Below, one piece after another: positions 1-39,954 of a DNA stretch of 39,954 nt. The position numbers were made by a program, and so were the translations under genes. The notes beneath the pieces are model-generated. The model searched no databases. It was not told where the DNA came from and saw only the letters and a program-made list of their open reading frames with translations. How positions within the stretch are numbered: position 1 is the first letter of the stretch; each line of letters starts with the position of its first letter. This stretch comes from Myxococcota bacterium (lineage in GTDB: Bacteria > Myxococcota_A > Polyangia > Polyangiales > Houyiibacteriaceae): positions 1-39,954 of the forward strand of contig JANQQS010000112.1 of NCBI GenBank assembly GCA_028284955.1. Direction: 5' to 3'.

Positions 1-2
1 CT

Positions 3-157
3 GAATCTGACACCGACACGGGTGCAGACGCCGAGACCGATGCACAATCAGATGCCGAACCCGATGCCGAACCAGATTCTGCATCCGCATCGGAATCGGA
101 ATCGGAATCTCCCTCCGCGTCTGATTCTGAATCAGCGTCGGCGTCGGCGTCGGTATC
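3..157. repeat. Low-complexity Ser/Asp/Ala/Glu dipeptide-coding tract at the left edge
   Basis: The tract is built from short GAT/TCG/GCA-type codon repeats and reads as acidic Ser/Asp/Ala/Glu dipeptides on both strands: ESDTDTGADAE-like on plus, DTDADADADSESDAE-like on minus. Such tracts are common as linkers or tails of surface lipoproteins in Myxococcota. The plus frame has no stop until 545, but that extension runs antisense through a convincing PEGA lipoprotein gene. The minus frame could start only at an ATG at 235-233 inside that gene and then lacks a signal peptide. The tract may belong to a gene that continues to the left of the window, or be a frame-shifted tail of the PEGA gene. 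The coding strand cannot be settled from this window. Confidence 0.4.
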
Positions 158-164
158 CGCTAGT

Positions 165-485
165 CTACGGCGGAATCGGGCGGAGTTTGATCCGCAACGT
201 CGTTTCCCCAGGGGGCACGTCGATCTGGAGGTCATGCGGAAAATGGCCGCTCGCTTCCACGGTGACATCGTGTGTTCCTGGCTCGAGCGCTTGAGGGCGA
301 ACGGCCAGCACTTTTGCGGACGCGGCGTATTCGTCGTCTATGAAGACGTCGGCACGCGACGGTTCGACGATGATGCGAAGATGGCTCGGTGTTTCTCGAA
401 CGCGGTTGAGCTCGCACGACGCGCCGAGCAGCACAAACCAGGCTGCGACCCCGATCACGCCAACGCCGGTTTCCGGGCGAGCCAT
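165..485 (-). CDS. Small PEGA-domain lipoprotein
   Basis: This 106-residue protein begins at an ATG giving MARPETGVGV, then a hydrophobic stretch ending in the lipobox LGASC (Cys about residue 24), so it should be lipid-anchored. Residues of about 36-104 form one PEGA-type beta domain, with a short strand IIVEPSRADVFIDD, then LEPGTHDVTVEASG and PPGETTLRIKL, the usual pattern of this repeat. PEGA domains occur on surface proteins and bacterial kinases and are thought to be extracytoplasmic interaction modules. A longer in-frame start at 548 would overlap guaA and bury the signal peptide, so 485 was chosen. The gene follows guaA by 14 bp and may be co-transcribed with it. No substrate or partner is evident. 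Confidence 0.8.
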   Translation of the reverse strand: MARPETGVGVIGVAAWFVLLGASCELNRVRETPSHLRIIVEPSRADVFIDDEYAASAKVLAVRPQALEPGTHDVTVEASGHFPHDLQIDVPPGETTLRIKLRPIPP

Positions 486-499
486 GGCGCCTGCTCCCG

Positions 500-2047
500 T
501 TACTCCCACTCGATGGTGGACGGAGGTTTGGTCGAGATGTCGTAGCAAACCCGGTTGCAGCCTCGAACTTCGTTGATGATTCGGCTTGAAATGCGGGCCA
601 GCAATTCATGGGGCAGACGCGCCCAATCTGCCGTCATCGCGTCTTTCGATTCGACCGCGCGAATCGCGATGACTTGGTCGTAGGTTCGCTCATCACCCAT
701 CACCCCCACCGTCCGTACCGGCACCAGGACGCAGAAGCTCTGCCATAGTTTTTCGTAGTATCCGGCGGCGCGAATTTCCTGGTCCAAAATCGCGTCCGCG
801 TCGCGGAGCACGTCGAGCCCTTCACGGGTAATCTGCCCTGGGCACCGCACTGCGAGCCCGGGCCCAGGAAAAGGCTGACGCCAGAGCACATCCCGCGGCA
901 TTCCCATCGCCGCCCCCACCTCGCGCACTTCGTCTTTGAACAACAAGCGAAGCGGTTCCACGAGTTTTAGATGCATGCGCTCAGGCAAACCACCCACGTT
1001 GTGGTGGCTCTTGATCACCGCGCTTGGCCCCTTAAACGAAACGCTTTCAATCACATCGGGATAGAGCGTTCCCTGCACCAGGAAATCTGCTTTTTGAGAA
1101 AGCTTCTCCGCTTCTCTCTGAAATACGTCGACAAATACTTTGCCGATGATTTTGCGCTTTTGCTCAGGGTCGACGACCTCGTGCAATGCGCTCAGAAACT
1201 CTTCGGACGCATCCACCGCGACCAGGTTCAGATGGAAGCGATCGCGAAACGTGCGCGCAACTTCTTCGGCTTCGTGTTTTCGAAGCAGTCCGTTGTCGAC
1301 AAATACGCAGGTCAAACGGTCTCCAATGGCCTGCTTGACGAGCATCGCAGCCACCGCCGAATCCACGCCTCCCGACAAACCACAGACCGCGTGCCCTTCG
1401 CCGATCTGGCGGCGAATATCCACCACCGACCGCTCGACAAAGTTCTCCGGGGTCCAATCGGCCGCACAGCCCGCGGTCTCGAGCAAGAACGCCTGCAGCA
1501 TGTCCGCACCGCGCGGCGTATGACCGACTTCGGGATGAAACTGGAGCCCGAATATTTCACGTTCTCGATGCGCAATCGCCGCGAACGGCGCGTTCGGTGT
1601 TCGCGCAAGAACTTCAAACTCCGTCGGCAATCGGGCGACGCGGTCCCCATGGCTCATCCAGACGTCGGTCGACGATCCGGCCGCAAGCGGAGCAAACGGC
1701 CCCCGAGACTGTACGACTTCGACCGACGCCGGCCCGTACTCGCGCTCGGTCGCTTTCTCAACCTCGCCCCCGAGTAGGTGCACGGTCAGCTGCATGCCAT
1801 AACAAATGCCCAGCACGGGAATGCCAAGCTCGAATACCCCAGCATCCACCGTCGGCGCACCCGAAGCGAACACGCTCGCCGGGCCCCCTGAGAGAATCAG
1901 CGCACGCGGCTCGAGGTCTCGAATCTCCTGAAGCGAAAGCGTGCAGGGGTGGATTTCGCAGTAAACGCGCAACTCGCGAACGCGTCGAGCGATCAGCTGA
2001 GTATACTGCGAACCAAAATCGAGAATCACTACTGCCGAAGTCGACAT
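500..2047 (-). CDS. guaA: GMP synthase (glutamine-hydrolysing)
   Basis: GuaA converts XMP to GMP using ATP and ammonia released from glutamine, the last step of guanine nucleotide synthesis in the cytosol. The 515-residue product has the full domain order. An N-terminal class I glutamine amidotransferase has the nucleophile in GICYGMQ (Cys about 82) and His/Glu in FHPEVGHT (about 171 and 173). The ATP-pyrophosphatase domain has the P-loop SGGVDSAV (about 225-232). The C-terminal dimerisation domain ends in the typical STKPPSTIEWE. The ATG at 2047 (MSTSAVVILDFGSQ) was preferred to an in-frame GTG at 2062 because family members begin close to the VILDFGSQ strand. It lies upstream of the PEGA lipoprotein gene and looks complete and functional. 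Confidence 0.98.
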   Translation of the reverse strand: MSTSAVVILDFGSQYTQLIARRVRELRVYCEIHPCTLSLQEIRDLEPRALILSGGPASVFASGAPTVDAGVFELGIPVLGICYGMQLTVHLLGGEVEKATEREYGPASVEVVQSRGPFAPLAAGSSTDVWMSHGDRVARLPTEFEVLARTPNAPFAAIAHREREIFGLQFHPEVGHTPRGADMLQAFLLETAGCAADWTPENFVERSVVDIRRQIGEGHAVCGLSGGVDSAVAAMLVKQAIGDRLTCVFVDNGLLRKHEAEEVARTFRDRFHLNLVAVDASEEFLSALHEVVDPEQKRKIIGKVFVDVFQREAEKLSQKADFLVQGTLYPDVIESVSFKGPSAVIKSHHNVGGLPERMHLKLVEPLRLLFKDEVREVGAAMGMPRDVLWRQPFPGPGLAVRCPGQITREGLDVLRDADAILDQEIRAAGYYEKLWQSFCVLVPVRTVGVMGDERTYDQVIAIRAVESKDAMTADWARLPHELLARISSRIINEVRGCNRVCYDISTKPPSTIEWE

Positions 2048-2101
2048 GCCGAGCTCTATCACGCCGCAACAATCAAGGCTATAGGGAGCCCTTTCCGAGG
2101 A

Positions 2102-4756
2102 CTACGAACCTCCCGAAACGACTTGTACTCCGTCGACAAAGCTGAGCGCATTCGACGGTCCCTGCGGCGAAAATTGTAACTGCAAGCTTCCCGCGGATGC
2201 GCCGCTCGGCCAAGGAATGGCGCCCGTGAGCGGCCGCGGCACCGTGCTCACTCCCTGCACCACGTAGCGTACGGTTCTGCGCGTTCGATCCAAAACAATA
2301 TGCACTCGGCTCCATTGGCGCGAAGTGATCGGGACCGAGGTCGCTACCCAACGTCCTCGCCAGAAACGCCAGACGCCCGTTGCGGTGTCCGCGAACAGCC
2401 CACCGATGATGGTACCCGAACCGTCTCTCACCAGCGTCGCAATGCCGCCGTGCGCTTCGCTCCATACATTCGCGTCGATCGCAACGGATGGACCGGTGAA
2501 GCGGGTAATGAGCCCCGAAAACACTCCGTGACCTCGAGGCGAGCGAGACAGCATCAGCGCGTTCACGTCGTCGCCGTATGAGTTCAGATGACTGACCCGA
2601 AAGCGTCCCGCTTCGCCCGACACATCCCACTTTGGTCCTTTCTGCGGAGCTCGTCCGGTAATCGCCGCGCTGACCGGATGCGCAAGAAAGCTATCCTCGA
2701 GCAGCACCGTCGGCGTCTTCACCGAAGCAAAGCGGTCGCGCAGGTACCAACGAAGCTCGACGTCATCAATGAACGCCTTGCCCCCGCTGCTGCGAAACTC
2801 GAGCTCGTCAAACACATTTCGAAACGATCGATAAGGAACCGAGGCGCGCAGCGTGGAGCTACCGATACGAATGCTATATGTTCGCCGCGGAATCGAAGCG
2901 GAGAGCACCACCTGAGTCCACCGCCGCGGCGCGGGATTGGGCACCTGCGAATCGACCCATACACCGTCTTGCACGTAGTGGATGGTCCCTTTTTGAGCAT
3001 GAAACCACACCGCAATCGGCAAACCTGCGCGCGCGTTGTCGCGCATCGCCACGACCGCGCCCGAGTTCACGCGAGACAGGTAGACCGAGCTAATGAGAGA
3101 CGCGGTCCCGTCTGAAATCGACGGATCGAGCGCGGTCGGTGAAGCCCCACCGGAGGTCGACAGATGCCGCGCACGCACGATGATGTCCGGAGGAATCTCG
3201 AGCGCGCCGCCCGAACTTTGTGACGGCGAAGATACCCATCGCGCGCCGGGCTGATTCGGCCCGGCATCGATGGGTGTCCACCAGCCCGGAGAGGCACGGA
3301 GGTGAGGAACGTGTCGCGGGTCGCCTTTGCCGCCTCGTACCCCGGGGGAGTCATCGGGAAACCCTTCGAAGCTTTGCGCGATGTACCGCACGTAACCGAG
3401 CGCGCGCCAATCTCGTTGCCACTGGCTCCATCGTTGCCACCACGCCCACGCGATCGCTTCTCCAGTCATATCGGTGCGCCAAGCATCGACCGATGCAGGC
3501 AAGGCTCGGTCACGATGCACGAGCCCTCCCGCCTTGGCGAGCAGTGCCTTGGGCGCAACGGTATCGCGATATTGATCAAAGACCTCGTCCGGAGCGACGC
3601 CCGTGCCGCTCAGCGAATCGGTCAGGTAGCCTTTGGAGCCTCGGCCGGAATCAAACCCTCCAGACAGATCGGCGTTCAGCACCAGCGCCTGCACCGAACC
3701 GTTGAGCAGCCAGTTTCGCCACTGAGCGGCCATGTTCCCGATGGACGGACCGAGGTAATTTCCTCCCGGAATCTGAACCCCGACGCGAATCCCTGGCGAA
3801 ACCTGGTCAAGCGCTCTCCGGAGCTCCACGAACAGTCGCGACAGGTATGTTCCCCGCATCTGTCGCCAGTGCTCGACCGCGCGATCGCGACTTGAAAACG
3901 AACGGCTGCGAAAATCGAAGCGCGGATCGGCGAGAATATCGGTCCCGTAGCGACGCCGCATGTCTTGTACCACGACGTCGTTGAAGCCAAACTCATCGCC
4001 GTGTAGCGCGGAAGGCTGCCCCTGATCGGCTTCGGTGCGCAAACCCACCAAAATATTTCGGACGCCGAACTCCGGCCCGGCGAGCAGCGCCACACGGTCG
4101 ACGATGTCCGCGCGAACCGCTTCGTAGCCGAGCTCGGGCACCATATAGTACCGCTTGCGTTGTGATCGATCGACGACCAGGTATTCAGGGTGATCGAACA
4201 CAATATTCGACTGATGTCCCCAGTCGGAACGACCGTATTGCGTTTGGGCCGGCATGCCTTGGGCAAACACAATGGGAAGCCACGCCCAGAAATCGAGACC
4301 CGCCTGAGCGGCGGCACCGCGCATCGTCCGCAAAGAGTTGAACGTGCGGTCAAGCCCCGTCGCGTCGTCGATCAGCTTCTGACGAAGCGCCGATGCGTCC
4401 GGGTTGAGCGTCGTGAACTCGGGTCGACCGATAAGGGTCATGTTGGTACGAAACATCAACCCGGAGAAACCGCGACCCCGAACGCGGCGCGCAAACTCCG
4501 CCATCGCGGCCGGGCTGCCCATGCCCGCGTCCGTACCCCCGAACACCCAGCTAAAGTCGCCCCAACCTACGATCGCGTAGCTGCGGTGAATACGGCGGGA
4601 CGAAGATGCGCTCAGCGGAGAGGATTCTCCGTCCTCGGAGGGATCCGCCGAAGACTCTGTTCCTTCTGAGCCAGCGTCTAGTTCGTCTCGCACATGCGGG
4701 TCGGCCGGATGACATCCGGCAAGCACCCACAGCAGCACAACAACGAGACGCTTCAA
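2102..4756 (-). CDS. Large lipoprotein with glycosidase-like barrel and beta-sandwich tail
   Basis: The 884-residue product starts at a TTG (MKRLVVVLLWVLAGC), giving a clean lipoprotein signal with Cys15, then a Ser/Asp/Glu-rich linker to about residue 55. Residues of about 58-480 alternate strands and helices like a TIM barrel of the putative glycoside hydrolase (GHL10/DUF187-like) type. Segments include YAIVGWGDFSW, LDFWAWLPIVFAQ, a PELGYEAVRADIVDRV helix, NILVGLRTEADQG (possible acidic catalytic residue) and IRVGVQIPGGNY. From about 600 to the end, two beta-rich segments resemble concanavalin-like sandwiches (WTQVVLSASIPRRTYSIRIG; WSRVHIVLDRTRRTVRYVV). A role in polysaccharide binding or cleavage at the outer membrane is inference. 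It lies 54 bp upstream of guaA on the same strand. Confidence 0.6.
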   Translation of the reverse strand: MKRLVVVLLWVLAGCHPADPHVRDELDAGSEGTESSADPSEDGESSPLSASSSRRIHRSYAIVGWGDFSWVFGGTDAGMGSPAAMAEFARRVRGRGFSGLMFRTNMTLIGRPEFTTLNPDASALRQKLIDDATGLDRTFNSLRTMRGAAAQAGLDFWAWLPIVFAQGMPAQTQYGRSDWGHQSNIVFDHPEYLVVDRSQRKRYYMVPELGYEAVRADIVDRVALLAGPEFGVRNILVGLRTEADQGQPSALHGDEFGFNDVVVQDMRRRYGTDILADPRFDFRSRSFSSRDRAVEHWRQMRGTYLSRLFVELRRALDQVSPGIRVGVQIPGGNYLGPSIGNMAAQWRNWLLNGSVQALVLNADLSGGFDSGRGSKGYLTDSLSGTGVAPDEVFDQYRDTVAPKALLAKAGGLVHRDRALPASVDAWRTDMTGEAIAWAWWQRWSQWQRDWRALGYVRYIAQSFEGFPDDSPGVRGGKGDPRHVPHLRASPGWWTPIDAGPNQPGARWVSSPSQSSGGALEIPPDIIVRARHLSTSGGASPTALDPSISDGTASLISSVYLSRVNSGAVVAMRDNARAGLPIAVWFHAQKGTIHYVQDGVWVDSQVPNPAPRRWTQVVLSASIPRRTYSIRIGSSTLRASVPYRSFRNVFDELEFRSSGGKAFIDDVELRWYLRDRFASVKTPTVLLEDSFLAHPVSAAITGRAPQKGPKWDVSGEAGRFRVSHLNSYGDDVNALMLSRSPRGHGVFSGLITRFTGPSVAIDANVWSEAHGGIATLVRDGSGTIIGGLFADTATGVWRFWRGRWVATSVPITSRQWSRVHIVLDRTRRTVRYVVQGVSTVPRPLTGAIPWPSGASAGSLQLQFSPQGPSNALSFVDGVQVVSGGS

Positions 4757-4852
4757 CTTCGTGGCCTACAGGTAAGTATGTAGCATACCTGCGTCGTCGG
4801 AGCCTTCCCTTTTTGGAACAGTACCGCCGTCTTGCAAAGGCACTTTTCTCGC

Positions 4853-5680
4853 TCAAGGGCGGAAGAGCCAAGCCCAGCGATAACGCACGCCCAATCCAAA
4901 ATCGCCACCCGCGATCCCGAAGTCATCGCGGGTCTTGATAGGAGGCAGGAAGGTCAGCCGAACCTGTAAGGAATCCCACAAACGAATCCGTACGATAAGC
5001 CCCGCACGCACGACCACTAGATCGCGCGCCGGGTTGCCGACGAGCTCTACGCTGGGAGCGATCCTGGCTTCCGAACGGCGTCGCAGCCGAAACCCGTAGC
5101 CCGCGCGCGCGCGCCAAACGTGCGGCGGATCGAGCACAACGCGAATGCGCTCCTCGAACACAAACTGATCTTCGGGCACTCCCACCACCGCGGAGTAGGC
5201 CACCTCGCCAAGAATCCCGCCGGGACCCGCGGGTATGTCGTAGGTCAGCTCGGTTTCGAACACCCAATATCTCGCTCGTCCATCGTTGCGCACTAAAAAA
5301 TCGATTTCGTCGACCTCGTTTTGCGGAGCCAAGAACGAACGCTGCAGCGAACGCACATAGCGCGCGCCGCCACGAAGATTGACCCAAGGAAGCTGAAACC
5401 GAACGCCACCGTATCCGCCCAACGAGCCTACCGACAAAATGGGATCCGCCTCAATGCCCAGCCACCGCTCATGAGCGTGGCCCCACCCAAGCGATAGGCG
5501 AACGCGAGCAAACGCGACGCCTAAATCCGCGCGGCCAAGCACGAAGCCGCTCGGATAGGGCCGCTCCCAAGAGGGAGCGTTCTCCTCCGCTGAACCAGAC
5601 TGCGGGAACACAATCACGCAAAACAGCACGAAGATACCGAAACGCGTCCTTGTTGAATGCGCTCTACTCCCGTTTTTCAT
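4853..5680 (-). CDS. Secreted, probable outer-membrane beta-barrel protein
   Basis: This 275-residue protein has a Sec signal peptide (basic start, hydrophobic FGIFVLFCVIVF, cleavage near SGSA-EEN at about 31). The rest alternates short amphipathic strands with aromatic residues, for example VRLSLGWGHAH, GGVRFQLPWVNLRGGARYV and FGLGVRYRWAWLFRP. The C-terminus ends in a strand finishing with an aromatic and a proline, as in many outer-membrane barrels. No enzymatic motif was found and I do not recognise a named family. It starts at an ATG at 5680 and is separated by about 90 bp from the PAP2 gene upstream on the same strand and from the large lipoprotein downstream. Confidence 0.6.
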   Translation of the reverse strand: MKNGSRAHSTRTRFGIFVLFCVIVFPQSGSAEENAPSWERPYPSGFVLGRADLGVAFARVRLSLGWGHAHERWLGIEADPILSVGSLGGYGGVRFQLPWVNLRGGARYVRSLQRSFLAPQNEVDEIDFLVRNDGRARYWVFETELTYDIPAGPGGILGEVAYSAVVGVPEDQFVFEERIRVVLDPPHVWRARAGYGFRLRRRSEARIAPSVELVGNPARDLVVVRAGLIVRIRLWDSLQVRLTFLPPIKTRDDFGIAGGDFGLGVRYRWAWLFRP

Positions 5681-5771
5681 GCTAAAAAATCTGTGCCTGT
5701 GCGAAAATTGCAGCTTCTGTGCTCCGTATCCGCGAAAGATGGTTGATTCTGCAAACGATCACGAGAGCTCA

Positions 5772-6710
5772 CTAGAGCAGACCCGTCACGCCAAGACCCA
5801 CGCCGAACGGCGTCACGAAGATTCGCTGCGGCGCTCGGTCGCCCCGCAGGCTCGAGACGTTGTCGTCGCCGCGATGGATAGGCTTTCGGTAGTGGAACAC
5901 CCAGGGAATGAACAAGCCCGAAGCGGTGCCCACAGCCGCGCCCATGAGCACGTCGCTTAGGAAATGCTGATCGGCCATGACGCGAAACAAACCCGTAGCG
6001 CCAGCGGCCAGCATCATTCCCGCGCAAGGCGCGATTTCGGATCGCCCTCCCCCGTGGATCGGAACGTAGGCGTGATGCATGCAGGTCGCTCCCGCGGCGG
6101 TGAATGCGATCGCGGCGTGGCCGCTAAAGAAACTGCGAAAACGATTTCCTCCATCGCATTCGTCGGACTCGAGCGGCAAATCGTTGCCGCATACGCGAAC
6201 GAAAGGTCGCTCGCGGCTCGTTGTGACTTTGGTCACGCCCATGATCGCGGCGGTCACCAGCATCGCCTCCATGGTCGCCAACGTCAGCTGAACGCCAACC
6301 TTGGGGCTCTCGCGCACCCACGCACTCATGAGCAACGCATCGATCAGATACGGATAGGAAATAGTCAGCGAAAGCAATGCATCGCTCGTATCGCGCACCA
6401 CCTGGCGCCCAAATGAGCGTGGCACCCGCAGCGCGTCGCGCGACGATTCGTCGAAACTGTTGCGCCGCTGCCAATGATCCGAGCGAGGCCCAATCACCAG
6501 CGACGCCACGAGCGCCGCAAACGACGTTCCTGAAACGACTATCTCAGCCGCGCCAAACTCGGGATACGGCCATTCCAGCGCAGCATGGGACGCGGGTTCA
6601 GGCGCCGCACGGCTCGCTTTCGGGTCCTCGTCAGCCGCGGCGTGCCGCGGAACCCACATCGAAACCAACATCCCAATCGCAAGCCAAGCCCTGTGACAAG
6701 TCGTACTCAA
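5772..6710 (-). CDS. PAP2-family phosphatase, exported
   Basis: A membrane or periplasmic phosphatase of the PAP2 superfamily, which dephosphorylates phosphatidate, isoprenyl pyrophosphates or similar lipid phosphates. All three signature motifs are visible: K-x6-RP (K161...R168-P169 in KVTTSRERP), SGH (S196-H198 in SFFSGHAA), and R-x5-H-x3-D (R243...H249...D253 in FRVMADQHFLSD). A signal peptide at the N-terminus (LAIGMLVSMW, then RHAAA) fits export. The first start is a TTG at 6710; an ATG at 6671 would shorten the signal peptide too much, so TTG was kept. The gene lies 21 bp after the patatin gene, in the same frame as its stop codon, which suggests co-transcription with the lipid-oxidation block. 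Confidence 0.85.
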   Translation of the reverse strand: MSTTCHRAWLAIGMLVSMWVPRHAAADEDPKASRAAPEPASHAALEWPYPEFGAAEIVVSGTSFAALVASLVIGPRSDHWQRRNSFDESSRDALRVPRSFGRQVVRDTSDALLSLTISYPYLIDALLMSAWVRESPKVGVQLTLATMEAMLVTAAIMGVTKVTTSRERPFVRVCGNDLPLESDECDGGNRFRSFFSGHAAIAFTAAGATCMHHAYVPIHGGGRSEIAPCAGMMLAAGATGLFRVMADQHFLSDVLMGAAVGTASGLFIPWVFHYRKPIHRGDDNVSSLRGDRAPQRIFVTPFGVGLGVTGLL

Positions 6711-6731
6711 CCGCGTGATTCTAACAGCGAG

Positions 6732-7742
6732 TCAACGCGCTTGCGATACAAGGAGATCGACAAATGTGTCGAGGCGGTCTTCGTTGTCGACCACTGCCGC
6801 GGTTCCTGCGGCGTCGAGCTCCTGCATATTGTCCACGTCGACGTTGTCGAGGTCGGCGTTTTTCTCGGGCAATCGCGTGTCGATACGCAAGTACTGAGAG
6901 GGCGCGTTCACCGCGTCGAAGATTTGTCGCAACTGAAAATCGACTGTTTCGCCGACGGCCGACATCATCACATTCACGATCGGCTTGGTCCATTCAGCAA
7001 GCCCCCACCCTTTCGCATCCTCGTAAGGATAGACGCGTTCGTGGGTGCCCGTGCCGAGGGAGAGAATGGCCATCTGCACCGCAGTCTTTCCCACAAACCG
7101 ACGCACTTCGGCATAGGCGCAGAGCGCCGGGTTGCTCGCGAACACGCCGCCGTCCACGAGAGTGTAGGTTTCGTCGGCGTCGGACCGAATCCGCGCGCAT
7201 TCAAAATACGTCGGCGCGGCAGATGTGGCGCGGGCGACGTCGCGCAATCGGAAGTTCCGATGGGCATCCCCCTGCGCACGATGCTGAGTAAAAAAGTGAG
7301 TCCGTCGTCGCTCGAGGTCGTACGCGGTAATCAAACTCGGCTTGAGCAAATCCGAAAGCTTGAGGTCGCTCAGGTAGGTGTCGAGCACGTTCTCGAGACC
7401 TTCGGCGGGGTATCTCTCGTCGAGCAGGCCCCATGCCGAACGCACGCGGTGCCACACCGAGGCATCGAAGATTTCGCGGCCGCGCTCGTAGTAGAGCTCG
7501 AGCGCTTGGCTCGCGCAAAAGCGTGGTCGCTCCGGGTCCTCTGCCCCCGGAGTGAGAAACACGCAGGTTAAGATGCCGCCCGTGCTTGTGCCCGCGATAA
7601 AGTCAAAATAGTCCGAGATGCATGCATCAGAACGCCCCGATGCTTCTCGGATTTTTTTCTCAAGAGCAATCAGCACGCGGGCCGGAATAATGCCGCGAAT
7701 GCCGCCGCCATCGATCGAGAGAATTCGATAAAGCTGCCCCAC
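6732..7742 (-). CDS. Patatin-like phospholipase
   Basis: This 336-residue protein is a cytosolic patatin-family acyl hydrolase, expected to release fatty acids from phospholipids or other esters. It has the oxyanion loop DGGGIRG (about 11-17), the nucleophile elbow GTSTGG (Ser about 53) and the catalytic Asp in LVDGGVFASNP (Asp about 197), so the Ser-Asp dyad is intact. It lacks a signal peptide. It starts at a GTG at 7742 with a GAGAGGG ribosome site inside the end of the upstream gene, whose TAG stop is only 2 bp away, so translation is probably coupled. Patatins can also be effectors of CBASS defence, but no nucleotidyl cyclase gene is nearby. Its setting among oxidases suggests it feeds fatty acids to them, which is inference. 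Confidence 0.92.
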   Translation of the reverse strand: MGQLYRILSIDGGGIRGIIPARVLIALEKKIREASGRSDACISDYFDFIAGTSTGGILTCVFLTPGAEDPERPRFCASQALELYYERGREIFDASVWHRVRSAWGLLDERYPAEGLENVLDTYLSDLKLSDLLKPSLITAYDLERRRTHFFTQHRAQGDAHRNFRLRDVARATSAAPTYFECARIRSDADETYTLVDGGVFASNPALCAYAEVRRFVGKTAVQMAILSLGTGTHERVYPYEDAKGWGLAEWTKPIVNVMMSAVGETVDFQLRQIFDAVNAPSQYLRIDTRLPEKNADLDNVDVDNMQELDAAGTAAVVDNEDRLDTFVDLLVSQAR

Positions 7743-7744
7743 CG

Positions 7745-8710
7745 CTAGGCCCTCTCACGAGGAACCACGCAATCCTCGGTGCACTGAAAATGCTCGTACC
7801 ATTGGTGGGCACGAATGCGGGTGGGGAACTCTCCCTGTTCGGCGTCGGCATGATCGGTGGGGTCGGTCTTGATCATGCAGCGGGCATCGATGCGGCTTTC
7901 TTCAAAACCATCCACCACGACCTCGCAGCGGTACTCCTGACCGGGACTGAGCGCCGCCGAGCCCAGCATCTTGAGCTCCACCACAGCGGTTTGCCCGCTC
8001 GCCAAGTCGACCGTCGGCGGAGAAGCGTTGAGCGACGCCGCGGCTCCTCCAGGGCCAACCCAGGGAGTCGATGCAATGGCGAAGGATCGCGTCTCTGTGC
8101 CTTCGTTTCGAATGGTCAGGCTCGCGGTTGGCTCCACGCCGCGCTCGATCTTCCAATCGATGCTCGGCTTCACGCGTGGCTTGCCAAAGTTGGCGACCGT
8201 TTTGACGCCTTTTCGATAGCCAGTTGTTTCCCCCGACTGGCTAACGGTGCATGAGTCGGTCGAGTCTTTGACCACGCTGCACAAAATCTTCACGCAGCGT
8301 TCCCATGTCGCCGAAAACAAAAACTCCGCGCGATAATCTTGGCAAGCGGTAAGCTGGTCGCTGTTCTGCAGACGCAGCTTGACCACGGTTTGATCGCCAG
8401 GCGCCAAGTTCGCAGATGCCGGGCTTACGGTAATGGCCGCCGTGCCCGTGCCCGCACCTGCCAGCGGGGTGGTCTTAAACGAAAACGTTCGCGCTTGCTT
8501 CCCGGTATTGCGAACCACGACCGAGGCTTCGGGAGTCGCGCCGCGGCCAAACACCCATCGAATGGTGTCCACGCATCGCGGCGGGCACTCGGTTTCGGGT
8601 ATCGTGCACGGGGCGCACTCGTCTTCCTTGGCATGACGAATTGCTTCGAGAAGACCTTGCGTCATCTCACGCAGGTGGGTACCGAGGAAGATTTCAAGGA
8701 CAGAGCTCAT
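7745..8710 (-). CDS. Non-secreted protein with two Ig-like domains
   Basis: The 321-residue product has no signal peptide. A short N-terminal helical region (SVLEIFLGTHLREMTQGLLEA) leads to a small Cys cluster (CAPC, CPPRC at about 33-46). Two similar beta-sandwich domains follow, at about 50-150 and 175-275. Each has the pattern of an Ig-like or ASH-type repeat: VVVRNTGKQARTFSF / LTIRNEGTETRSFAI, then NLAPGDQTVVKLRL / DLASGQTAVVELKM, then a conserved Cys-x-(D/E)-YRxE segment. An excellent AAGGAAAAGG ribosome site precedes the ATG. It is the gene before patatin and follows another Ig-like protein gene, so the three probably act together. The function is unknown; a scaffolding or lipid-binding role is a guess. 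Confidence 0.7.
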   Translation of the reverse strand: MSSVLEIFLGTHLREMTQGLLEAIRHAKEDECAPCTIPETECPPRCVDTIRWVFGRGATPEASVVVRNTGKQARTFSFKTTPLAGAGTGTAAITVSPASANLAPGDQTVVKLRLQNSDQLTACQDYRAEFLFSATWERCVKILCSVVKDSTDSCTVSQSGETTGYRKGVKTVANFGKPRVKPSIDWKIERGVEPTASLTIRNEGTETRSFAIASTPWVGPGGAAASLNASPPTVDLASGQTAVVELKMLGSAALSPGQEYRCEVVVDGFEESRIDARCMIKTDPTDHADAEQGEFPTRIRAHQWYEHFQCTEDCVVPRERA

Positions 8711-8737
8711 AACCTTTTCCTTTTGAGGGCAACGAGA

Positions 8738-9625
8738 TCATTCAACCGGCGGGATCGAATCTCCCGCCTGGGTGCGCAAGCGAAAACGAAACCGGCCTTC
8801 GCCGAGCCGCGCCAAAGTAAGATAGTCCCGGTCGATGTGGAGCGATTCGGGCACCGTCATCTCGAGCTCGAGGAGCCGCGTTTCGCCAGGGGGAAGCTCG
8901 CCGTAGCCTTTCTTAATTTTGATTCGAGCGACGGGCGGTTCATCTTCCGCAAAGCGCTTCACAAAATCATCAAGAAACTTCTGATACCCGTCTTGTCCTT
9001 GGTGGAGCGCAGCGGCGTGAAAGTGATGTGGCCAGCCGCGGTCGGATACATGCATGCGCGCGGGTACGCCGCGCGGGATGGTGGTGGGTATGTTGCCGGT
9101 GTTGGTCGCGCTGACGTTCACGCTAAGCTTTTCGCCCGGGACCACCGCAACGGATACCGCTTTGGGCGTGAACCTCGTTTTTCGGTGCTCGAGCACTTGA
9201 ATCAGGACCTTGCGCGCGCTTCGACCCGAGCCTTTGAGCACCGCGGTGAACGTTCCTGGTGCAAGGTGGGGAGGAATTGAAAGTGCGAGACGAAGCTCTT
9301 GGCTTTCGCCCGCACAAATGCGACCCGATGCGTGTAGCGCGACGTTGACGTGGGTCTGCTCCGCAGGCTGCTCTTTCGGCGAGGTCGGCGTCACACAGAC
9401 TCGTAGCTCTTCGGCTTCGGTCTGCGCCACCAGTCCTCGAACCCGCACATCATGGGTCAACGTATTGCGCGCCACGATGTATCCAACACACTTCGGCGGG
9501 GGTCCCGCGATCACCACCGGGGCGTCGGCAAACTCAAGCGCACCTTGTTCCGCGAGGGGAGTACGCGGCGCCGGCCGTGGAGGACACTTTTTTTTACCGC
9601 CTTCCGATGGCTCCTCTACCGACAT
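8738..9625 (-). CDS. Ig-like beta-sandwich protein of unknown function
   Basis: This 295-residue, non-secreted protein has a Lys/Pro-rich N-terminus (EGGKKKCPPRPAPRTP) and at least two beta-sandwich segments. One covers about 30-140 (YIVARNTLTHDVRVRG, RICAGESQELRLALSIP, GTFTAVLKGSG). The other covers about 150-285 (GEKLSVNVSATNTGN, ELPPGETRLLELEMTVP, GRFRFRLRTQAG). The phrases resemble Ig-like modules that read ...NTGN...PPGE..., the same style as the gene at 7745. The start ATG overlaps the end of the upstream gene by 10 bp, a sign of translational coupling. I do not recognise a named family. It belongs to a three-gene unit between the dioxygenase-like gene and the patatin gene. Confidence 0.7.
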   Translation of the reverse strand: MSVEEPSEGGKKKCPPRPAPRTPLAEQGALEFADAPVVIAGPPPKCVGYIVARNTLTHDVRVRGLVAQTEAEELRVCVTPTSPKEQPAEQTHVNVALHASGRICAGESQELRLALSIPPHLAPGTFTAVLKGSGRSARKVLIQVLEHRKTRFTPKAVSVAVVPGEKLSVNVSATNTGNIPTTIPRGVPARMHVSDRGWPHHFHAAALHQGQDGYQKFLDDFVKRFAEDEPPVARIKIKKGYGELPPGETRLLELEMTVPESLHIDRDYLTLARLGEGRFRFRLRTQAGDSIPPVE

Positions 9626-10128
9626 TTCTCAGTCTCGCGCGGCTCATAGTCTTCAGCAATCGCCATTCCTTGGCCACACGCTGAGAACTTGAAGAGCGGG
9701 ACACCCAAAACCTGCAAGGTGAAGCTGTAGTTCAGCGGCAAGTGAATGCGAATGGGACGGAACGAGAGCTCGAACTGAATCCGAGGCAACTCTCGAATTC
9801 GGATATCGTCGAGACCGAGGTCGACTTCAGAAGTCGTCCGGACATTGTCGAGACCGAGATCGACTTGCGAGGTGGTTCGAATCTCCGGAATCTGGTCGAT
9901 CGAGGCGTTCACCCGCACTGGTGCAAGCTCACGCAAACGAACATTGTCCAGCCCCAGATCAAGGCCCACGTTCCCGCCGGCCGTGACGTTGGCTCGAATG
10001 TCGTTCAAGCCGACATCCAACCCGCCGCCGAGCTCAAGCCCTCCGCCTACTTCGACGTTGACGTCGGACAAACCCACATCGAGGGAGCCACTTACTCCGA
10101 TATCGCTGACATCTACGTCTGCTGACAT
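9616..10128 (-). CDS. GLD-x-x-R repeat protein
   Basis: The 170-residue product starts at an ATG with an AAGGTGG ribosome site 7 bp upstream. The first two thirds carry about five imperfect repeats of D-(V/L)-G-L-x-(D/N)-(V/I)-(R/N): DVGLSDVNV, DVGLNDIRA, DLGLDNVRL, DLGLDNVRT and DLGLDDIRI. Gly, Val and Asp are abundant and there are few aromatics, so a regular beta structure such as a solenoid or roll is likely. The C-terminal third is different and compact (RIQFELSFRPIRIHLP, VLGVPLFKFSACGQGM, ETEKCR) with two Cys. There is no signal peptide or membrane segment. The function is unknown. It is the first gene of the accessory trio that follows the dioxygenase-like gene. Confidence 0.75.
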   Translation of the reverse strand: MSADVDVSDIGVSGSLDVGLSDVNVEVGGGLELGGGLDVGLNDIRANVTAGGNVGLDLGLDNVRLRELAPVRVNASIDQIPEIRTTSQVDLGLDNVRTTSEVDLGLDDIRIRELPRIQFELSFRPIRIHLPLNYSFTLQVLGVPLFKFSACGQGMAIAEDYEPRETEKCR

Positions 10129-10205
10129 AGCTTCGCCACCTTGTTGTTAAGGCTATTATTGTTACGGCTGTTGTTACTCGGGCAGGTCAAAAAGCCGGCC
10201 AGAGG
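10129..10205 (-). promoter_or_regulatory. AT-rich leader before the accessory trio
   Basis: This 77-bp gap between the dioxygenase-like gene and the repeat-protein gene is unusually AT-rich for the neighbourhood. Read on the minus strand it carries three copies of TAACAA (plus-strand TTGTTA at 10144-10149, 10159-10164 and 10171-10176), and then the AAGGTGG ribosome site. It could be an internal promoter or an unstructured leader that sets a different expression level for the trio. No clear -35/-10 pair was identified. Confidence 0.3.
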
Positions 10206-12545
10206 TTATCCAAACGCTCGCAAAGGGTGCCGCAGCGGGTCGAGCTCGCCGACATCCCATGGCTCAAACGCATTGTCTACGTTCGCGAGGCCTGTTCGCG
10301 CAAGGCGCGGATAGTGACGAAGCAACACGTTCTTGAACGTGGCGTCGTCGATCCACTGCAGACCCTGCGCTGTATATACCTCTTCGGTGTAGTATTCGGT
10401 GAAAAATCTGTCCGCCTGAAGCCGGCGAGACGCATTGAGGATGAACACCTCGAATAGCGTCTCTCCGAAGCCGAAACCTTCTGGGCGATGCGCCTCGGCG
10501 AGATTGCCGACGAGCAAATCGATGTCCTCGACGCTGTCGTAGACCTGTTTGAGCGCGGCGACCGCGTCTCGATCATCAGTCAAGTCTTCGAAATACTGAA
10601 TCGGGGTAAGCCCGAACAGGCGCCGAAACTGGTTGTAGCGTGGCACGCCCCGTTCCCGGTCGCGCAAAATATCCACTGCGCCCAGGTCGAAGAAGCCAGC
10701 CCCTGGAACGCTTAGGTTCTGAAGCGTTTCGGGATAGTTGTTGAGGACGAGCTGCCCCGAATGCTGAACGCCAAACGAATAGAATAGATCGTCCATGGAA
10801 AACTCTTCGGTCATCGCATGCGAGGCCGCCTGCCGCGTCTGCGCAAGACCCACCGTCTTGACCGGACCGTCGGCGCCATCGATTTCGTGCAGGCCGATGG
10901 TGTCCGGCAAGAGCGAGTGCAGGCGATAGACCGCGAGAAACTCGCGTGTCAACGAATAGGGCACGCCATGATTGTCGGTTTCGTTGCCCACGAGCCCGCC
11001 TGCGATGGGGTCGGTAACGTTCACATCGGCAACGGTCTTCCGGGAGTCTTTTTTGCGGAAGAGATTGGTGAGCAAACCGAACCAGTTGGTATGCATCGCC
11101 GCGTTGAGCGACTTGTTGGGAAGCACCGCGGGAGTCCATTCGACGGTATGAATCTTGGCCATCACCGCCGCGTTGATGAGCCGCGCGGTATCGAAGAGGC
11201 GCTGGTCATCAAAGGTCGGATGATGCTCTGCAAGCATATCGCAAATCGCGTTGTGCTCCTTGACGAAGAGCGTGTGCAACATGCTCAGCCCGACCCACCA
11301 GTTGCGCCGAAAGCCCGTCTGCTCCACGCCATCGGCGAGCACCGGGAGGTTTCCAGTTTTTGAGTCGACGGCGAGCTTGCCGCCCTGGTGGCTGCGCAAG
11401 GATTGAATGGTTTTCTCGTCGCTGCCGTAGATCTGAGACCCGTCCCACCAGCTCGTCACCTCGTTCAGATGCACATTCTCACGCTCGCCGTCCCGGCGGG
11501 TGGGATCTTTTTGGGTCGGGCGAACCAACATATGCGTCTGACGCAGGGTCCTACGCACGGGGTCGTCTTCGGAAAGTGGAATCCGGTAGGGCTCCGCATT
11601 GGACGGATCCCCGTAGCTTACCCAGTCATGATTCATAAACTGAATCCACGACGCCGCGGTAAGGTTCAAGAAGGGAACGGGCTTGAAGCCGTCTTTGCGC
11701 GTGAACAGCACCCGGCTCACCACTCGGGGGTTCGGCGTCATCAGCCGTGGTCCGGTCTCTCCTGGAGTGCTCGCAGGGTCGGTATTGAACCCGAAGCGGG
11801 TGCCCGCCGCGCCGGCCATGGGGTCGCGCAGGTCGTTGTAGCTGCCATCCGCGCTCCGCGCTCGATAGGTTCCCGCCGGCGGCGCGCCCGAGCTTCTGAA
11901 AAAGCCCGTTCCTTCTCGCTTCCCGTACGCGGGAAAGAGCTGCTCTCGGTTCAAGCGCTCGCGCCGCGCCGCGAGCATGAGCGTGCCTCGAAGAAACCCG
12001 TACTCATACCAACTGGTCCATGGGGAGTTGCGGTTCGTCTCTCTTCCTAGGGCGGAGGCAAGAAACTTGACGCTCTTGCCTAACTTGAAGCCACCGAGCT
12101 GCCCGATTCCGTCGCGTACCAAATCGCGAGGCGTTTTTTTTCGAGCCTGTGCGCGCGGGTCGGCTGGCGTCGCCGTGGTTTGCTCTTGAGCGCCCGGTTT
12201 CGGACCGCCCGAGACCTCTGCCGGATCGAACTGAGAAGGCGTGGGAACCGGTCGGGCAATGTCTGATTGGTGGTTGGCCACGCTGAGATCGAGCAGCCGG
12301 CGAAGCTCTCCATCCGCGCGTCCCTTCTTGATCGCGGCACGCAGATGATCCGCGGCTTCGCTATAGCGCTCGAGCCGAAAACACGCCGCGCCTCGCAACG
12401 CATCGGCGGCTCCCGAGGAGTCCGAAATCCCTTCCAATGTGTTCAGCGCAGCCTGTACATCGCCGCGCTCGAGGAGACTCTCAGCTTCGCGTAGTTCTTT
12501 TGGCGAAGAACCGGTGCCCGTTTCGGTAGTCGTCATTCTCGTCAT
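10206..12545 (-). CDS. TPR-fused fatty-acid alpha-dioxygenase-like haem peroxidase
   Basis: A 779-residue member of the animal-type haem peroxidase superfamily, closest in sequence pattern to fatty-acid alpha-dioxygenases. Those add O2 to the alpha carbon of fatty acids to give 2-hydroperoxides. Visible landmarks: distal His306 in FMNHDW; the substrate-carboxylate pair His466 and Thr471 in KIHTVEWT; catalytic Tyr540 and proximal haem His543 in YRLHSLLP; an Arg at 707/708 in ASRRLQADRFFT. Other shared phrases are LFVKEHNAICDML, NHGVPYSL and RDRERGVPRYNQFR. Residues 15-95 are an extra TPR-like helical domain not present in plant enzymes. No signal peptide. A GGGAG ribosome site precedes the ATG, and the upstream gene ends 2 bp away. 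Activity on free fatty acids is inferred from the conserved residues. Confidence 0.88.
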   Translation of the reverse strand: MTRMTTTETGTGSSPKELREAESLLERGDVQAALNTLEGISDSSGAADALRGAACFRLERYSEAADHLRAAIKKGRADGELRRLLDLSVANHQSDIARPVPTPSQFDPAEVSGGPKPGAQEQTTATPADPRAQARKKTPRDLVRDGIGQLGGFKLGKSVKFLASALGRETNRNSPWTSWYEYGFLRGTLMLAARRERLNREQLFPAYGKREGTGFFRSSGAPPAGTYRARSADGSYNDLRDPMAGAAGTRFGFNTDPASTPGETGPRLMTPNPRVVSRVLFTRKDGFKPVPFLNLTAASWIQFMNHDWVSYGDPSNAEPYRIPLSEDDPVRRTLRQTHMLVRPTQKDPTRRDGERENVHLNEVTSWWDGSQIYGSDEKTIQSLRSHQGGKLAVDSKTGNLPVLADGVEQTGFRRNWWVGLSMLHTLFVKEHNAICDMLAEHHPTFDDQRLFDTARLINAAVMAKIHTVEWTPAVLPNKSLNAAMHTNWFGLLTNLFRKKDSRKTVADVNVTDPIAGGLVGNETDNHGVPYSLTREFLAVYRLHSLLPDTIGLHEIDGADGPVKTVGLAQTRQAASHAMTEEFSMDDLFYSFGVQHSGQLVLNNYPETLQNLSVPGAGFFDLGAVDILRDRERGVPRYNQFRRLFGLTPIQYFEDLTDDRDAVAALKQVYDSVEDIDLLVGNLAEAHRPEGFGFGETLFEVFILNASRRLQADRFFTEYYTEEVYTAQGLQWIDDATFKNVLLRHYPRLARTGLANVDNAFEPWDVGELDPLRHPLRAFG

Positions 12546-12547
12546 GG

Positions 12548-13699
12548 CTATCTCCCAACTCGTTCCCCGACGTGTCCAAACCCGTGCGCTCCATCGTGCC
12601 CATTGGTGCTGTGTCCGTTGGCGCGATCCTCAGTCGCAGCGCCTTCCGAACCGGAACCTGCGCCCGCCAAATCTCCATCACGACGAACGATGCTCCATGC
12701 AAACTTCGGCATGATTCGTTGTGCCGGACGGAGAAAACGTTTCCATCCTGTCGCGCTGTGCTCTCGAGCCCCGGCCGCAGCGAGCCAAACCGATTTCAGC
12801 ATGTCTGGCACCACGTGATTTGCCGGGCATGCGCTCCAGGTATCGTCGAGAAACGCGATTTCGAGGTCGCCAGTATTCCGGTACGCCCGTCCGAGCAAGA
12901 ACACAACCAGCGTTCGGCGTTCCAGCGGCTTGTTCAGGAACGAAGCCGACACGTCGCGCGCGCAACCGCGGAGCACCGCCGGAGGCACGAACAAACACTG
13001 CCGCATCGCATCGTCCGCGTCTACACCGGACACGCCTCGACGTCCGGTCCCCTGACGATTGGCCAGGTTCCGAAGCGACCGAACAGATCGCGCAATGTTT
13101 TCCATCGCAATGCTCGTCGCGTGAATGCAGTGACGGTCATTTTGCGCCGCTGCGGAGACGCGTCGTTTCGCGTCTGCGAGCCGAGCTCGAGCGCTCGTCC
13201 CCCAGGTTCGCCAAGGCGGCGCGCTGGTCCACTCCGCAATGTAGCGCCCGGCTCGATAGCTCTCTGGGGTCGCGCGGTACTCTTCAAAAAAGAGGCGTCC
13301 ACACCACTGCTGAACGAATACGCCAACGTCGCGCTCACGCGGAATCGTCTCTTCCGCGTCATCGCCGTTATCGCCGTGTGACCCATGCGCCGGTTCCTGC
13401 GCAACATAGGCCCCAAGCTGCTCAATCTCTTTAGTGCGAACGCCCAACCGCGCCCGCAGGTTGTCATGCAGCTCGGCCTGCCGGCGCGCCCGCTCGTCAT
13501 CGTCTTGATCCAAGAACGCCGGAAGCACCCCGCCATCAAACCGTAAATCTACGGCCAACCGGCGATGCAAGAACCGATGCAACACACTCGCGCTCGGGTC
13601 GAGCGGCCGGACGACATCGGGATGCGCGTTGAGCCACCGGATTTCTTCCGGATCACTGACCAACACCACATCGACAAACCACGGCAGCCTGATTCTCAT
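12548..13699 (-). CDS. Unknown protein between the DyP and dioxygenase genes
   Basis: The ATG at 13699 (MRIRLPWFVDVVLVSDPEE) gives 383 residues and lies 4 bp after the DyP stop codon; a longer start at 13735 would overlap DyP. The N-terminus (VVLVSDPEEIRWLNAHPDVVR) reads like the beginning of a cytochrome P450, where the phrase is DPE-x-(V/I)-x-x-x-L. But no P450 Cys haem signature (FxxGxxxCxG), ExxR helix or oxygen-binding motif was found further on. Other features are a Trp/Arg-rich centre (AEWTSAPPWRTWGTSARARLADAKRR), a segment LVVFLLGRAYRNTGDLEIAFLDDTW, and a His/Gly/Asn-rich tail (NGHSTNGHDGAHGFGH) that may bind metal. It ends 2 bp before the dioxygenase start, so the two are almost certainly co-translated. 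Confidence 0.7.
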   Translation of the reverse strand: MRIRLPWFVDVVLVSDPEEIRWLNAHPDVVRPLDPSASVLHRFLHRRLAVDLRFDGGVLPAFLDQDDDERARRQAELHDNLRARLGVRTKEIEQLGAYVAQEPAHGSHGDNGDDAEETIPRERDVGVFVQQWCGRLFFEEYRATPESYRAGRYIAEWTSAPPWRTWGTSARARLADAKRRVSAAAQNDRHCIHATSIAMENIARSVRSLRNLANRQGTGRRGVSGVDADDAMRQCLFVPPAVLRGCARDVSASFLNKPLERRTLVVFLLGRAYRNTGDLEIAFLDDTWSACPANHVVPDMLKSVWLAAAGAREHSATGWKRFLRPAQRIMPKFAWSIVRRDGDLAGAGSGSEGAATEDRANGHSTNGHDGAHGFGHVGERVGR

Positions 13700-13703
13700 G
13701 ACA

Positions 13704-15242
13704 TCACTCCGTTCCCTCGCCCGGTTTGCCCACAAAGCCTTCTGCTTCGCCTAGGAAACGAAGCGCACGAATCCCCGGCAAGAAAAAATATGCGCCGCCC
13801 ACCACCGACACGAATCGCGGAAGACCAACGCATCGAGTCCGCACGGGGTTGCCAGGAACCCGAAAAATATTCTCGGCGCTGGCTCCCGTAATGGGGTCGG
13901 ACTCTCCGAACATCCCGTTGAACCGTGGGTCGACGATCCACGAATGCTGTACGAACTCAAACTGCCGCGAAATATTCGCGTTGACCGCGACGAACATCAA
14001 CCCGCGATCGGCGTTATCCACCGCGCCGGGAGGGAGCTCTCCGCCGTAGATACGACCGCGCCGCAACATACGATGACGACGGTTGACGGTCAGCGACTCT
14101 TCGGTCCCCGGGCTCGGCTCGAGTGCGTCGCGGGGATTGGCTCGGCGAACATGGGCTCCCACGGGGCAGCTGAGACCTTCGCGGTCTTCACGGTGATAGC
14201 CGAAATCGTTCTCTCGTGCCTTCGACGGGTCGTCTTGATGGGGCGACGCCATGAGCGGCGCGCCGCTCGGCCAACGGCCCACCATTTGCGCGGCCAAACG
14301 CTCCTGTTCTTTGACGTTGGGCGAGCCGTCTTCGTTGCGCGTAAGCGCGTCGAGGGTTTCGCGGAACGCGACCACATCCTGGCGCAACTGCCGCATCACC
14401 AAATAGGTTCCGTTGCGGCCAAAATCGCGCAAGGTCGAACCTTCCACATCCGCCGGTAGCGATAGCGCGCCCGGACGCGATCCGTCGACCAACGGGCGGT
14501 CGGTGTAGAGACCATATTCGTTGGGATAGCCGAGAATGAATTCCCCTGCGCGCACTCGATGGTAGGTCGATGACGCCTCGTGGTAACCCTCGATGGCGGG
14601 CTGAGAAATCCCATCCGCGAAACCAAAATGTTCGCGACCCGACCGCGGACAAGTCGGCAACGCATGCACATCAGCCCATCCCGACTCCCGCCATAGTTCT
14701 TGCTCTGCTTGAAAGCGCTCGCTCGTCGCTGCGCGATCCGCGCCATACACCATCAATACCGCGTGAACGGTTTCCGATGTCGGCCCGCCCCAGGCCCAGC
14801 GCTCGGGCGCACTTTCCCCGACATCACCCAAAAAACGGCTGCGGTGATCCCCGTACATGCCCTCAATAAACTCCCGCGAGAATCCGCGGAGCGCGCGTTC
14901 CGGCAAACCAAGCGCGGCGAGGCCTGAGTAGGTGAACGCGAGATGCAGCGCAAACCTTTCCGCGCGCGGCGTTCCTGCCGCGACCTGGCTAGCCACACGC
15001 GCAATCCAGGCTCGAGCCTGGATCGGCTCACGAACCTGGAGGAACGCGTAGTGACAGCACGGCAGACGCCCGTACCCACGAAATACGATCCCCTGAACGT
15101 CATCGGTCTCGATCGCAGGCGCCGGCTCGGAGCGCTCCACGAGCCGCTTCATCGCACCGCTCTTGCGGCGCACCGCCGTGATCAGCCGCTCCGCCGCGGT
15201 GGACCCCAAAGCCCTAGACGCCCCTAGAGTAGTCGAAGCCAT
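13704..15242 (-). CDS. DyP-type haem peroxidase
   Basis: A 512-residue dye-decolourising-type peroxidase, which uses peroxides to oxidise varied substrates through a haem. The distal motif GFADG with catalytic Asp (about 210) is present in HFGFADGISQP, as are the proximal haem His in CPVGAHVRRANPRD (about 364) and the distal Arg region HRMLRRGRIYG (about 390-400). The C-terminal ferredoxin-like half includes NANISRQFEFVQ and SWIVDPRFNG. It is longer than short bacterial DyPs and resembles the larger class. No Tat or Sec signal is evident, so it is probably cytosolic. Its start overlaps the upstream gene by 19 bp. In this setting it may use fatty-acid hydroperoxides, which is inference. No encapsulin gene is nearby. 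Confidence 0.95.
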   Translation of the reverse strand: MASTTLGASRALGSTAAERLITAVRRKSGAMKRLVERSEPAPAIETDDVQGIVFRGYGRLPCCHYAFLQVREPIQARAWIARVASQVAAGTPRAERFALHLAFTYSGLAALGLPERALRGFSREFIEGMYGDHRSRFLGDVGESAPERWAWGGPTSETVHAVLMVYGADRAATSERFQAEQELWRESGWADVHALPTCPRSGREHFGFADGISQPAIEGYHEASSTYHRVRAGEFILGYPNEYGLYTDRPLVDGSRPGALSLPADVEGSTLRDFGRNGTYLVMRQLRQDVVAFRETLDALTRNEDGSPNVKEQERLAAQMVGRWPSGAPLMASPHQDDPSKARENDFGYHREDREGLSCPVGAHVRRANPRDALEPSPGTEESLTVNRRHRMLRRGRIYGGELPPGAVDNADRGLMFVAVNANISRQFEFVQHSWIVDPRFNGMFGESDPITGASAENIFRVPGNPVRTRCVGLPRFVSVVGGAYFFLPGIRALRFLGEAEGFVGKPGEGTE

Positions 15243-16492
15243 TCTTGTGCCTCATCGTCAGTCATGTCGCCTCGAAGCCCCGCCCGAAGGGCGGCGTTGC
15301 GCTCAATATTTACTGCCGTGAGCTCAGGATATGCGGAGTACCACACCGGTGTCGGGATCTGGTGGCGCCGGAGGTAGTCTTTAAATTCCTCCTCGTAGCT
15401 CGCGCCGCCAAATACCAACCAACGAGTTGCAGGGTAGCCATCTCCATTGCTGAACACCAGGTTCAGCCCCCACCCCACCAAATCGATAAAGTCATTGTTG
15501 TAGCTCTCGACGCTTCCATCGAAGTTGCTCGCAAACACCACCCGGCGACCGCCATCGAGAGGAATCCAGCGCGCAAAGTGGATGGTTTTCACTCCTGCCA
15601 GCGAGTCTCGGGTGAATAGATGACGCGTCCCATAACCGACCAGCGGCAGCACGGAACGAACCACCAACTGGCGAAGCGCGCCGCGCTTGACGTAGCCACC
15701 TGCGGTGTAGCCATTGTGGGCGAAAAAGTCTTCGAGCTCCGTCAGGCGACGTAGATGCTCGGGGGATGGCCGAATGTGGTCGGAACGATCGCGAAGCTCT
15801 TGCAGGCGCACCATGATCATGACCAGCACCGTCAACGGAACAACCACTGGGCTGAGCGCCAGTAGTCCTAGCGGTCGCGCCACGAAATCGATCGCATCTT
15901 TGGCGCGTTGCTTCATCGGCACCGCCGGCGGCGCCTCCATCGCCCACTGCAGCGATGGCTCGCGGCGTACAAAATCGACCATGCGCGCACGCGTTTGGCT
16001 AGAGGAGAGCGTCGAAAAATCATGTCCATCGGCGAATGACTGAAGCGCATCATGAAGCATCGCCTCATGTCGAATCTGAGACACGGTACGACCCGGTCGA
16101 TGCACGTAGTTCGCCGGTGTTTCCACTCGATGCTGGCGCAGGTAATCCAGGCGCTGGGCCGGCGACGCGGGCAGCGCAGGATACCCCCTGCCGTGTTCAA
16201 ATATTTGGTCGATCCCGTCGCCCGCCGAATCCACCAGCGCTTCGAGAAATCGTTCTGCGGGGCCATCACAGTCGGCGAGCAAGATCAGCTTCGGCTCGAG
16301 CGGTCGGCCTTCAAGGTCAACCGCATCCGGCATGCACACCAGCCGACCAAAATGACACGTATCGAGCGCGCCGAATGAGAGATAAGCGTTCTCCCCCGGG
16401 CTGTCGCGCATCCGACGCAGCACGGCCTCGAGCGCATCGACGCGAGCCGACTCGACCGGAACTACCAGGGTTAGGGCCTCTTGTTGTGCCAT
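15224..16492 (-). CDS. Membrane protein with internal duplication, unknown function
   Basis: The ATG at 16492 (MAQQEALTLVVPVES) has an AAGGA site 7 bp upstream; a TTG at 16507 is less likely. The 422-residue protein contains two related halves. Residues 46-150 carry CHFGR, LLADCDG, GRGYP and YLRQHRVETPANYV. Residues 304-405 carry IHFAR, FASNFDG, GDGYP and YLRRHQIPTPVWYS, in the same order and spacing. A hydrophobic helix (about 207-229, LLALSPVVVPLTVLVMIMVRL) separates them. The HFAR...(D/N)xDG pattern recalls ferredoxin-like folds of the DyP/chlorite-dismutase type, but no haem ligand can be assigned, so that link is speculative. It is co-transcribed with the DyP gene, which it overlaps by 19 bp. 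Confidence 0.75.
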   Translation of the reverse strand: MAQQEALTLVVPVESARVDALEAVLRRMRDSPGENAYLSFGALDTCHFGRLVCMPDAVDLEGRPLEPKLILLADCDGPAERFLEALVDSAGDGIDQIFEHGRGYPALPASPAQRLDYLRQHRVETPANYVHRPGRTVSQIRHEAMLHDALQSFADGHDFSTLSSSQTRARMVDFVRREPSLQWAMEAPPAVPMKQRAKDAIDFVARPLGLLALSPVVVPLTVLVMIMVRLQELRDRSDHIRPSPEHLRRLTELEDFFAHNGYTAGGYVKRGALRQLVVRSVLPLVGYGTRHLFTRDSLAGVKTIHFARWIPLDGGRRVVFASNFDGSVESYNNDFIDLVGWGLNLVFSNGDGYPATRWLVFGGASYEEEFKDYLRRHQIPTPVWYSAYPELTAVNIERNAALRAGLRGDMTDDEAQEWLRLL

Positions 16493-16555
16493 GACAGTGT
16501 CCTTCAATGCAGCTCCGAAGCGGGCTGTCGCGCGAAGCGTTCCCTCGCGCGAAGA

Positions 16556-17032
16556 CTACGCCGCGATCGTCTGTCCTGCGAACTCTTCTGCGGTGTCCTG
16601 AGCAAACTCGAGCGTGAAGTAAATCAAGCGCGTGTGATTCCAATACACGAGCCCAAGGTACAGCCGCGGCGCGACCTTGCGAATCTCGTCGCGAATGTAT
16701 CGCGCGACAACCGACCGCTTTGAGTAGTCGAGCACGATACATTCTTTTCCATCGAACCAGCTGCGGTCCCAATAGACGTCCGCAGTGATTGCGTGAACTC
16801 CTGCGGGCAAGATTTTATTCTGCAGCTCGCGCGCTTCTGAGTTCACGACTTTGCCCTGCCACGCCACCATGCGCACCAGCCGCTGCACCACGCGTTCAGA
16901 TGCACTGCCGGGTTTGAAAATCGCCGTGCCGGTCGCATCCCCGTGGGGAATGGGGCCGGTGGTGCCTTTGCGAAATAGCTCGTCCACCTCTGCGGGGGAC
17001 ATTCTTGAAATCTGATCAACGGTGATGGTCAT
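16556..17032 (-). CDS. Small conserved-looking protein of unknown function
   Basis: The 158-residue product starts at an ATG with a GGAG site 6 bp upstream. It has a helical N-terminus (ISRMSPAEVDELFRKG), then GPIPHGDATGTAIFKPG and a strongly patterned core: VNSEARELQNKILP, ADVYWDRSWFDGKECIVLDYSKRSVVARYIRDEIRKVAP, LYLGLVYW. The aromatic and acidic pattern SWFDGKECIVLDYS suggests a folded domain with a conserved pocket, and the alternating beta strands at the end could form a small barrel. There is no signal peptide and no named family is recognised. It is the first gene of the minus-strand oxidase block and is divergent from the lipase gene. Confidence 0.75.
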   Translation of the reverse strand: MTITVDQISRMSPAEVDELFRKGTTGPIPHGDATGTAIFKPGSASERVVQRLVRMVAWQGKVVNSEARELQNKILPAGVHAITADVYWDRSWFDGKECIVLDYSKRSVVARYIRDEIRKVAPRLYLGLVYWNHTRLIYFTLEFAQDTAEEFAGQTIAA

Positions 17033-17043
17033 GGATCGCTCCT

Positions 17044-17098
17044 GCCGCCGCGGTATGGGCCGCCGCGGTGTAGGCCGCCGCGGTGTAGGCCGCCACGG
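17044..17098 (+). repeat. 15-bp GC-rich tandem repeat in the leader of the minus-strand block
   Basis: Three units of GCCGCCGCGGTGTAG (the first ending TATGG) start at 17044, 17059 and 17074, with a partial fourth at 17089. The array lies immediately upstream of the ribosome site of the 158-residue gene. On its transcript the units would be GC-rich and contain the self-complementary CCGCGG, so they could fold. The plus-strand reading frame through the array gives RRGVG repeats, but it is short and unsupported. Confidence 0.85.
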
Positions 17099-17217
17099 AG
17101 GACGAGAATCTTACGCCGAAGTTGCGCCGAACGAGAACACCTACTTTGCGTTCGATGAGTTTTTTCTTGTCCGTCACAGTTTCGAAAAACAGAAGTTGAC
17201 AGCTTGGTAAGCGAGGT
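17099..17217. promoter_or_regulatory. Divergent intergenic region between the oxidase block and the lipase
   Basis: The gap between the two divergent units must hold the promoters of both. It is more AT-rich than the flanking genes (for example TTTTTTCTTGT at 17160-17170). A TTGACA hexamer occurs at 17196-17201, but a -10 at normal spacing would fall inside the annotated lipase start. It would fit only if the lipase starts at a later codon, such as the ATG at 17239. No regulator gene is adjacent. Confidence 0.35.
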
Positions 17218-18603
17218 ATGGAATCGAATCAAGAATCGATGCGCAACGAAACATTTTCAGCCTCCGAATCACCAAGCTCCGAGCGACTATCCCAACGTAC
17301 GGAGCGGGGTTCCCACGTAGTCTTTCTGGTACCAGGACTGCTCGGTTTCGAGCGTTTTTCTACCTTCAGCTACTTCGCCGATCGAGTTTCGGCGGCGCTC
17401 CGAGCCGGCCTCGAACAGGCTTGGGACGCCCCCGTTCCGGTCATCCCGGTGCCGATTCCTCCCACTGCATCGCTCTACGATCGGCAGCGTCGGCTGGTCA
17501 AAACACTCGCCGATCGCATGGACGCGCTCAGCGACACCGGAAACGGGGACGCAAGCGCACTTCAAATCCATCTCGTGGGACACAGCACGGGGGGCGTCGA
17601 CGCCAATTTGCTCACCAGCCGTGTGCCGCTACCGCCTCGCGGGTTAATCGGACGCGGCAACACCGACGCCGAGGATTGGGCTCAGGTCGATCGCCGCGCG
17701 CCGAATATCCTGAAACGCATCCGAACAGTGGTAAGCATTGCGAGCCCCCATCAGGGCGCATGCATCACCCAAGACCCAGTGGCGCGCTTGGTCAGCCAAC
17801 GCGACGTACGGGGCACGCTCGACCTCTTGGTGCTACTGGGGAAGTTCGCCTGGGGCACGATGTGCGACGTCGATCTCGGGACGTTTGCCACCAGTGCGGT
17901 GCGCGAATCCGGAAAAACGGCGCGATTTTTGCGCGACGTCTTCGATCAGTGGGAGCTGCTCGAAGACCTGCACCCGTCGCGTTCGGCACAACCCGTGGAC
18001 GCACGCTCCGACGTCGTGCGGCGTACTTTTGTCACCATCGCCGCGACTCCCTCGGATGATGAGACACATACACCTAGCGCCAACGCATTCTTTCTAGATT
18101 TGTCCCGGCGCGCATCGGGGCGGCACACTGGCTGCACCGACGAAGGCGCCGCGGTCTCGGCCGCGGTAAGTCGCTTGCGACTCGCGCTCGCCGATGCCGA
18201 GCTTCGAGGCTCCGACGCACGGGTCCCCGTCATCAAAAGCCGCGGCGCAAAATGGCCACACGACCTTGATGCGGGCCACAGCGACGGCGTCGTCAACACT
18301 GCGAGACAACTCATCGACCCGGCAAACTCCGATGAACTCGCGGGAATCATCGTCGGCGATCATTTCGATGTGCTCGGCTACTACGACCGCCGCGTGTGGC
18401 GAACCGACGACTCCGGCCGCGAACGAGCTGCCCGTGTGCTCGCCGGCCTTTTGCACAGCGGAAGCATGTTTGGCGACGACCAGTTTTTTGCGCTGTACCG
18501 ACAAGTCGCCGACGTTATCGCGGCCGCTGCAGCCAGCTCGCGCGCAGAGCCTCCTCCGGACCATGCGGGTCGCAAGCGTCCCGCGCTTTCCACGACCGCA
18601 TAG
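17218..18603 (+). CDS. GHSTGG alpha/beta-hydrolase lipase
   Basis: The 461-residue protein is an alpha/beta hydrolase of the lipase type. The strand VVFLVPGLLGFERF (about 34-47) gives the oxyanion loop, LVGHSTGGVDANLL the nucleophile elbow (Ser about 123), and IRTVVSIASPHQGA follows as in triacylglycerol lipases. DAGHSDGVVNTARQLI and DHFDVLGYYDR near the C-terminus probably supply the acid and the His. There is no signal peptide, so it likely acts in the cytosol or is released another way. A Ser-rich N-terminal 30 residues may be unstructured; the alternative start at 17239 would remove seven of them. The catalase-like gene follows 42 bp downstream, so the two form an operon that could supply and process fatty acids. 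Confidence 0.88.
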   Translation: MESNQESMRNETFSASESPSSERLSQRTERGSHVVFLVPGLLGFERFSTFSYFADRVSAALRAGLEQAWDAPVPVIPVPIPPTASLYDRQRRLVKTLADRMDALSDTGNGDASALQIHLVGHSTGGVDANLLTSRVPLPPRGLIGRGNTDAEDWAQVDRRAPNILKRIRTVVSIASPHQGACITQDPVARLVSQRDVRGTLDLLVLLGKFAWGTMCDVDLGTFATSAVRESGKTARFLRDVFDQWELLEDLHPSRSAQPVDARSDVVRRTFVTIAATPSDDETHTPSANAFFLDLSRRASGRHTGCTDEGAAVSAAVSRLRLALADAELRGSDARVPVIKSRGAKWPHDLDAGHSDGVVNTARQLIDPANSDELAGIIVGDHFDVLGYYDRRVWRTDDSGRERAARVLAGLLHSGSMFGDDQFFALYRQVADVIAAAAASSRAEPPPDHAGRKRPALSTTA

Positions 18604-18645
18604 CCCCCCCTCCTCGATAAGGACTCCCAGACAAGGACTCGACTC

Positions 18646-19896
18646 ATGCTCAACGGCGAATTCATTCACAACTTCCTGGTTTCGCTCATGCACTTTGAGC
18701 GGCGCACCGAGCCTTTCTGGCGTCCCAAGGTCAATCGGATGTTTCGAGAGCCCTCGGCGGCCGTGCTGCAGAAGTTGATCAATCTTCGCCGTCGCGACGA
18801 AGGGTTGGCGCTGGCTGAGGAACGTGAGCTCGAAGGCGAGGAGGAAGCGCTTGATTCCATCATCGCCGACATGGGCGAATACATGCGGCGCAAATATCGG
18901 CCAGGCGAATACGAACGCGTAGGCAACACCAAAACACACGGCCTGGTCCGAGCTGATTTTGTCATTCGAGAGGATTTACCAGCCGACTACCGACACGGCG
19001 TGTTCAAGCAGCCGCGCACCTTTCCGGCGTGGGTTCGCTTTTCCGGCCCCGGACCCGACAGCCCCCCGGATATCGACGATGTTGGCTTCATGAGCATGAC
19101 CGTCAAGCTCATGGGAGTCCCCGGGGTCAAGCTACGCGACGATGAAAAGTACACCCAAGATTTTCTCTGCGTGGTTACGCCCACCTTCGTCACGCCGAAT
19201 ATTATCGCGAACTCACAACTGCAATCTCAGCTGCTCCGTCGAACACCGCTGTATTACTTCTTCGATCCGCGGCATCCCCACGTTCTCGATTTTCTGATGC
19301 AGAGCTTGTGGAACGAAACGCAAACCAGCCCTCTAGAAGCCCAATACTACAGCTGCGTGCCCTATCTGCTCGGCATGGAGCGCGCAATGCAGTACTCGAT
19401 GCGGCCCAAGAGCCAGCGCCGAAGCCGCATTCCAAACCTTCCCGGCCGCCCGCCAGACCACTACCTGCGCGACAACATGGCCGCGACACTCGCCAAACAG
19501 CCCGTCGAGTTTGATTTTCTGATTCAGATGCAGACCAACCCGCACACCATGCCTATCGAAAACGCGGCCGTGCGATGGCCGCTCGACGAATCGCCCTACG
19601 TGCCAGCGGCCACGATTCGTATTCACCAACAGCGATTTGATTCGCCGGCCCAGCTCGAGTTCGCGAAACGCCTATCGTACACGCCGTGGCACTGCATCCC
19701 TGAGCATCGCCCGCTGGGCAATCAAAACCGCGCCCGGAGACGCATGTACTGGGAGCTTTCGCGGTTGCGGCTCAACAAGAACCGCGTGGACCAGTACGAA
19801 CCCACAGGCGACGAAACGTTTGAAGATGTTCCCGAACCCGTGACGCAATCGGAAAGCCCGCCGCGGCGCTCCGTTCCCGCGGCCAAAGCGAGCTGA
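18646..19896 (+). CDS. Catalase-related haem protein
   Basis: The 416-residue product has an AAGGA site 8 bp before the ATG and the core of the catalase superfamily, but it is shorter than true catalases. The distal His is in NTKTHGLVRADF (His about 98). FPAWVRFSGPGPDSPPDIDDVGFMSMTVKLMGVPG matches the segment after it (WVRFS...DxxGxxxKLxGVPG). The proximal Tyr is likely in RARRRMY (Tyr about 368, with Arg 364 in an R-x3-Y arrangement). Catalase-related proteins of this size include allene oxide synthases and hydroperoxide-converting enzymes, as well as small catalases. Being coupled to a lipase and facing a fatty-acid dioxygenase gene favours hydroperoxide metabolism, but simple peroxide detoxification cannot be excluded. 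Confidence 0.85.
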   Translation: MLNGEFIHNFLVSLMHFERRTEPFWRPKVNRMFREPSAAVLQKLINLRRRDEGLALAEERELEGEEEALDSIIADMGEYMRRKYRPGEYERVGNTKTHGLVRADFVIREDLPADYRHGVFKQPRTFPAWVRFSGPGPDSPPDIDDVGFMSMTVKLMGVPGVKLRDDEKYTQDFLCVVTPTFVTPNIIANSQLQSQLLRRTPLYYFFDPRHPHVLDFLMQSLWNETQTSPLEAQYYSCVPYLLGMERAMQYSMRPKSQRRSRIPNLPGRPPDHYLRDNMAATLAKQPVEFDFLIQMQTNPHTMPIENAAVRWPLDESPYVPAATIRIHQQRFDSPAQLEFAKRLSYTPWHCIPEHRPLGNQNRARRRMYWELSRLRLNKNRVDQYEPTGDETFEDVPEPVTQSESPPRRSVPAAKAS

Positions 19897-20249
19897 CCGT
19901 TCGCGGTCTGAACCTCGTTTGTATCGACCTCCGATTCGCATCAACCGCCGGTTCGCATCAACCTCCTGCCCATTGGGCCACGCCCCACACGATCCACAAG
20001 ACCATTCCCCAGGTGAGTGACCAACCGGTGTTGCTCATGATGAACCCTTCATGCTGATGTCCGCGTCCCGCAGAGCCCGCAGAGAGAGAAGGGTTAAGCA
20101 ATTCGCGTTCCGTCGACGACCGCGCGACTTTCACGTGCGTTCACTCGAAAAACCAAATGATTTCGTCTCACGATGAACCATCATCGCGAGACGATGAAAC
20201 AAAGCGAGGGGAGCTGCCCGCGGGCGGCGCGGGTGTACGCCCGCTCTGT
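19897..20249. other. Convergent intergenic region
   Basis: This 353-bp gap separates the catalase-like gene from the convergent membrane-protein gene. No convincing ORF was seen. It holds the hairpin at 20165-20192, and a weaker 9-bp inverted repeat, GCGGGTGTA at 20229-20237 with TACACCCGC at 20251-20259, which overlaps the stop codon of the gene at 20250. The first part repeats the phrase TTCGCATCAACC twice (from 19935 and 19952), without evident meaning. Confidence 0.5.
20165..20192. terminator. Candidate bidirectional terminator hairpin
   Basis: GTCTCACGATGA pairs with TCATCGCGAGAC across a 4-base loop ACCA, with one mismatch in 12. It sits between two convergent genes, as expected for a shared terminator. 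No long T run follows on the plus strand; the minus side reaches a TTTTT about 24 bases later, so intrinsic termination is uncertain. Confidence 0.4.
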
Positions 20250-20741
20250 CTACACCCGCTCAGGGAGTAGCCAGAGGATCAGTACGACGCCCATCACTGC
20301 AAACGAACGAGCGGCCGCATCCTGACCGTTCCATTGCTGGGACTGCCACATCACAAACCACTCTCCGCCGACCACCAGAAACGCGAGTAGCCAAAGCAGC
20401 AAGCCCGCGGTGAGGCCTACCGCGGCCATGGCCTGAGAACGCGCGAACTCGTCAGGCGCAGCGCGAAGGGCTCGGAGAGCACGCGCGGCTCCCAATAGGC
20501 ATGTTGCCCCCGCGAGCGCTTCCCACACGATGATCAGGCCGTACGAGAGATGGTGGACCCATGGCGCGCGAATGGCTCGGCCCATCAGCTTGTTGCCGGA
20601 AAACGTGTCGACCATCGACATGACATGGCGCACGAAAGAAAAGTTCGAGGAGTAATCGATGACGTTGTTCAGCGCGACGAGCAGCAGGTAGAGCGCACAA
20701 GACCCAACGAGCGCAATCTTGCAGAGACGAATCGCAGGCAC
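20250..20741 (-). CDS. DUF2165-type small integral membrane protein
   Basis: This 163-residue protein has four hydrophobic helices: ALVGSCALYLLLVALNNV, LSYGLIIVWEALAGATCLLG, AVGLTAGLLLWLLAFLVV and SFAVMGVVLILWLLPERV. The early phrase LVALNNVIDYSSNFSFVRHVMSMVDTF is typical of the DUF2165 family (predicted small membrane proteins, function unknown). It starts at a GTG at 20741, 2 bp after the stop of the Cys-rich lipoprotein gene, so the two are coupled. It belongs in the inner membrane; no catalytic motif is seen. Confidence 0.85.
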   Translation of the reverse strand: MPAIRLCKIALVGSCALYLLLVALNNVIDYSSNFSFVRHVMSMVDTFSGNKLMGRAIRAPWVHHLSYGLIIVWEALAGATCLLGAARALRALRAAPDEFARSQAMAAVGLTAGLLLWLLAFLVVGGEWFVMWQSQQWNGQDAAARSFAVMGVVLILWLLPERV

Positions 20742-20743
20742 GG

Positions 20744-21406
20744 CTATTCGTCAGCCATGACAAGTTCGCATCGACCCGCAGAGTTACACACCGCGGCCAC
20801 GCTGTCGGGGTAGATCGGAGCACACGCGGGGCATATCGCGGTGGGCCCGCACAGCGCCGCCTGGTACTCGGGAACGAAATCGCGATGGATCGCGATGAGA
20901 AACTCAGGATTGAGGTTGGCGCCACATTCGCAGCATTCTGAAGCGCGGACCACGCACTCGTTGTCGTCGGTGCATTCGGTTTGGGGAAGCTCGCGGAGCT
21001 CGCAACGCCCATCTACGCAATCCGCGAATACGTCGGGATCGATTTCCGGGGTGTCGGGCGGAAGCGTGCACCCCGGGCACACCTCATCGCCCGTGCACTC
21101 GCTTGACCGGTAGCGGTCGATGCGGTCCCGATGGAGCGCGATGGCTTGATCCGCGGTCAGCGTGGTGCACGTTCCGCAACAGCCCGGCACGATTGCGGTG
21201 CAGTCGCCCGGCGCATCGCAGGCGCGAAGTTCATCCACCGCCCCGTCGCTACCGCTGTCCACGCTGCTATCTCGCATTCCAGATCCTCCATCCGCGCTCG
21301 GCGCGACGCGCGACTCGGGGCACCCTGCGAGCGAATACAAGCCGAGCACACCGAAGAGACAAGATGCGAACACAGGAACGCGGACGAAACGATTTCGGGC
21401 AGACAT
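20744..21406 (-). CDS. Lipoprotein with two tandem Cys-rich repeats
   Basis: The 220-residue product has a lipoprotein signal ending at YSLAGC (Cys about 29) and a Gly/Ser/Asp-rich linker to about 57. Two homologous Cys-rich repeats of about 75 residues follow. Repeat 1 reads CDAPGDCTAIVPGCCGTC...IALHRDRIDRYRSSEC...VCPGC...CVDGRCEL. Repeat 2 reads CTDDNECVVRASECCECG...IAIHRDFVPEYQAALC...ICPAC...CNSAGRCEL. Each has ten Cys at matching positions, so five disulfides per repeat are possible. It is anchored on the periplasmic or outer face. I do not know a function; such modules are typical of myxobacterial surface lipoproteins. It is translated just ahead of the DUF2165 gene. Confidence 0.8.
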   Translation of the reverse strand: MSARNRFVRVPVFASCLFGVLGLYSLAGCPESRVAPSADGGSGMRDSSVDSGSDGAVDELRACDAPGDCTAIVPGCCGTCTTLTADQAIALHRDRIDRYRSSECTGDEVCPGCTLPPDTPEIDPDVFADCVDGRCELRELPQTECTDDNECVVRASECCECGANLNPEFLIAIHRDFVPEYQAALCGPTAICPACAPIYPDSVAAVCNSAGRCELVMADE

Positions 21407-21490
21407 GGCGCGTTTCTACCACAACCAGGCGCGCGTCGGGAAACCCGAACGCCTCTTTACAAGTGGACGCCCAAACCCCACGTTGACCCT

Positions 21491-22531
21491 ATGAGCAACG
21501 CCCCCGACAAGGTCGTGATCGAGCAGTTTCGCCTCGGATTTCCGTGGCAGACCTTCGATCCCTTTCTGTTCTGCGTGCACCATCTGGATTTCTACCCAGC
21601 CGGCAATGATCGCTTGGGCCCTGCGGCGAGTTTGGCGGACCGCCATATCGGCACGGACTTCGAGATCCGAGACGGCTGGCGCATGTACCACGGCGATGTG
21701 GTGCCGGGTTTTCCGCGCCACCCCCACCGCGGGTTTGAAACCATTACGCTCGCTCGCCAGGGATATATCGATCACTCGGATTCGCTCGGCGCCACCGCCC
21801 GCTTTGGGCATGGCGACGTACAGTGGATGACCGCGGGCCGAGGAATCGAGCACGCGGAAATGTTTCCTCTGGTGCACCAAGACAAGCCCAACCCGACCGA
21901 GCTTTTTCAGATCTGGCTCAATCTGCCGCGGGCGCAAAAAATGGTCGAGCCGCATTTCTCAATGCTGTGGGCAGACACGATTCCCAACCCAATCTGGGAG
22001 TGCGACGGCCGCACCATAGAAGCGCGCGTGATCGCGGGTGGGTTCGACGCTATCGAAGGATCTGAACCGATTCGCGCGCCCACCCCGCCTCCTCGGTCGT
22101 GGGCCGCGAACCCCGAAGCCCATATCGCGATTTGGACGGTTCGCCTTTCGCCGCGCGCGCAGTGTACTCTGCCGCAAGCTCCCGCCGAGGTAAACCGAAC
22201 GCTCTATCACGTGTCCGGCGGACCGTTTGTGATCGACGGCCAATCCGTTTCCCGAGGCATCGGCGCCCGCGTGCGCCCAGAAGTCGACAACACCATCGCA
22301 GCAGAAGAACACGACGTAGAAGTCCTTGTCCTGCAAGGCAAGCCTCTTGGCGAACCGGTCGCCCACCATGGACCCTTCGTGATGAACGAACCCGAAGAAA
22401 TCGTCCGCGCGATGCGCGACTACAGCCGAGGAGGCTTTGGCGAATGGACCTGGTCATCCGCGGGCCCGGTACATCCTCGAACCCAAGGTCGATTTGCGGT
22501 GCACGTCGATGGCCGCAGGGAAGAGCCCTAA
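21491..22531 (+). CDS. Pirin family protein
   Basis: The ATG at 21491 (MSNAPDKVVIEQ) gives 346 residues; the frame is open upstream to 21131 but that part is non-conserved and antisense to the lipoprotein gene. The bicupin fold of pirins is clear. The metal site reads FPRHPHRGFETIT (two His) and AGRGIEHAEMF (His and Glu), with GHGDVQWMTAGRG between, as in iron-binding pirins. Pirins are Fe(II) proteins that act as redox sensors, transcription co-factors or quercetinases. The C-terminal half has the second cupin (LVLQGKPLGEPVAHHGPFVMNEPEEI). Substrate and partner are unknown. Confidence 0.93.
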   Translation: MSNAPDKVVIEQFRLGFPWQTFDPFLFCVHHLDFYPAGNDRLGPAASLADRHIGTDFEIRDGWRMYHGDVVPGFPRHPHRGFETITLARQGYIDHSDSLGATARFGHGDVQWMTAGRGIEHAEMFPLVHQDKPNPTELFQIWLNLPRAQKMVEPHFSMLWADTIPNPIWECDGRTIEARVIAGGFDAIEGSEPIRAPTPPPRSWAANPEAHIAIWTVRLSPRAQCTLPQAPAEVNRTLYHVSGGPFVIDGQSVSRGIGARVRPEVDNTIAAEEHDVEVLVLQGKPLGEPVAHHGPFVMNEPEEIVRAMRDYSRGGFGEWTWSSAGPVHPRTQGRFAVHVDGRREEP

Positions 22532-22613
22532 AGCAAGAGCCCTAGTGTTGCGTCCGGTCGAGCTTGACAGCCGTCGGTCACCTCGCCCACATTGTAATTG
22601 TGGGGCGGTGCCT

Positions 22614-23750
22614 GTGGATGCGACAAAGCGCGGGCTGATTTGGGGGCTTGTGGGCTGCGCGTGGGCCATTTCGGCGTGCCGAACGGGCCTGGAGGTCGTT
22701 TCCGACATGGACGACGCGGCGACGGCGCGCGCCGATGGCGGCGACGGCGCGGATGGCTCGGTCGCATCGGACGCGAGCACCTCGACCGATTCCGGCACGC
22801 TCTCCCCCGCCGATCCGAGATTGCTTCGAAGCTGGGTCATCGCTGAACCCCGTGCCACGCCAGGTCCGCTCAACGGAGCCCAGATGGCGTATCACCCGAC
22901 CTCAGAACGAACCATTATCTACGGCGGAGAACGAGGCCGAAACGGCGAGCGCTCGGATGAAATGTGGGCCTACGACGGAACCGACTGGACCCGCATCTGT
23001 TCGGCGTGCCCTCCCGGACCGCGCATAAGTGCCAGCCTCGCCTACGACAGCGTGCGCGACCGAATCATCCTCTTCGGCGGCATCACCACCGGCACAGATT
23101 TCAGCGCCGACCTCTGGGAATGGGACGGGGACCGATGGGAGAGACAGCTTCCGGACGGTATTCCCCCGGCCCCTCGTCAAAGCACCTACGTCGCGTTCGA
23201 CGAGGCGCGAGCGCGACTCGTGGTGTTCGGCGGACACTCGATCGACGGCATGTTGCGCGACGTCCATGAATACGACGGGACGCGCTGGATCAACCCGTCG
23301 GTTTCGGGAGAGATGCCGCGCGCGCGAAGCGGCGGACGAAACCAAGCGCTGTACGACCCCCGGATGGAGCAAGTTGTCGTCTACGGAGGCATCGATGCGT
23401 CCGATACTTATCTTGACGACATGTGGGCATGGGACGGAAACGGCTGGACCGAGCTCTGCACCGCCTGCACAGGACGCGCGCGGGTGGCGTCTGGATTCGC
23501 CTACGATGTGGATACGGGCCGCTACCTCATCGTCGGCGGTTGGGATGGAAGCGACGAAATCGCCGGAACCCTCGGCTACCTCGGGACCACGCCAGCGACC
23601 GTATTGGACGGGGCTCTACCGCTACAACGCGACTCCATGGGCATCGCCTACTCGGCCCACGACCGCACGATCGTCATCCACGGCGGCGACGGAGCATCGT
23701 GCGGCGGAACGTGCGCAGATACGATGGTCTATCAAATCCTCGAACAGTAG
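22614..23750 (+). CDS. Kelch-repeat lipoprotein
   Basis: A GTG at 22614, with GGGGCGG upstream, gives MDATKRGLIWGLVGCAWAISAC, a lipoprotein signal with Cys about 22. An Asp/Ala/Gly-rich linker runs to about 70. The rest (about 80-378) holds five to six Kelch-type blades. Each has a YDxxRxRxxxFGG-like phrase followed by D-(M/L)-W-x-(W/Y)-D-G-x-x-W (TIIYGGERG...DEMWAYDGTDW, IILFGGITT...ADLWEWDGDRW, LVVFGGHSI...VHEYDGTRW, VVVYGGIDA...DDMWAWDGNGW). This makes a beta-propeller anchored on the cell surface, usually for binding. It lies 82 bp after the pirin gene, possibly in the same transcript, and ends facing the hydrolase gene. Confidence 0.85.
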   Translation: MDATKRGLIWGLVGCAWAISACRTGLEVVSDMDDAATARADGGDGADGSVASDASTSTDSGTLSPADPRLLRSWVIAEPRATPGPLNGAQMAYHPTSERTIIYGGERGRNGERSDEMWAYDGTDWTRICSACPPGPRISASLAYDSVRDRIILFGGITTGTDFSADLWEWDGDRWERQLPDGIPPAPRQSTYVAFDEARARLVVFGGHSIDGMLRDVHEYDGTRWINPSVSGEMPRARSGGRNQALYDPRMEQVVVYGGIDASDTYLDDMWAWDGNGWTELCTACTGRARVASGFAYDVDTGRYLIVGGWDGSDEIAGTLGYLGTTPATVLDGALPLQRDSMGIAYSAHDRTIVIHGGDGASCGGTCADTMVYQILEQ

Positions 23751-23794
23751 CCGGCGAGCAAAACGTGCCCCGTCAGCATGCGGAACGCGCTCGC

Positions 23795-25468
23795 CTATGG
23801 AGGCGACGGCCCGGCAAACGGAACCAGAAAATCTACGTTCGGAAGTGCACAGCGCGAGGTCACAGCGCCAGTAGACAAAAACTCTCTCGCCAACACCCTC
23901 GCGCAATGACCAGACGGCTCGTTTCGCAACAGGGAGACATGAGGACCATGGGTCAGCTGCCTCAGCTGCACTCGCTCCTTGCCAAAGAGATCCGCCACGA
24001 GCGCCGCCCCCTCCATGGTGGTGGTCGCATCGAATTCGCCCGACAGCGCGAGAAATTTCGCGGCAAAGTTTTTCGGTAGCGTGAGCTCTGTGTCTGGCTC
24101 CGAAAATCCAAGTCGGCCGCACATCTCGTAGAAACGCGTCGTGCGACCACGAAAAAAAGCTTCTGCTCCGCCGAATCGTCCAGAATGTGCAATACGACGC
24201 TCGGCAGAGCGATGATTGGAACAATAGACAGTATTGTAAAGCAGAGTCGTCGCATCAATGAGGGGTTCATCATCTCCAGAGGATTCGACGTCGGAATCCG
24301 CCGCATCCTCTGATACCAATCCAATCAGTTCTCCGCTCGCAAGGCTATCCGTTCGCCCTTGGGTGGCGTCATACAGCGCACGCGCAAGCGCCGGGATCCG
24401 GAACGAAGCATCGGGCGACGACACCAGGTCCATCATCTCCCGGATGATGGACCTGGACAGTCTCCCGGTTTTCCCCGCCGAGCCTTGTCCAGTTGAGCCC
24501 AGGTCGATCGGCCCTTCGCTGAGCCGCGCCGCGCTCGCGTTGAACTGTTGTTCGAACAGGTCGCAGTTGTTCGGTATCGAATCAGAATCAGTTCCGCAGT
24601 ACGCCGCACGACACGTTGGTTGCGCGAAGCACGCCTCGGAGACGCGACCAAACACGGCATCAAACGACGCGTACCATTGGCCGGTGTAGTCGAGCCCGTA
24701 GGCAAGCACGCCGTCAATGGCCGCACGACGCACCCTCGCAGGCGACTGGAGTGCGACGACCTGAGCGAGCAGCGTCCCGTAGGACTCCCCGACCAAATCG
24801 ATGGCTCCCTCGTACCCCAGCGCACCGGCGATCGCTTCCACGTCGGCCGCCATCTGCCGAGCCGTAAACAATCGGTAGTCGATTCCCGCAACACGGCGGG
24901 ACCCACAGAGGCCGATCATCCTTTCTACGAGCTCGAGAAACGCCGAATCGTCAATGAACTCCGCGTTCACGTCGATAGAGAGCTCCTGAACGATGCGCTC
25001 GAGGTCGCTGTCTGAAATGTCGCACGAAAGCAAGGGTTTCGAATTGCCCACCCCTCGATAGTCATGCGCCACGATGTCCCGGTCGCCGGCGATTTCCTCC
25101 CAAAATGAAAGCTGGCCTAAGAACTTGTGCATTGTCGATTCCGGTCCCCCGCCGAGAACAAACAGCGGTGGCTCGGTCGACGTGCCCCTCCCTTTGGCCA
25201 CCACCACCGCGATTTTCAGCGGTTCGAGCTTATCCGCAGCCTGGTCGGCGAGCCCACCCCGAACGCTGGGATGCCGCTGGGGGACGGTGACATACCGACA
25301 CGTCAACGTTCGCTGGGTCCTCGTGTTCTTGGCGTCGAACCAACACGGAACAGGGTCTTCGTCGAGCGCCTTGGCCTCGGTCGACACGTCCTCCGGAGCC
25401 ACAGCCACGCACGCAGATGACAACAAAAACGCCAAGCACACTGGGGACAACGGGTACCGTCGAAACAT
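23795..25468 (-). CDS. Secreted S33-type alpha/beta hydrolase lipoprotein
   Basis: The ATG at 25468 (MFRRYPLSPVCLAFLLSSAC) gives a lipoprotein signal with Cys about 20 and a 557-residue product; the longer frame to 25552 would hide it. The fold is the tripeptidyl-aminopeptidase/proline-iminopeptidase type. PLFVLGGGPES gives the oxyanion region, DYRGVGNSKP the typical strand, LVGESYGTLLAQ the nucleophile elbow, ALSGEFDATTTMEGA the acid, and LTHGPHVSLLR or the following EPSGHCARV the His. A TAP-like C-terminal segment closes the domain (CARVLAREFLSTGAV). It should cleave N-terminal peptides or similar substrates outside the cytosol. Convergent with the Kelch gene. Confidence 0.85.
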   Translation of the reverse strand: MFRRYPLSPVCLAFLLSSACVAVAPEDVSTEAKALDEDPVPCWFDAKNTRTQRTLTCRYVTVPQRHPSVRGGLADQAADKLEPLKIAVVVAKGRGTSTEPPLFVLGGGPESTMHKFLGQLSFWEEIAGDRDIVAHDYRGVGNSKPLLSCDISDSDLERIVQELSIDVNAEFIDDSAFLELVERMIGLCGSRRVAGIDYRLFTARQMAADVEAIAGALGYEGAIDLVGESYGTLLAQVVALQSPARVRRAAIDGVLAYGLDYTGQWYASFDAVFGRVSEACFAQPTCRAAYCGTDSDSIPNNCDLFEQQFNASAARLSEGPIDLGSTGQGSAGKTGRLSRSIIREMMDLVSSPDASFRIPALARALYDATQGRTDSLASGELIGLVSEDAADSDVESSGDDEPLIDATTLLYNTVYCSNHRSAERRIAHSGRFGGAEAFFRGRTTRFYEMCGRLGFSEPDTELTLPKNFAAKFLALSGEFDATTTMEGAALVADLFGKERVQLRQLTHGPHVSLLRNEPSGHCARVLAREFLSTGAVTSRCALPNVDFLVPFAGPSPP

Positions 25469-25615
25469 CACAAACGACGCAAGGAAGCAACGACTGTTCC
25501 AGCGGCGGCGCGGCGAAAGCAAAGCCTCCCGTGCGACGTTCCTTCGTGGCAACAGACCGGAATCACGAAAGTCTTCCGTCTTGCTCGGCGCCGACGAGGC
25601 CGACGAGACGAACCA

Positions 25616-27046
25616 CTAAGGAAGGATTTTTCCTGGGTTGAATAGGTTCGCGGGGTCGACCGCGCGTTTGATCCGGCGCATCAACTCGATTTCTTCCGGG
25701 CTGCGCGTGAAGTGCAGGTGGTCTCGTTTGAGCAAGCCGACGCCGTGTTCGGCGGAGATACTGCCTCGATGGGCCTGCACCGTTTCGTACACAGCGTGGT
25801 CGGCTGGATGGTGTTCAGATCCCGCGTGGGCCTTCGAATCTGAGTCGATGAGGTTGACGTGAAGGTTGCCATCGCCGAGGTGGCCGAAGATGTACGGTGC
25901 AAGGTTGAGCCGGCGCAGTCGCTGCTCCAGGGCGGCAGCAAACGAAGGCAGTTCGCTGAGCGGCACGGACACGTCGTATTTTCGAGGTTGCCCGCGGGCC
26001 GCGAGACATTCTCCGATGCGTTCGCGCAGGGCCCAGATGGCGCGTCGTTTTTCTGGGTCGCCAGCGATGATGCCGTCGAGCCCGGTATGTTCGTTGAGCG
26101 CAGGGTGTTCGTTGAGCGCAGGGTGTTCGTCGAGCGCGGTTTCGACCCATTCGAGCAAACCCGGTCGCCACGCATCGTGGGCGCCTTCCACTTCAGCCAC
26201 CACGTAACCCGGGGCGTCGCGCAAAGGTAGAGATCGCCCTAGCCTTTGGCTCACCAACCGAGCGCAGGCTTGATTCATGTACTCAAACGCGCAGAGCTCA
26301 AACGCATCCGAAGCGCGCGCAGCCTGCAAGAGATCGAGCGCCTCGCCCATTCCATTTGTCGCCCACATGATGACCTCTCGGCGTCCTGGCCTGGGGAGCG
26401 GGCAGAGCCGCAGGATGGCGCGCGTGATGATGCCCAGGGTTCCTTCGGTGCCGACGTAGAGCTGACGCAGGTCGAGTCCGGTGTTGTCTTTCTCTCGGGC
26501 ATCGTTGAGCCAGAGCACCTGCCCTTCCGGCGTGACGACTTCGAGCCCGAGCACCCAGTTTCGGGTGCTGCCGTATCGAAGCACGTGAATGCCGCCCGCG
26601 TTGGTGGCGATATTGCCGCCGATATGGCTGCTTCCTTTGGCGGCGAAATCGATAGGCCATTGCAAGCCTTGCTCCGCGCATCGCTGGTGTACCGCCTCGG
26701 TGATCGCGCCGGCTTGGACTTCCGCGGTGCAGGCCAGCGGATCGATGGAGACGATCGCGTTCATTCGCTCAAGACTCAGCACAAGCTCGCCCGCCGCAGC
26801 CACCGCTCCACCGGCGAGTCCCGTGCGTCCGCCGGAGGGAACGATCGGCACTTGGTGATCCGCACACAGACGCACAACCGAGACGACCTCGTCGGTCGTA
26901 CCCGGTCGCACCACCGCACACGGCCGCGGTTCATGCTGTCGCGTCCAGTCTCGGGCGTAGTCGCGCTGCTCGCCGACGTCGCTCACCCACCCCGTCGCGC
27001 CGACCACTGCGTGCACGGCGTTCAGAAACTCCGCGCTCGCCGACAT
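25616..27046 (-). CDS. FAD-linked 2-hydroxyacid dehydrogenase (GlcD/D2HGDH type)
   Basis: The 476-residue flavoprotein belongs to the family of glycolate oxidase GlcD, D-lactate and D-2-hydroxyglutarate dehydrogenases. The FAD-binding domain is visible in VPSGGRTGLAGGAV and SHIGGNIATNAGGIHVLRYGSTRNWVLGLEVV. The C-terminal substrate/oxidase domain has FGHLGDGNLHVNL (metal-binding His) and SISAEHGVGLLKRDHL. It starts at the ATG at 27046, whose A is shared with the TGA stop of the upstream hydrolase (TGATG). The two are therefore translationally coupled. A 2-hydroxyacid substrate is inferred from the family. A hydroxy fatty acid made by the dioxygenase block would be of interest but is not shown. 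Confidence 0.93.
   Translation of the reverse strand: MSASAEFLNAVHAVVGATGWVSDVGEQRDYARDWTRQHEPRPCAVVRPGTTDEVVSVVRLCADHQVPIVPSGGRTGLAGGAVAAAGELVLSLERMNAIVSIDPLACTAEVQAGAITEAVHQRCAEQGLQWPIDFAAKGSSHIGGNIATNAGGIHVLRYGSTRNWVLGLEVVTPEGQVLWLNDAREKDNTGLDLRQLYVGTEGTLGIITRAILRLCPLPRPGRREVIMWATNGMGEALDLLQAARASDAFELCAFEYMNQACARLVSQRLGRSLPLRDAPGYVVAEVEGAHDAWRPGLLEWVETALDEHPALNEHPALNEHTGLDGIIAGDPEKRRAIWALRERIGECLAARGQPRKYDVSVPLSELPSFAAALEQRLRRLNLAPYIFGHLGDGNLHVNLIDSDSKAHAGSEHHPADHAVYETVQAHRGSISAEHGVGLLKRDHLHFTRSPEEIELMRRIKRAVDPANLFNPGKILP
26088..26141 (-). repeat. 18-bp tandem repeat inside the dehydrogenase gene
   Basis: Two perfect units and one diverged unit of 18 bp (TGTTCGTTGAGCGCAGGG on the plus strand) encode DEHPALNEHPALNEHTGLD in a surface loop between the substrate-binding motifs. 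The period keeps frame, so it could expand or contract without breaking the gene. Confidence 0.85.
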
Positions 27047-27894
27047 CAGTGTGCGTCCAGCCACGCGATGGGCTCGTCCCAGAGCCGCTCGGCCGGAGGT
27101 CGAAAGTATCCAAAATGACCGATCGCCGACATCCCCACTGCGGAAGGAACCACATGCCTTCGCTCCAGGTTGGGATAGGCACGCATCATCGCATTGACCG
27201 CCGTCTCGGTGCCCCACTTGTCGTCGGCGAAGCTATAGGCAAGCACCGGCGCCTGAAACGTCTGATAGCGCTCGAGGGGGAGCGATCGGTCGCCGAGAAG
27301 GTAATCCGGATGACGACACCATCGGGACCATTCGAGCGCCGCGCCTTTGGGGAGGTCTTCACCACTGCCAAACCGGCTCCAAGGAACGTACCCCATGACG
27401 TTGGCCAGAAGCGGCATCGTGACGTGAACGTGAAATGCCACCACGGCTTTTTGTTCGGCGCCTTGCAAACGCCAATGACCGCTCTGAGAAGAAAACGTCA
27501 CCATCCCGTCGAGGGGAGGCAGATCGTCCAGCAATCCTGCAACCTGTCCGCCAACGCTATGACCCACAAAAAAAAGCTTCTTTGGCCTCAGTTCCGCGGA
27601 CGCCCAATCAGCGACGCCGGCCATGTCGAGCAACGCCCAATCGCGCATATGGGCGAGAAATCCTCGCAGCTGTTCAGGCCGAGAGCCACCGATCCCGCGG
27701 TAGTCATAGGTGACAACATGGTACCCCGCGCGTGCTAGGCGAGCGGCAAAGTGTCGATAAAAACGCTTCGGAACAGCGGTTGCGCTGTTGACCACGACGA
27801 CTCGGCTGGTCGGGGACGCAGGCTGAAATAGATGGCCCGACAGTCTAAATCCGTCGCGAGCCGGTATCGTGAGGTCGTCGTGGGCGGAGGACAT
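27046..27894 (-). CDS. Cytosolic alpha/beta hydrolase (S33/serine aminopeptidase-like)
   Basis: The ATG at 27894 (MSSAHDDLTIPARDGFRLSG) gives 282 residues without a signal peptide. VVVVNSATAVPKRFYRHFAARL and VVTYDYRGIGGSRP mark the first half, FFVGHSVGGQVAG holds the nucleophile (Ser in GHSVGG), and the lid region AFHVHVTMPLLANVMGYVPWSRFG follows. FADDKWGTETAVNAM probably gives the Asp and SAIGHFGYFRP the His. The family hydrolyses esters, lactones or amides; the substrate is unknown. Its stop TGA shares the A with the ATG of the FAD dehydrogenase. It is divergent from the kinase operon, with which it shares a 195-bp control region. Confidence 0.85.
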   Translation of the reverse strand: MSSAHDDLTIPARDGFRLSGHLFQPASPTSRVVVVNSATAVPKRFYRHFAARLARAGYHVVTYDYRGIGGSRPEQLRGFLAHMRDWALLDMAGVADWASAELRPKKLFFVGHSVGGQVAGLLDDLPPLDGMVTFSSQSGHWRLQGAEQKAVVAFHVHVTMPLLANVMGYVPWSRFGSGEDLPKGAALEWSRWCRHPDYLLGDRSLPLERYQTFQAPVLAYSFADDKWGTETAVNAMMRAYPNLERRHVVPSAVGMSAIGHFGYFRPPAERLWDEPIAWLDAH

Positions 27895-27995
27895 GGCAAA
27901 TCCTAGAGTGAATCGGCTCGGCGGCGCGCCGAATTTGCTTTTTTGGACACGGCGATCTCGACAAAGTGATCCCGAGGGCGCATGGTACACGGCTC

Positions 27996-28037
27996 TTTGG
28001 GGTTTGTGACCCTTTGGGGTTTGTGACCCTTTCGGGT
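27996..28037 (+). promoter_or_regulatory. Direct repeats and ACCC-N4-GGGT palindromes upstream of the first kinase
   Basis: Two perfect 17-bp repeats of TTTGGGGTTTGTGACCC (27996-28012 and 28013-28029) run into TTTCGGGT. Together they form two ACCC-N4-GGGT palindromes, at 28009-28020 and 28026-28037. This lies about 50-90 bp before the kinase start, in the region shared with the divergent hydrolase gene, a typical operator position. The same ACCC-N4-GGGT element is found before the second kinase gene at 36353. A further palindrome, CAGTTAACTG, is at 28043-28052. No regulator protein is identified. Confidence 0.4.
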
Positions 28038-28089
28038 ATGATCAGTTAACTGAGGGGCCGCCCCGAGGCGGCGATGCCTGGGCTGTTGA

Positions 28090-30042
28090 ATGACTGAATT
28101 TCGGAAGAAGGCTGATGTCCGTTCGAACGCCCCACCCTTGAGTGAGCACGGATCGGCGGAGCGCAATATTTCCGAAGCGTCGATTCCTCGAGCCTCACGC
28201 TCTGAGCCGCCCGATCGCAGTACCGTAGAACACCGGATTGGGCGTGACGCGCCGGGTTCGAGCGCCCCCAGGAATAGCGAGATGGTCGCGGCTCCGGGCG
28301 CGTCCTCGGCGCTGGTCGGGGACGGCACGGTGCAACGAATAGGGAAATATTGCACCATCGCCAAGCTGGGGCATGGCGGAATGGCGGACGTCTTTCTCTC
28401 CGTCGCGCAAGGCCCGAGCGGGTTCAACAAGCTGGTGGTGCTCAAGGCGCTTCGCACGAACCTCGCCGCAGACCCCGACTTTATTGCAATGTTCTTGGAC
28501 GAAGCGCGGTTATCGGCGCAGCTAAGCCACCCGAACGTCGTGCAAACCATCGAGGTGGTCACAGAGGGTGCGGCGCCCGTGATCGCAATGGAATATCTCG
28601 ACGGGGTCTCCCTTTCGCACCTTCGCCGCCGAGCGCAGCGCACCTCGACGTGGTGCACCGATTTCTATCTTCGCGCGCTCATCGACGCGCTGGGAGGCTT
28701 GCACCACGCCCACGAGCTCTGCGACTACCGCGGCGAACCGCTGTTTCTGGTGCACCGAGACTTCACCCCCAACAACATCTTCATCACTTTCGACGGCCAC
28801 GTGAAAGTGCTCGACTTCGGTATCGCGAAGGCGGCAAGTGGGCTGTCTCATACTCGCGAGGGCCTGTTCAAAGGCACCGTCCGATATATGGCGCCAGAAG
28901 CCATCAACGGCCGGCCCATCGACCGGCGCGCCGATGTCTACGCCGCCGGAGTCATGCTTTGGGAAGCGATCGCGGGGCGGCGCATGTGGAACGACTTGCC
29001 CGATGTGGGCGTCATGCGCCAGGTCTTCGATGGCCAGATTCCTTCGCTCGACGAAGCCGCGCCCCACGCACCCCAAAACCTTCGCAACATCTGCATGCGC
29101 GCGCTCGCCGCAGACCCAAACGACCGTTACCCCACGGCGCTCGAAATGCAGCTCGACCTGGAAGCCGCAGCGGCCGAACAACCCACCGCAGCGGGCACAC
29201 GAGAGCTTTCCGCCCTGATGAACGACCTTTTTTCGGATCGCCGAGCGCAAGTTCGGGCGACCATCGAGCAACAGCTCACGAGGCTGCAACGCGGGGCCTC
29301 GGAGCTACAGCGCGGAGCATCCGAATCTGCGCCCCCGCTGGCCATGGCAAACCTTCCCGAGATGTCGAACGTGGGGTCGTGGATGTCCCAGTTCGCAGCG
29401 GCCCCACGTGATGCAAGCCGCGTCGGAGCCCGCAAAACGTGGTGGCGGATGGCCGCAGCAGGAGGTTTGTTGGCGATCGCCGGTTTGGTAGGATGGAGCT
29501 GGGCGCAGCGCCCAACCCTCTCCGACGAGCTGAAATCGGGGCCCGTCAATGCAACCGCACAGAGCGGGAATGCATCATCCGCGCGCGCCCCCGCCGCACC
29601 CCAAAACGTCGCCGGCACGACAGGCGCCGCACAACGCAACTCCGTGAAGCTCAAGATCGACGCCGCACCAGCCCACGCGATCATTTCCGTGGACGGCGAA
29701 GCGCTCGGCACAAACCCCGCCGTACTCGAGCATACCCGCGACGGGTCGGTGAAAAAAGTTGCCGTCCGCGCTCGGGGTTTTTTGCCGCGCTTCGCAGAAG
29801 TGGTGATGGACAAAGACTCAGAGCTTTCGCTCAGGCTTCGCCCCGCGTCTCGGCGACGCAACGCTCGTCCTGAGCCGCCGGAGAACGAGGCAAACCCGAA
29901 AGAAACCGAAGTCACGTCTCCGGGGCCCCGTGCTGGACGCAAGACAACCGAAGGCGCGCCCAGGCGTATTCTCACCAAAAGCCCTTGGGCAGAACCCCAA
30001 GCCGCTCCGCCGATCGTCGATACAAGCCCGTGGAAACGCTAG
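28090..30042 (+). CDS. Membrane Ser/Thr protein kinase with PEGA-like tail
   Basis: The 650-residue product is a Hanks-type kinase. It has a disordered N-terminal 85 residues, then the kinase domain: G-loop LGHGGMADVF (about 93-102), VAIK-like Lys in VVLKAL (about 119), HRDFTPNN (about 222-229), DFGIAKA (about 242-248) and GTVRYMAPE. All catalytic residues are present. A helix (about 455-470, MAAAGGLLAIAGLVGWSW) crosses the membrane. A Ser/Ala/Pro linker leads to a PEGA-like domain (KIDAAPAHAIISVDGEALGTN...) at about 535-605, then a basic tail. The ATG at 28090 has no strong ribosome site; ATG 28282 is an alternative. It is followed by three genes on the same strand. Confidence 0.93.
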   Translation: MTEFRKKADVRSNAPPLSEHGSAERNISEASIPRASRSEPPDRSTVEHRIGRDAPGSSAPRNSEMVAAPGASSALVGDGTVQRIGKYCTIAKLGHGGMADVFLSVAQGPSGFNKLVVLKALRTNLAADPDFIAMFLDEARLSAQLSHPNVVQTIEVVTEGAAPVIAMEYLDGVSLSHLRRRAQRTSTWCTDFYLRALIDALGGLHHAHELCDYRGEPLFLVHRDFTPNNIFITFDGHVKVLDFGIAKAASGLSHTREGLFKGTVRYMAPEAINGRPIDRRADVYAAGVMLWEAIAGRRMWNDLPDVGVMRQVFDGQIPSLDEAAPHAPQNLRNICMRALAADPNDRYPTALEMQLDLEAAAAEQPTAAGTRELSALMNDLFSDRRAQVRATIEQQLTRLQRGASELQRGASESAPPLAMANLPEMSNVGSWMSQFAAAPRDASRVGARKTWWRMAAAGGLLAIAGLVGWSWAQRPTLSDELKSGPVNATAQSGNASSARAPAAPQNVAGTTGAAQRNSVKLKIDAAPAHAIISVDGEALGTNPAVLEHTRDGSVKKVAVRARGFLPRFAEVVMDKDSELSLRLRPASRRRNARPEPPENEANPKETEVTSPGPRAGRKTTEGAPRRILTKSPWAEPQAAPPIVDTSPWKR

Positions 30043-30122
30043 ACTTCCCGCGCTACGTTCGCGAAGCTCTGTCGTCGTCGTCCTTTCGATAGCGCCCACG
30101 TCTAAAGCCAAGGTGAGACCCG

Positions 30123-31211
30123 ATGGATCTTGACGCTTACAGCCGTTCCCCCGAGCCAACGTTCTTTGCGCCAACGTTCTTTGTCCTGAACAGCGGGCTC
30201 GCTGCCGTGCTGGGTCTGATGATGACGATTTCGCTTCCCGCGGTCGGACACGCACAGACGCCAGACGACGAACCGAGCGCGGAAGAGTCAGACGATGAGA
30301 TTTCGTCGGCGACCCTGCAGCAAGCGGAAGAGCACTTCAAACGCGGCGTCGAGCTTTACGAAGATCGCGATTTTGATCGCGCGCTGTTCGAGTTTCGACT
30401 GGCCTACGAAACCGCGCCCCACTTTCGGGTGCTGTACAACATCGGGGTATGTTACCTCGAGTTGCACGACTACGCGGGCGCGATTCGCACGCTTGAACGA
30501 TTTCTTGGCGAAGGGGGCGCAGAGATCGACCCTACGCAGCAACGCGAAGTGCGATCGGACATCGAAAAAGTGCAAGGCCGCGTGGGTCATTTGCGCGTCA
30601 AGACCAACGTCCCCGCCGCAGATGTAACCGTCGACGATGAATCGGTGGGCCAATCGCCGGTGGAAGAAGCGCTGCTCGTCAATATCGGCACCCACGTCGT
30701 TCGCGCGTCGCGTCAAGGCTACGTCGCCACGCGACGCGTGGTCGAGGTCATCGGCGGTCAAGAACGGACCGTATATTTGGAGCTCACCCCCCAAGGCGTG
30801 TCGACATCCAAAGCGACCCAGCCGTCATCCGAGGAGCTCGCGGCGCGCAACGCGCGACGTGCGAAGCGACGCAAGCGAGGAATCATTGCCGGGAGCGTCA
30901 CTGCTGCGCTCGCCGCAGGAGCCGTAGCAGCGGGGGTGCTCGCATGGATCGCCAACGAAGACTTGAAAGACGAACGCGCGGCGCGACCTGGCGACGCCGA
31001 CCAGATCGACGACGCACGAGATCGCACTTTTCGCCGGAGCGTAGCGTTCGATGCGCTGGCCATCGGAGCCGTGGTGATGACCGGTGTGACGCTTACGCTT
31101 CGATACGCAGGAGCCCGGAAGGACCGCGACAAGGATGCCGCAACAAGACAAACGCCATCCCTCGCGGTGGATGTGGGCCCCGCAGGGGCTTCCCTGCGCG
31201 GGCGGTTCTAG
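30123..31211 (+). CDS. Exported TPR/PEGA membrane protein
   Basis: The 362-residue product starts after an AAGGTGAG ribosome site. It has a signal segment (LNSGLAAVLGLMMTISLPAVGHA-Q at about 22-45) and an acidic linker. A TPR-like region of about 65-130 has the phrases AEEHFKRGVELYEDRDFDRALFEFRLAYETAPHF and LYNIGVCYLELHDYAGAIRTLERFL, i.e. two repeats. A PEGA domain follows (LRVKTNVPAADVTVDDESVGQSPVEE). Two hydrophobic helices come near the end (GIIAGSVTAALAAGAVAAGVLAW and VAFDALAIGAVVMTGVTLTL). It lies 80 bp after the kinase gene and the next gene abuts it without a gap, so it is part of that operon. It may be a target or partner of the kinase, by context only. Confidence 0.85.
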   Translation: MDLDAYSRSPEPTFFAPTFFVLNSGLAAVLGLMMTISLPAVGHAQTPDDEPSAEESDDEISSATLQQAEEHFKRGVELYEDRDFDRALFEFRLAYETAPHFRVLYNIGVCYLELHDYAGAIRTLERFLGEGGAEIDPTQQREVRSDIEKVQGRVGHLRVKTNVPAADVTVDDESVGQSPVEEALLVNIGTHVVRASRQGYVATRRVVEVIGGQERTVYLELTPQGVSTSKATQPSSEELAARNARRAKRRKRGIIAGSVTAALAAGAVAAGVLAWIANEDLKDERAARPGDADQIDDARDRTFRRSVAFDALAIGAVVMTGVTLTLRYAGARKDRDKDAATRQTPSLAVDVGPAGASLRGRF

Positions 31212-32198
31212 ATGCGCGCGTATTCGACAGTGCGCCCGGAGGCGTTGCTTTCGGCAGCACATCGCAGCGGGATAGCATTCGGATCGAAGCTTCGAGCGCT
31301 CGGTGCATGCGGCCTGTTCTTGGCCAGTGGGTGCACCCTCATCGCGGACCTCAGCCAGAATCAATGCAGCGTGGATGAAGATTGCGCAAGCGATTCGGGC
31401 CCGCCCCTGGCCTGCGTCGACCGCATTTGCGCTCCGATGACGGTGGAGATGATCGATTGCTTTGCCGATACGTCTCCCGTCAGCCGTGAACAGCCGGTAA
31501 CCTTTCGAGCGGAACTCGTGGACGACACGTCTCGAGCAGTGGTCGAAAACGCCGGGGGACGAGTCTGCGGCGCGCTCGACACCGAATGTGCGGAGCCCAC
31601 GGTGGCCCCGACCACAAGCAACGACGCCGGCCTGCTCAGCTTTTCTCTACCCCAAGGGTTTGACGGCTACGCAGAAATCACCTCAGACCGGCATGTGCCC
31701 ACCTTGGCCGCCATCAACCGGCTTACCGAAGACAACAATCGCGTCGAGGTAGCCTTGCTGACGACCGCCGACCTCTTTGAACTAGCGCTTGGAGCAGGGT
31801 CCAGCATCGACGCGTCCCGAGGCCATCTATTGTTCCGAACCACGGACTGTGACGGCACGAGGCTCGGCGACATCGTTGTGGTGGTGGAGCCAGCCGAAGA
31901 CGCCACCTCCGTGTTTTACTTTCGCGATGGGCTGGTTTCTGCCGACGCAACCTCCACCCAAGCCGGTGACGGTCCTCGCCAAGGCACAGGAGGAGTGCTG
32001 AATATCCCCGTGGGTACGGCGCGCGTGCGATTTTTCCGCCAAATAGACGGAGAGGTCGCGAGCGAAGAGCTTACCTCGTTCGCGGCCAACATTCGGGCGG
32101 GCGCGGTCACTATGGTATTCCTCGGCCCCAGCGATTCGAGCGCCGAGACTTCGCAAACCGAAAACACCGGGAACACGGCGGGGGGAAACGCATCATGA
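31212..32198 (+). CDS. Cys-rich lipoprotein, first of a tandem pair
   Basis: The ATG directly follows the TAG of the upstream gene. The 328-residue product has a long N-terminus and then a lipobox, GLFLASGC (Cys about 41). The Cys-rich start of the mature chain reads CTLIADLSQNQCSVDEDCASDSGPPLACVDRICAP. The rest is beta-rich and shows a repeat of the pattern seen in the next gene: CGALDTECAEP, TTSNDAGLLSFSLPQGFDGYAEI, LFRTTDCDGTR, GGVLNIPVGTARVRFFR. Probably outer-membrane anchored. Function unknown. Overlaps the start of the next gene by 4 bp (ATGA). Confidence 0.85.
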   Translation: MRAYSTVRPEALLSAAHRSGIAFGSKLRALGACGLFLASGCTLIADLSQNQCSVDEDCASDSGPPLACVDRICAPMTVEMIDCFADTSPVSREQPVTFRAELVDDTSRAVVENAGGRVCGALDTECAEPTVAPTTSNDAGLLSFSLPQGFDGYAEITSDRHVPTLAAINRLTEDNNRVEVALLTTADLFELALGAGSSIDASRGHLLFRTTDCDGTRLGDIVVVVEPAEDATSVFYFRDGLVSADATSTQAGDGPRQGTGGVLNIPVGTARVRFFRQIDGEVASEELTSFAANIRAGAVTMVFLGPSDSSAETSQTENTGNTAGGNAS

Positions 32199-33082
32199 GA
32201 TTCACCGACACGCTCGCCGCGGCTGCCGGTCTTCTCTGCGCGACGTCGGGGTGCTCGCTGTTTGTGGACCTCAGCACAGAACAATGCGCGCGAGACGAAG
32301 ATTGCGGAGGCACCGAGGACATGCCCTTCGCGTGCACGGACCAGGTGTGTACCCCCATCGTTCGCGACGAATGGAGCTGTTTCGGCGAAGAAGTGAGCGC
32401 TCCCGCGGATGCACCCAACGAGCTGCGGTACACCGCGGGCCTCGTCGACGCGATCGCCAGTCGCCCGCTCAGCGGAGTCTCGGCCAAGGCCTGCAACGCG
32501 CTGGATGCGGAATGCGCCGAGCCGGTCGGTGACAGCACCACGAGCAACGCCGACGGAGTCATCAGCGTGCCGCTCACGCGCGGCTTCACGGGGTACATTC
32601 AGCTCGAACAGGAGCGACTAACCCCCGCCCTATTGATCGTCGAAGACCTAAACGAAGAAAACAACCGCAACGACGTTCCGATTTCGACGCCCGCCATTTG
32701 GGCCGCGCAGGCCGCCGTCTCAGGCGTCGCGCTGAACCCTGACCTCGGCCGCATCTTATTTCGCGCGCTCGACTGCGACGGCGCCCGCGCATCGGGAATC
32801 GCCGTCGACGTAGAGCCAAAAAACACCGACACCGCGCGTTTCTACTTTATCGACGGCCAGCCCGACTTCAACGCCTCGGTAACCCAAGGCGGGCCCGCCA
32901 GCGTGAGCACGGGCAGCGGCGGCATCATCAACGTTCCCCCGGGGGTCGCCCGCGTGAGCTTCACCCGCGACGATATCGGCGAAGAAATCGAATCGTTTTC
33001 GGTCACCGTTCGCCCCGGTTTCGTGACCCTCGTCTACGCCGGGCCGACGTCGAGAGACCCCATCGTGCCGGAAGAGCCGTAA
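32195..33082 (+). CDS. Cys-rich lipoprotein, second of a tandem pair
   Basis: This 295-residue lipoprotein (lipobox CATSGC, Cys about 20) is a paralogue of its upstream neighbour. It starts in the overlapping ATGA. The mature start CSLFVDLSTEQCARDEDCGGTEDMPFACTDQVCTPI aligns with CTLIADLSQNQCSVDEDCA...ACVDRICAP. Later phrases also align: CNALDAECAEP, TTSNADGVISVPLTRGFTGYIQL, LFRALDCDGAR and GGIINVPPGVARVSFTR. The pair probably arose by tandem duplication. The gene ends 3 bp before the convergent lipoprotein gene. No function is known; its place in a kinase operon suggests a surface-associated output. Confidence 0.88.
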   Translation: MRFTDTLAAAAGLLCATSGCSLFVDLSTEQCARDEDCGGTEDMPFACTDQVCTPIVRDEWSCFGEEVSAPADAPNELRYTAGLVDAIASRPLSGVSAKACNALDAECAEPVGDSTTSNADGVISVPLTRGFTGYIQLEQERLTPALLIVEDLNEENNRNDVPISTPAIWAAQAAVSGVALNPDLGRILFRALDCDGARASGIAVDVEPKNTDTARFYFIDGQPDFNASVTQGGPASVSTGSGGIINVPPGVARVSFTRDDIGEEIESFSVTVRPGFVTLVYAGPTSRDPIVPEEP

Positions 33083-33085
33083 GGG

Positions 33086-34423
33086 TCACAACGAATCGAG
33101 GAGCGGCTTCAACGTGGTTAGGAACTGATCTTCTAAGAACCACCAAACGCGTGACCTGGTTTTGCACTTTGCTGCGTCGTTGGCGCTAGCGTCCTCGATT
33201 TCGGCGACCCTCGTTGGAGAGACTCCCAACATCACCTGGTCTCGACCTATCGCCCCAGCCAACATGTTAAATGGCAAGTTTTCTCCGCAAAAGGCGTTCT
33301 TGACCTCGTCCAATTCTGATGCCCAACTGTATGCGTAGATCACAAGGGTACGAATGACCGTATTGGGCGCGGTGTCGACGTCCGGAACGAATTGGTACCT
33401 GCAGGAGACTCGTTTGCAGACATCGTCGTCCCCGTTGCCGGCGCTTTCTGCGAGCGCCTCCGCTTGCTCTGCCGCACGATCGTTCGGGGTCAACTCTACG
33501 TGCACAGACACTATCCTTGTATTCGGATGATAGTAGTACTCGTAGTCAAATTCGAACGCGCTCGTTGTCCGGAGGCGGCTTTCGCCCAGATCTACCCCAG
33601 GCGTCTGAACAAACGCCTGGGTGAGGTTGGTCGCCTGTTGCGCCGAAAGGCCGTGGTCTTGAGAGAACCCACCCAGCAGTTGCTGGGCCTGCTGCTGATA
33701 CTCGCTCGCCCATGAATCTTGGTTGGTGTGATTGGGCAACGCGCTCGTCATCGCATCCGAAAGCTTCACCCATCGCCCCCATAGGTCGTTGAACTGAGAC
33801 ACATTCAAGAAGCTCAGCGCTTGGTGAACACGGTCGATCGCCTGGGCCGACGCTGGGCCGTAGCGGTGATTGACCTCTCGCAGCTGGGCAATGGTTTCAG
33901 CATCGGTTCCGGTCGGAAGCTTCGCCACCTTGTTGATGTCACCGATGTAGCGGTCGTATGCGGCCTGGCCGCCGTTCGCAAAGGCGCCTTGGTTCAGAAG
34001 AAACGTCGCCATTGAGGTCACGCTCAACGAAGCGTAGCGACCTACCGCGGGCGGCGGCTTGACCGCTTCCGCGACCAAGGATTGCACCCCTCGGAAATAC
34101 CACTCCCAAATCGGGGTGAGTGCAAAGTTCGCGACCACGCCGACGAGAAACGGAACCCCCAGCGGCGCGGCCACCGTCCACAGAAACGCCGCTCCTTTTT
34201 GGGCGAGCGTGAGGGCCAGCGGCACCACCAACGCCTTGGAGAACACGAACTTGTCGCGTCCCTGCTCCTCTTCCGAACTCGACGCCGCGCAACCGCTCAG
34301 TACCACACCCACCGAGGCAAGCCCCAGCGAGCTTCCCGAAATCGCCAGTGGTTGAATCAACAGCGAATGCATCGACAGCGCGAGCGCTGCGGCGCGAACC
34401 GACAAATACTGCTTCTTCGGCAT
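33086..34423 (-). CDS. Lipoprotein, copy A of an inverted gene pair
   Basis: The 445-residue product starts MPKKQYLSVRAAALAL with lipobox VVLSGC (Cys about 45), then a short acidic linker and a hydrophobic helix pair (VVPLALTLAQKGAAFLWTVAAPLG and FLVGVVANFAL at about 65-105). Downstream are a Gln-rich helical part (WASEYQQQAQQLLGGFSQDH) and a C-terminal part with Cys pairs (CKRVSCRYQ, FCGENL). No enzyme motif was found. A nearly identical N-terminus is encoded on the opposite strand at 39622. The start is supported because differences between the copies after the ATG are mostly synonymous in this frame (TAT/TAC, TTG/CTA, GCA/GCG). Unknown function. Confidence 0.85.
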   Translation of the reverse strand: MPKKQYLSVRAAALALSMHSLLIQPLAISGSSLGLASVGVVLSGCAASSSEEEQGRDKFVFSKALVVPLALTLAQKGAAFLWTVAAPLGVPFLVGVVANFALTPIWEWYFRGVQSLVAEAVKPPPAVGRYASLSVTSMATFLLNQGAFANGGQAAYDRYIGDINKVAKLPTGTDAETIAQLREVNHRYGPASAQAIDRVHQALSFLNVSQFNDLWGRWVKLSDAMTSALPNHTNQDSWASEYQQQAQQLLGGFSQDHGLSAQQATNLTQAFVQTPGVDLGESRLRTTSAFEFDYEYYYHPNTRIVSVHVELTPNDRAAEQAEALAESAGNGDDDVCKRVSCRYQFVPDVDTAPNTVIRTLVIYAYSWASELDEVKNAFCGENLPFNMLAGAIGRDQVMLGVSPTRVAEIEDASANDAAKCKTRSRVWWFLEDQFLTTLKPLLDSL

Positions 34424-34472
34424 CTTGCCGCATCGTCATGGACCACGACCACGTGCTCGGCAACCAAAGATT
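34100..34472. repeat. Left arm of a long inverted repeat (partner 39573-39954)
   Basis: Reverse-complemented, this arm matches 39573-39954 over the upstream region and the first 330 bp of the lipoprotein gene. Upstream, 20 bases are identical at exactly the same distance from the two ATGs (34453-34472 and 39573-39592). Within the gene, runs of about 51 and 45 identical bases are separated by a few changes. The right arm continues past the window end, so its full length is unknown. The signal region differs more (including a 9-bp indel), so conservation is patchy, as after gene conversion. Confidence 0.85.
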
Positions 34473-34586
34473 TCGTGATCGAGAACGACGATCGCAGCGG
34501 AGCAACGTTGAATCCACCGAACGTTTCCAAAAAACAGGGTAACAATTTCTGAGCCCGTGCATCTAAGGGAATGAAAGGACGACACG

Positions 34587-34700
34587 ATGAATACTCCCTT
34601 GACGCTCTACCATCTTCCTTCATGCCCGTTTTGCCATCGAGTTCGCTGCGCCGCGCTGAAGTTGGGTATCGATTTCGAGCTGATGAATAACGCCGCCTGA
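34587..34700 (+). pseudogene. Truncated glutaredoxin-like fragment
   Basis: A 37-codon frame beginning with ATG at 34587 reads MNTPLTLYHLPSCPFCHRVR, then CAALKLGIDFELMNNAA and a TGA stop. The CPFC active-site motif and the following helix match the N-terminal third of a glutaredoxin or glutathione transferase, which would need about 80 residues or more. No continuation was found in the other frames before the reductase start 20 bp downstream, so the rest appears deleted. A GGAC-type site lies 5-8 bp upstream. It may be a remnant, or a tiny thiol peptide read with the reductase. Confidence 0.6.
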
Positions 34701-34720
34701 CGACAAGCAAGGAGGATTCC

Positions 34721-36178
34721 ATGACCACCAACGAACAAGTACGCTCGGTCGACGTTGCGATTCTTGGCGCGGGCACCGCCGGGCTCGGCGCTCGCCGCGC
34801 AGCAAAAGCGGCCGGCGCATCGGTCGTGATGATCGATCCGGGCCCCTTCGGCACAACGTGCGCGCGAGTCGGCTGCATGCCCAGCAAACTGCTGATTGCG
34901 GCCGCCGATGCGGCCCACCATGCGCGCCACGCCCGGCAGTTTGGCGTCCATACCGAATCGGTCCGCGTCGACGGGAAAGCAGCGCTCGCCCGCGTGCAAA
35001 AAGAACGAGACCGGTTCGTTGGCTTCGTGCTCGACCTGATCGATGAAGTCAGACAGGAAAACGAATTGATCGAAGGGCGAGGCAAGCTCGTCGCGCCGAA
35101 CCGCATCGCGATCGAAGGCAAAGGGGAAGTCGAGTTCCACCAACTGGTGGTGGCCACCGGGAGCTCGCCTTTTGTGCCACCTCCTTTCCGCCCGCTCCTG
35201 TCGGCAGCTGACGTTCTGCTCACCAACGAAGACGTTTTTGAGCTTGAGGACCTGCCAGAAAGTCTATTGGTGGTCGGCCTCGGCGTGATCGGACTCGAGC
35301 TCGGGCAGGCGTTTCATCGACTTGGGGTACGCACCGCGTTGCTTGGAGTAGGCGGCGCAGTAGGGCCGATTCGCGATCCGGACGTCAAGGCCGAGGCGCT
35401 CCGGGTGCTCGGTGCCGAGCTCGACCTCCATCCCCAGTACGAACTGAAGAGCGTAGAACGTTCTGCGAAGGGAGTGCGCATTCGATTTGTGGATTCCCGC
35501 GGCGAGGAACGCGACGAAGAGTTTTCTCGGGTGTTGATGGCCGCGGGGCGTCGATCAAACCTTCACCAGCTGGGCCTAGAGCACGCTGGCGTTCGTGCGG
35601 ACGATGCGGGCCGTTTCCTCATCGACCCCGACACGCTGCAGCTCGGAAGCGCGCCGATCTTTGTTGCTGGTGACGTGAACGGTCTTCACCCATTGCTGCA
35701 CGAAGCATCAGACGATGGACGCATCGCGGGCGCAAACGCTGCGCGCTTTCCGGACGTTCGCGCGGCGCGGCGACGTACTCCCCTGGCGATTGCCTTTACC
35801 GACCCACAGATCGCTATCGTCGGCAGCGGCTACGATGGTCTATCGGCCTGTGAAGCCATGGCCGGAGAGGTTGATTTTGGCGATCAGGGACGCGCTCGCG
35901 TGCATGGCATCAACGCAGGCAAAGTCCGCCTCTACGCCGAGCGCCACCGAGGCACCCTGGTGGGGGCGGAGCTGTTTGGTCCACGCGCCGAGCATCTGGC
36001 CCATCTTCTTGCATGGGCCGTGCAAGCCCAGCTGACCGTCGATGACGCGCTCGCCATGCCCTTCTACCATCCCGTGGTGGAGGAGGGGGTTCGCACCGCA
36101 CTCCGCGATCTCAACGCCAACCTGCGCCACGGGGCGCCGATCAAGTGCCCGGTTTCAGAGGTCGGTGTCGGTGGATAA
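34721..36178 (+). CDS. Flavin disulfide reductase of the dihydrolipoamide dehydrogenase family
   Basis: The 485-residue product is a class I pyridine nucleotide-disulfide oxidoreductase. It has an FAD dinucleotide fold (VDVAILGAGTAGLGARRAA, about 10-28), the redox-active disulfide GTTCARVGCMPSK (Cys 47 and 52), the NAD(P)H fold LLVVGLGVIGLELGQAF, an FAD site IFVAGDVNG, and the C-terminal base motif FYHPVVEEG (His followed five residues later by Glu). It therefore looks catalytically complete, but the substrate is unclear; dihydrolipoamide, mycothiol-like or glutathione-like disulfides are possible. A good GGAGG site precedes the ATG. The glutaredoxin fragment just upstream hints at a former thiol-disulfide pair. 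Not linked to pyruvate dehydrogenase genes here. Confidence 0.92.
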   Translation: MTTNEQVRSVDVAILGAGTAGLGARRAAKAAGASVVMIDPGPFGTTCARVGCMPSKLLIAAADAAHHARHARQFGVHTESVRVDGKAALARVQKERDRFVGFVLDLIDEVRQENELIEGRGKLVAPNRIAIEGKGEVEFHQLVVATGSSPFVPPPFRPLLSAADVLLTNEDVFELEDLPESLLVVGLGVIGLELGQAFHRLGVRTALLGVGGAVGPIRDPDVKAEALRVLGAELDLHPQYELKSVERSAKGVRIRFVDSRGEERDEEFSRVLMAAGRRSNLHQLGLEHAGVRADDAGRFLIDPDTLQLGSAPIFVAGDVNGLHPLLHEASDDGRIAGANAARFPDVRAARRRTPLAIAFTDPQIAIVGSGYDGLSACEAMAGEVDFGDQGRARVHGINAGKVRLYAERHRGTLVGAELFGPRAEHLAHLLAWAVQAQLTVDDALAMPFYHPVVEEGVRTALRDLNANLRHGAPIKCPVSEVGVGG

Positions 36179-36352
36179 GCGAAAATAGCGATGAACAAGC
36201 GAACTTAGACAAAAGTTTCGCGCAACTCCGTTCGCCCCCAACCGATAAGCACTCCGTAGGTAGTCAAAACCAGACACATCGTGTTTTTGGGTTTGATGAG
36301 TTTTTGGGGTCTGACTGGATTGTCCGACTGGCCACAGCGGAGGGCGAAGTTG

Positions 36353-36364
36353 ACCCTAAAGGGT
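36353..36364 (+). promoter_or_regulatory. ACCC-N4-GGGT palindrome upstream of the second kinase
   Basis: ACCCTAAAGGGT is a perfect palindrome preceded by TTG and followed by GAA, 65 bp before the kinase ATG. It matches the ACCC-N4-GGGT elements before the first kinase (28009-28037). The rest of the 250-bp gap (36179-36428) has no ORF. It contains two TTTTTGGG-type runs from 36282 and 36300. Confidence 0.35.
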
Positions 36365-36428
36365 GAATGTCTTGGTGAAGACAATTCGTGCACATGCAGG
36401 ATTGAGCTACCCTTGGGGAGGGGGACGT

Positions 36429-38555
36429 ATGAATGAAGCGGCGAATCGGCTCGGCGCGTACCAAGTCGTACGGCGATTCGGGGCCGGAGGCATGGCCGAA
36501 ACGTTTCTCGCGCTGCGCCATGGTCCGGCGGGTTTTGAGCAGCGCGTGTTTATCAAACGCATCCTGCCCGCGTTCAGCAGCGATCCCGAGTTTGTCGAAC
36601 TTTTCCTGTCGGAAGCGCGCATCGCGGCTTCGCTTCGACATTCTCGTATCGTGGGCGTGATCGATTTTGGCGTGTGGGATGACTCGTACTTCATCGCCTT
36701 GGAACTCGTCGATGGATGCGACCTTCGGGACGTGTTGCGTCGCTCCCCGGGATGCCAGCTCATGCCCGAACAAATCGCGCTCATCGCGAGCGATGTCGCC
36801 GAGGCCCTCGACTACGCGCACCGTCGCAAGGAGCGCATCGTGCATCGCGATGTATCCCCGTCCAATGTGCTGGTGAGTTACGAAGGAGAGATTCGTCTTT
36901 CCGACTTCGGCATTGCGACCGCGCTCAGCAGCACTCATCACCCGGTGGTCGGCCAAGAGCAAGACGCGGTGAAAGGGAAAATCCCGTACATGTCGCCCGA
37001 GCAGGCTCGAGGCCACGGCGTCGATGAGCGTTCCGATCTTTTTTCTTTGGGTGTTGTTTTGTACGAGGCGCTCGCAGGCCGACGCCCGTTCGAAGCAGGT
37101 TCACAAGTCGACGTCCTGACGAAAATATTCCAAGGCGTCTTCCCGCCACTCAAGAGTCTACGTCCTGACGCTCCGGATGAACTGGTAGGTATTTGTGAAC
37201 GACTGCTTCAATCGAACCCCGAGCATCGATTTCAGAGCGCGCACGATCTACTCCGCGCACTCGATCCGCTCGTTCCTGGACCAACCAGCCGACGGGCGCT
37301 CGGTACCCTCGCGCTCAAAGCGCAACCGCGAGAGCGCATGTCCTACACTCATCTCAAGTCGGGTCGCGTGGCCGCTGGCGCGAGAACGGGGGCACGAGAA
37401 AGCGTGCGGGGGGGGCTCCATCCTCACATCGTGAGCAAAATGGACATGGAGCCGCCGATCGCGACGGTGCTCGAGCCGCGCTCAGAAGCCTCTCCAGCGC
37501 CAGCCCGGCGTCGAACGCGACCCACGAGCATGGTGGTGCCTCGCCCGACGCAGCGCGTCGACTCGAGCCCTGTTGCGAGACCCGAAGATGTCACGCGAGC
37601 GCGCCATTCTGTGCTGGATCTCCCATCTCCCGTTTCCCAGGAGAGCTCGGCCGTTTCCGACTCGATTGGGCCAGCTCCTAGGGAATCGCAACCCTCGTCT
37701 CCGCTGCCCTCGTCTCCGCTGCCCTCGTCTCCGCTGCCCTCGTCCCCGCTGCCCTCAGCGTCGTCGTCACGACCGTCGACGATGCTCCCGCCTTCACCCA
37801 ACCCGCCCTCTTCTACGCTCTCGCCGTATCCAGCACCCTCGCCGTTTCGACCCTCGAGCGCGCTGCTCAATGAGCACGGATGGTTGGTTCCCGCGCAACG
37901 GCGCTGGCTTCCGTTGCTCGCCGCCGTCGCTGCGGTCGCCGTCGCGTTGGTGGGATGGTGGTGGTTTTCCACTCCTTCGACTGCGTCGCCCGAACCTACA
38001 CGACGCGCCCGGGTCCCGCACAAACAAGGGAGTACGGTCAAGCAAAGCAACCCTGTCGCATCAAGAAAAGGACGGACGACACAATCGGTCGCTGCGCTGA
38101 CGCCGGCTGATGACCATCCTCCCGAGAACGATGAGTCGGCTGAAGAGCTTCGCCAGGCGGATCAGACGTTCGCGAACCAGCAGACCCAACCTGGGCACGT
38201 GTCGACGCCGCAAGTCGCGACCAAAGAACTCGGCCGTCGCGACCTGGTGGCAGGAAAGAGCGCGCTCCTTGTGGTTGAGGTGACTCCGAATGCGCAAGTA
38301 TGGGTGGATGGGCGGCGCCTCAAACACTCTTCGCCGCTCCGTATTCGTGTGACCCCTGGGACACACACCGTGGGGGCAGGTCTCCGCTTCATCGAAACGA
38401 CCCGCCATGTGAAACTGCGGGCTGGTGAAACCAAGAACATCGATATCGATCTGGATATTGGTCGCGTGGAAACCGATCGGCTGAAAACGCCGTATCCCGT
38501 TTCGAAATCCGGTTCGTCGGCTGCCCGTTCGTCGTCTAATCGTGGCGGGGAGTGA
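36429..38555 (+). CDS. Membrane Ser/Thr protein kinase with Pro/Ser linker and PEGA-like tail
   Basis: The ATG at 36429 (MNEAANRLGAYQVVRRFGAGGMAETF), with a GGGGAGGGGG site, was preferred to an upstream GTG at 36363 that overlaps a palindrome. The 708-residue protein has a Hanks kinase domain: G-loop GAGGMAET (about 18-25), Lys in VFIKRI (about 43), HRDVSPSN (about 139-146), DFGIATA (about 159-165), GKIPYMSPEQARG. A long Ser/Pro/Arg-rich linker with SPLPS repeats follows. A membrane helix (about 495-515, WLPLLAAVAAVAVALVGWWWF) leads to a C-terminal PEGA-like domain (LLVVEVTPNAQVWVDGRRL...TPGTHTVGAG). Catalytic residues are intact. Probably senses or organises the cell envelope. It resembles the kinase at 28090 in architecture. 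Confidence 0.93.
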   Translation: MNEAANRLGAYQVVRRFGAGGMAETFLALRHGPAGFEQRVFIKRILPAFSSDPEFVELFLSEARIAASLRHSRIVGVIDFGVWDDSYFIALELVDGCDLRDVLRRSPGCQLMPEQIALIASDVAEALDYAHRRKERIVHRDVSPSNVLVSYEGEIRLSDFGIATALSSTHHPVVGQEQDAVKGKIPYMSPEQARGHGVDERSDLFSLGVVLYEALAGRRPFEAGSQVDVLTKIFQGVFPPLKSLRPDAPDELVGICERLLQSNPEHRFQSAHDLLRALDPLVPGPTSRRALGTLALKAQPRERMSYTHLKSGRVAAGARTGARESVRGGLHPHIVSKMDMEPPIATVLEPRSEASPAPARRRTRPTSMVVPRPTQRVDSSPVARPEDVTRARHSVLDLPSPVSQESSAVSDSIGPAPRESQPSSPLPSSPLPSSPLPSSPLPSASSSRPSTMLPPSPNPPSSTLSPYPAPSPFRPSSALLNEHGWLVPAQRRWLPLLAAVAAVAVALVGWWWFSTPSTASPEPTRRARVPHKQGSTVKQSNPVASRKGRTTQSVAALTPADDHPPENDESAEELRQADQTFANQQTQPGHVSTPQVATKELGRRDLVAGKSALLVVEVTPNAQVWVDGRRLKHSSPLRIRVTPGTHTVGAGLRFIETTRHVKLRAGETKNIDIDLDIGRVETDRLKTPYPVSKSGSSAARSSSNRGGE
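37692..37751 (+). repeat. 15-bp tandem repeat encoding SPLPS in the kinase linker
   Basis: Four units of CCCTCGTCTCCGCTG (the last with one T to C change) in a row, encoding SPLPS each. The in-frame period means copy number can vary without loss of frame; linker length could differ among strains. Confidence 0.9.
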
Positions 38556-38558
38556 GCT

Positions 38559-39413
38559 TCAATCCCAGTACGTGAGCGGCAGCCGAGCTTGCCACCATGT
38601 TCGAACGGCGGCGGCGCAAACGCCGTCTGGGTAGCGACTGGTACACCAAGCAGGTTTGCGGTCTCTTGCCGCGCGGTTGAGGATCATCTGCGCTTCGCAG
38701 GCGTGTGCAATCTCGATTTCGGCGCGGAGTTTGGTGATCGAGTATTTTGCAAAACGATAGCCGTCGCAGGCCTTGAGCAAGCTGTTGAGAAACCTGCGAT
38801 CAAGAATGTGATTTTGGCGCACGGTGTGACATCGAGCCGGATAATCTTGGTACGGGTGCTGGTGGCGGAGCCAGGCCTTGATGTGCCCCGCACAAATCGG
38901 CGGCACCGTGTTCTGCCCGTGGCAATCGGTGAGGGGTTTGTCGTTTTGGCCCAGTTGATTGATCGCTTCGATTTCGTCGGACGCGTATTCTAGGTAGTCG
39001 GTGTACGTATGGATTCTGAACTTTTTTGTTGTGCTCTTCTTGGGTTGTGCCCAATCGGCAACGATATTGGCATTCAGATCGATCAACGGAAATACGACGT
39101 TCCGTAGCGCTCGAAAATTGCATCGGGTGTCTCTCTTAACCGCCTCCACGTAACATTCAATCGTCGCCTGCTCGAGCGCTTCGTTCAAGTCACCCGATAC
39201 GTCTTGCTGTTGGAGCCTGACTTGGGCTTGAGCCGCGCAGAATTCTGCTTCCTCTTTGAGCGTTTTTTGGCTGTCGAGAAAGCCAGAAGCGACTTGAGCG
39301 CTCTTTGCGACTTCTTCGCTTGCTGAGCTGGAGTCGCCTGGGAAATCTGGAGCCTCGGCGGTGCATCCGGCGGCCGCGTACACCATCAACAGCGATGGCA
39401 GGCGCGAACGCAT
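38559..39413 (-). CDS. Cys-containing lipoprotein of unknown function
   Basis: The ATG at 39413 (MRSRLPSLLMVYAAAGC) gives a lipoprotein signal with Cys about 17; a GTG at 39455 would add 14 basic residues. The 284-residue product has a Ser-rich linker, helical parts (EEVAKSAQVASGFLDSQKTLKEEAEFC) and several Cys and Tyr in the C-terminal half: ICAGHIKAWLRHQ, PARCHTVRQNHILDRRFL, SLLKACDGYRFAKYS. The last part has AWCTSRYPDGVCAAAVRTWW. No family is recognised. It ends 3 bp from the convergent kinase stop and is divergent from the lipoprotein at 39622. Confidence 0.75.
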   Translation of the reverse strand: MRSRLPSLLMVYAAAGCTAEAPDFPGDSSSASEEVAKSAQVASGFLDSQKTLKEEAEFCAAQAQVRLQQQDVSGDLNEALEQATIECYVEAVKRDTRCNFRALRNVVFPLIDLNANIVADWAQPKKSTTKKFRIHTYTDYLEYASDEIEAINQLGQNDKPLTDCHGQNTVPPICAGHIKAWLRHQHPYQDYPARCHTVRQNHILDRRFLNSLLKACDGYRFAKYSITKLRAEIEIAHACEAQMILNRAARDRKPAWCTSRYPDGVCAAAVRTWWQARLPLTYWD

Positions 39414-39621
39414 GGGAGAACGCGACGATAGTCTGCAGATACGACGCACTTGCACTCACTTCAGCTTGGGTCGGTTTGATGCACGGCAGAGCCGTCAAAG
39501 AACGGGATTTGTCCGTGGACCGCGATATACGAACAACTGGGCTAGCCAGCAAGCCGAGGTGCGCGATCACCCAATCTTTGGTTGCCGAGCACATGGTCTT
39601 GATGCAATACGAGGCAGCGAC
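39414..39621. promoter_or_regulatory. Divergent intergenic region before the right-hand lipoprotein
   Basis: It separates two divergent lipoprotein genes. Bases 39573-39592 match 34453-34472 exactly in inverted orientation and lie the same 30 bp from the ATG as in the other copy, so the shared element is probably part of a common leader or promoter. Nothing else clear was seen. Confidence 0.4.
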
Positions 39622-39954
39622 ATGCCGAAGAAGCAGTACCTATCGGTTCGCGCCGCGGCCCTCGCACTGTTGATTCATGGCTCGGCGATTCATCCCTTGG
39701 CTTACGTGGGGTCGTGGGGGACTGCCGTGTTGGCGAGCTCATCAGTACTTGCCCTCGGAGGCTGTGCGGCTTCGAGTTCGGACGAGGAACAAGGAAGCGA
39801 CAAGTTTGTCGTGACCCCTGCGTCGACGGTGCCGCTGGCACTAGCCCTCGCCCAAAAAGGAGCGGCGTTTCTGTGGACGGTGGCCGCGCCGCTGGGGATT
39901 CCGTTTCTTGTCGGCGTGGTCGCGAACTTTGCACTCACCCCGATTTGGGAGTGG
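39622..39954 (+). CDS. Lipoprotein, copy B of the inverted gene pair (partial)
   Basis: The frame runs open to the window edge, giving 111 residues so far: MPKKQYLSVRAAALALLIH, lipobox ALGGC (Cys about 48), CAASSSDEEQGSDKFVVTP, and the hydrophobic helices LALALAQKGAAFLWTVAAPLG and FLVGVVANFAL. It is a close paralogue of the 445-residue lipoprotein at 33086 on the opposite strand. Only a few amino acids differ after the signal region, and long stretches of DNA are identical. The 3' end is outside the window. Function unknown. Confidence 0.85.
   Translation, partial: MPKKQYLSVRAAALALLIHGSAIHPLAYVGSWGTAVLASSSVLALGGCAASSSDEEQGSDKFVVTPASTVPLALALAQKGAAFLWTVAAPLGIPFLVGVVANFALTPIWEW

What the first reader, a model, noticed from the sequence alone, without database searches (positions are those of the whole stretch)
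7745..10128. Accessory trio: GLD-x-x-R repeat protein and two Ig-like proteins
Three non-secreted proteins without enzyme motifs sit between a dioxygenase and a patatin in one operon, with overlaps of start and stop codons. One carries five D-(V/L)-G-L-x-(D/N)-(V/I)-(R/N) repeats. They look like structural, carrier or assembly factors, and could build a multi-enzyme body for handling hydrophobic substrate.
Basis: inference. Interest (0 to 1): 0.6.

Follow-up and report, generated by a model that had tools for sequence, protein, structure and literature searches.

The report
Conserved scaffold genes beside lipid-enzyme genes
Three small, non-enzymatic genes in this bacterium belong to an uncharacterised gene set that recurs in distant bacteria beside enzymes handling oily molecules (oxidised fatty acids, isoprenoids, storage plastic), so it is probably a reusable protein scaffold or coat for water-repellent material rather than a peroxidase accessory.

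Summary
rep170 carries exactly five D-[VL]-G-L-x-[DN]-[VI]-[RN] repeats and is followed by two PapD/Ig-like proteins, co-directional between a fatty-acid alpha-dioxygenase and a patatin. No Pfam or NCBIfam family fits rep170. A scan of bacterial genomes for its repeat, with profile follow-up, found the same genes, rep-Ig1-Ig2 plus a fourth Ig gene (Ig4), in nine other genomes: Tectomicrobia, NC10 and a relative, two Hahella, a Solirubrobacteraceae MAG and three more Gammaproteobacteria. The window lacks Ig4 but has a duplicated domain in Ig2. The module is constant and its partners vary: heme oxidases (window, Hahella), polyprenyl synthase (four loci), PHA synthase (one), unclear (two). The broader idea, a non-enzymatic module serving hydrophobic substrates, is strengthened. 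Best reading: a cytoplasmic scaffold or coat holding enzymes at a hydrophobic inclusion or surface. Presence, conservation and partners are shown; the scaffold role is inferred.

The parts
9616..10128 (-). rep170: repeat protein, five D-[VL]-G-L-x-[DN]-[VI]-[RN] repeats plus conserved C-terminal segment (R-x-H-x-P ... CG-x-x-x-x-I-x-E-x-Y-x-P ... E-x-C)
   Evidence: Direct sequence and shuffle test; nine homologs by pattern and profile; no Pfam/NCBIfam/PADLOC match
8738..9625 (-). ig295 (Ig1): beta-sandwich-like protein
   Evidence: Weak A2M_BRD/NEW3 Pfam signals; orthologs next to rep in all nine other loci
7745..8710 (-). ig321 (Ig2): N-terminal amphipathic helix, C-x-IPET-x-CPPRC, two PapD-like domains, conserved C-terminal AH-x-WY-x-HFQC
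   Evidence: AF2 model, pLDDT about 90 for residues 50-147, lower for the second domain; fold search PapD/ASH; profile shows the domain duplicated here; alignment
6732..7742 (-). patatin-like phospholipase, CBASS CapV-like; GGG-x-RG, GTSTG and DGG motifs visible in the sequence
   Evidence: PF01734 2.4e-25; NF041079 195.8 bits, just under cut-off 200; PADLOC effector 2.8e-67
10206..12545 (-). fatty-acid alpha-dioxygenase with N-terminal TPR-like stretch
   Evidence: An_peroxidase 2.9e-116; rice alpha-DOX E 3e-119, catalytic His and Tyr-x-x-His aligned
12548..13735 (-). u395: unknown protein; homolog next to another alpha-DOX in Qingshengfaniella
   Evidence: blastp E 2e-27 to the L022 ORF next to alpha-DOX; no Pfam or PDB match
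13704..15242 (-). DyP-type peroxidase
   Evidence: TIGR01413 107.4 bits, cut-off 100.5; homologs in both Hahella loci, best E 5e-122
15224..16507 (-). u427: DyP partner, fused to DyP in Rhizobium, Novosphingobium and Sulfitobacter
   Evidence: Hahella homolog E 8e-96
16556..17032 (-). u158: unknown, first gene of the run; adjacent to u427 in Hahella too
   Evidence: 48% identity, E 7e-39 to L073/L074

Best explanation
The trio is a sporadically distributed copy of a conserved non-enzymatic module, rep-Ig1-Ig2(-Ig4). It most likely forms a cytoplasmic scaffold or surface coat that organises enzymes on a hydrophobic inclusion, aggregate or membrane patch. Proposed working: the PapD-like Ig proteins, which carry amphipathic N-terminal helices (Ig2, Ig4) and in several genomes basic tails, bind the hydrophobic surface and each other; rep links them through its repeats and conserved C-terminal beta-hairpin. 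In the window the cargo would be an oxylipin-type pathway: patatin frees fatty acids, alpha-DOX makes 2-hydroperoxides, DyP (with u427/u158) and u395 use or quench the peroxide. Shown: the module, its conserved order, its changing partners, the enzyme identities. Inferred: surface binding, scaffolding, the pathway order.
For: Same gene order in nine other genomes, split into two pairs only in L078. Partner enzymes change but act on hydrophobic substrates or polymers: DyP, GMC oxidoreductase and hydrolases in Hahella; polyprenyl synthase in L058, L076, L078 and L083, the last with a geranylgeranyl-reductase-family protein; PhaC 84 bp downstream in L085 (PF07167 4e-55). No enzyme family match and no signal peptide. 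PapD-like folds plus N-terminal helix; the window helix is amphipathic (2 of 500 shuffles as high). L083 has a Lys-rich, helical, phasin-like protein in the same run. In Hahella and the window the trio and u158-u427-DyP are linked in opposite order, so the linkage outlived rearrangement.
Against: No experiment. No phasin model matches the module proteins or the L083 protein. Two loci (L066, L084) show no clear lipid or polymer enzyme. PHA synthase adjacency is a single case. The rep model is unreliable (mean pLDDT 35), so its structural role is guesswork. Amphipathicity is not significant in every homolog (L058).
Confidence: 0.45

Rival explanations
1. Dedicated accessory or maturation factors of the heme oxidases (heme or metal delivery, electron transfer).
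For: Linked to DyP/u427/u158 in both window and Hahella; conserved Cys/His motifs in Ig2.
Against: Most loci have no recognised oxidase nearby; fourteen comparison alpha-DOX or DyP loci have no trio.
Confidence: 0.1
2. Soluble lipid or polyisoprenoid carrier/chaperone: the PapD-like domains bind a hydrophobic substrate or product and pass it between enzymes, without building any body.
For: All recognised partner types have greasy substrates; PapD-like domains act as chaperones by strand donation in pili (established knowledge; fold match).
Against: No hydrophobic pocket was tested; the tandem repeats of rep suggest multivalent assembly rather than one-to-one carrying (inference).
Confidence: 0.25
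3. Anti-phage or competition operon: patatin as an abortive-infection phospholipase (CBASS CapV-like), oxidases as toxic effectors, trio as sensor or assembly part.
For: Patatin scores 195.8 bits against the CBASS lipase model (cut-off 200) and E 3e-67 in PADLOC; a u427-DyP fusion lies near a DpnII restriction system and a CHAT protein in Rhizobium.
Against: No cyclase or other CBASS gene among the eight operon proteins scanned; elsewhere the trio lies with isoprenoid and PHA genes.
Confidence: 0.1

Closest known systems
Phasins and PHA-granule proteins (PhaP/PhaF; PF09361, TIGR01841)
   Same: Non-enzymatic, helical N-termini, basic tails in some Ig4 proteins, found beside PhaC in L085 (a 'works like' comparison, by inference)
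   Different: No match to any phasin model; beta-sandwich domains; a repeat protein; mostly beside non-PHA enzymes
PapD-like / ASH (ASPM-SPD2-Hydin) / MSP Ig-like domains
   Same: Predicted fold of ig321: Z about 10-11 over about 95 residues of PapD-type chaperones, CEP192 ASH domain Z 10.0, MSP Z 9.8; weak Pfam signals
   Different: No signal peptide, usher or pilin genes; private Cys motif and HWYDHF tail; 8-16% identity
Plant-type alpha-dioxygenase and other oxylipin enzymes (partner genes only)
   Same: The window enzyme is an alpha-DOX with catalytic residues kept
   Different: Here joined in one run with DyP, u395, patatin and the structural trio
Encapsulin nanocompartments
   Same: Cargo classes overlap by name (DyP peroxidase, polyprenyl synthases; from general knowledge, not tested)
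   Different: No shell-protein match among the operon proteins; PapD-like and repeat proteins instead of an HK97-fold shell

Membership tests
Phasin | Match to a phasin domain model (PF09361 or NCBIfam phasin models) | tested here: not met
   Trio. Ig4 proteins and the L083 helical protein:
Phasin | Localises to the PHA granule surface | not testable with these tools
   Needs microscopy or granule proteomics
PapD chaperone-usher system | PapD-like domain fold | tested here: met
   Foldseek and VIA-align on the AF2 model of ig321; first domain strong, second domain of lower confidence
PapD chaperone-usher system | Signal peptide plus usher and pilin genes | tested here: not met
   N-termini read directly lack a signal sequence; the ten genes scanned around the trio include no usher or pilin
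Alpha-dioxygenase (partner gene) | Distal His, proximal His and catalytic Tyr | tested here: met
   QFMNHDW and AVYRLHSLLPD aligned to rice alpha-DOX QFMVHDW and SVYRMHSLIPS
CBASS | CapV-type patatin effector | tested here: inconclusive
   195.8 bits versus cut-off 200; PADLOC E 2.8e-67
CBASS | CD-NTase cyclase in the operon | tested here: not met
   PADLOC scan of eight operon proteins hit only the patatin; genes further away were not scanned

The most novel reading that the evidence does not exclude
rep-Ig1-Ig2-Ig4 is the protein coat or scaffold of an undescribed class of bacterial inclusion or metabolon, used in different lineages for oxylipin, isoprenoid and PHA chemistry, and unrelated to phasins, encapsulins or microcompartment shells.
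Probability: 0.3. Interest if true: 0.85.

Novelty: new variant of a known kind. Interest (0 to 1): 0.6.

Why it matters
A conserved, uncharacterised gene module found in distant bacterial lineages beside three chemistries with oily products suggests a general way in which bacteria organise such chemistry. It names a small, testable set of proteins that might build lipid or isoprenoid compartments, and it gives bacterial alpha-dioxygenases a candidate structural partner.

Tried and rejected
Single-sequence searches with rep170 found nothing in 235 phylum genomes, plasmids or viral contigs; a profile search of 377 phylum genomes found only the own copy, so the operon is sporadic and perhaps acquired. 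tblastn of ig295 and ig321 in plasmids: none; rep and Ig2 homologs in plasmids: none. ig321 in 33 family genomes: only the own copy. Tandem-repeat finder on the DNA: no array; the repeat is at protein level with uneven spacing. Six of the 11 genome pattern hits were single chance matches in unrelated proteins and were discarded. AF2 of rep170 failed except for a C-terminal hairpin at pLDDT about 60. u395 was suspected to be P450-like; no Pfam or PDB support and no P450 heme-Cys motif seen in the alignment, so left unknown. A catalase-like guess for L073 16814-17992 had no database support. Literature searches for phasins with Ig-like domains, or DyP with dioxygenase and patatin, found nothing.

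Full report
Observation. The window's minus strand carries u158, u427, DyP, u395, alpha-DOX, rep170, ig295, ig321 and patatin in one co-directional run from 17032 to 6732. The trio is at the stated coordinates. Five perfect repeats are present; shuffles never gave more than one. No terminator-like site on the coding strand falls in the 77 bp between alpha-DOX and rep170. rep170 and ig295 overlap by 10 bp; the other junctions are gaps of 27 and 2 bp.

Neighbours. The 'animal haem peroxidase' is a plant-type fatty-acid alpha-dioxygenase: its nearest solved relatives are rice and Arabidopsis alpha-DOX, and the catalytic His and Tyr-x-x-His are kept. Further upstream is a DyP peroxidase above the NCBIfam cut-off. 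u427 is fused to DyP in Rhizobium, Novosphingobium and Sulfitobacter. u395 has a relative next to another alpha-DOX in Qingshengfaniella. The patatin resembles CBASS CapV.

Finding relatives. rep170 had no detectable relative in 235 genomes of its phylum, in plasmids or in viral contigs. A degenerate DNA pattern for D-x-G-L-D-[DN]-[IVM]-x-x-x-E-x, scanned over the genome-contig collection (84,980 species), gave 11 hits. Five were real relatives with several repeats and the same C-terminal segment: Tectomicrobia L058, NC10 L060, two Hahella L061 and L063, and Solirubrobacteraceae L066. Profile searches added one genome of the NC10 group and three of the class of Hahella. In all nine, Ig1 and Ig2 relatives accompany rep, and a fourth protein, Ig4, with a helical N-terminus and one Ig domain, follows Ig2. 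In L078 the genes are split into two divergent pairs. The window has no Ig4; its Ig2 contains a second copy of the domain. The module is rare: 1 of 377 genomes in the window's phylum, 2 of 95 in the NC10 group, 4 of 258 in the Hahella class.

Partners. Hahella: alpha/beta hydrolase, GMC oxidoreductase, u158, u427, DyP and a further hydrolase. The three genes u158-u427-DyP stand upstream of the trio in the window and downstream in Hahella, so the link survived rearrangement. NC10, Tectomicrobia and L078: polyprenyl synthase and, in the first two, a Nudix gene that looks like IPP isomerase by eye. L083: polyprenyl synthase, a geranylgeranyl-reductase-family protein (TIGR02032 above cut-off) and a Lys-rich helical protein that looks like a phasin by eye only. 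L085: a class I/II-type PHA synthase 84 bp downstream. L066 and L084: no clear partner. Conversely, fourteen loci of other alpha-DOX or DyP genes carry none of the four proteins.

Structure. ig321 is predicted as an N-terminal helix (residues 3-28) and two PapD-like beta sandwiches, the first at about pLDDT 90. The best structural neighbours are PapD-type chaperones, ASH domains and MSP, about 2 A over 90-100 residues. Conserved across homologs are a C-x-IPE motif and a C-terminal H-x-WY-x-HF...C, which may bind metal or dock to a partner (inference). The rep170 model is unusable except for a C-terminal hairpin of about 33 residues at pLDDT about 60.

Mechanism. The constant part is structural and, without signal peptides, cytoplasmic; the variable part is chemistry on hydrophobic molecules. 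The simplest account is a scaffold or coat that holds enzymes at a hydrophobic surface. For the window this would be phospholipid to fatty acid (patatin), to 2-hydroperoxide (alpha-DOX), with DyP handling peroxide. The enzyme identities are shown; the scaffold function and the pathway order are inferred. A soluble carrier role is the main rival.

Comparison with known systems. It works like granule-surface proteins (phasins) in context, but it is not a phasin: no phasin model matches. The Ig domains share the PapD/ASH fold, but the chaperone-usher setting is absent. The partner alpha-DOX passes its membership test. CBASS membership fails on the missing cyclase among the operon proteins scanned.

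Observation confirmed. Interpretation partly supported: its stated refuter (trio without oxidases) is met, yet the underlying guess of a structural module for hydrophobic substrates is strengthened by independent contexts.

Noticed in passing
window 6732-7742: The patatin closely resembles CBASS CapV effectors although no cyclase was found in the operon; it may be a non-defence member of that family.
   Followed up: partly
L018, L019, L020: u427-DyP occur as single large fusion proteins (annotated Dyp-type peroxidase domain protein, hypothetical protein, cytochrome P450) on alphaproteobacterial plasmids; in Rhizobium near a CHAT protein, nucleases and a DpnII restriction system.
   Followed up: partly
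L024 7986-15910 (Calothrix plasmid): An alpha-DOX-like peroxidase gene lies in a run with a GMC oxidoreductase and a patatin, recalling parts of both the window and the Hahella loci.
   Followed up: no
L084 10104-12614: A DUF362 protein with a long Lys/Thr-rich histone-H1-like N-terminus, divergent from the quartet; basic tails also end several Ig4 proteins (possibly a nucleoid tether as in PhaF; inference).
   Followed up: no
window 28090-30042 and 36363-38555: Two Ser/Thr protein kinases, one next to a PEGA/TPR protein (30123-31211), and an FAD-linked oxidase (25616-27217) in the same window.
   Followed up: no

Follow-up and report, generated by a model that had tools for sequence, protein, structure and literature searches.

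A 779-aa ORF in a contig of a Myxococcota bacterium raises the question of whether a heme-peroxidase-family protein with an added N-terminal domain is a fatty-acid alpha-dioxygenase (aDOX) and, if so, what it does among the genes which surround it. Alpha-dioxygenases are familiar from plants, and a few from cyanobacteria have been characterised. The stretch of DNA analysed (the window) is 39,954 nucleotides long, and the ORF is the single aDOX gene in its genome. The gene and its predicted parts are:

10206..12545 (-): TPR-fused fatty-acid alpha-dioxygenase (aDOX), 779 aa, ATG start (Pfam, PDB, alignment, tree, AlphaFold2)
12264..12503 (-): residues 15-94, predicted TPR-type domain made of two helical hairpins and a capping helix (AlphaFold2; sub-threshold Pfam matches; kept in 12 other loci)
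10239..12065 (-): aDOX catalytic domain, residues ~161-769, with H306, H466, T471, Y540, H543 and R708 (structural alignment to rice aDOX)

Identity of the Dioxygenase

The Pfam family An_peroxidase was found to match residues 230-748 of the ORF (E 2.9e-116). A sequence search of the PDB returned rice aDOX (E 3.1e-119) and Arabidopsis DOX1 (E 2.8e-112), the next family after the plant enzymes being an entry labelled lactoperoxidase (E 1.9e-37). The active-site residues H157, H311, W315, T316, Y379, H382 and R559 of rice OsDOX, with roles as given in the available text of PMC8720084, align with H306, H466, W470, T471, Y540, H543 and R708 of the window protein (7/7). These include the catalytic Tyr and proximal His (Y540 and H543) and the residues positioning the carboxylate and alpha-carbon (H311, T316 and R559 of OsDOX; H466, T471 and R708 here). 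The counterpart of R559 is the second Arg of an ASRR motif (R707/R708), and in PDB entry 4kvl, a Y379F mutant, it is the mutant Phe which aligns opposite Y540. The catalytic Tyr is thus not misplaced, and the motifs which an earlier note on this DNA had picked out (H306 in HDW, H466/T471 in HTVEWT, Y540/H543 in YRLH, and ASRR) all stand at the numbers it gave and map to OsDOX residues.

Conservation was assessed in an alignment of 104 sequences, made up of 99 aDOX and five ordinary bacterial heme peroxidases as an outgroup. H466, W470, T471, Y540, R541, H543 and R708 are identical in all 99 aDOX rows, while in all five outgroup peroxidases the positions of H466, W470 and T471 are occupied by T, F and L and that of R708 by L, which makes the match more than chance. 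The distal His at the H306 position is kept in 92/99 aDOX rows (one of the seven exceptions is a truncated gene); it is missing in four of 13 TPR-fused forms and present in the window protein.

An AlphaFold2 model of the 779-aa protein, built from 20 sequences, had a mean pLDDT of 76.7 and a pTM of 0.83. Foldseek with this model placed four plant aDOX entries on top (E ~1e-40; next 3.6e-23). VIA-align, which covered model residues 169-769 in at least one fifth of its rows, gave Z 37.3 and rmsd 2.7 over 567 residues against Arabidopsis DOX1 (4hhr), with the next family at Z 30.7, and Z 36.0 and rmsd 2.8 over 569 residues against rice aDOX. The alignment and structure prediction against plant aDOX, including Arabidopsis DOX1, which the earlier note had suggested as a check, thereby put the plant enzymes closest, and sequence, fold and tree are all nearest to known aDOX rather than to other peroxidases. 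By family the window protein is a genuine fatty-acid alpha-dioxygenase, its activity being predicted.

The aDOX query found no match in the viral contigs searched. Recoding was considered for relatives' aDOX, as 10 of the match rows listed one or two TGA/TAG codons, and was rejected. Inspection of three of these loci placed the stop outside the aligned catalytic part, and the remaining listed stops are taken to be alignment overrun beyond the terminal stop.

The N-Terminal Domain and Its Distribution

Structure prediction supports a TPR-type domain fused to the N-terminus of the enzyme. The AlphaFold2 model has helix-turn-helix hairpins at residues 15-26/30-37 and 46-57/61-73 and a cap at 79-94 (pLDDT mostly 87-96), followed by a disordered linker (residues 95-138, of which 102-130 are low-confidence in the model). 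The TPR-like domain of about 90 residues described earlier accordingly corresponds to some 80 residues plus linker, with five predicted helices in a region conserved in related genes. The region is short and every Pfam TPR match to it is sub-threshold; the gathering thresholds were missed by TPR_16 (17.7 vs 32.7 bits), TPR_14 (16.4 vs 23.5) and ANAPC3 (19.8 vs 27.2). Judging by its fold class, the domain would be a docking module.

Sequence comparison indicates that the fusion is not a one-off and marks a widespread aDOX subfamily. When 84,980 species genomes were scanned, 586 relatives turned up, of which the 80 best were analysed; in 11 of these 80 (L090-L099, L114) the match extends into the TPR region, as confirmed by alignment. 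An order-level scan (183 genomes) added G405, a genome from another family of the same order, whose TPR-aDOX is 67% identical over residues 8-778 (66% in the comparison of the two gene clusters). The fusion is therefore present in at least 13 aDOX loci, namely the window and these 12 others. The carriers belong to at least six phyla (Myxococcota, Pseudomonadota, Planctomycetota, Verrucomicrobiota, Nitrospirota and Gemmatimonadota), with three carriers having no rank given, and most of them are known as metagenome bins. A sample of 377 Myxococcota genomes contained 13 other genomes with aDOX at a best E <= 1e-90; the N-termini of 12 of these lacked a TPR (0/12), several starting with signal-peptide-like stretches, and the thirteenth (G335) is truncated. 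Literature searches among open-licence PMC papers found no report of a TPR-fused aDOX or of an aDOX-DyP-patatin cluster.

In the 104-row tree, 12 of the 13 TPR forms make up one early-branching clade (SH-aLRT 90), and the remaining one, L114, lies outside it beside a TPR-less Mumia gene (L100). In a 45-row tree 12 TPR forms fall on one side of a branch with support of 77/89, which is not decisive, whereas a core of nine TPR forms has support of 100/100, as does the pairing of the window with G405. A single clade of all 13 forms was rejected (p-AU 3e-83) because L114 pairs with L100 (99/91); either L100 therefore lost the TPR or L114 gained one separately. The occurrence of one TPR-aDOX lineage across many phyla suggests spread by horizontal transfer.

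Organization and Conservation of the Locus

The aDOX gene lies in a run of nine genes on the same strand, A158 to patatin, separated by eight gaps of -19 to +77 bp. The genes of the locus, with the operon given in the order of transcription, are:

16556..17032 (-): A158, small conserved protein, first operon gene (identity 65% in G405 and 59% in G335; 45% for the L158 relative, which adjoins a cyanobacterial aDOX)
15224..16507 (-): B427, 427 aa when read from TTG (16492 is a possible ATG start), DyP-partner of no known fold whose central segment is hydrophobic; adjoins or is fused to DyP elsewhere
13704..15242 (-): DyP-type heme peroxidase, 512 aa, GFADG Asp210, proximal His364 (TIGR01413; PDB 8re3; invariant residues)
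12548..13699 (-): C385, aDOX-associated protein of no known fold, 383 aa from ATG 13699, invariant Cys near the C-terminus; relatives lie beside aDOX genes
10206..12545 (-): aDOX, as above
9616..10128 (-): D170, repetitive LDVGL/LDNVR protein (45% in G405, same place; no family in Pfam)
8738..9625 (-): E295, Ig-like or bait-region-like accessory protein (Pfam A2M_BRD sub-threshold; 35% in G405)
7745..8710 (-): Ig321, Ig-like (choice-of-anchor D type) accessory protein (family matches sub-threshold; 42% in G405)
6732..7742 (-): patatin-like phospholipase, 336 aa (Pfam Patatin 2.4e-25; PDB patatin-17 5.8e-41)
5772-6710: PAP2, 21 bp after patatin
17218..18603 (+): H461, lipase-like alpha/beta hydrolase with a GHSTGG motif (53% in G405, same place)
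18646..19896 (+): K416, catalase-related heme protein, RRRMY proximal motif, H in KTHG (73% in G405; family profile)

With C385 read from ATG 13699, the gap between it and DyP is 4 bp, and patatin starts 2 bp past Ig321. H461 and K416 are divergent from the operon.

In G405 the gene order A158, B427, DyP, C385, TPR-aDOX, D170, E295, Ig321, H461 and K416 is preserved, with identities of 35-73%; the patatin had no match in the G405 contig stretch. The G405 operon begins with a second aDOX, without TPR, in addition to the TPR-fused one. G335 likewise has a non-TPR aDOX, followed by A158, B427, DyP and C385 and then by the contig end. The A158-B427-DyP-C385 module may belong first to the non-TPR aDOX heading the operon in these two genomes. 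The idea of A158 as a lipid carrier was dropped; its structure model was built from two sequences only and had a mean pLDDT of 34.

The Heme Enzymes, Their Partners and the Lipases

The DyP peroxidase scores 107.4 bits against NCBIfam TIGR01413 (cut-off 100.5) and matches PDB entry 8re3 at E 1.6e-54. The GxxDG Asp and proximal His (D210 and H364) are invariant in 8/8 sequences, as are R391, R394 and R395, so that the distal Arg is also accounted for. Its partner B427 had no relative in a PDB search, and the possibility that it is a degenerate DyP was dropped because hhalign did not support it (probability 0.2). In each of 12 further loci, taken from the stronger matches in the 19 genomes where B427 was matched, it adjoins DyP or is fused to it. 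Many Myxococcota loci carry B427 and DyP without aDOX.

C385 is, on sequence comparison, an aDOX-linked family of no known fold, with no match in Pfam or the PDB. Relatives adjoin aDOX in G405, G335, Qingshengfaniella and five cyanobacterial loci, where the profile places them upstream of aDOX in L112, L127, L133 and L166 and downstream in L158. Among 72,556 plasmid records the sole match was a gene 1 bp after the Qingshengfaniella aDOX gene. The Qingshengfaniella and cyanobacterial relatives are all next to non-TPR aDOX, and the Cys is invariant in 9/9 members. The N-terminus and a C-terminal F-x-x-x-x-W-S-x-C-P had suggested a P450; Pfam searches of nine members and a profile search of the PDB gave no P450 match, and hhalign to P450 sets gave a probability of 0.1.

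K416 was assigned to no family when searched singly. Its family profile, however, is similar to catalases, matching PDB 3e4w (4.4e-20), many catalases (down to 8e-10) and, at 2.7e-7, the allene oxide synthase of coral (1u5u). All seven aligned members have the proximal RxxxY, and the distal His is missing in two of them (L042, L095). Among the best 80 of 586 loci, genes of this family occur in 4/11 TPR loci vs 0/69 others (Fisher p 2e-4), a figure to be read with the facts that two of the four positives were in the building set of the profile (K416 alone also finds both) and that near-identical loci are not independent. H461 had no match in Pfam; its GHSTGG, read from the sequence, is what we take to be a lipase-type motif.

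Gene Fusions and Neighbors at Other Loci

Most enzyme parts of the window locus are linked by fusion somewhere. A catalase-related protein is fused to aDOX in L042 (998 aa) and to B427 in L071, while in L072 B427, DyP and a catalase-related part form one protein of 1301 aa. Three plasmids encode proteins that join P450-like, B427 and DyP parts: one of 1443 aa in Novosphingobium, one of 1620 aa in Sulfitobacter and one of 1423 aa in Pararhizobium. No fusion of this kind was seen for patatin, H461, C385 or A158; what looked like a fusion of patatin and catalase in L096 turned out to be an ORF artefact.

The neighbors of TPR-aDOX are varied, and their comparison with those of non-TPR forms is biased, as some queries came from TPR loci and the neighbor lists were edited. 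A catalase-related gene is found in L090, L095, L096 and L114, patatin in L095 and L097 (with a weaker one in L094), a lipoxygenase directly downstream in L096 and L097, and a P450 directly upstream in L091. L092, L093 and L098 have a GMC oxidoreductase and a cytochrome-c-type protein; a RoxA-like Pfam match was obtained for 2 of the 39 neighbor proteins. According to the text seen of PMC4496055, the 10S-dioxygenase and diol synthase that act on fatty acids in P. aeruginosa are among the RoxA-like di-heme proteins. No lipid- or oxylipin-type neighbor was seen in L099. Outside the window and G405, A158, B427, DyP and C385 were not found beside any TPR-aDOX. A TPR-aDOX lineage in at least six bacterial phyla, accompanied by lipases and by varied peroxide-using heme enzymes, points to unrecognised bacterial oxylipin pathways.

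Proposed Pathway and Alternatives

The reading we consider moderately probable is that the locus encodes a fatty-acid alpha-hydroperoxide (oxylipin) cascade of lipases, aDOX and further heme enzymes with TPR docking, for which we infer the activity, the order of steps, the product and the TPR partner. As described in the accessible part of PMC9305512, aDOX uses a heme-generated Tyr radical for alpha-C-H abstraction, captures O2 and yields a 2R-hydroperoxide; left to itself, this product breaks down to the C(n-1) aldehyde. In the window, patatin (6732-7742) and H461 would release free fatty acid, and a peroxide-activated heme would place a radical on Tyr540, as in plant and cyanobacterial aDOX. 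This radical would take an alpha-carbon hydrogen from a fatty acid held by His466, Thr471 and Arg708, and O2 addition would give a 2R-hydroperoxy fatty acid. K416 and DyP with B427 would channel this unstable hydroperoxide to a defined product, so that it does not end as the shortened aldehyde, and the N-terminal TPR would hold aDOX in the assembly. A precedent exists in Nostoc, where a 10S-DOX of the same superfamily passes its hydroperoxide to a separate catalase-related lyase (PMC13049297, in the portion available).

The DyP step is the boldest part of this cascade. As B427 and DyP often occur without aDOX, DyP may have another substrate, and the absence of A158, B427, DyP and C385 from the other TPR-aDOX loci indicates that the step is not general. 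The physiological functions of most DyPs are described as completely unknown in the consulted part of a review (PMC7611857). If true, the cascade would supply a natural substrate class for a family of mostly unknown role, as a concrete and testable proposal (fatty-acid 2-hydroperoxides). More tentatively, TPR-docked aDOX could serve bacteria of several phyla as the entry point to a modular oxylipin pathway with multiple heme enzymes, in which lipase and aDOX are combined with exchangeable catalase-related, DyP plus B427 or P450 modules and with C385, and in which the DyP of the window acts on 2-hydroperoxy fatty acids.

Catabolic alpha-oxidation survives best among the other explanations and appears rather unlikely. 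Here aDOX would shorten fatty acids by one carbon via the aldehyde, the TPR and neighboring genes would serve lipid turnover, and DyP and the catalase-related protein would remove peroxide. This agrees with the unaided decay of aDOX hydroperoxides noted above from PMC9305512 and with the lipase genes adjoining aDOX. An FAD-linked oxidase is encoded at 25616-27217, several kb from the window cluster, and on a Streptomyces plasmid aDOX lies beside an FAD-linked oxidase and benzoylformate decarboxylase, together a plausible set for such a route. However, the window cluster showed neither an aldehyde dehydrogenase nor a reductase. Elsewhere, catalase-related and DyP proteins occur as fusions with aDOX or with one another, an arrangement that points more to the handing over of a substrate than to the removal of peroxide.

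The earlier note had also proposed that the TPR tethers aDOX to the Ig-like proteins of the operon. Ig321 and E295 (7745-8710 and 8738-9625) are indeed real neighbors in the same operon and recur in G405; HMM searches across all collected loci, however, matched them only in the window and G405, i.e., in 2/13 TPR loci. The general role of the TPR is thus probably not the binding of an Ig-like protein, and we regard the tether as improbable; the partner of the TPR is probably a widely shared component.

It is very doubtful that the locus is an anti-phage or CBASS-like module in which redox enzymes have been added to a central patatin. The patatin does match PADLOC phospholipase effector models (2.8e-67), and its score against the CBASS lipase model of NCBIfam (195.8) is just short of the required 200, but it is nearer to plant patatin than to CapV (PDB 5.8e-41 vs 1.5e-24) and lacks a counterpart in the G405 contig stretch, and no CD-NTase cyclase was present among the 30 window ORFs scanned with Pfam. 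The least credible reading, that of a non-oxygenating heme peroxidase merely resembling aDOX, accords with the shared Pfam family and is contradicted by alignment and active-site residues, tree and structure alike; the refuting outcome named in the earlier note, an alignment with non-oxygenating peroxidases, thus did not occur.

Comparison with Known Systems

The plant enzymes (rice OsDOX, 4kvj/4kvl; Arabidopsis DOX1, 4hhr) resemble the window protein in 7/7 active-site residues and in fold (Z 36-37, rmsd 2.7-2.9 over ~570 residues, 37-38% identity by structural alignment). They differ in having no TPR and in belonging to another branch of the tree, and the window gene shares its operon with genes for a lipase and a DyP. 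The cyanobacterial CalDOX and LepDOX are, as far as the text at hand of PMC8720084 describes them, bacterial heme aDOX with the same residues; patatin and GMC genes lie near the plasmid aDOX of Calothrix sp. PCC 6303, and C385 relatives lie beside several cyanobacterial aDOX. These proteins, however, are of ~585 aa, without TPR and in another clade, and no DyP or B427 was found near their genes.

Nostoc punctiforme offers a heme-peroxidase-fold dioxygenase with a separate catalase-related hydroperoxide lyase, although its reaction is 10S- and not alpha-oxygenation and TPR or DyP are not mentioned in the available portion of PMC13049297. In the coral allene oxide synthase-lipoxygenase (1u5u, 3dy5) a catalase-related hydroperoxide enzyme is fused to a fatty-acid dioxygenase; there the dioxygenase is a lipoxygenase and not an aDOX, and the K416 profile match to it is weak. 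The window DyP shares with DyP-type peroxidases (8re3; TIGR01413) the catalytic Asp, the proximal His and a family score above the cut-off, and differs from them in being paired with B427 and lying beside an aDOX.

Variants and fusions of the aDOX and peroxidase proteins

Alignment showed the distal heme His to be absent from the TPR-bearing fatty-acid alpha-dioxygenases (aDOX) of L094, L096, L097 and L098, loci from other genomes or plasmids, and from aDOX L173:11544-13619 and L174:9617-11620. The replacing residue is Ser, Gly or Arg, while the catalytic Tyr, proximal His, Thr and Arg are all retained. The Pseudomonas-type aDOX ORFs (L113, L115, L117 and similar loci) are ~915 aa, exceeding the length of the plant-type enzyme.

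Fusions were also observed. L042:105-3101 encodes a 998-aa protein with a catalase-related domain and aDOX, and L072:6803-10708 a single 1301-aa protein comprising B427 (the DyP-partner protein), DyP peroxidase and a catalase-related domain. In plasmid-borne fusions 1423-1620 aa long, B427 and a DyP C-terminal domain are joined to a domain weakly recognised as P450:

L082:5820-10151, P450-like/B427/DyP fusion
L083:5802-10664, P450-like/B427/DyP fusion
L084:5835-10106, P450-like/B427/DyP fusion

Possible alpha-oxidation genes

On a Streptomyces plasmid (L086:1937-9908), aDOX is found with genes for an alpha/beta hydrolase, a P450, an FAD-linked oxidase and a benzoylformate decarboxylase, a group which may constitute a complete alpha-oxidation set. 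The window has an FAD-linked oxidase at 25616-27217 (FAD_binding_4 and FAD-oxidase_C), possibly a 2-hydroxy-acid oxidase, which is flanked by two alpha/beta hydrolases and separated from the cluster by several kb.

Divergent promoter region

A GC-rich short tandem repeat of the ACCGCGGCGGCC type occupies 17040-17110, directly upstream of A158 (the small conserved protein encoded by the operon's first gene) and inside the divergent promoter region.
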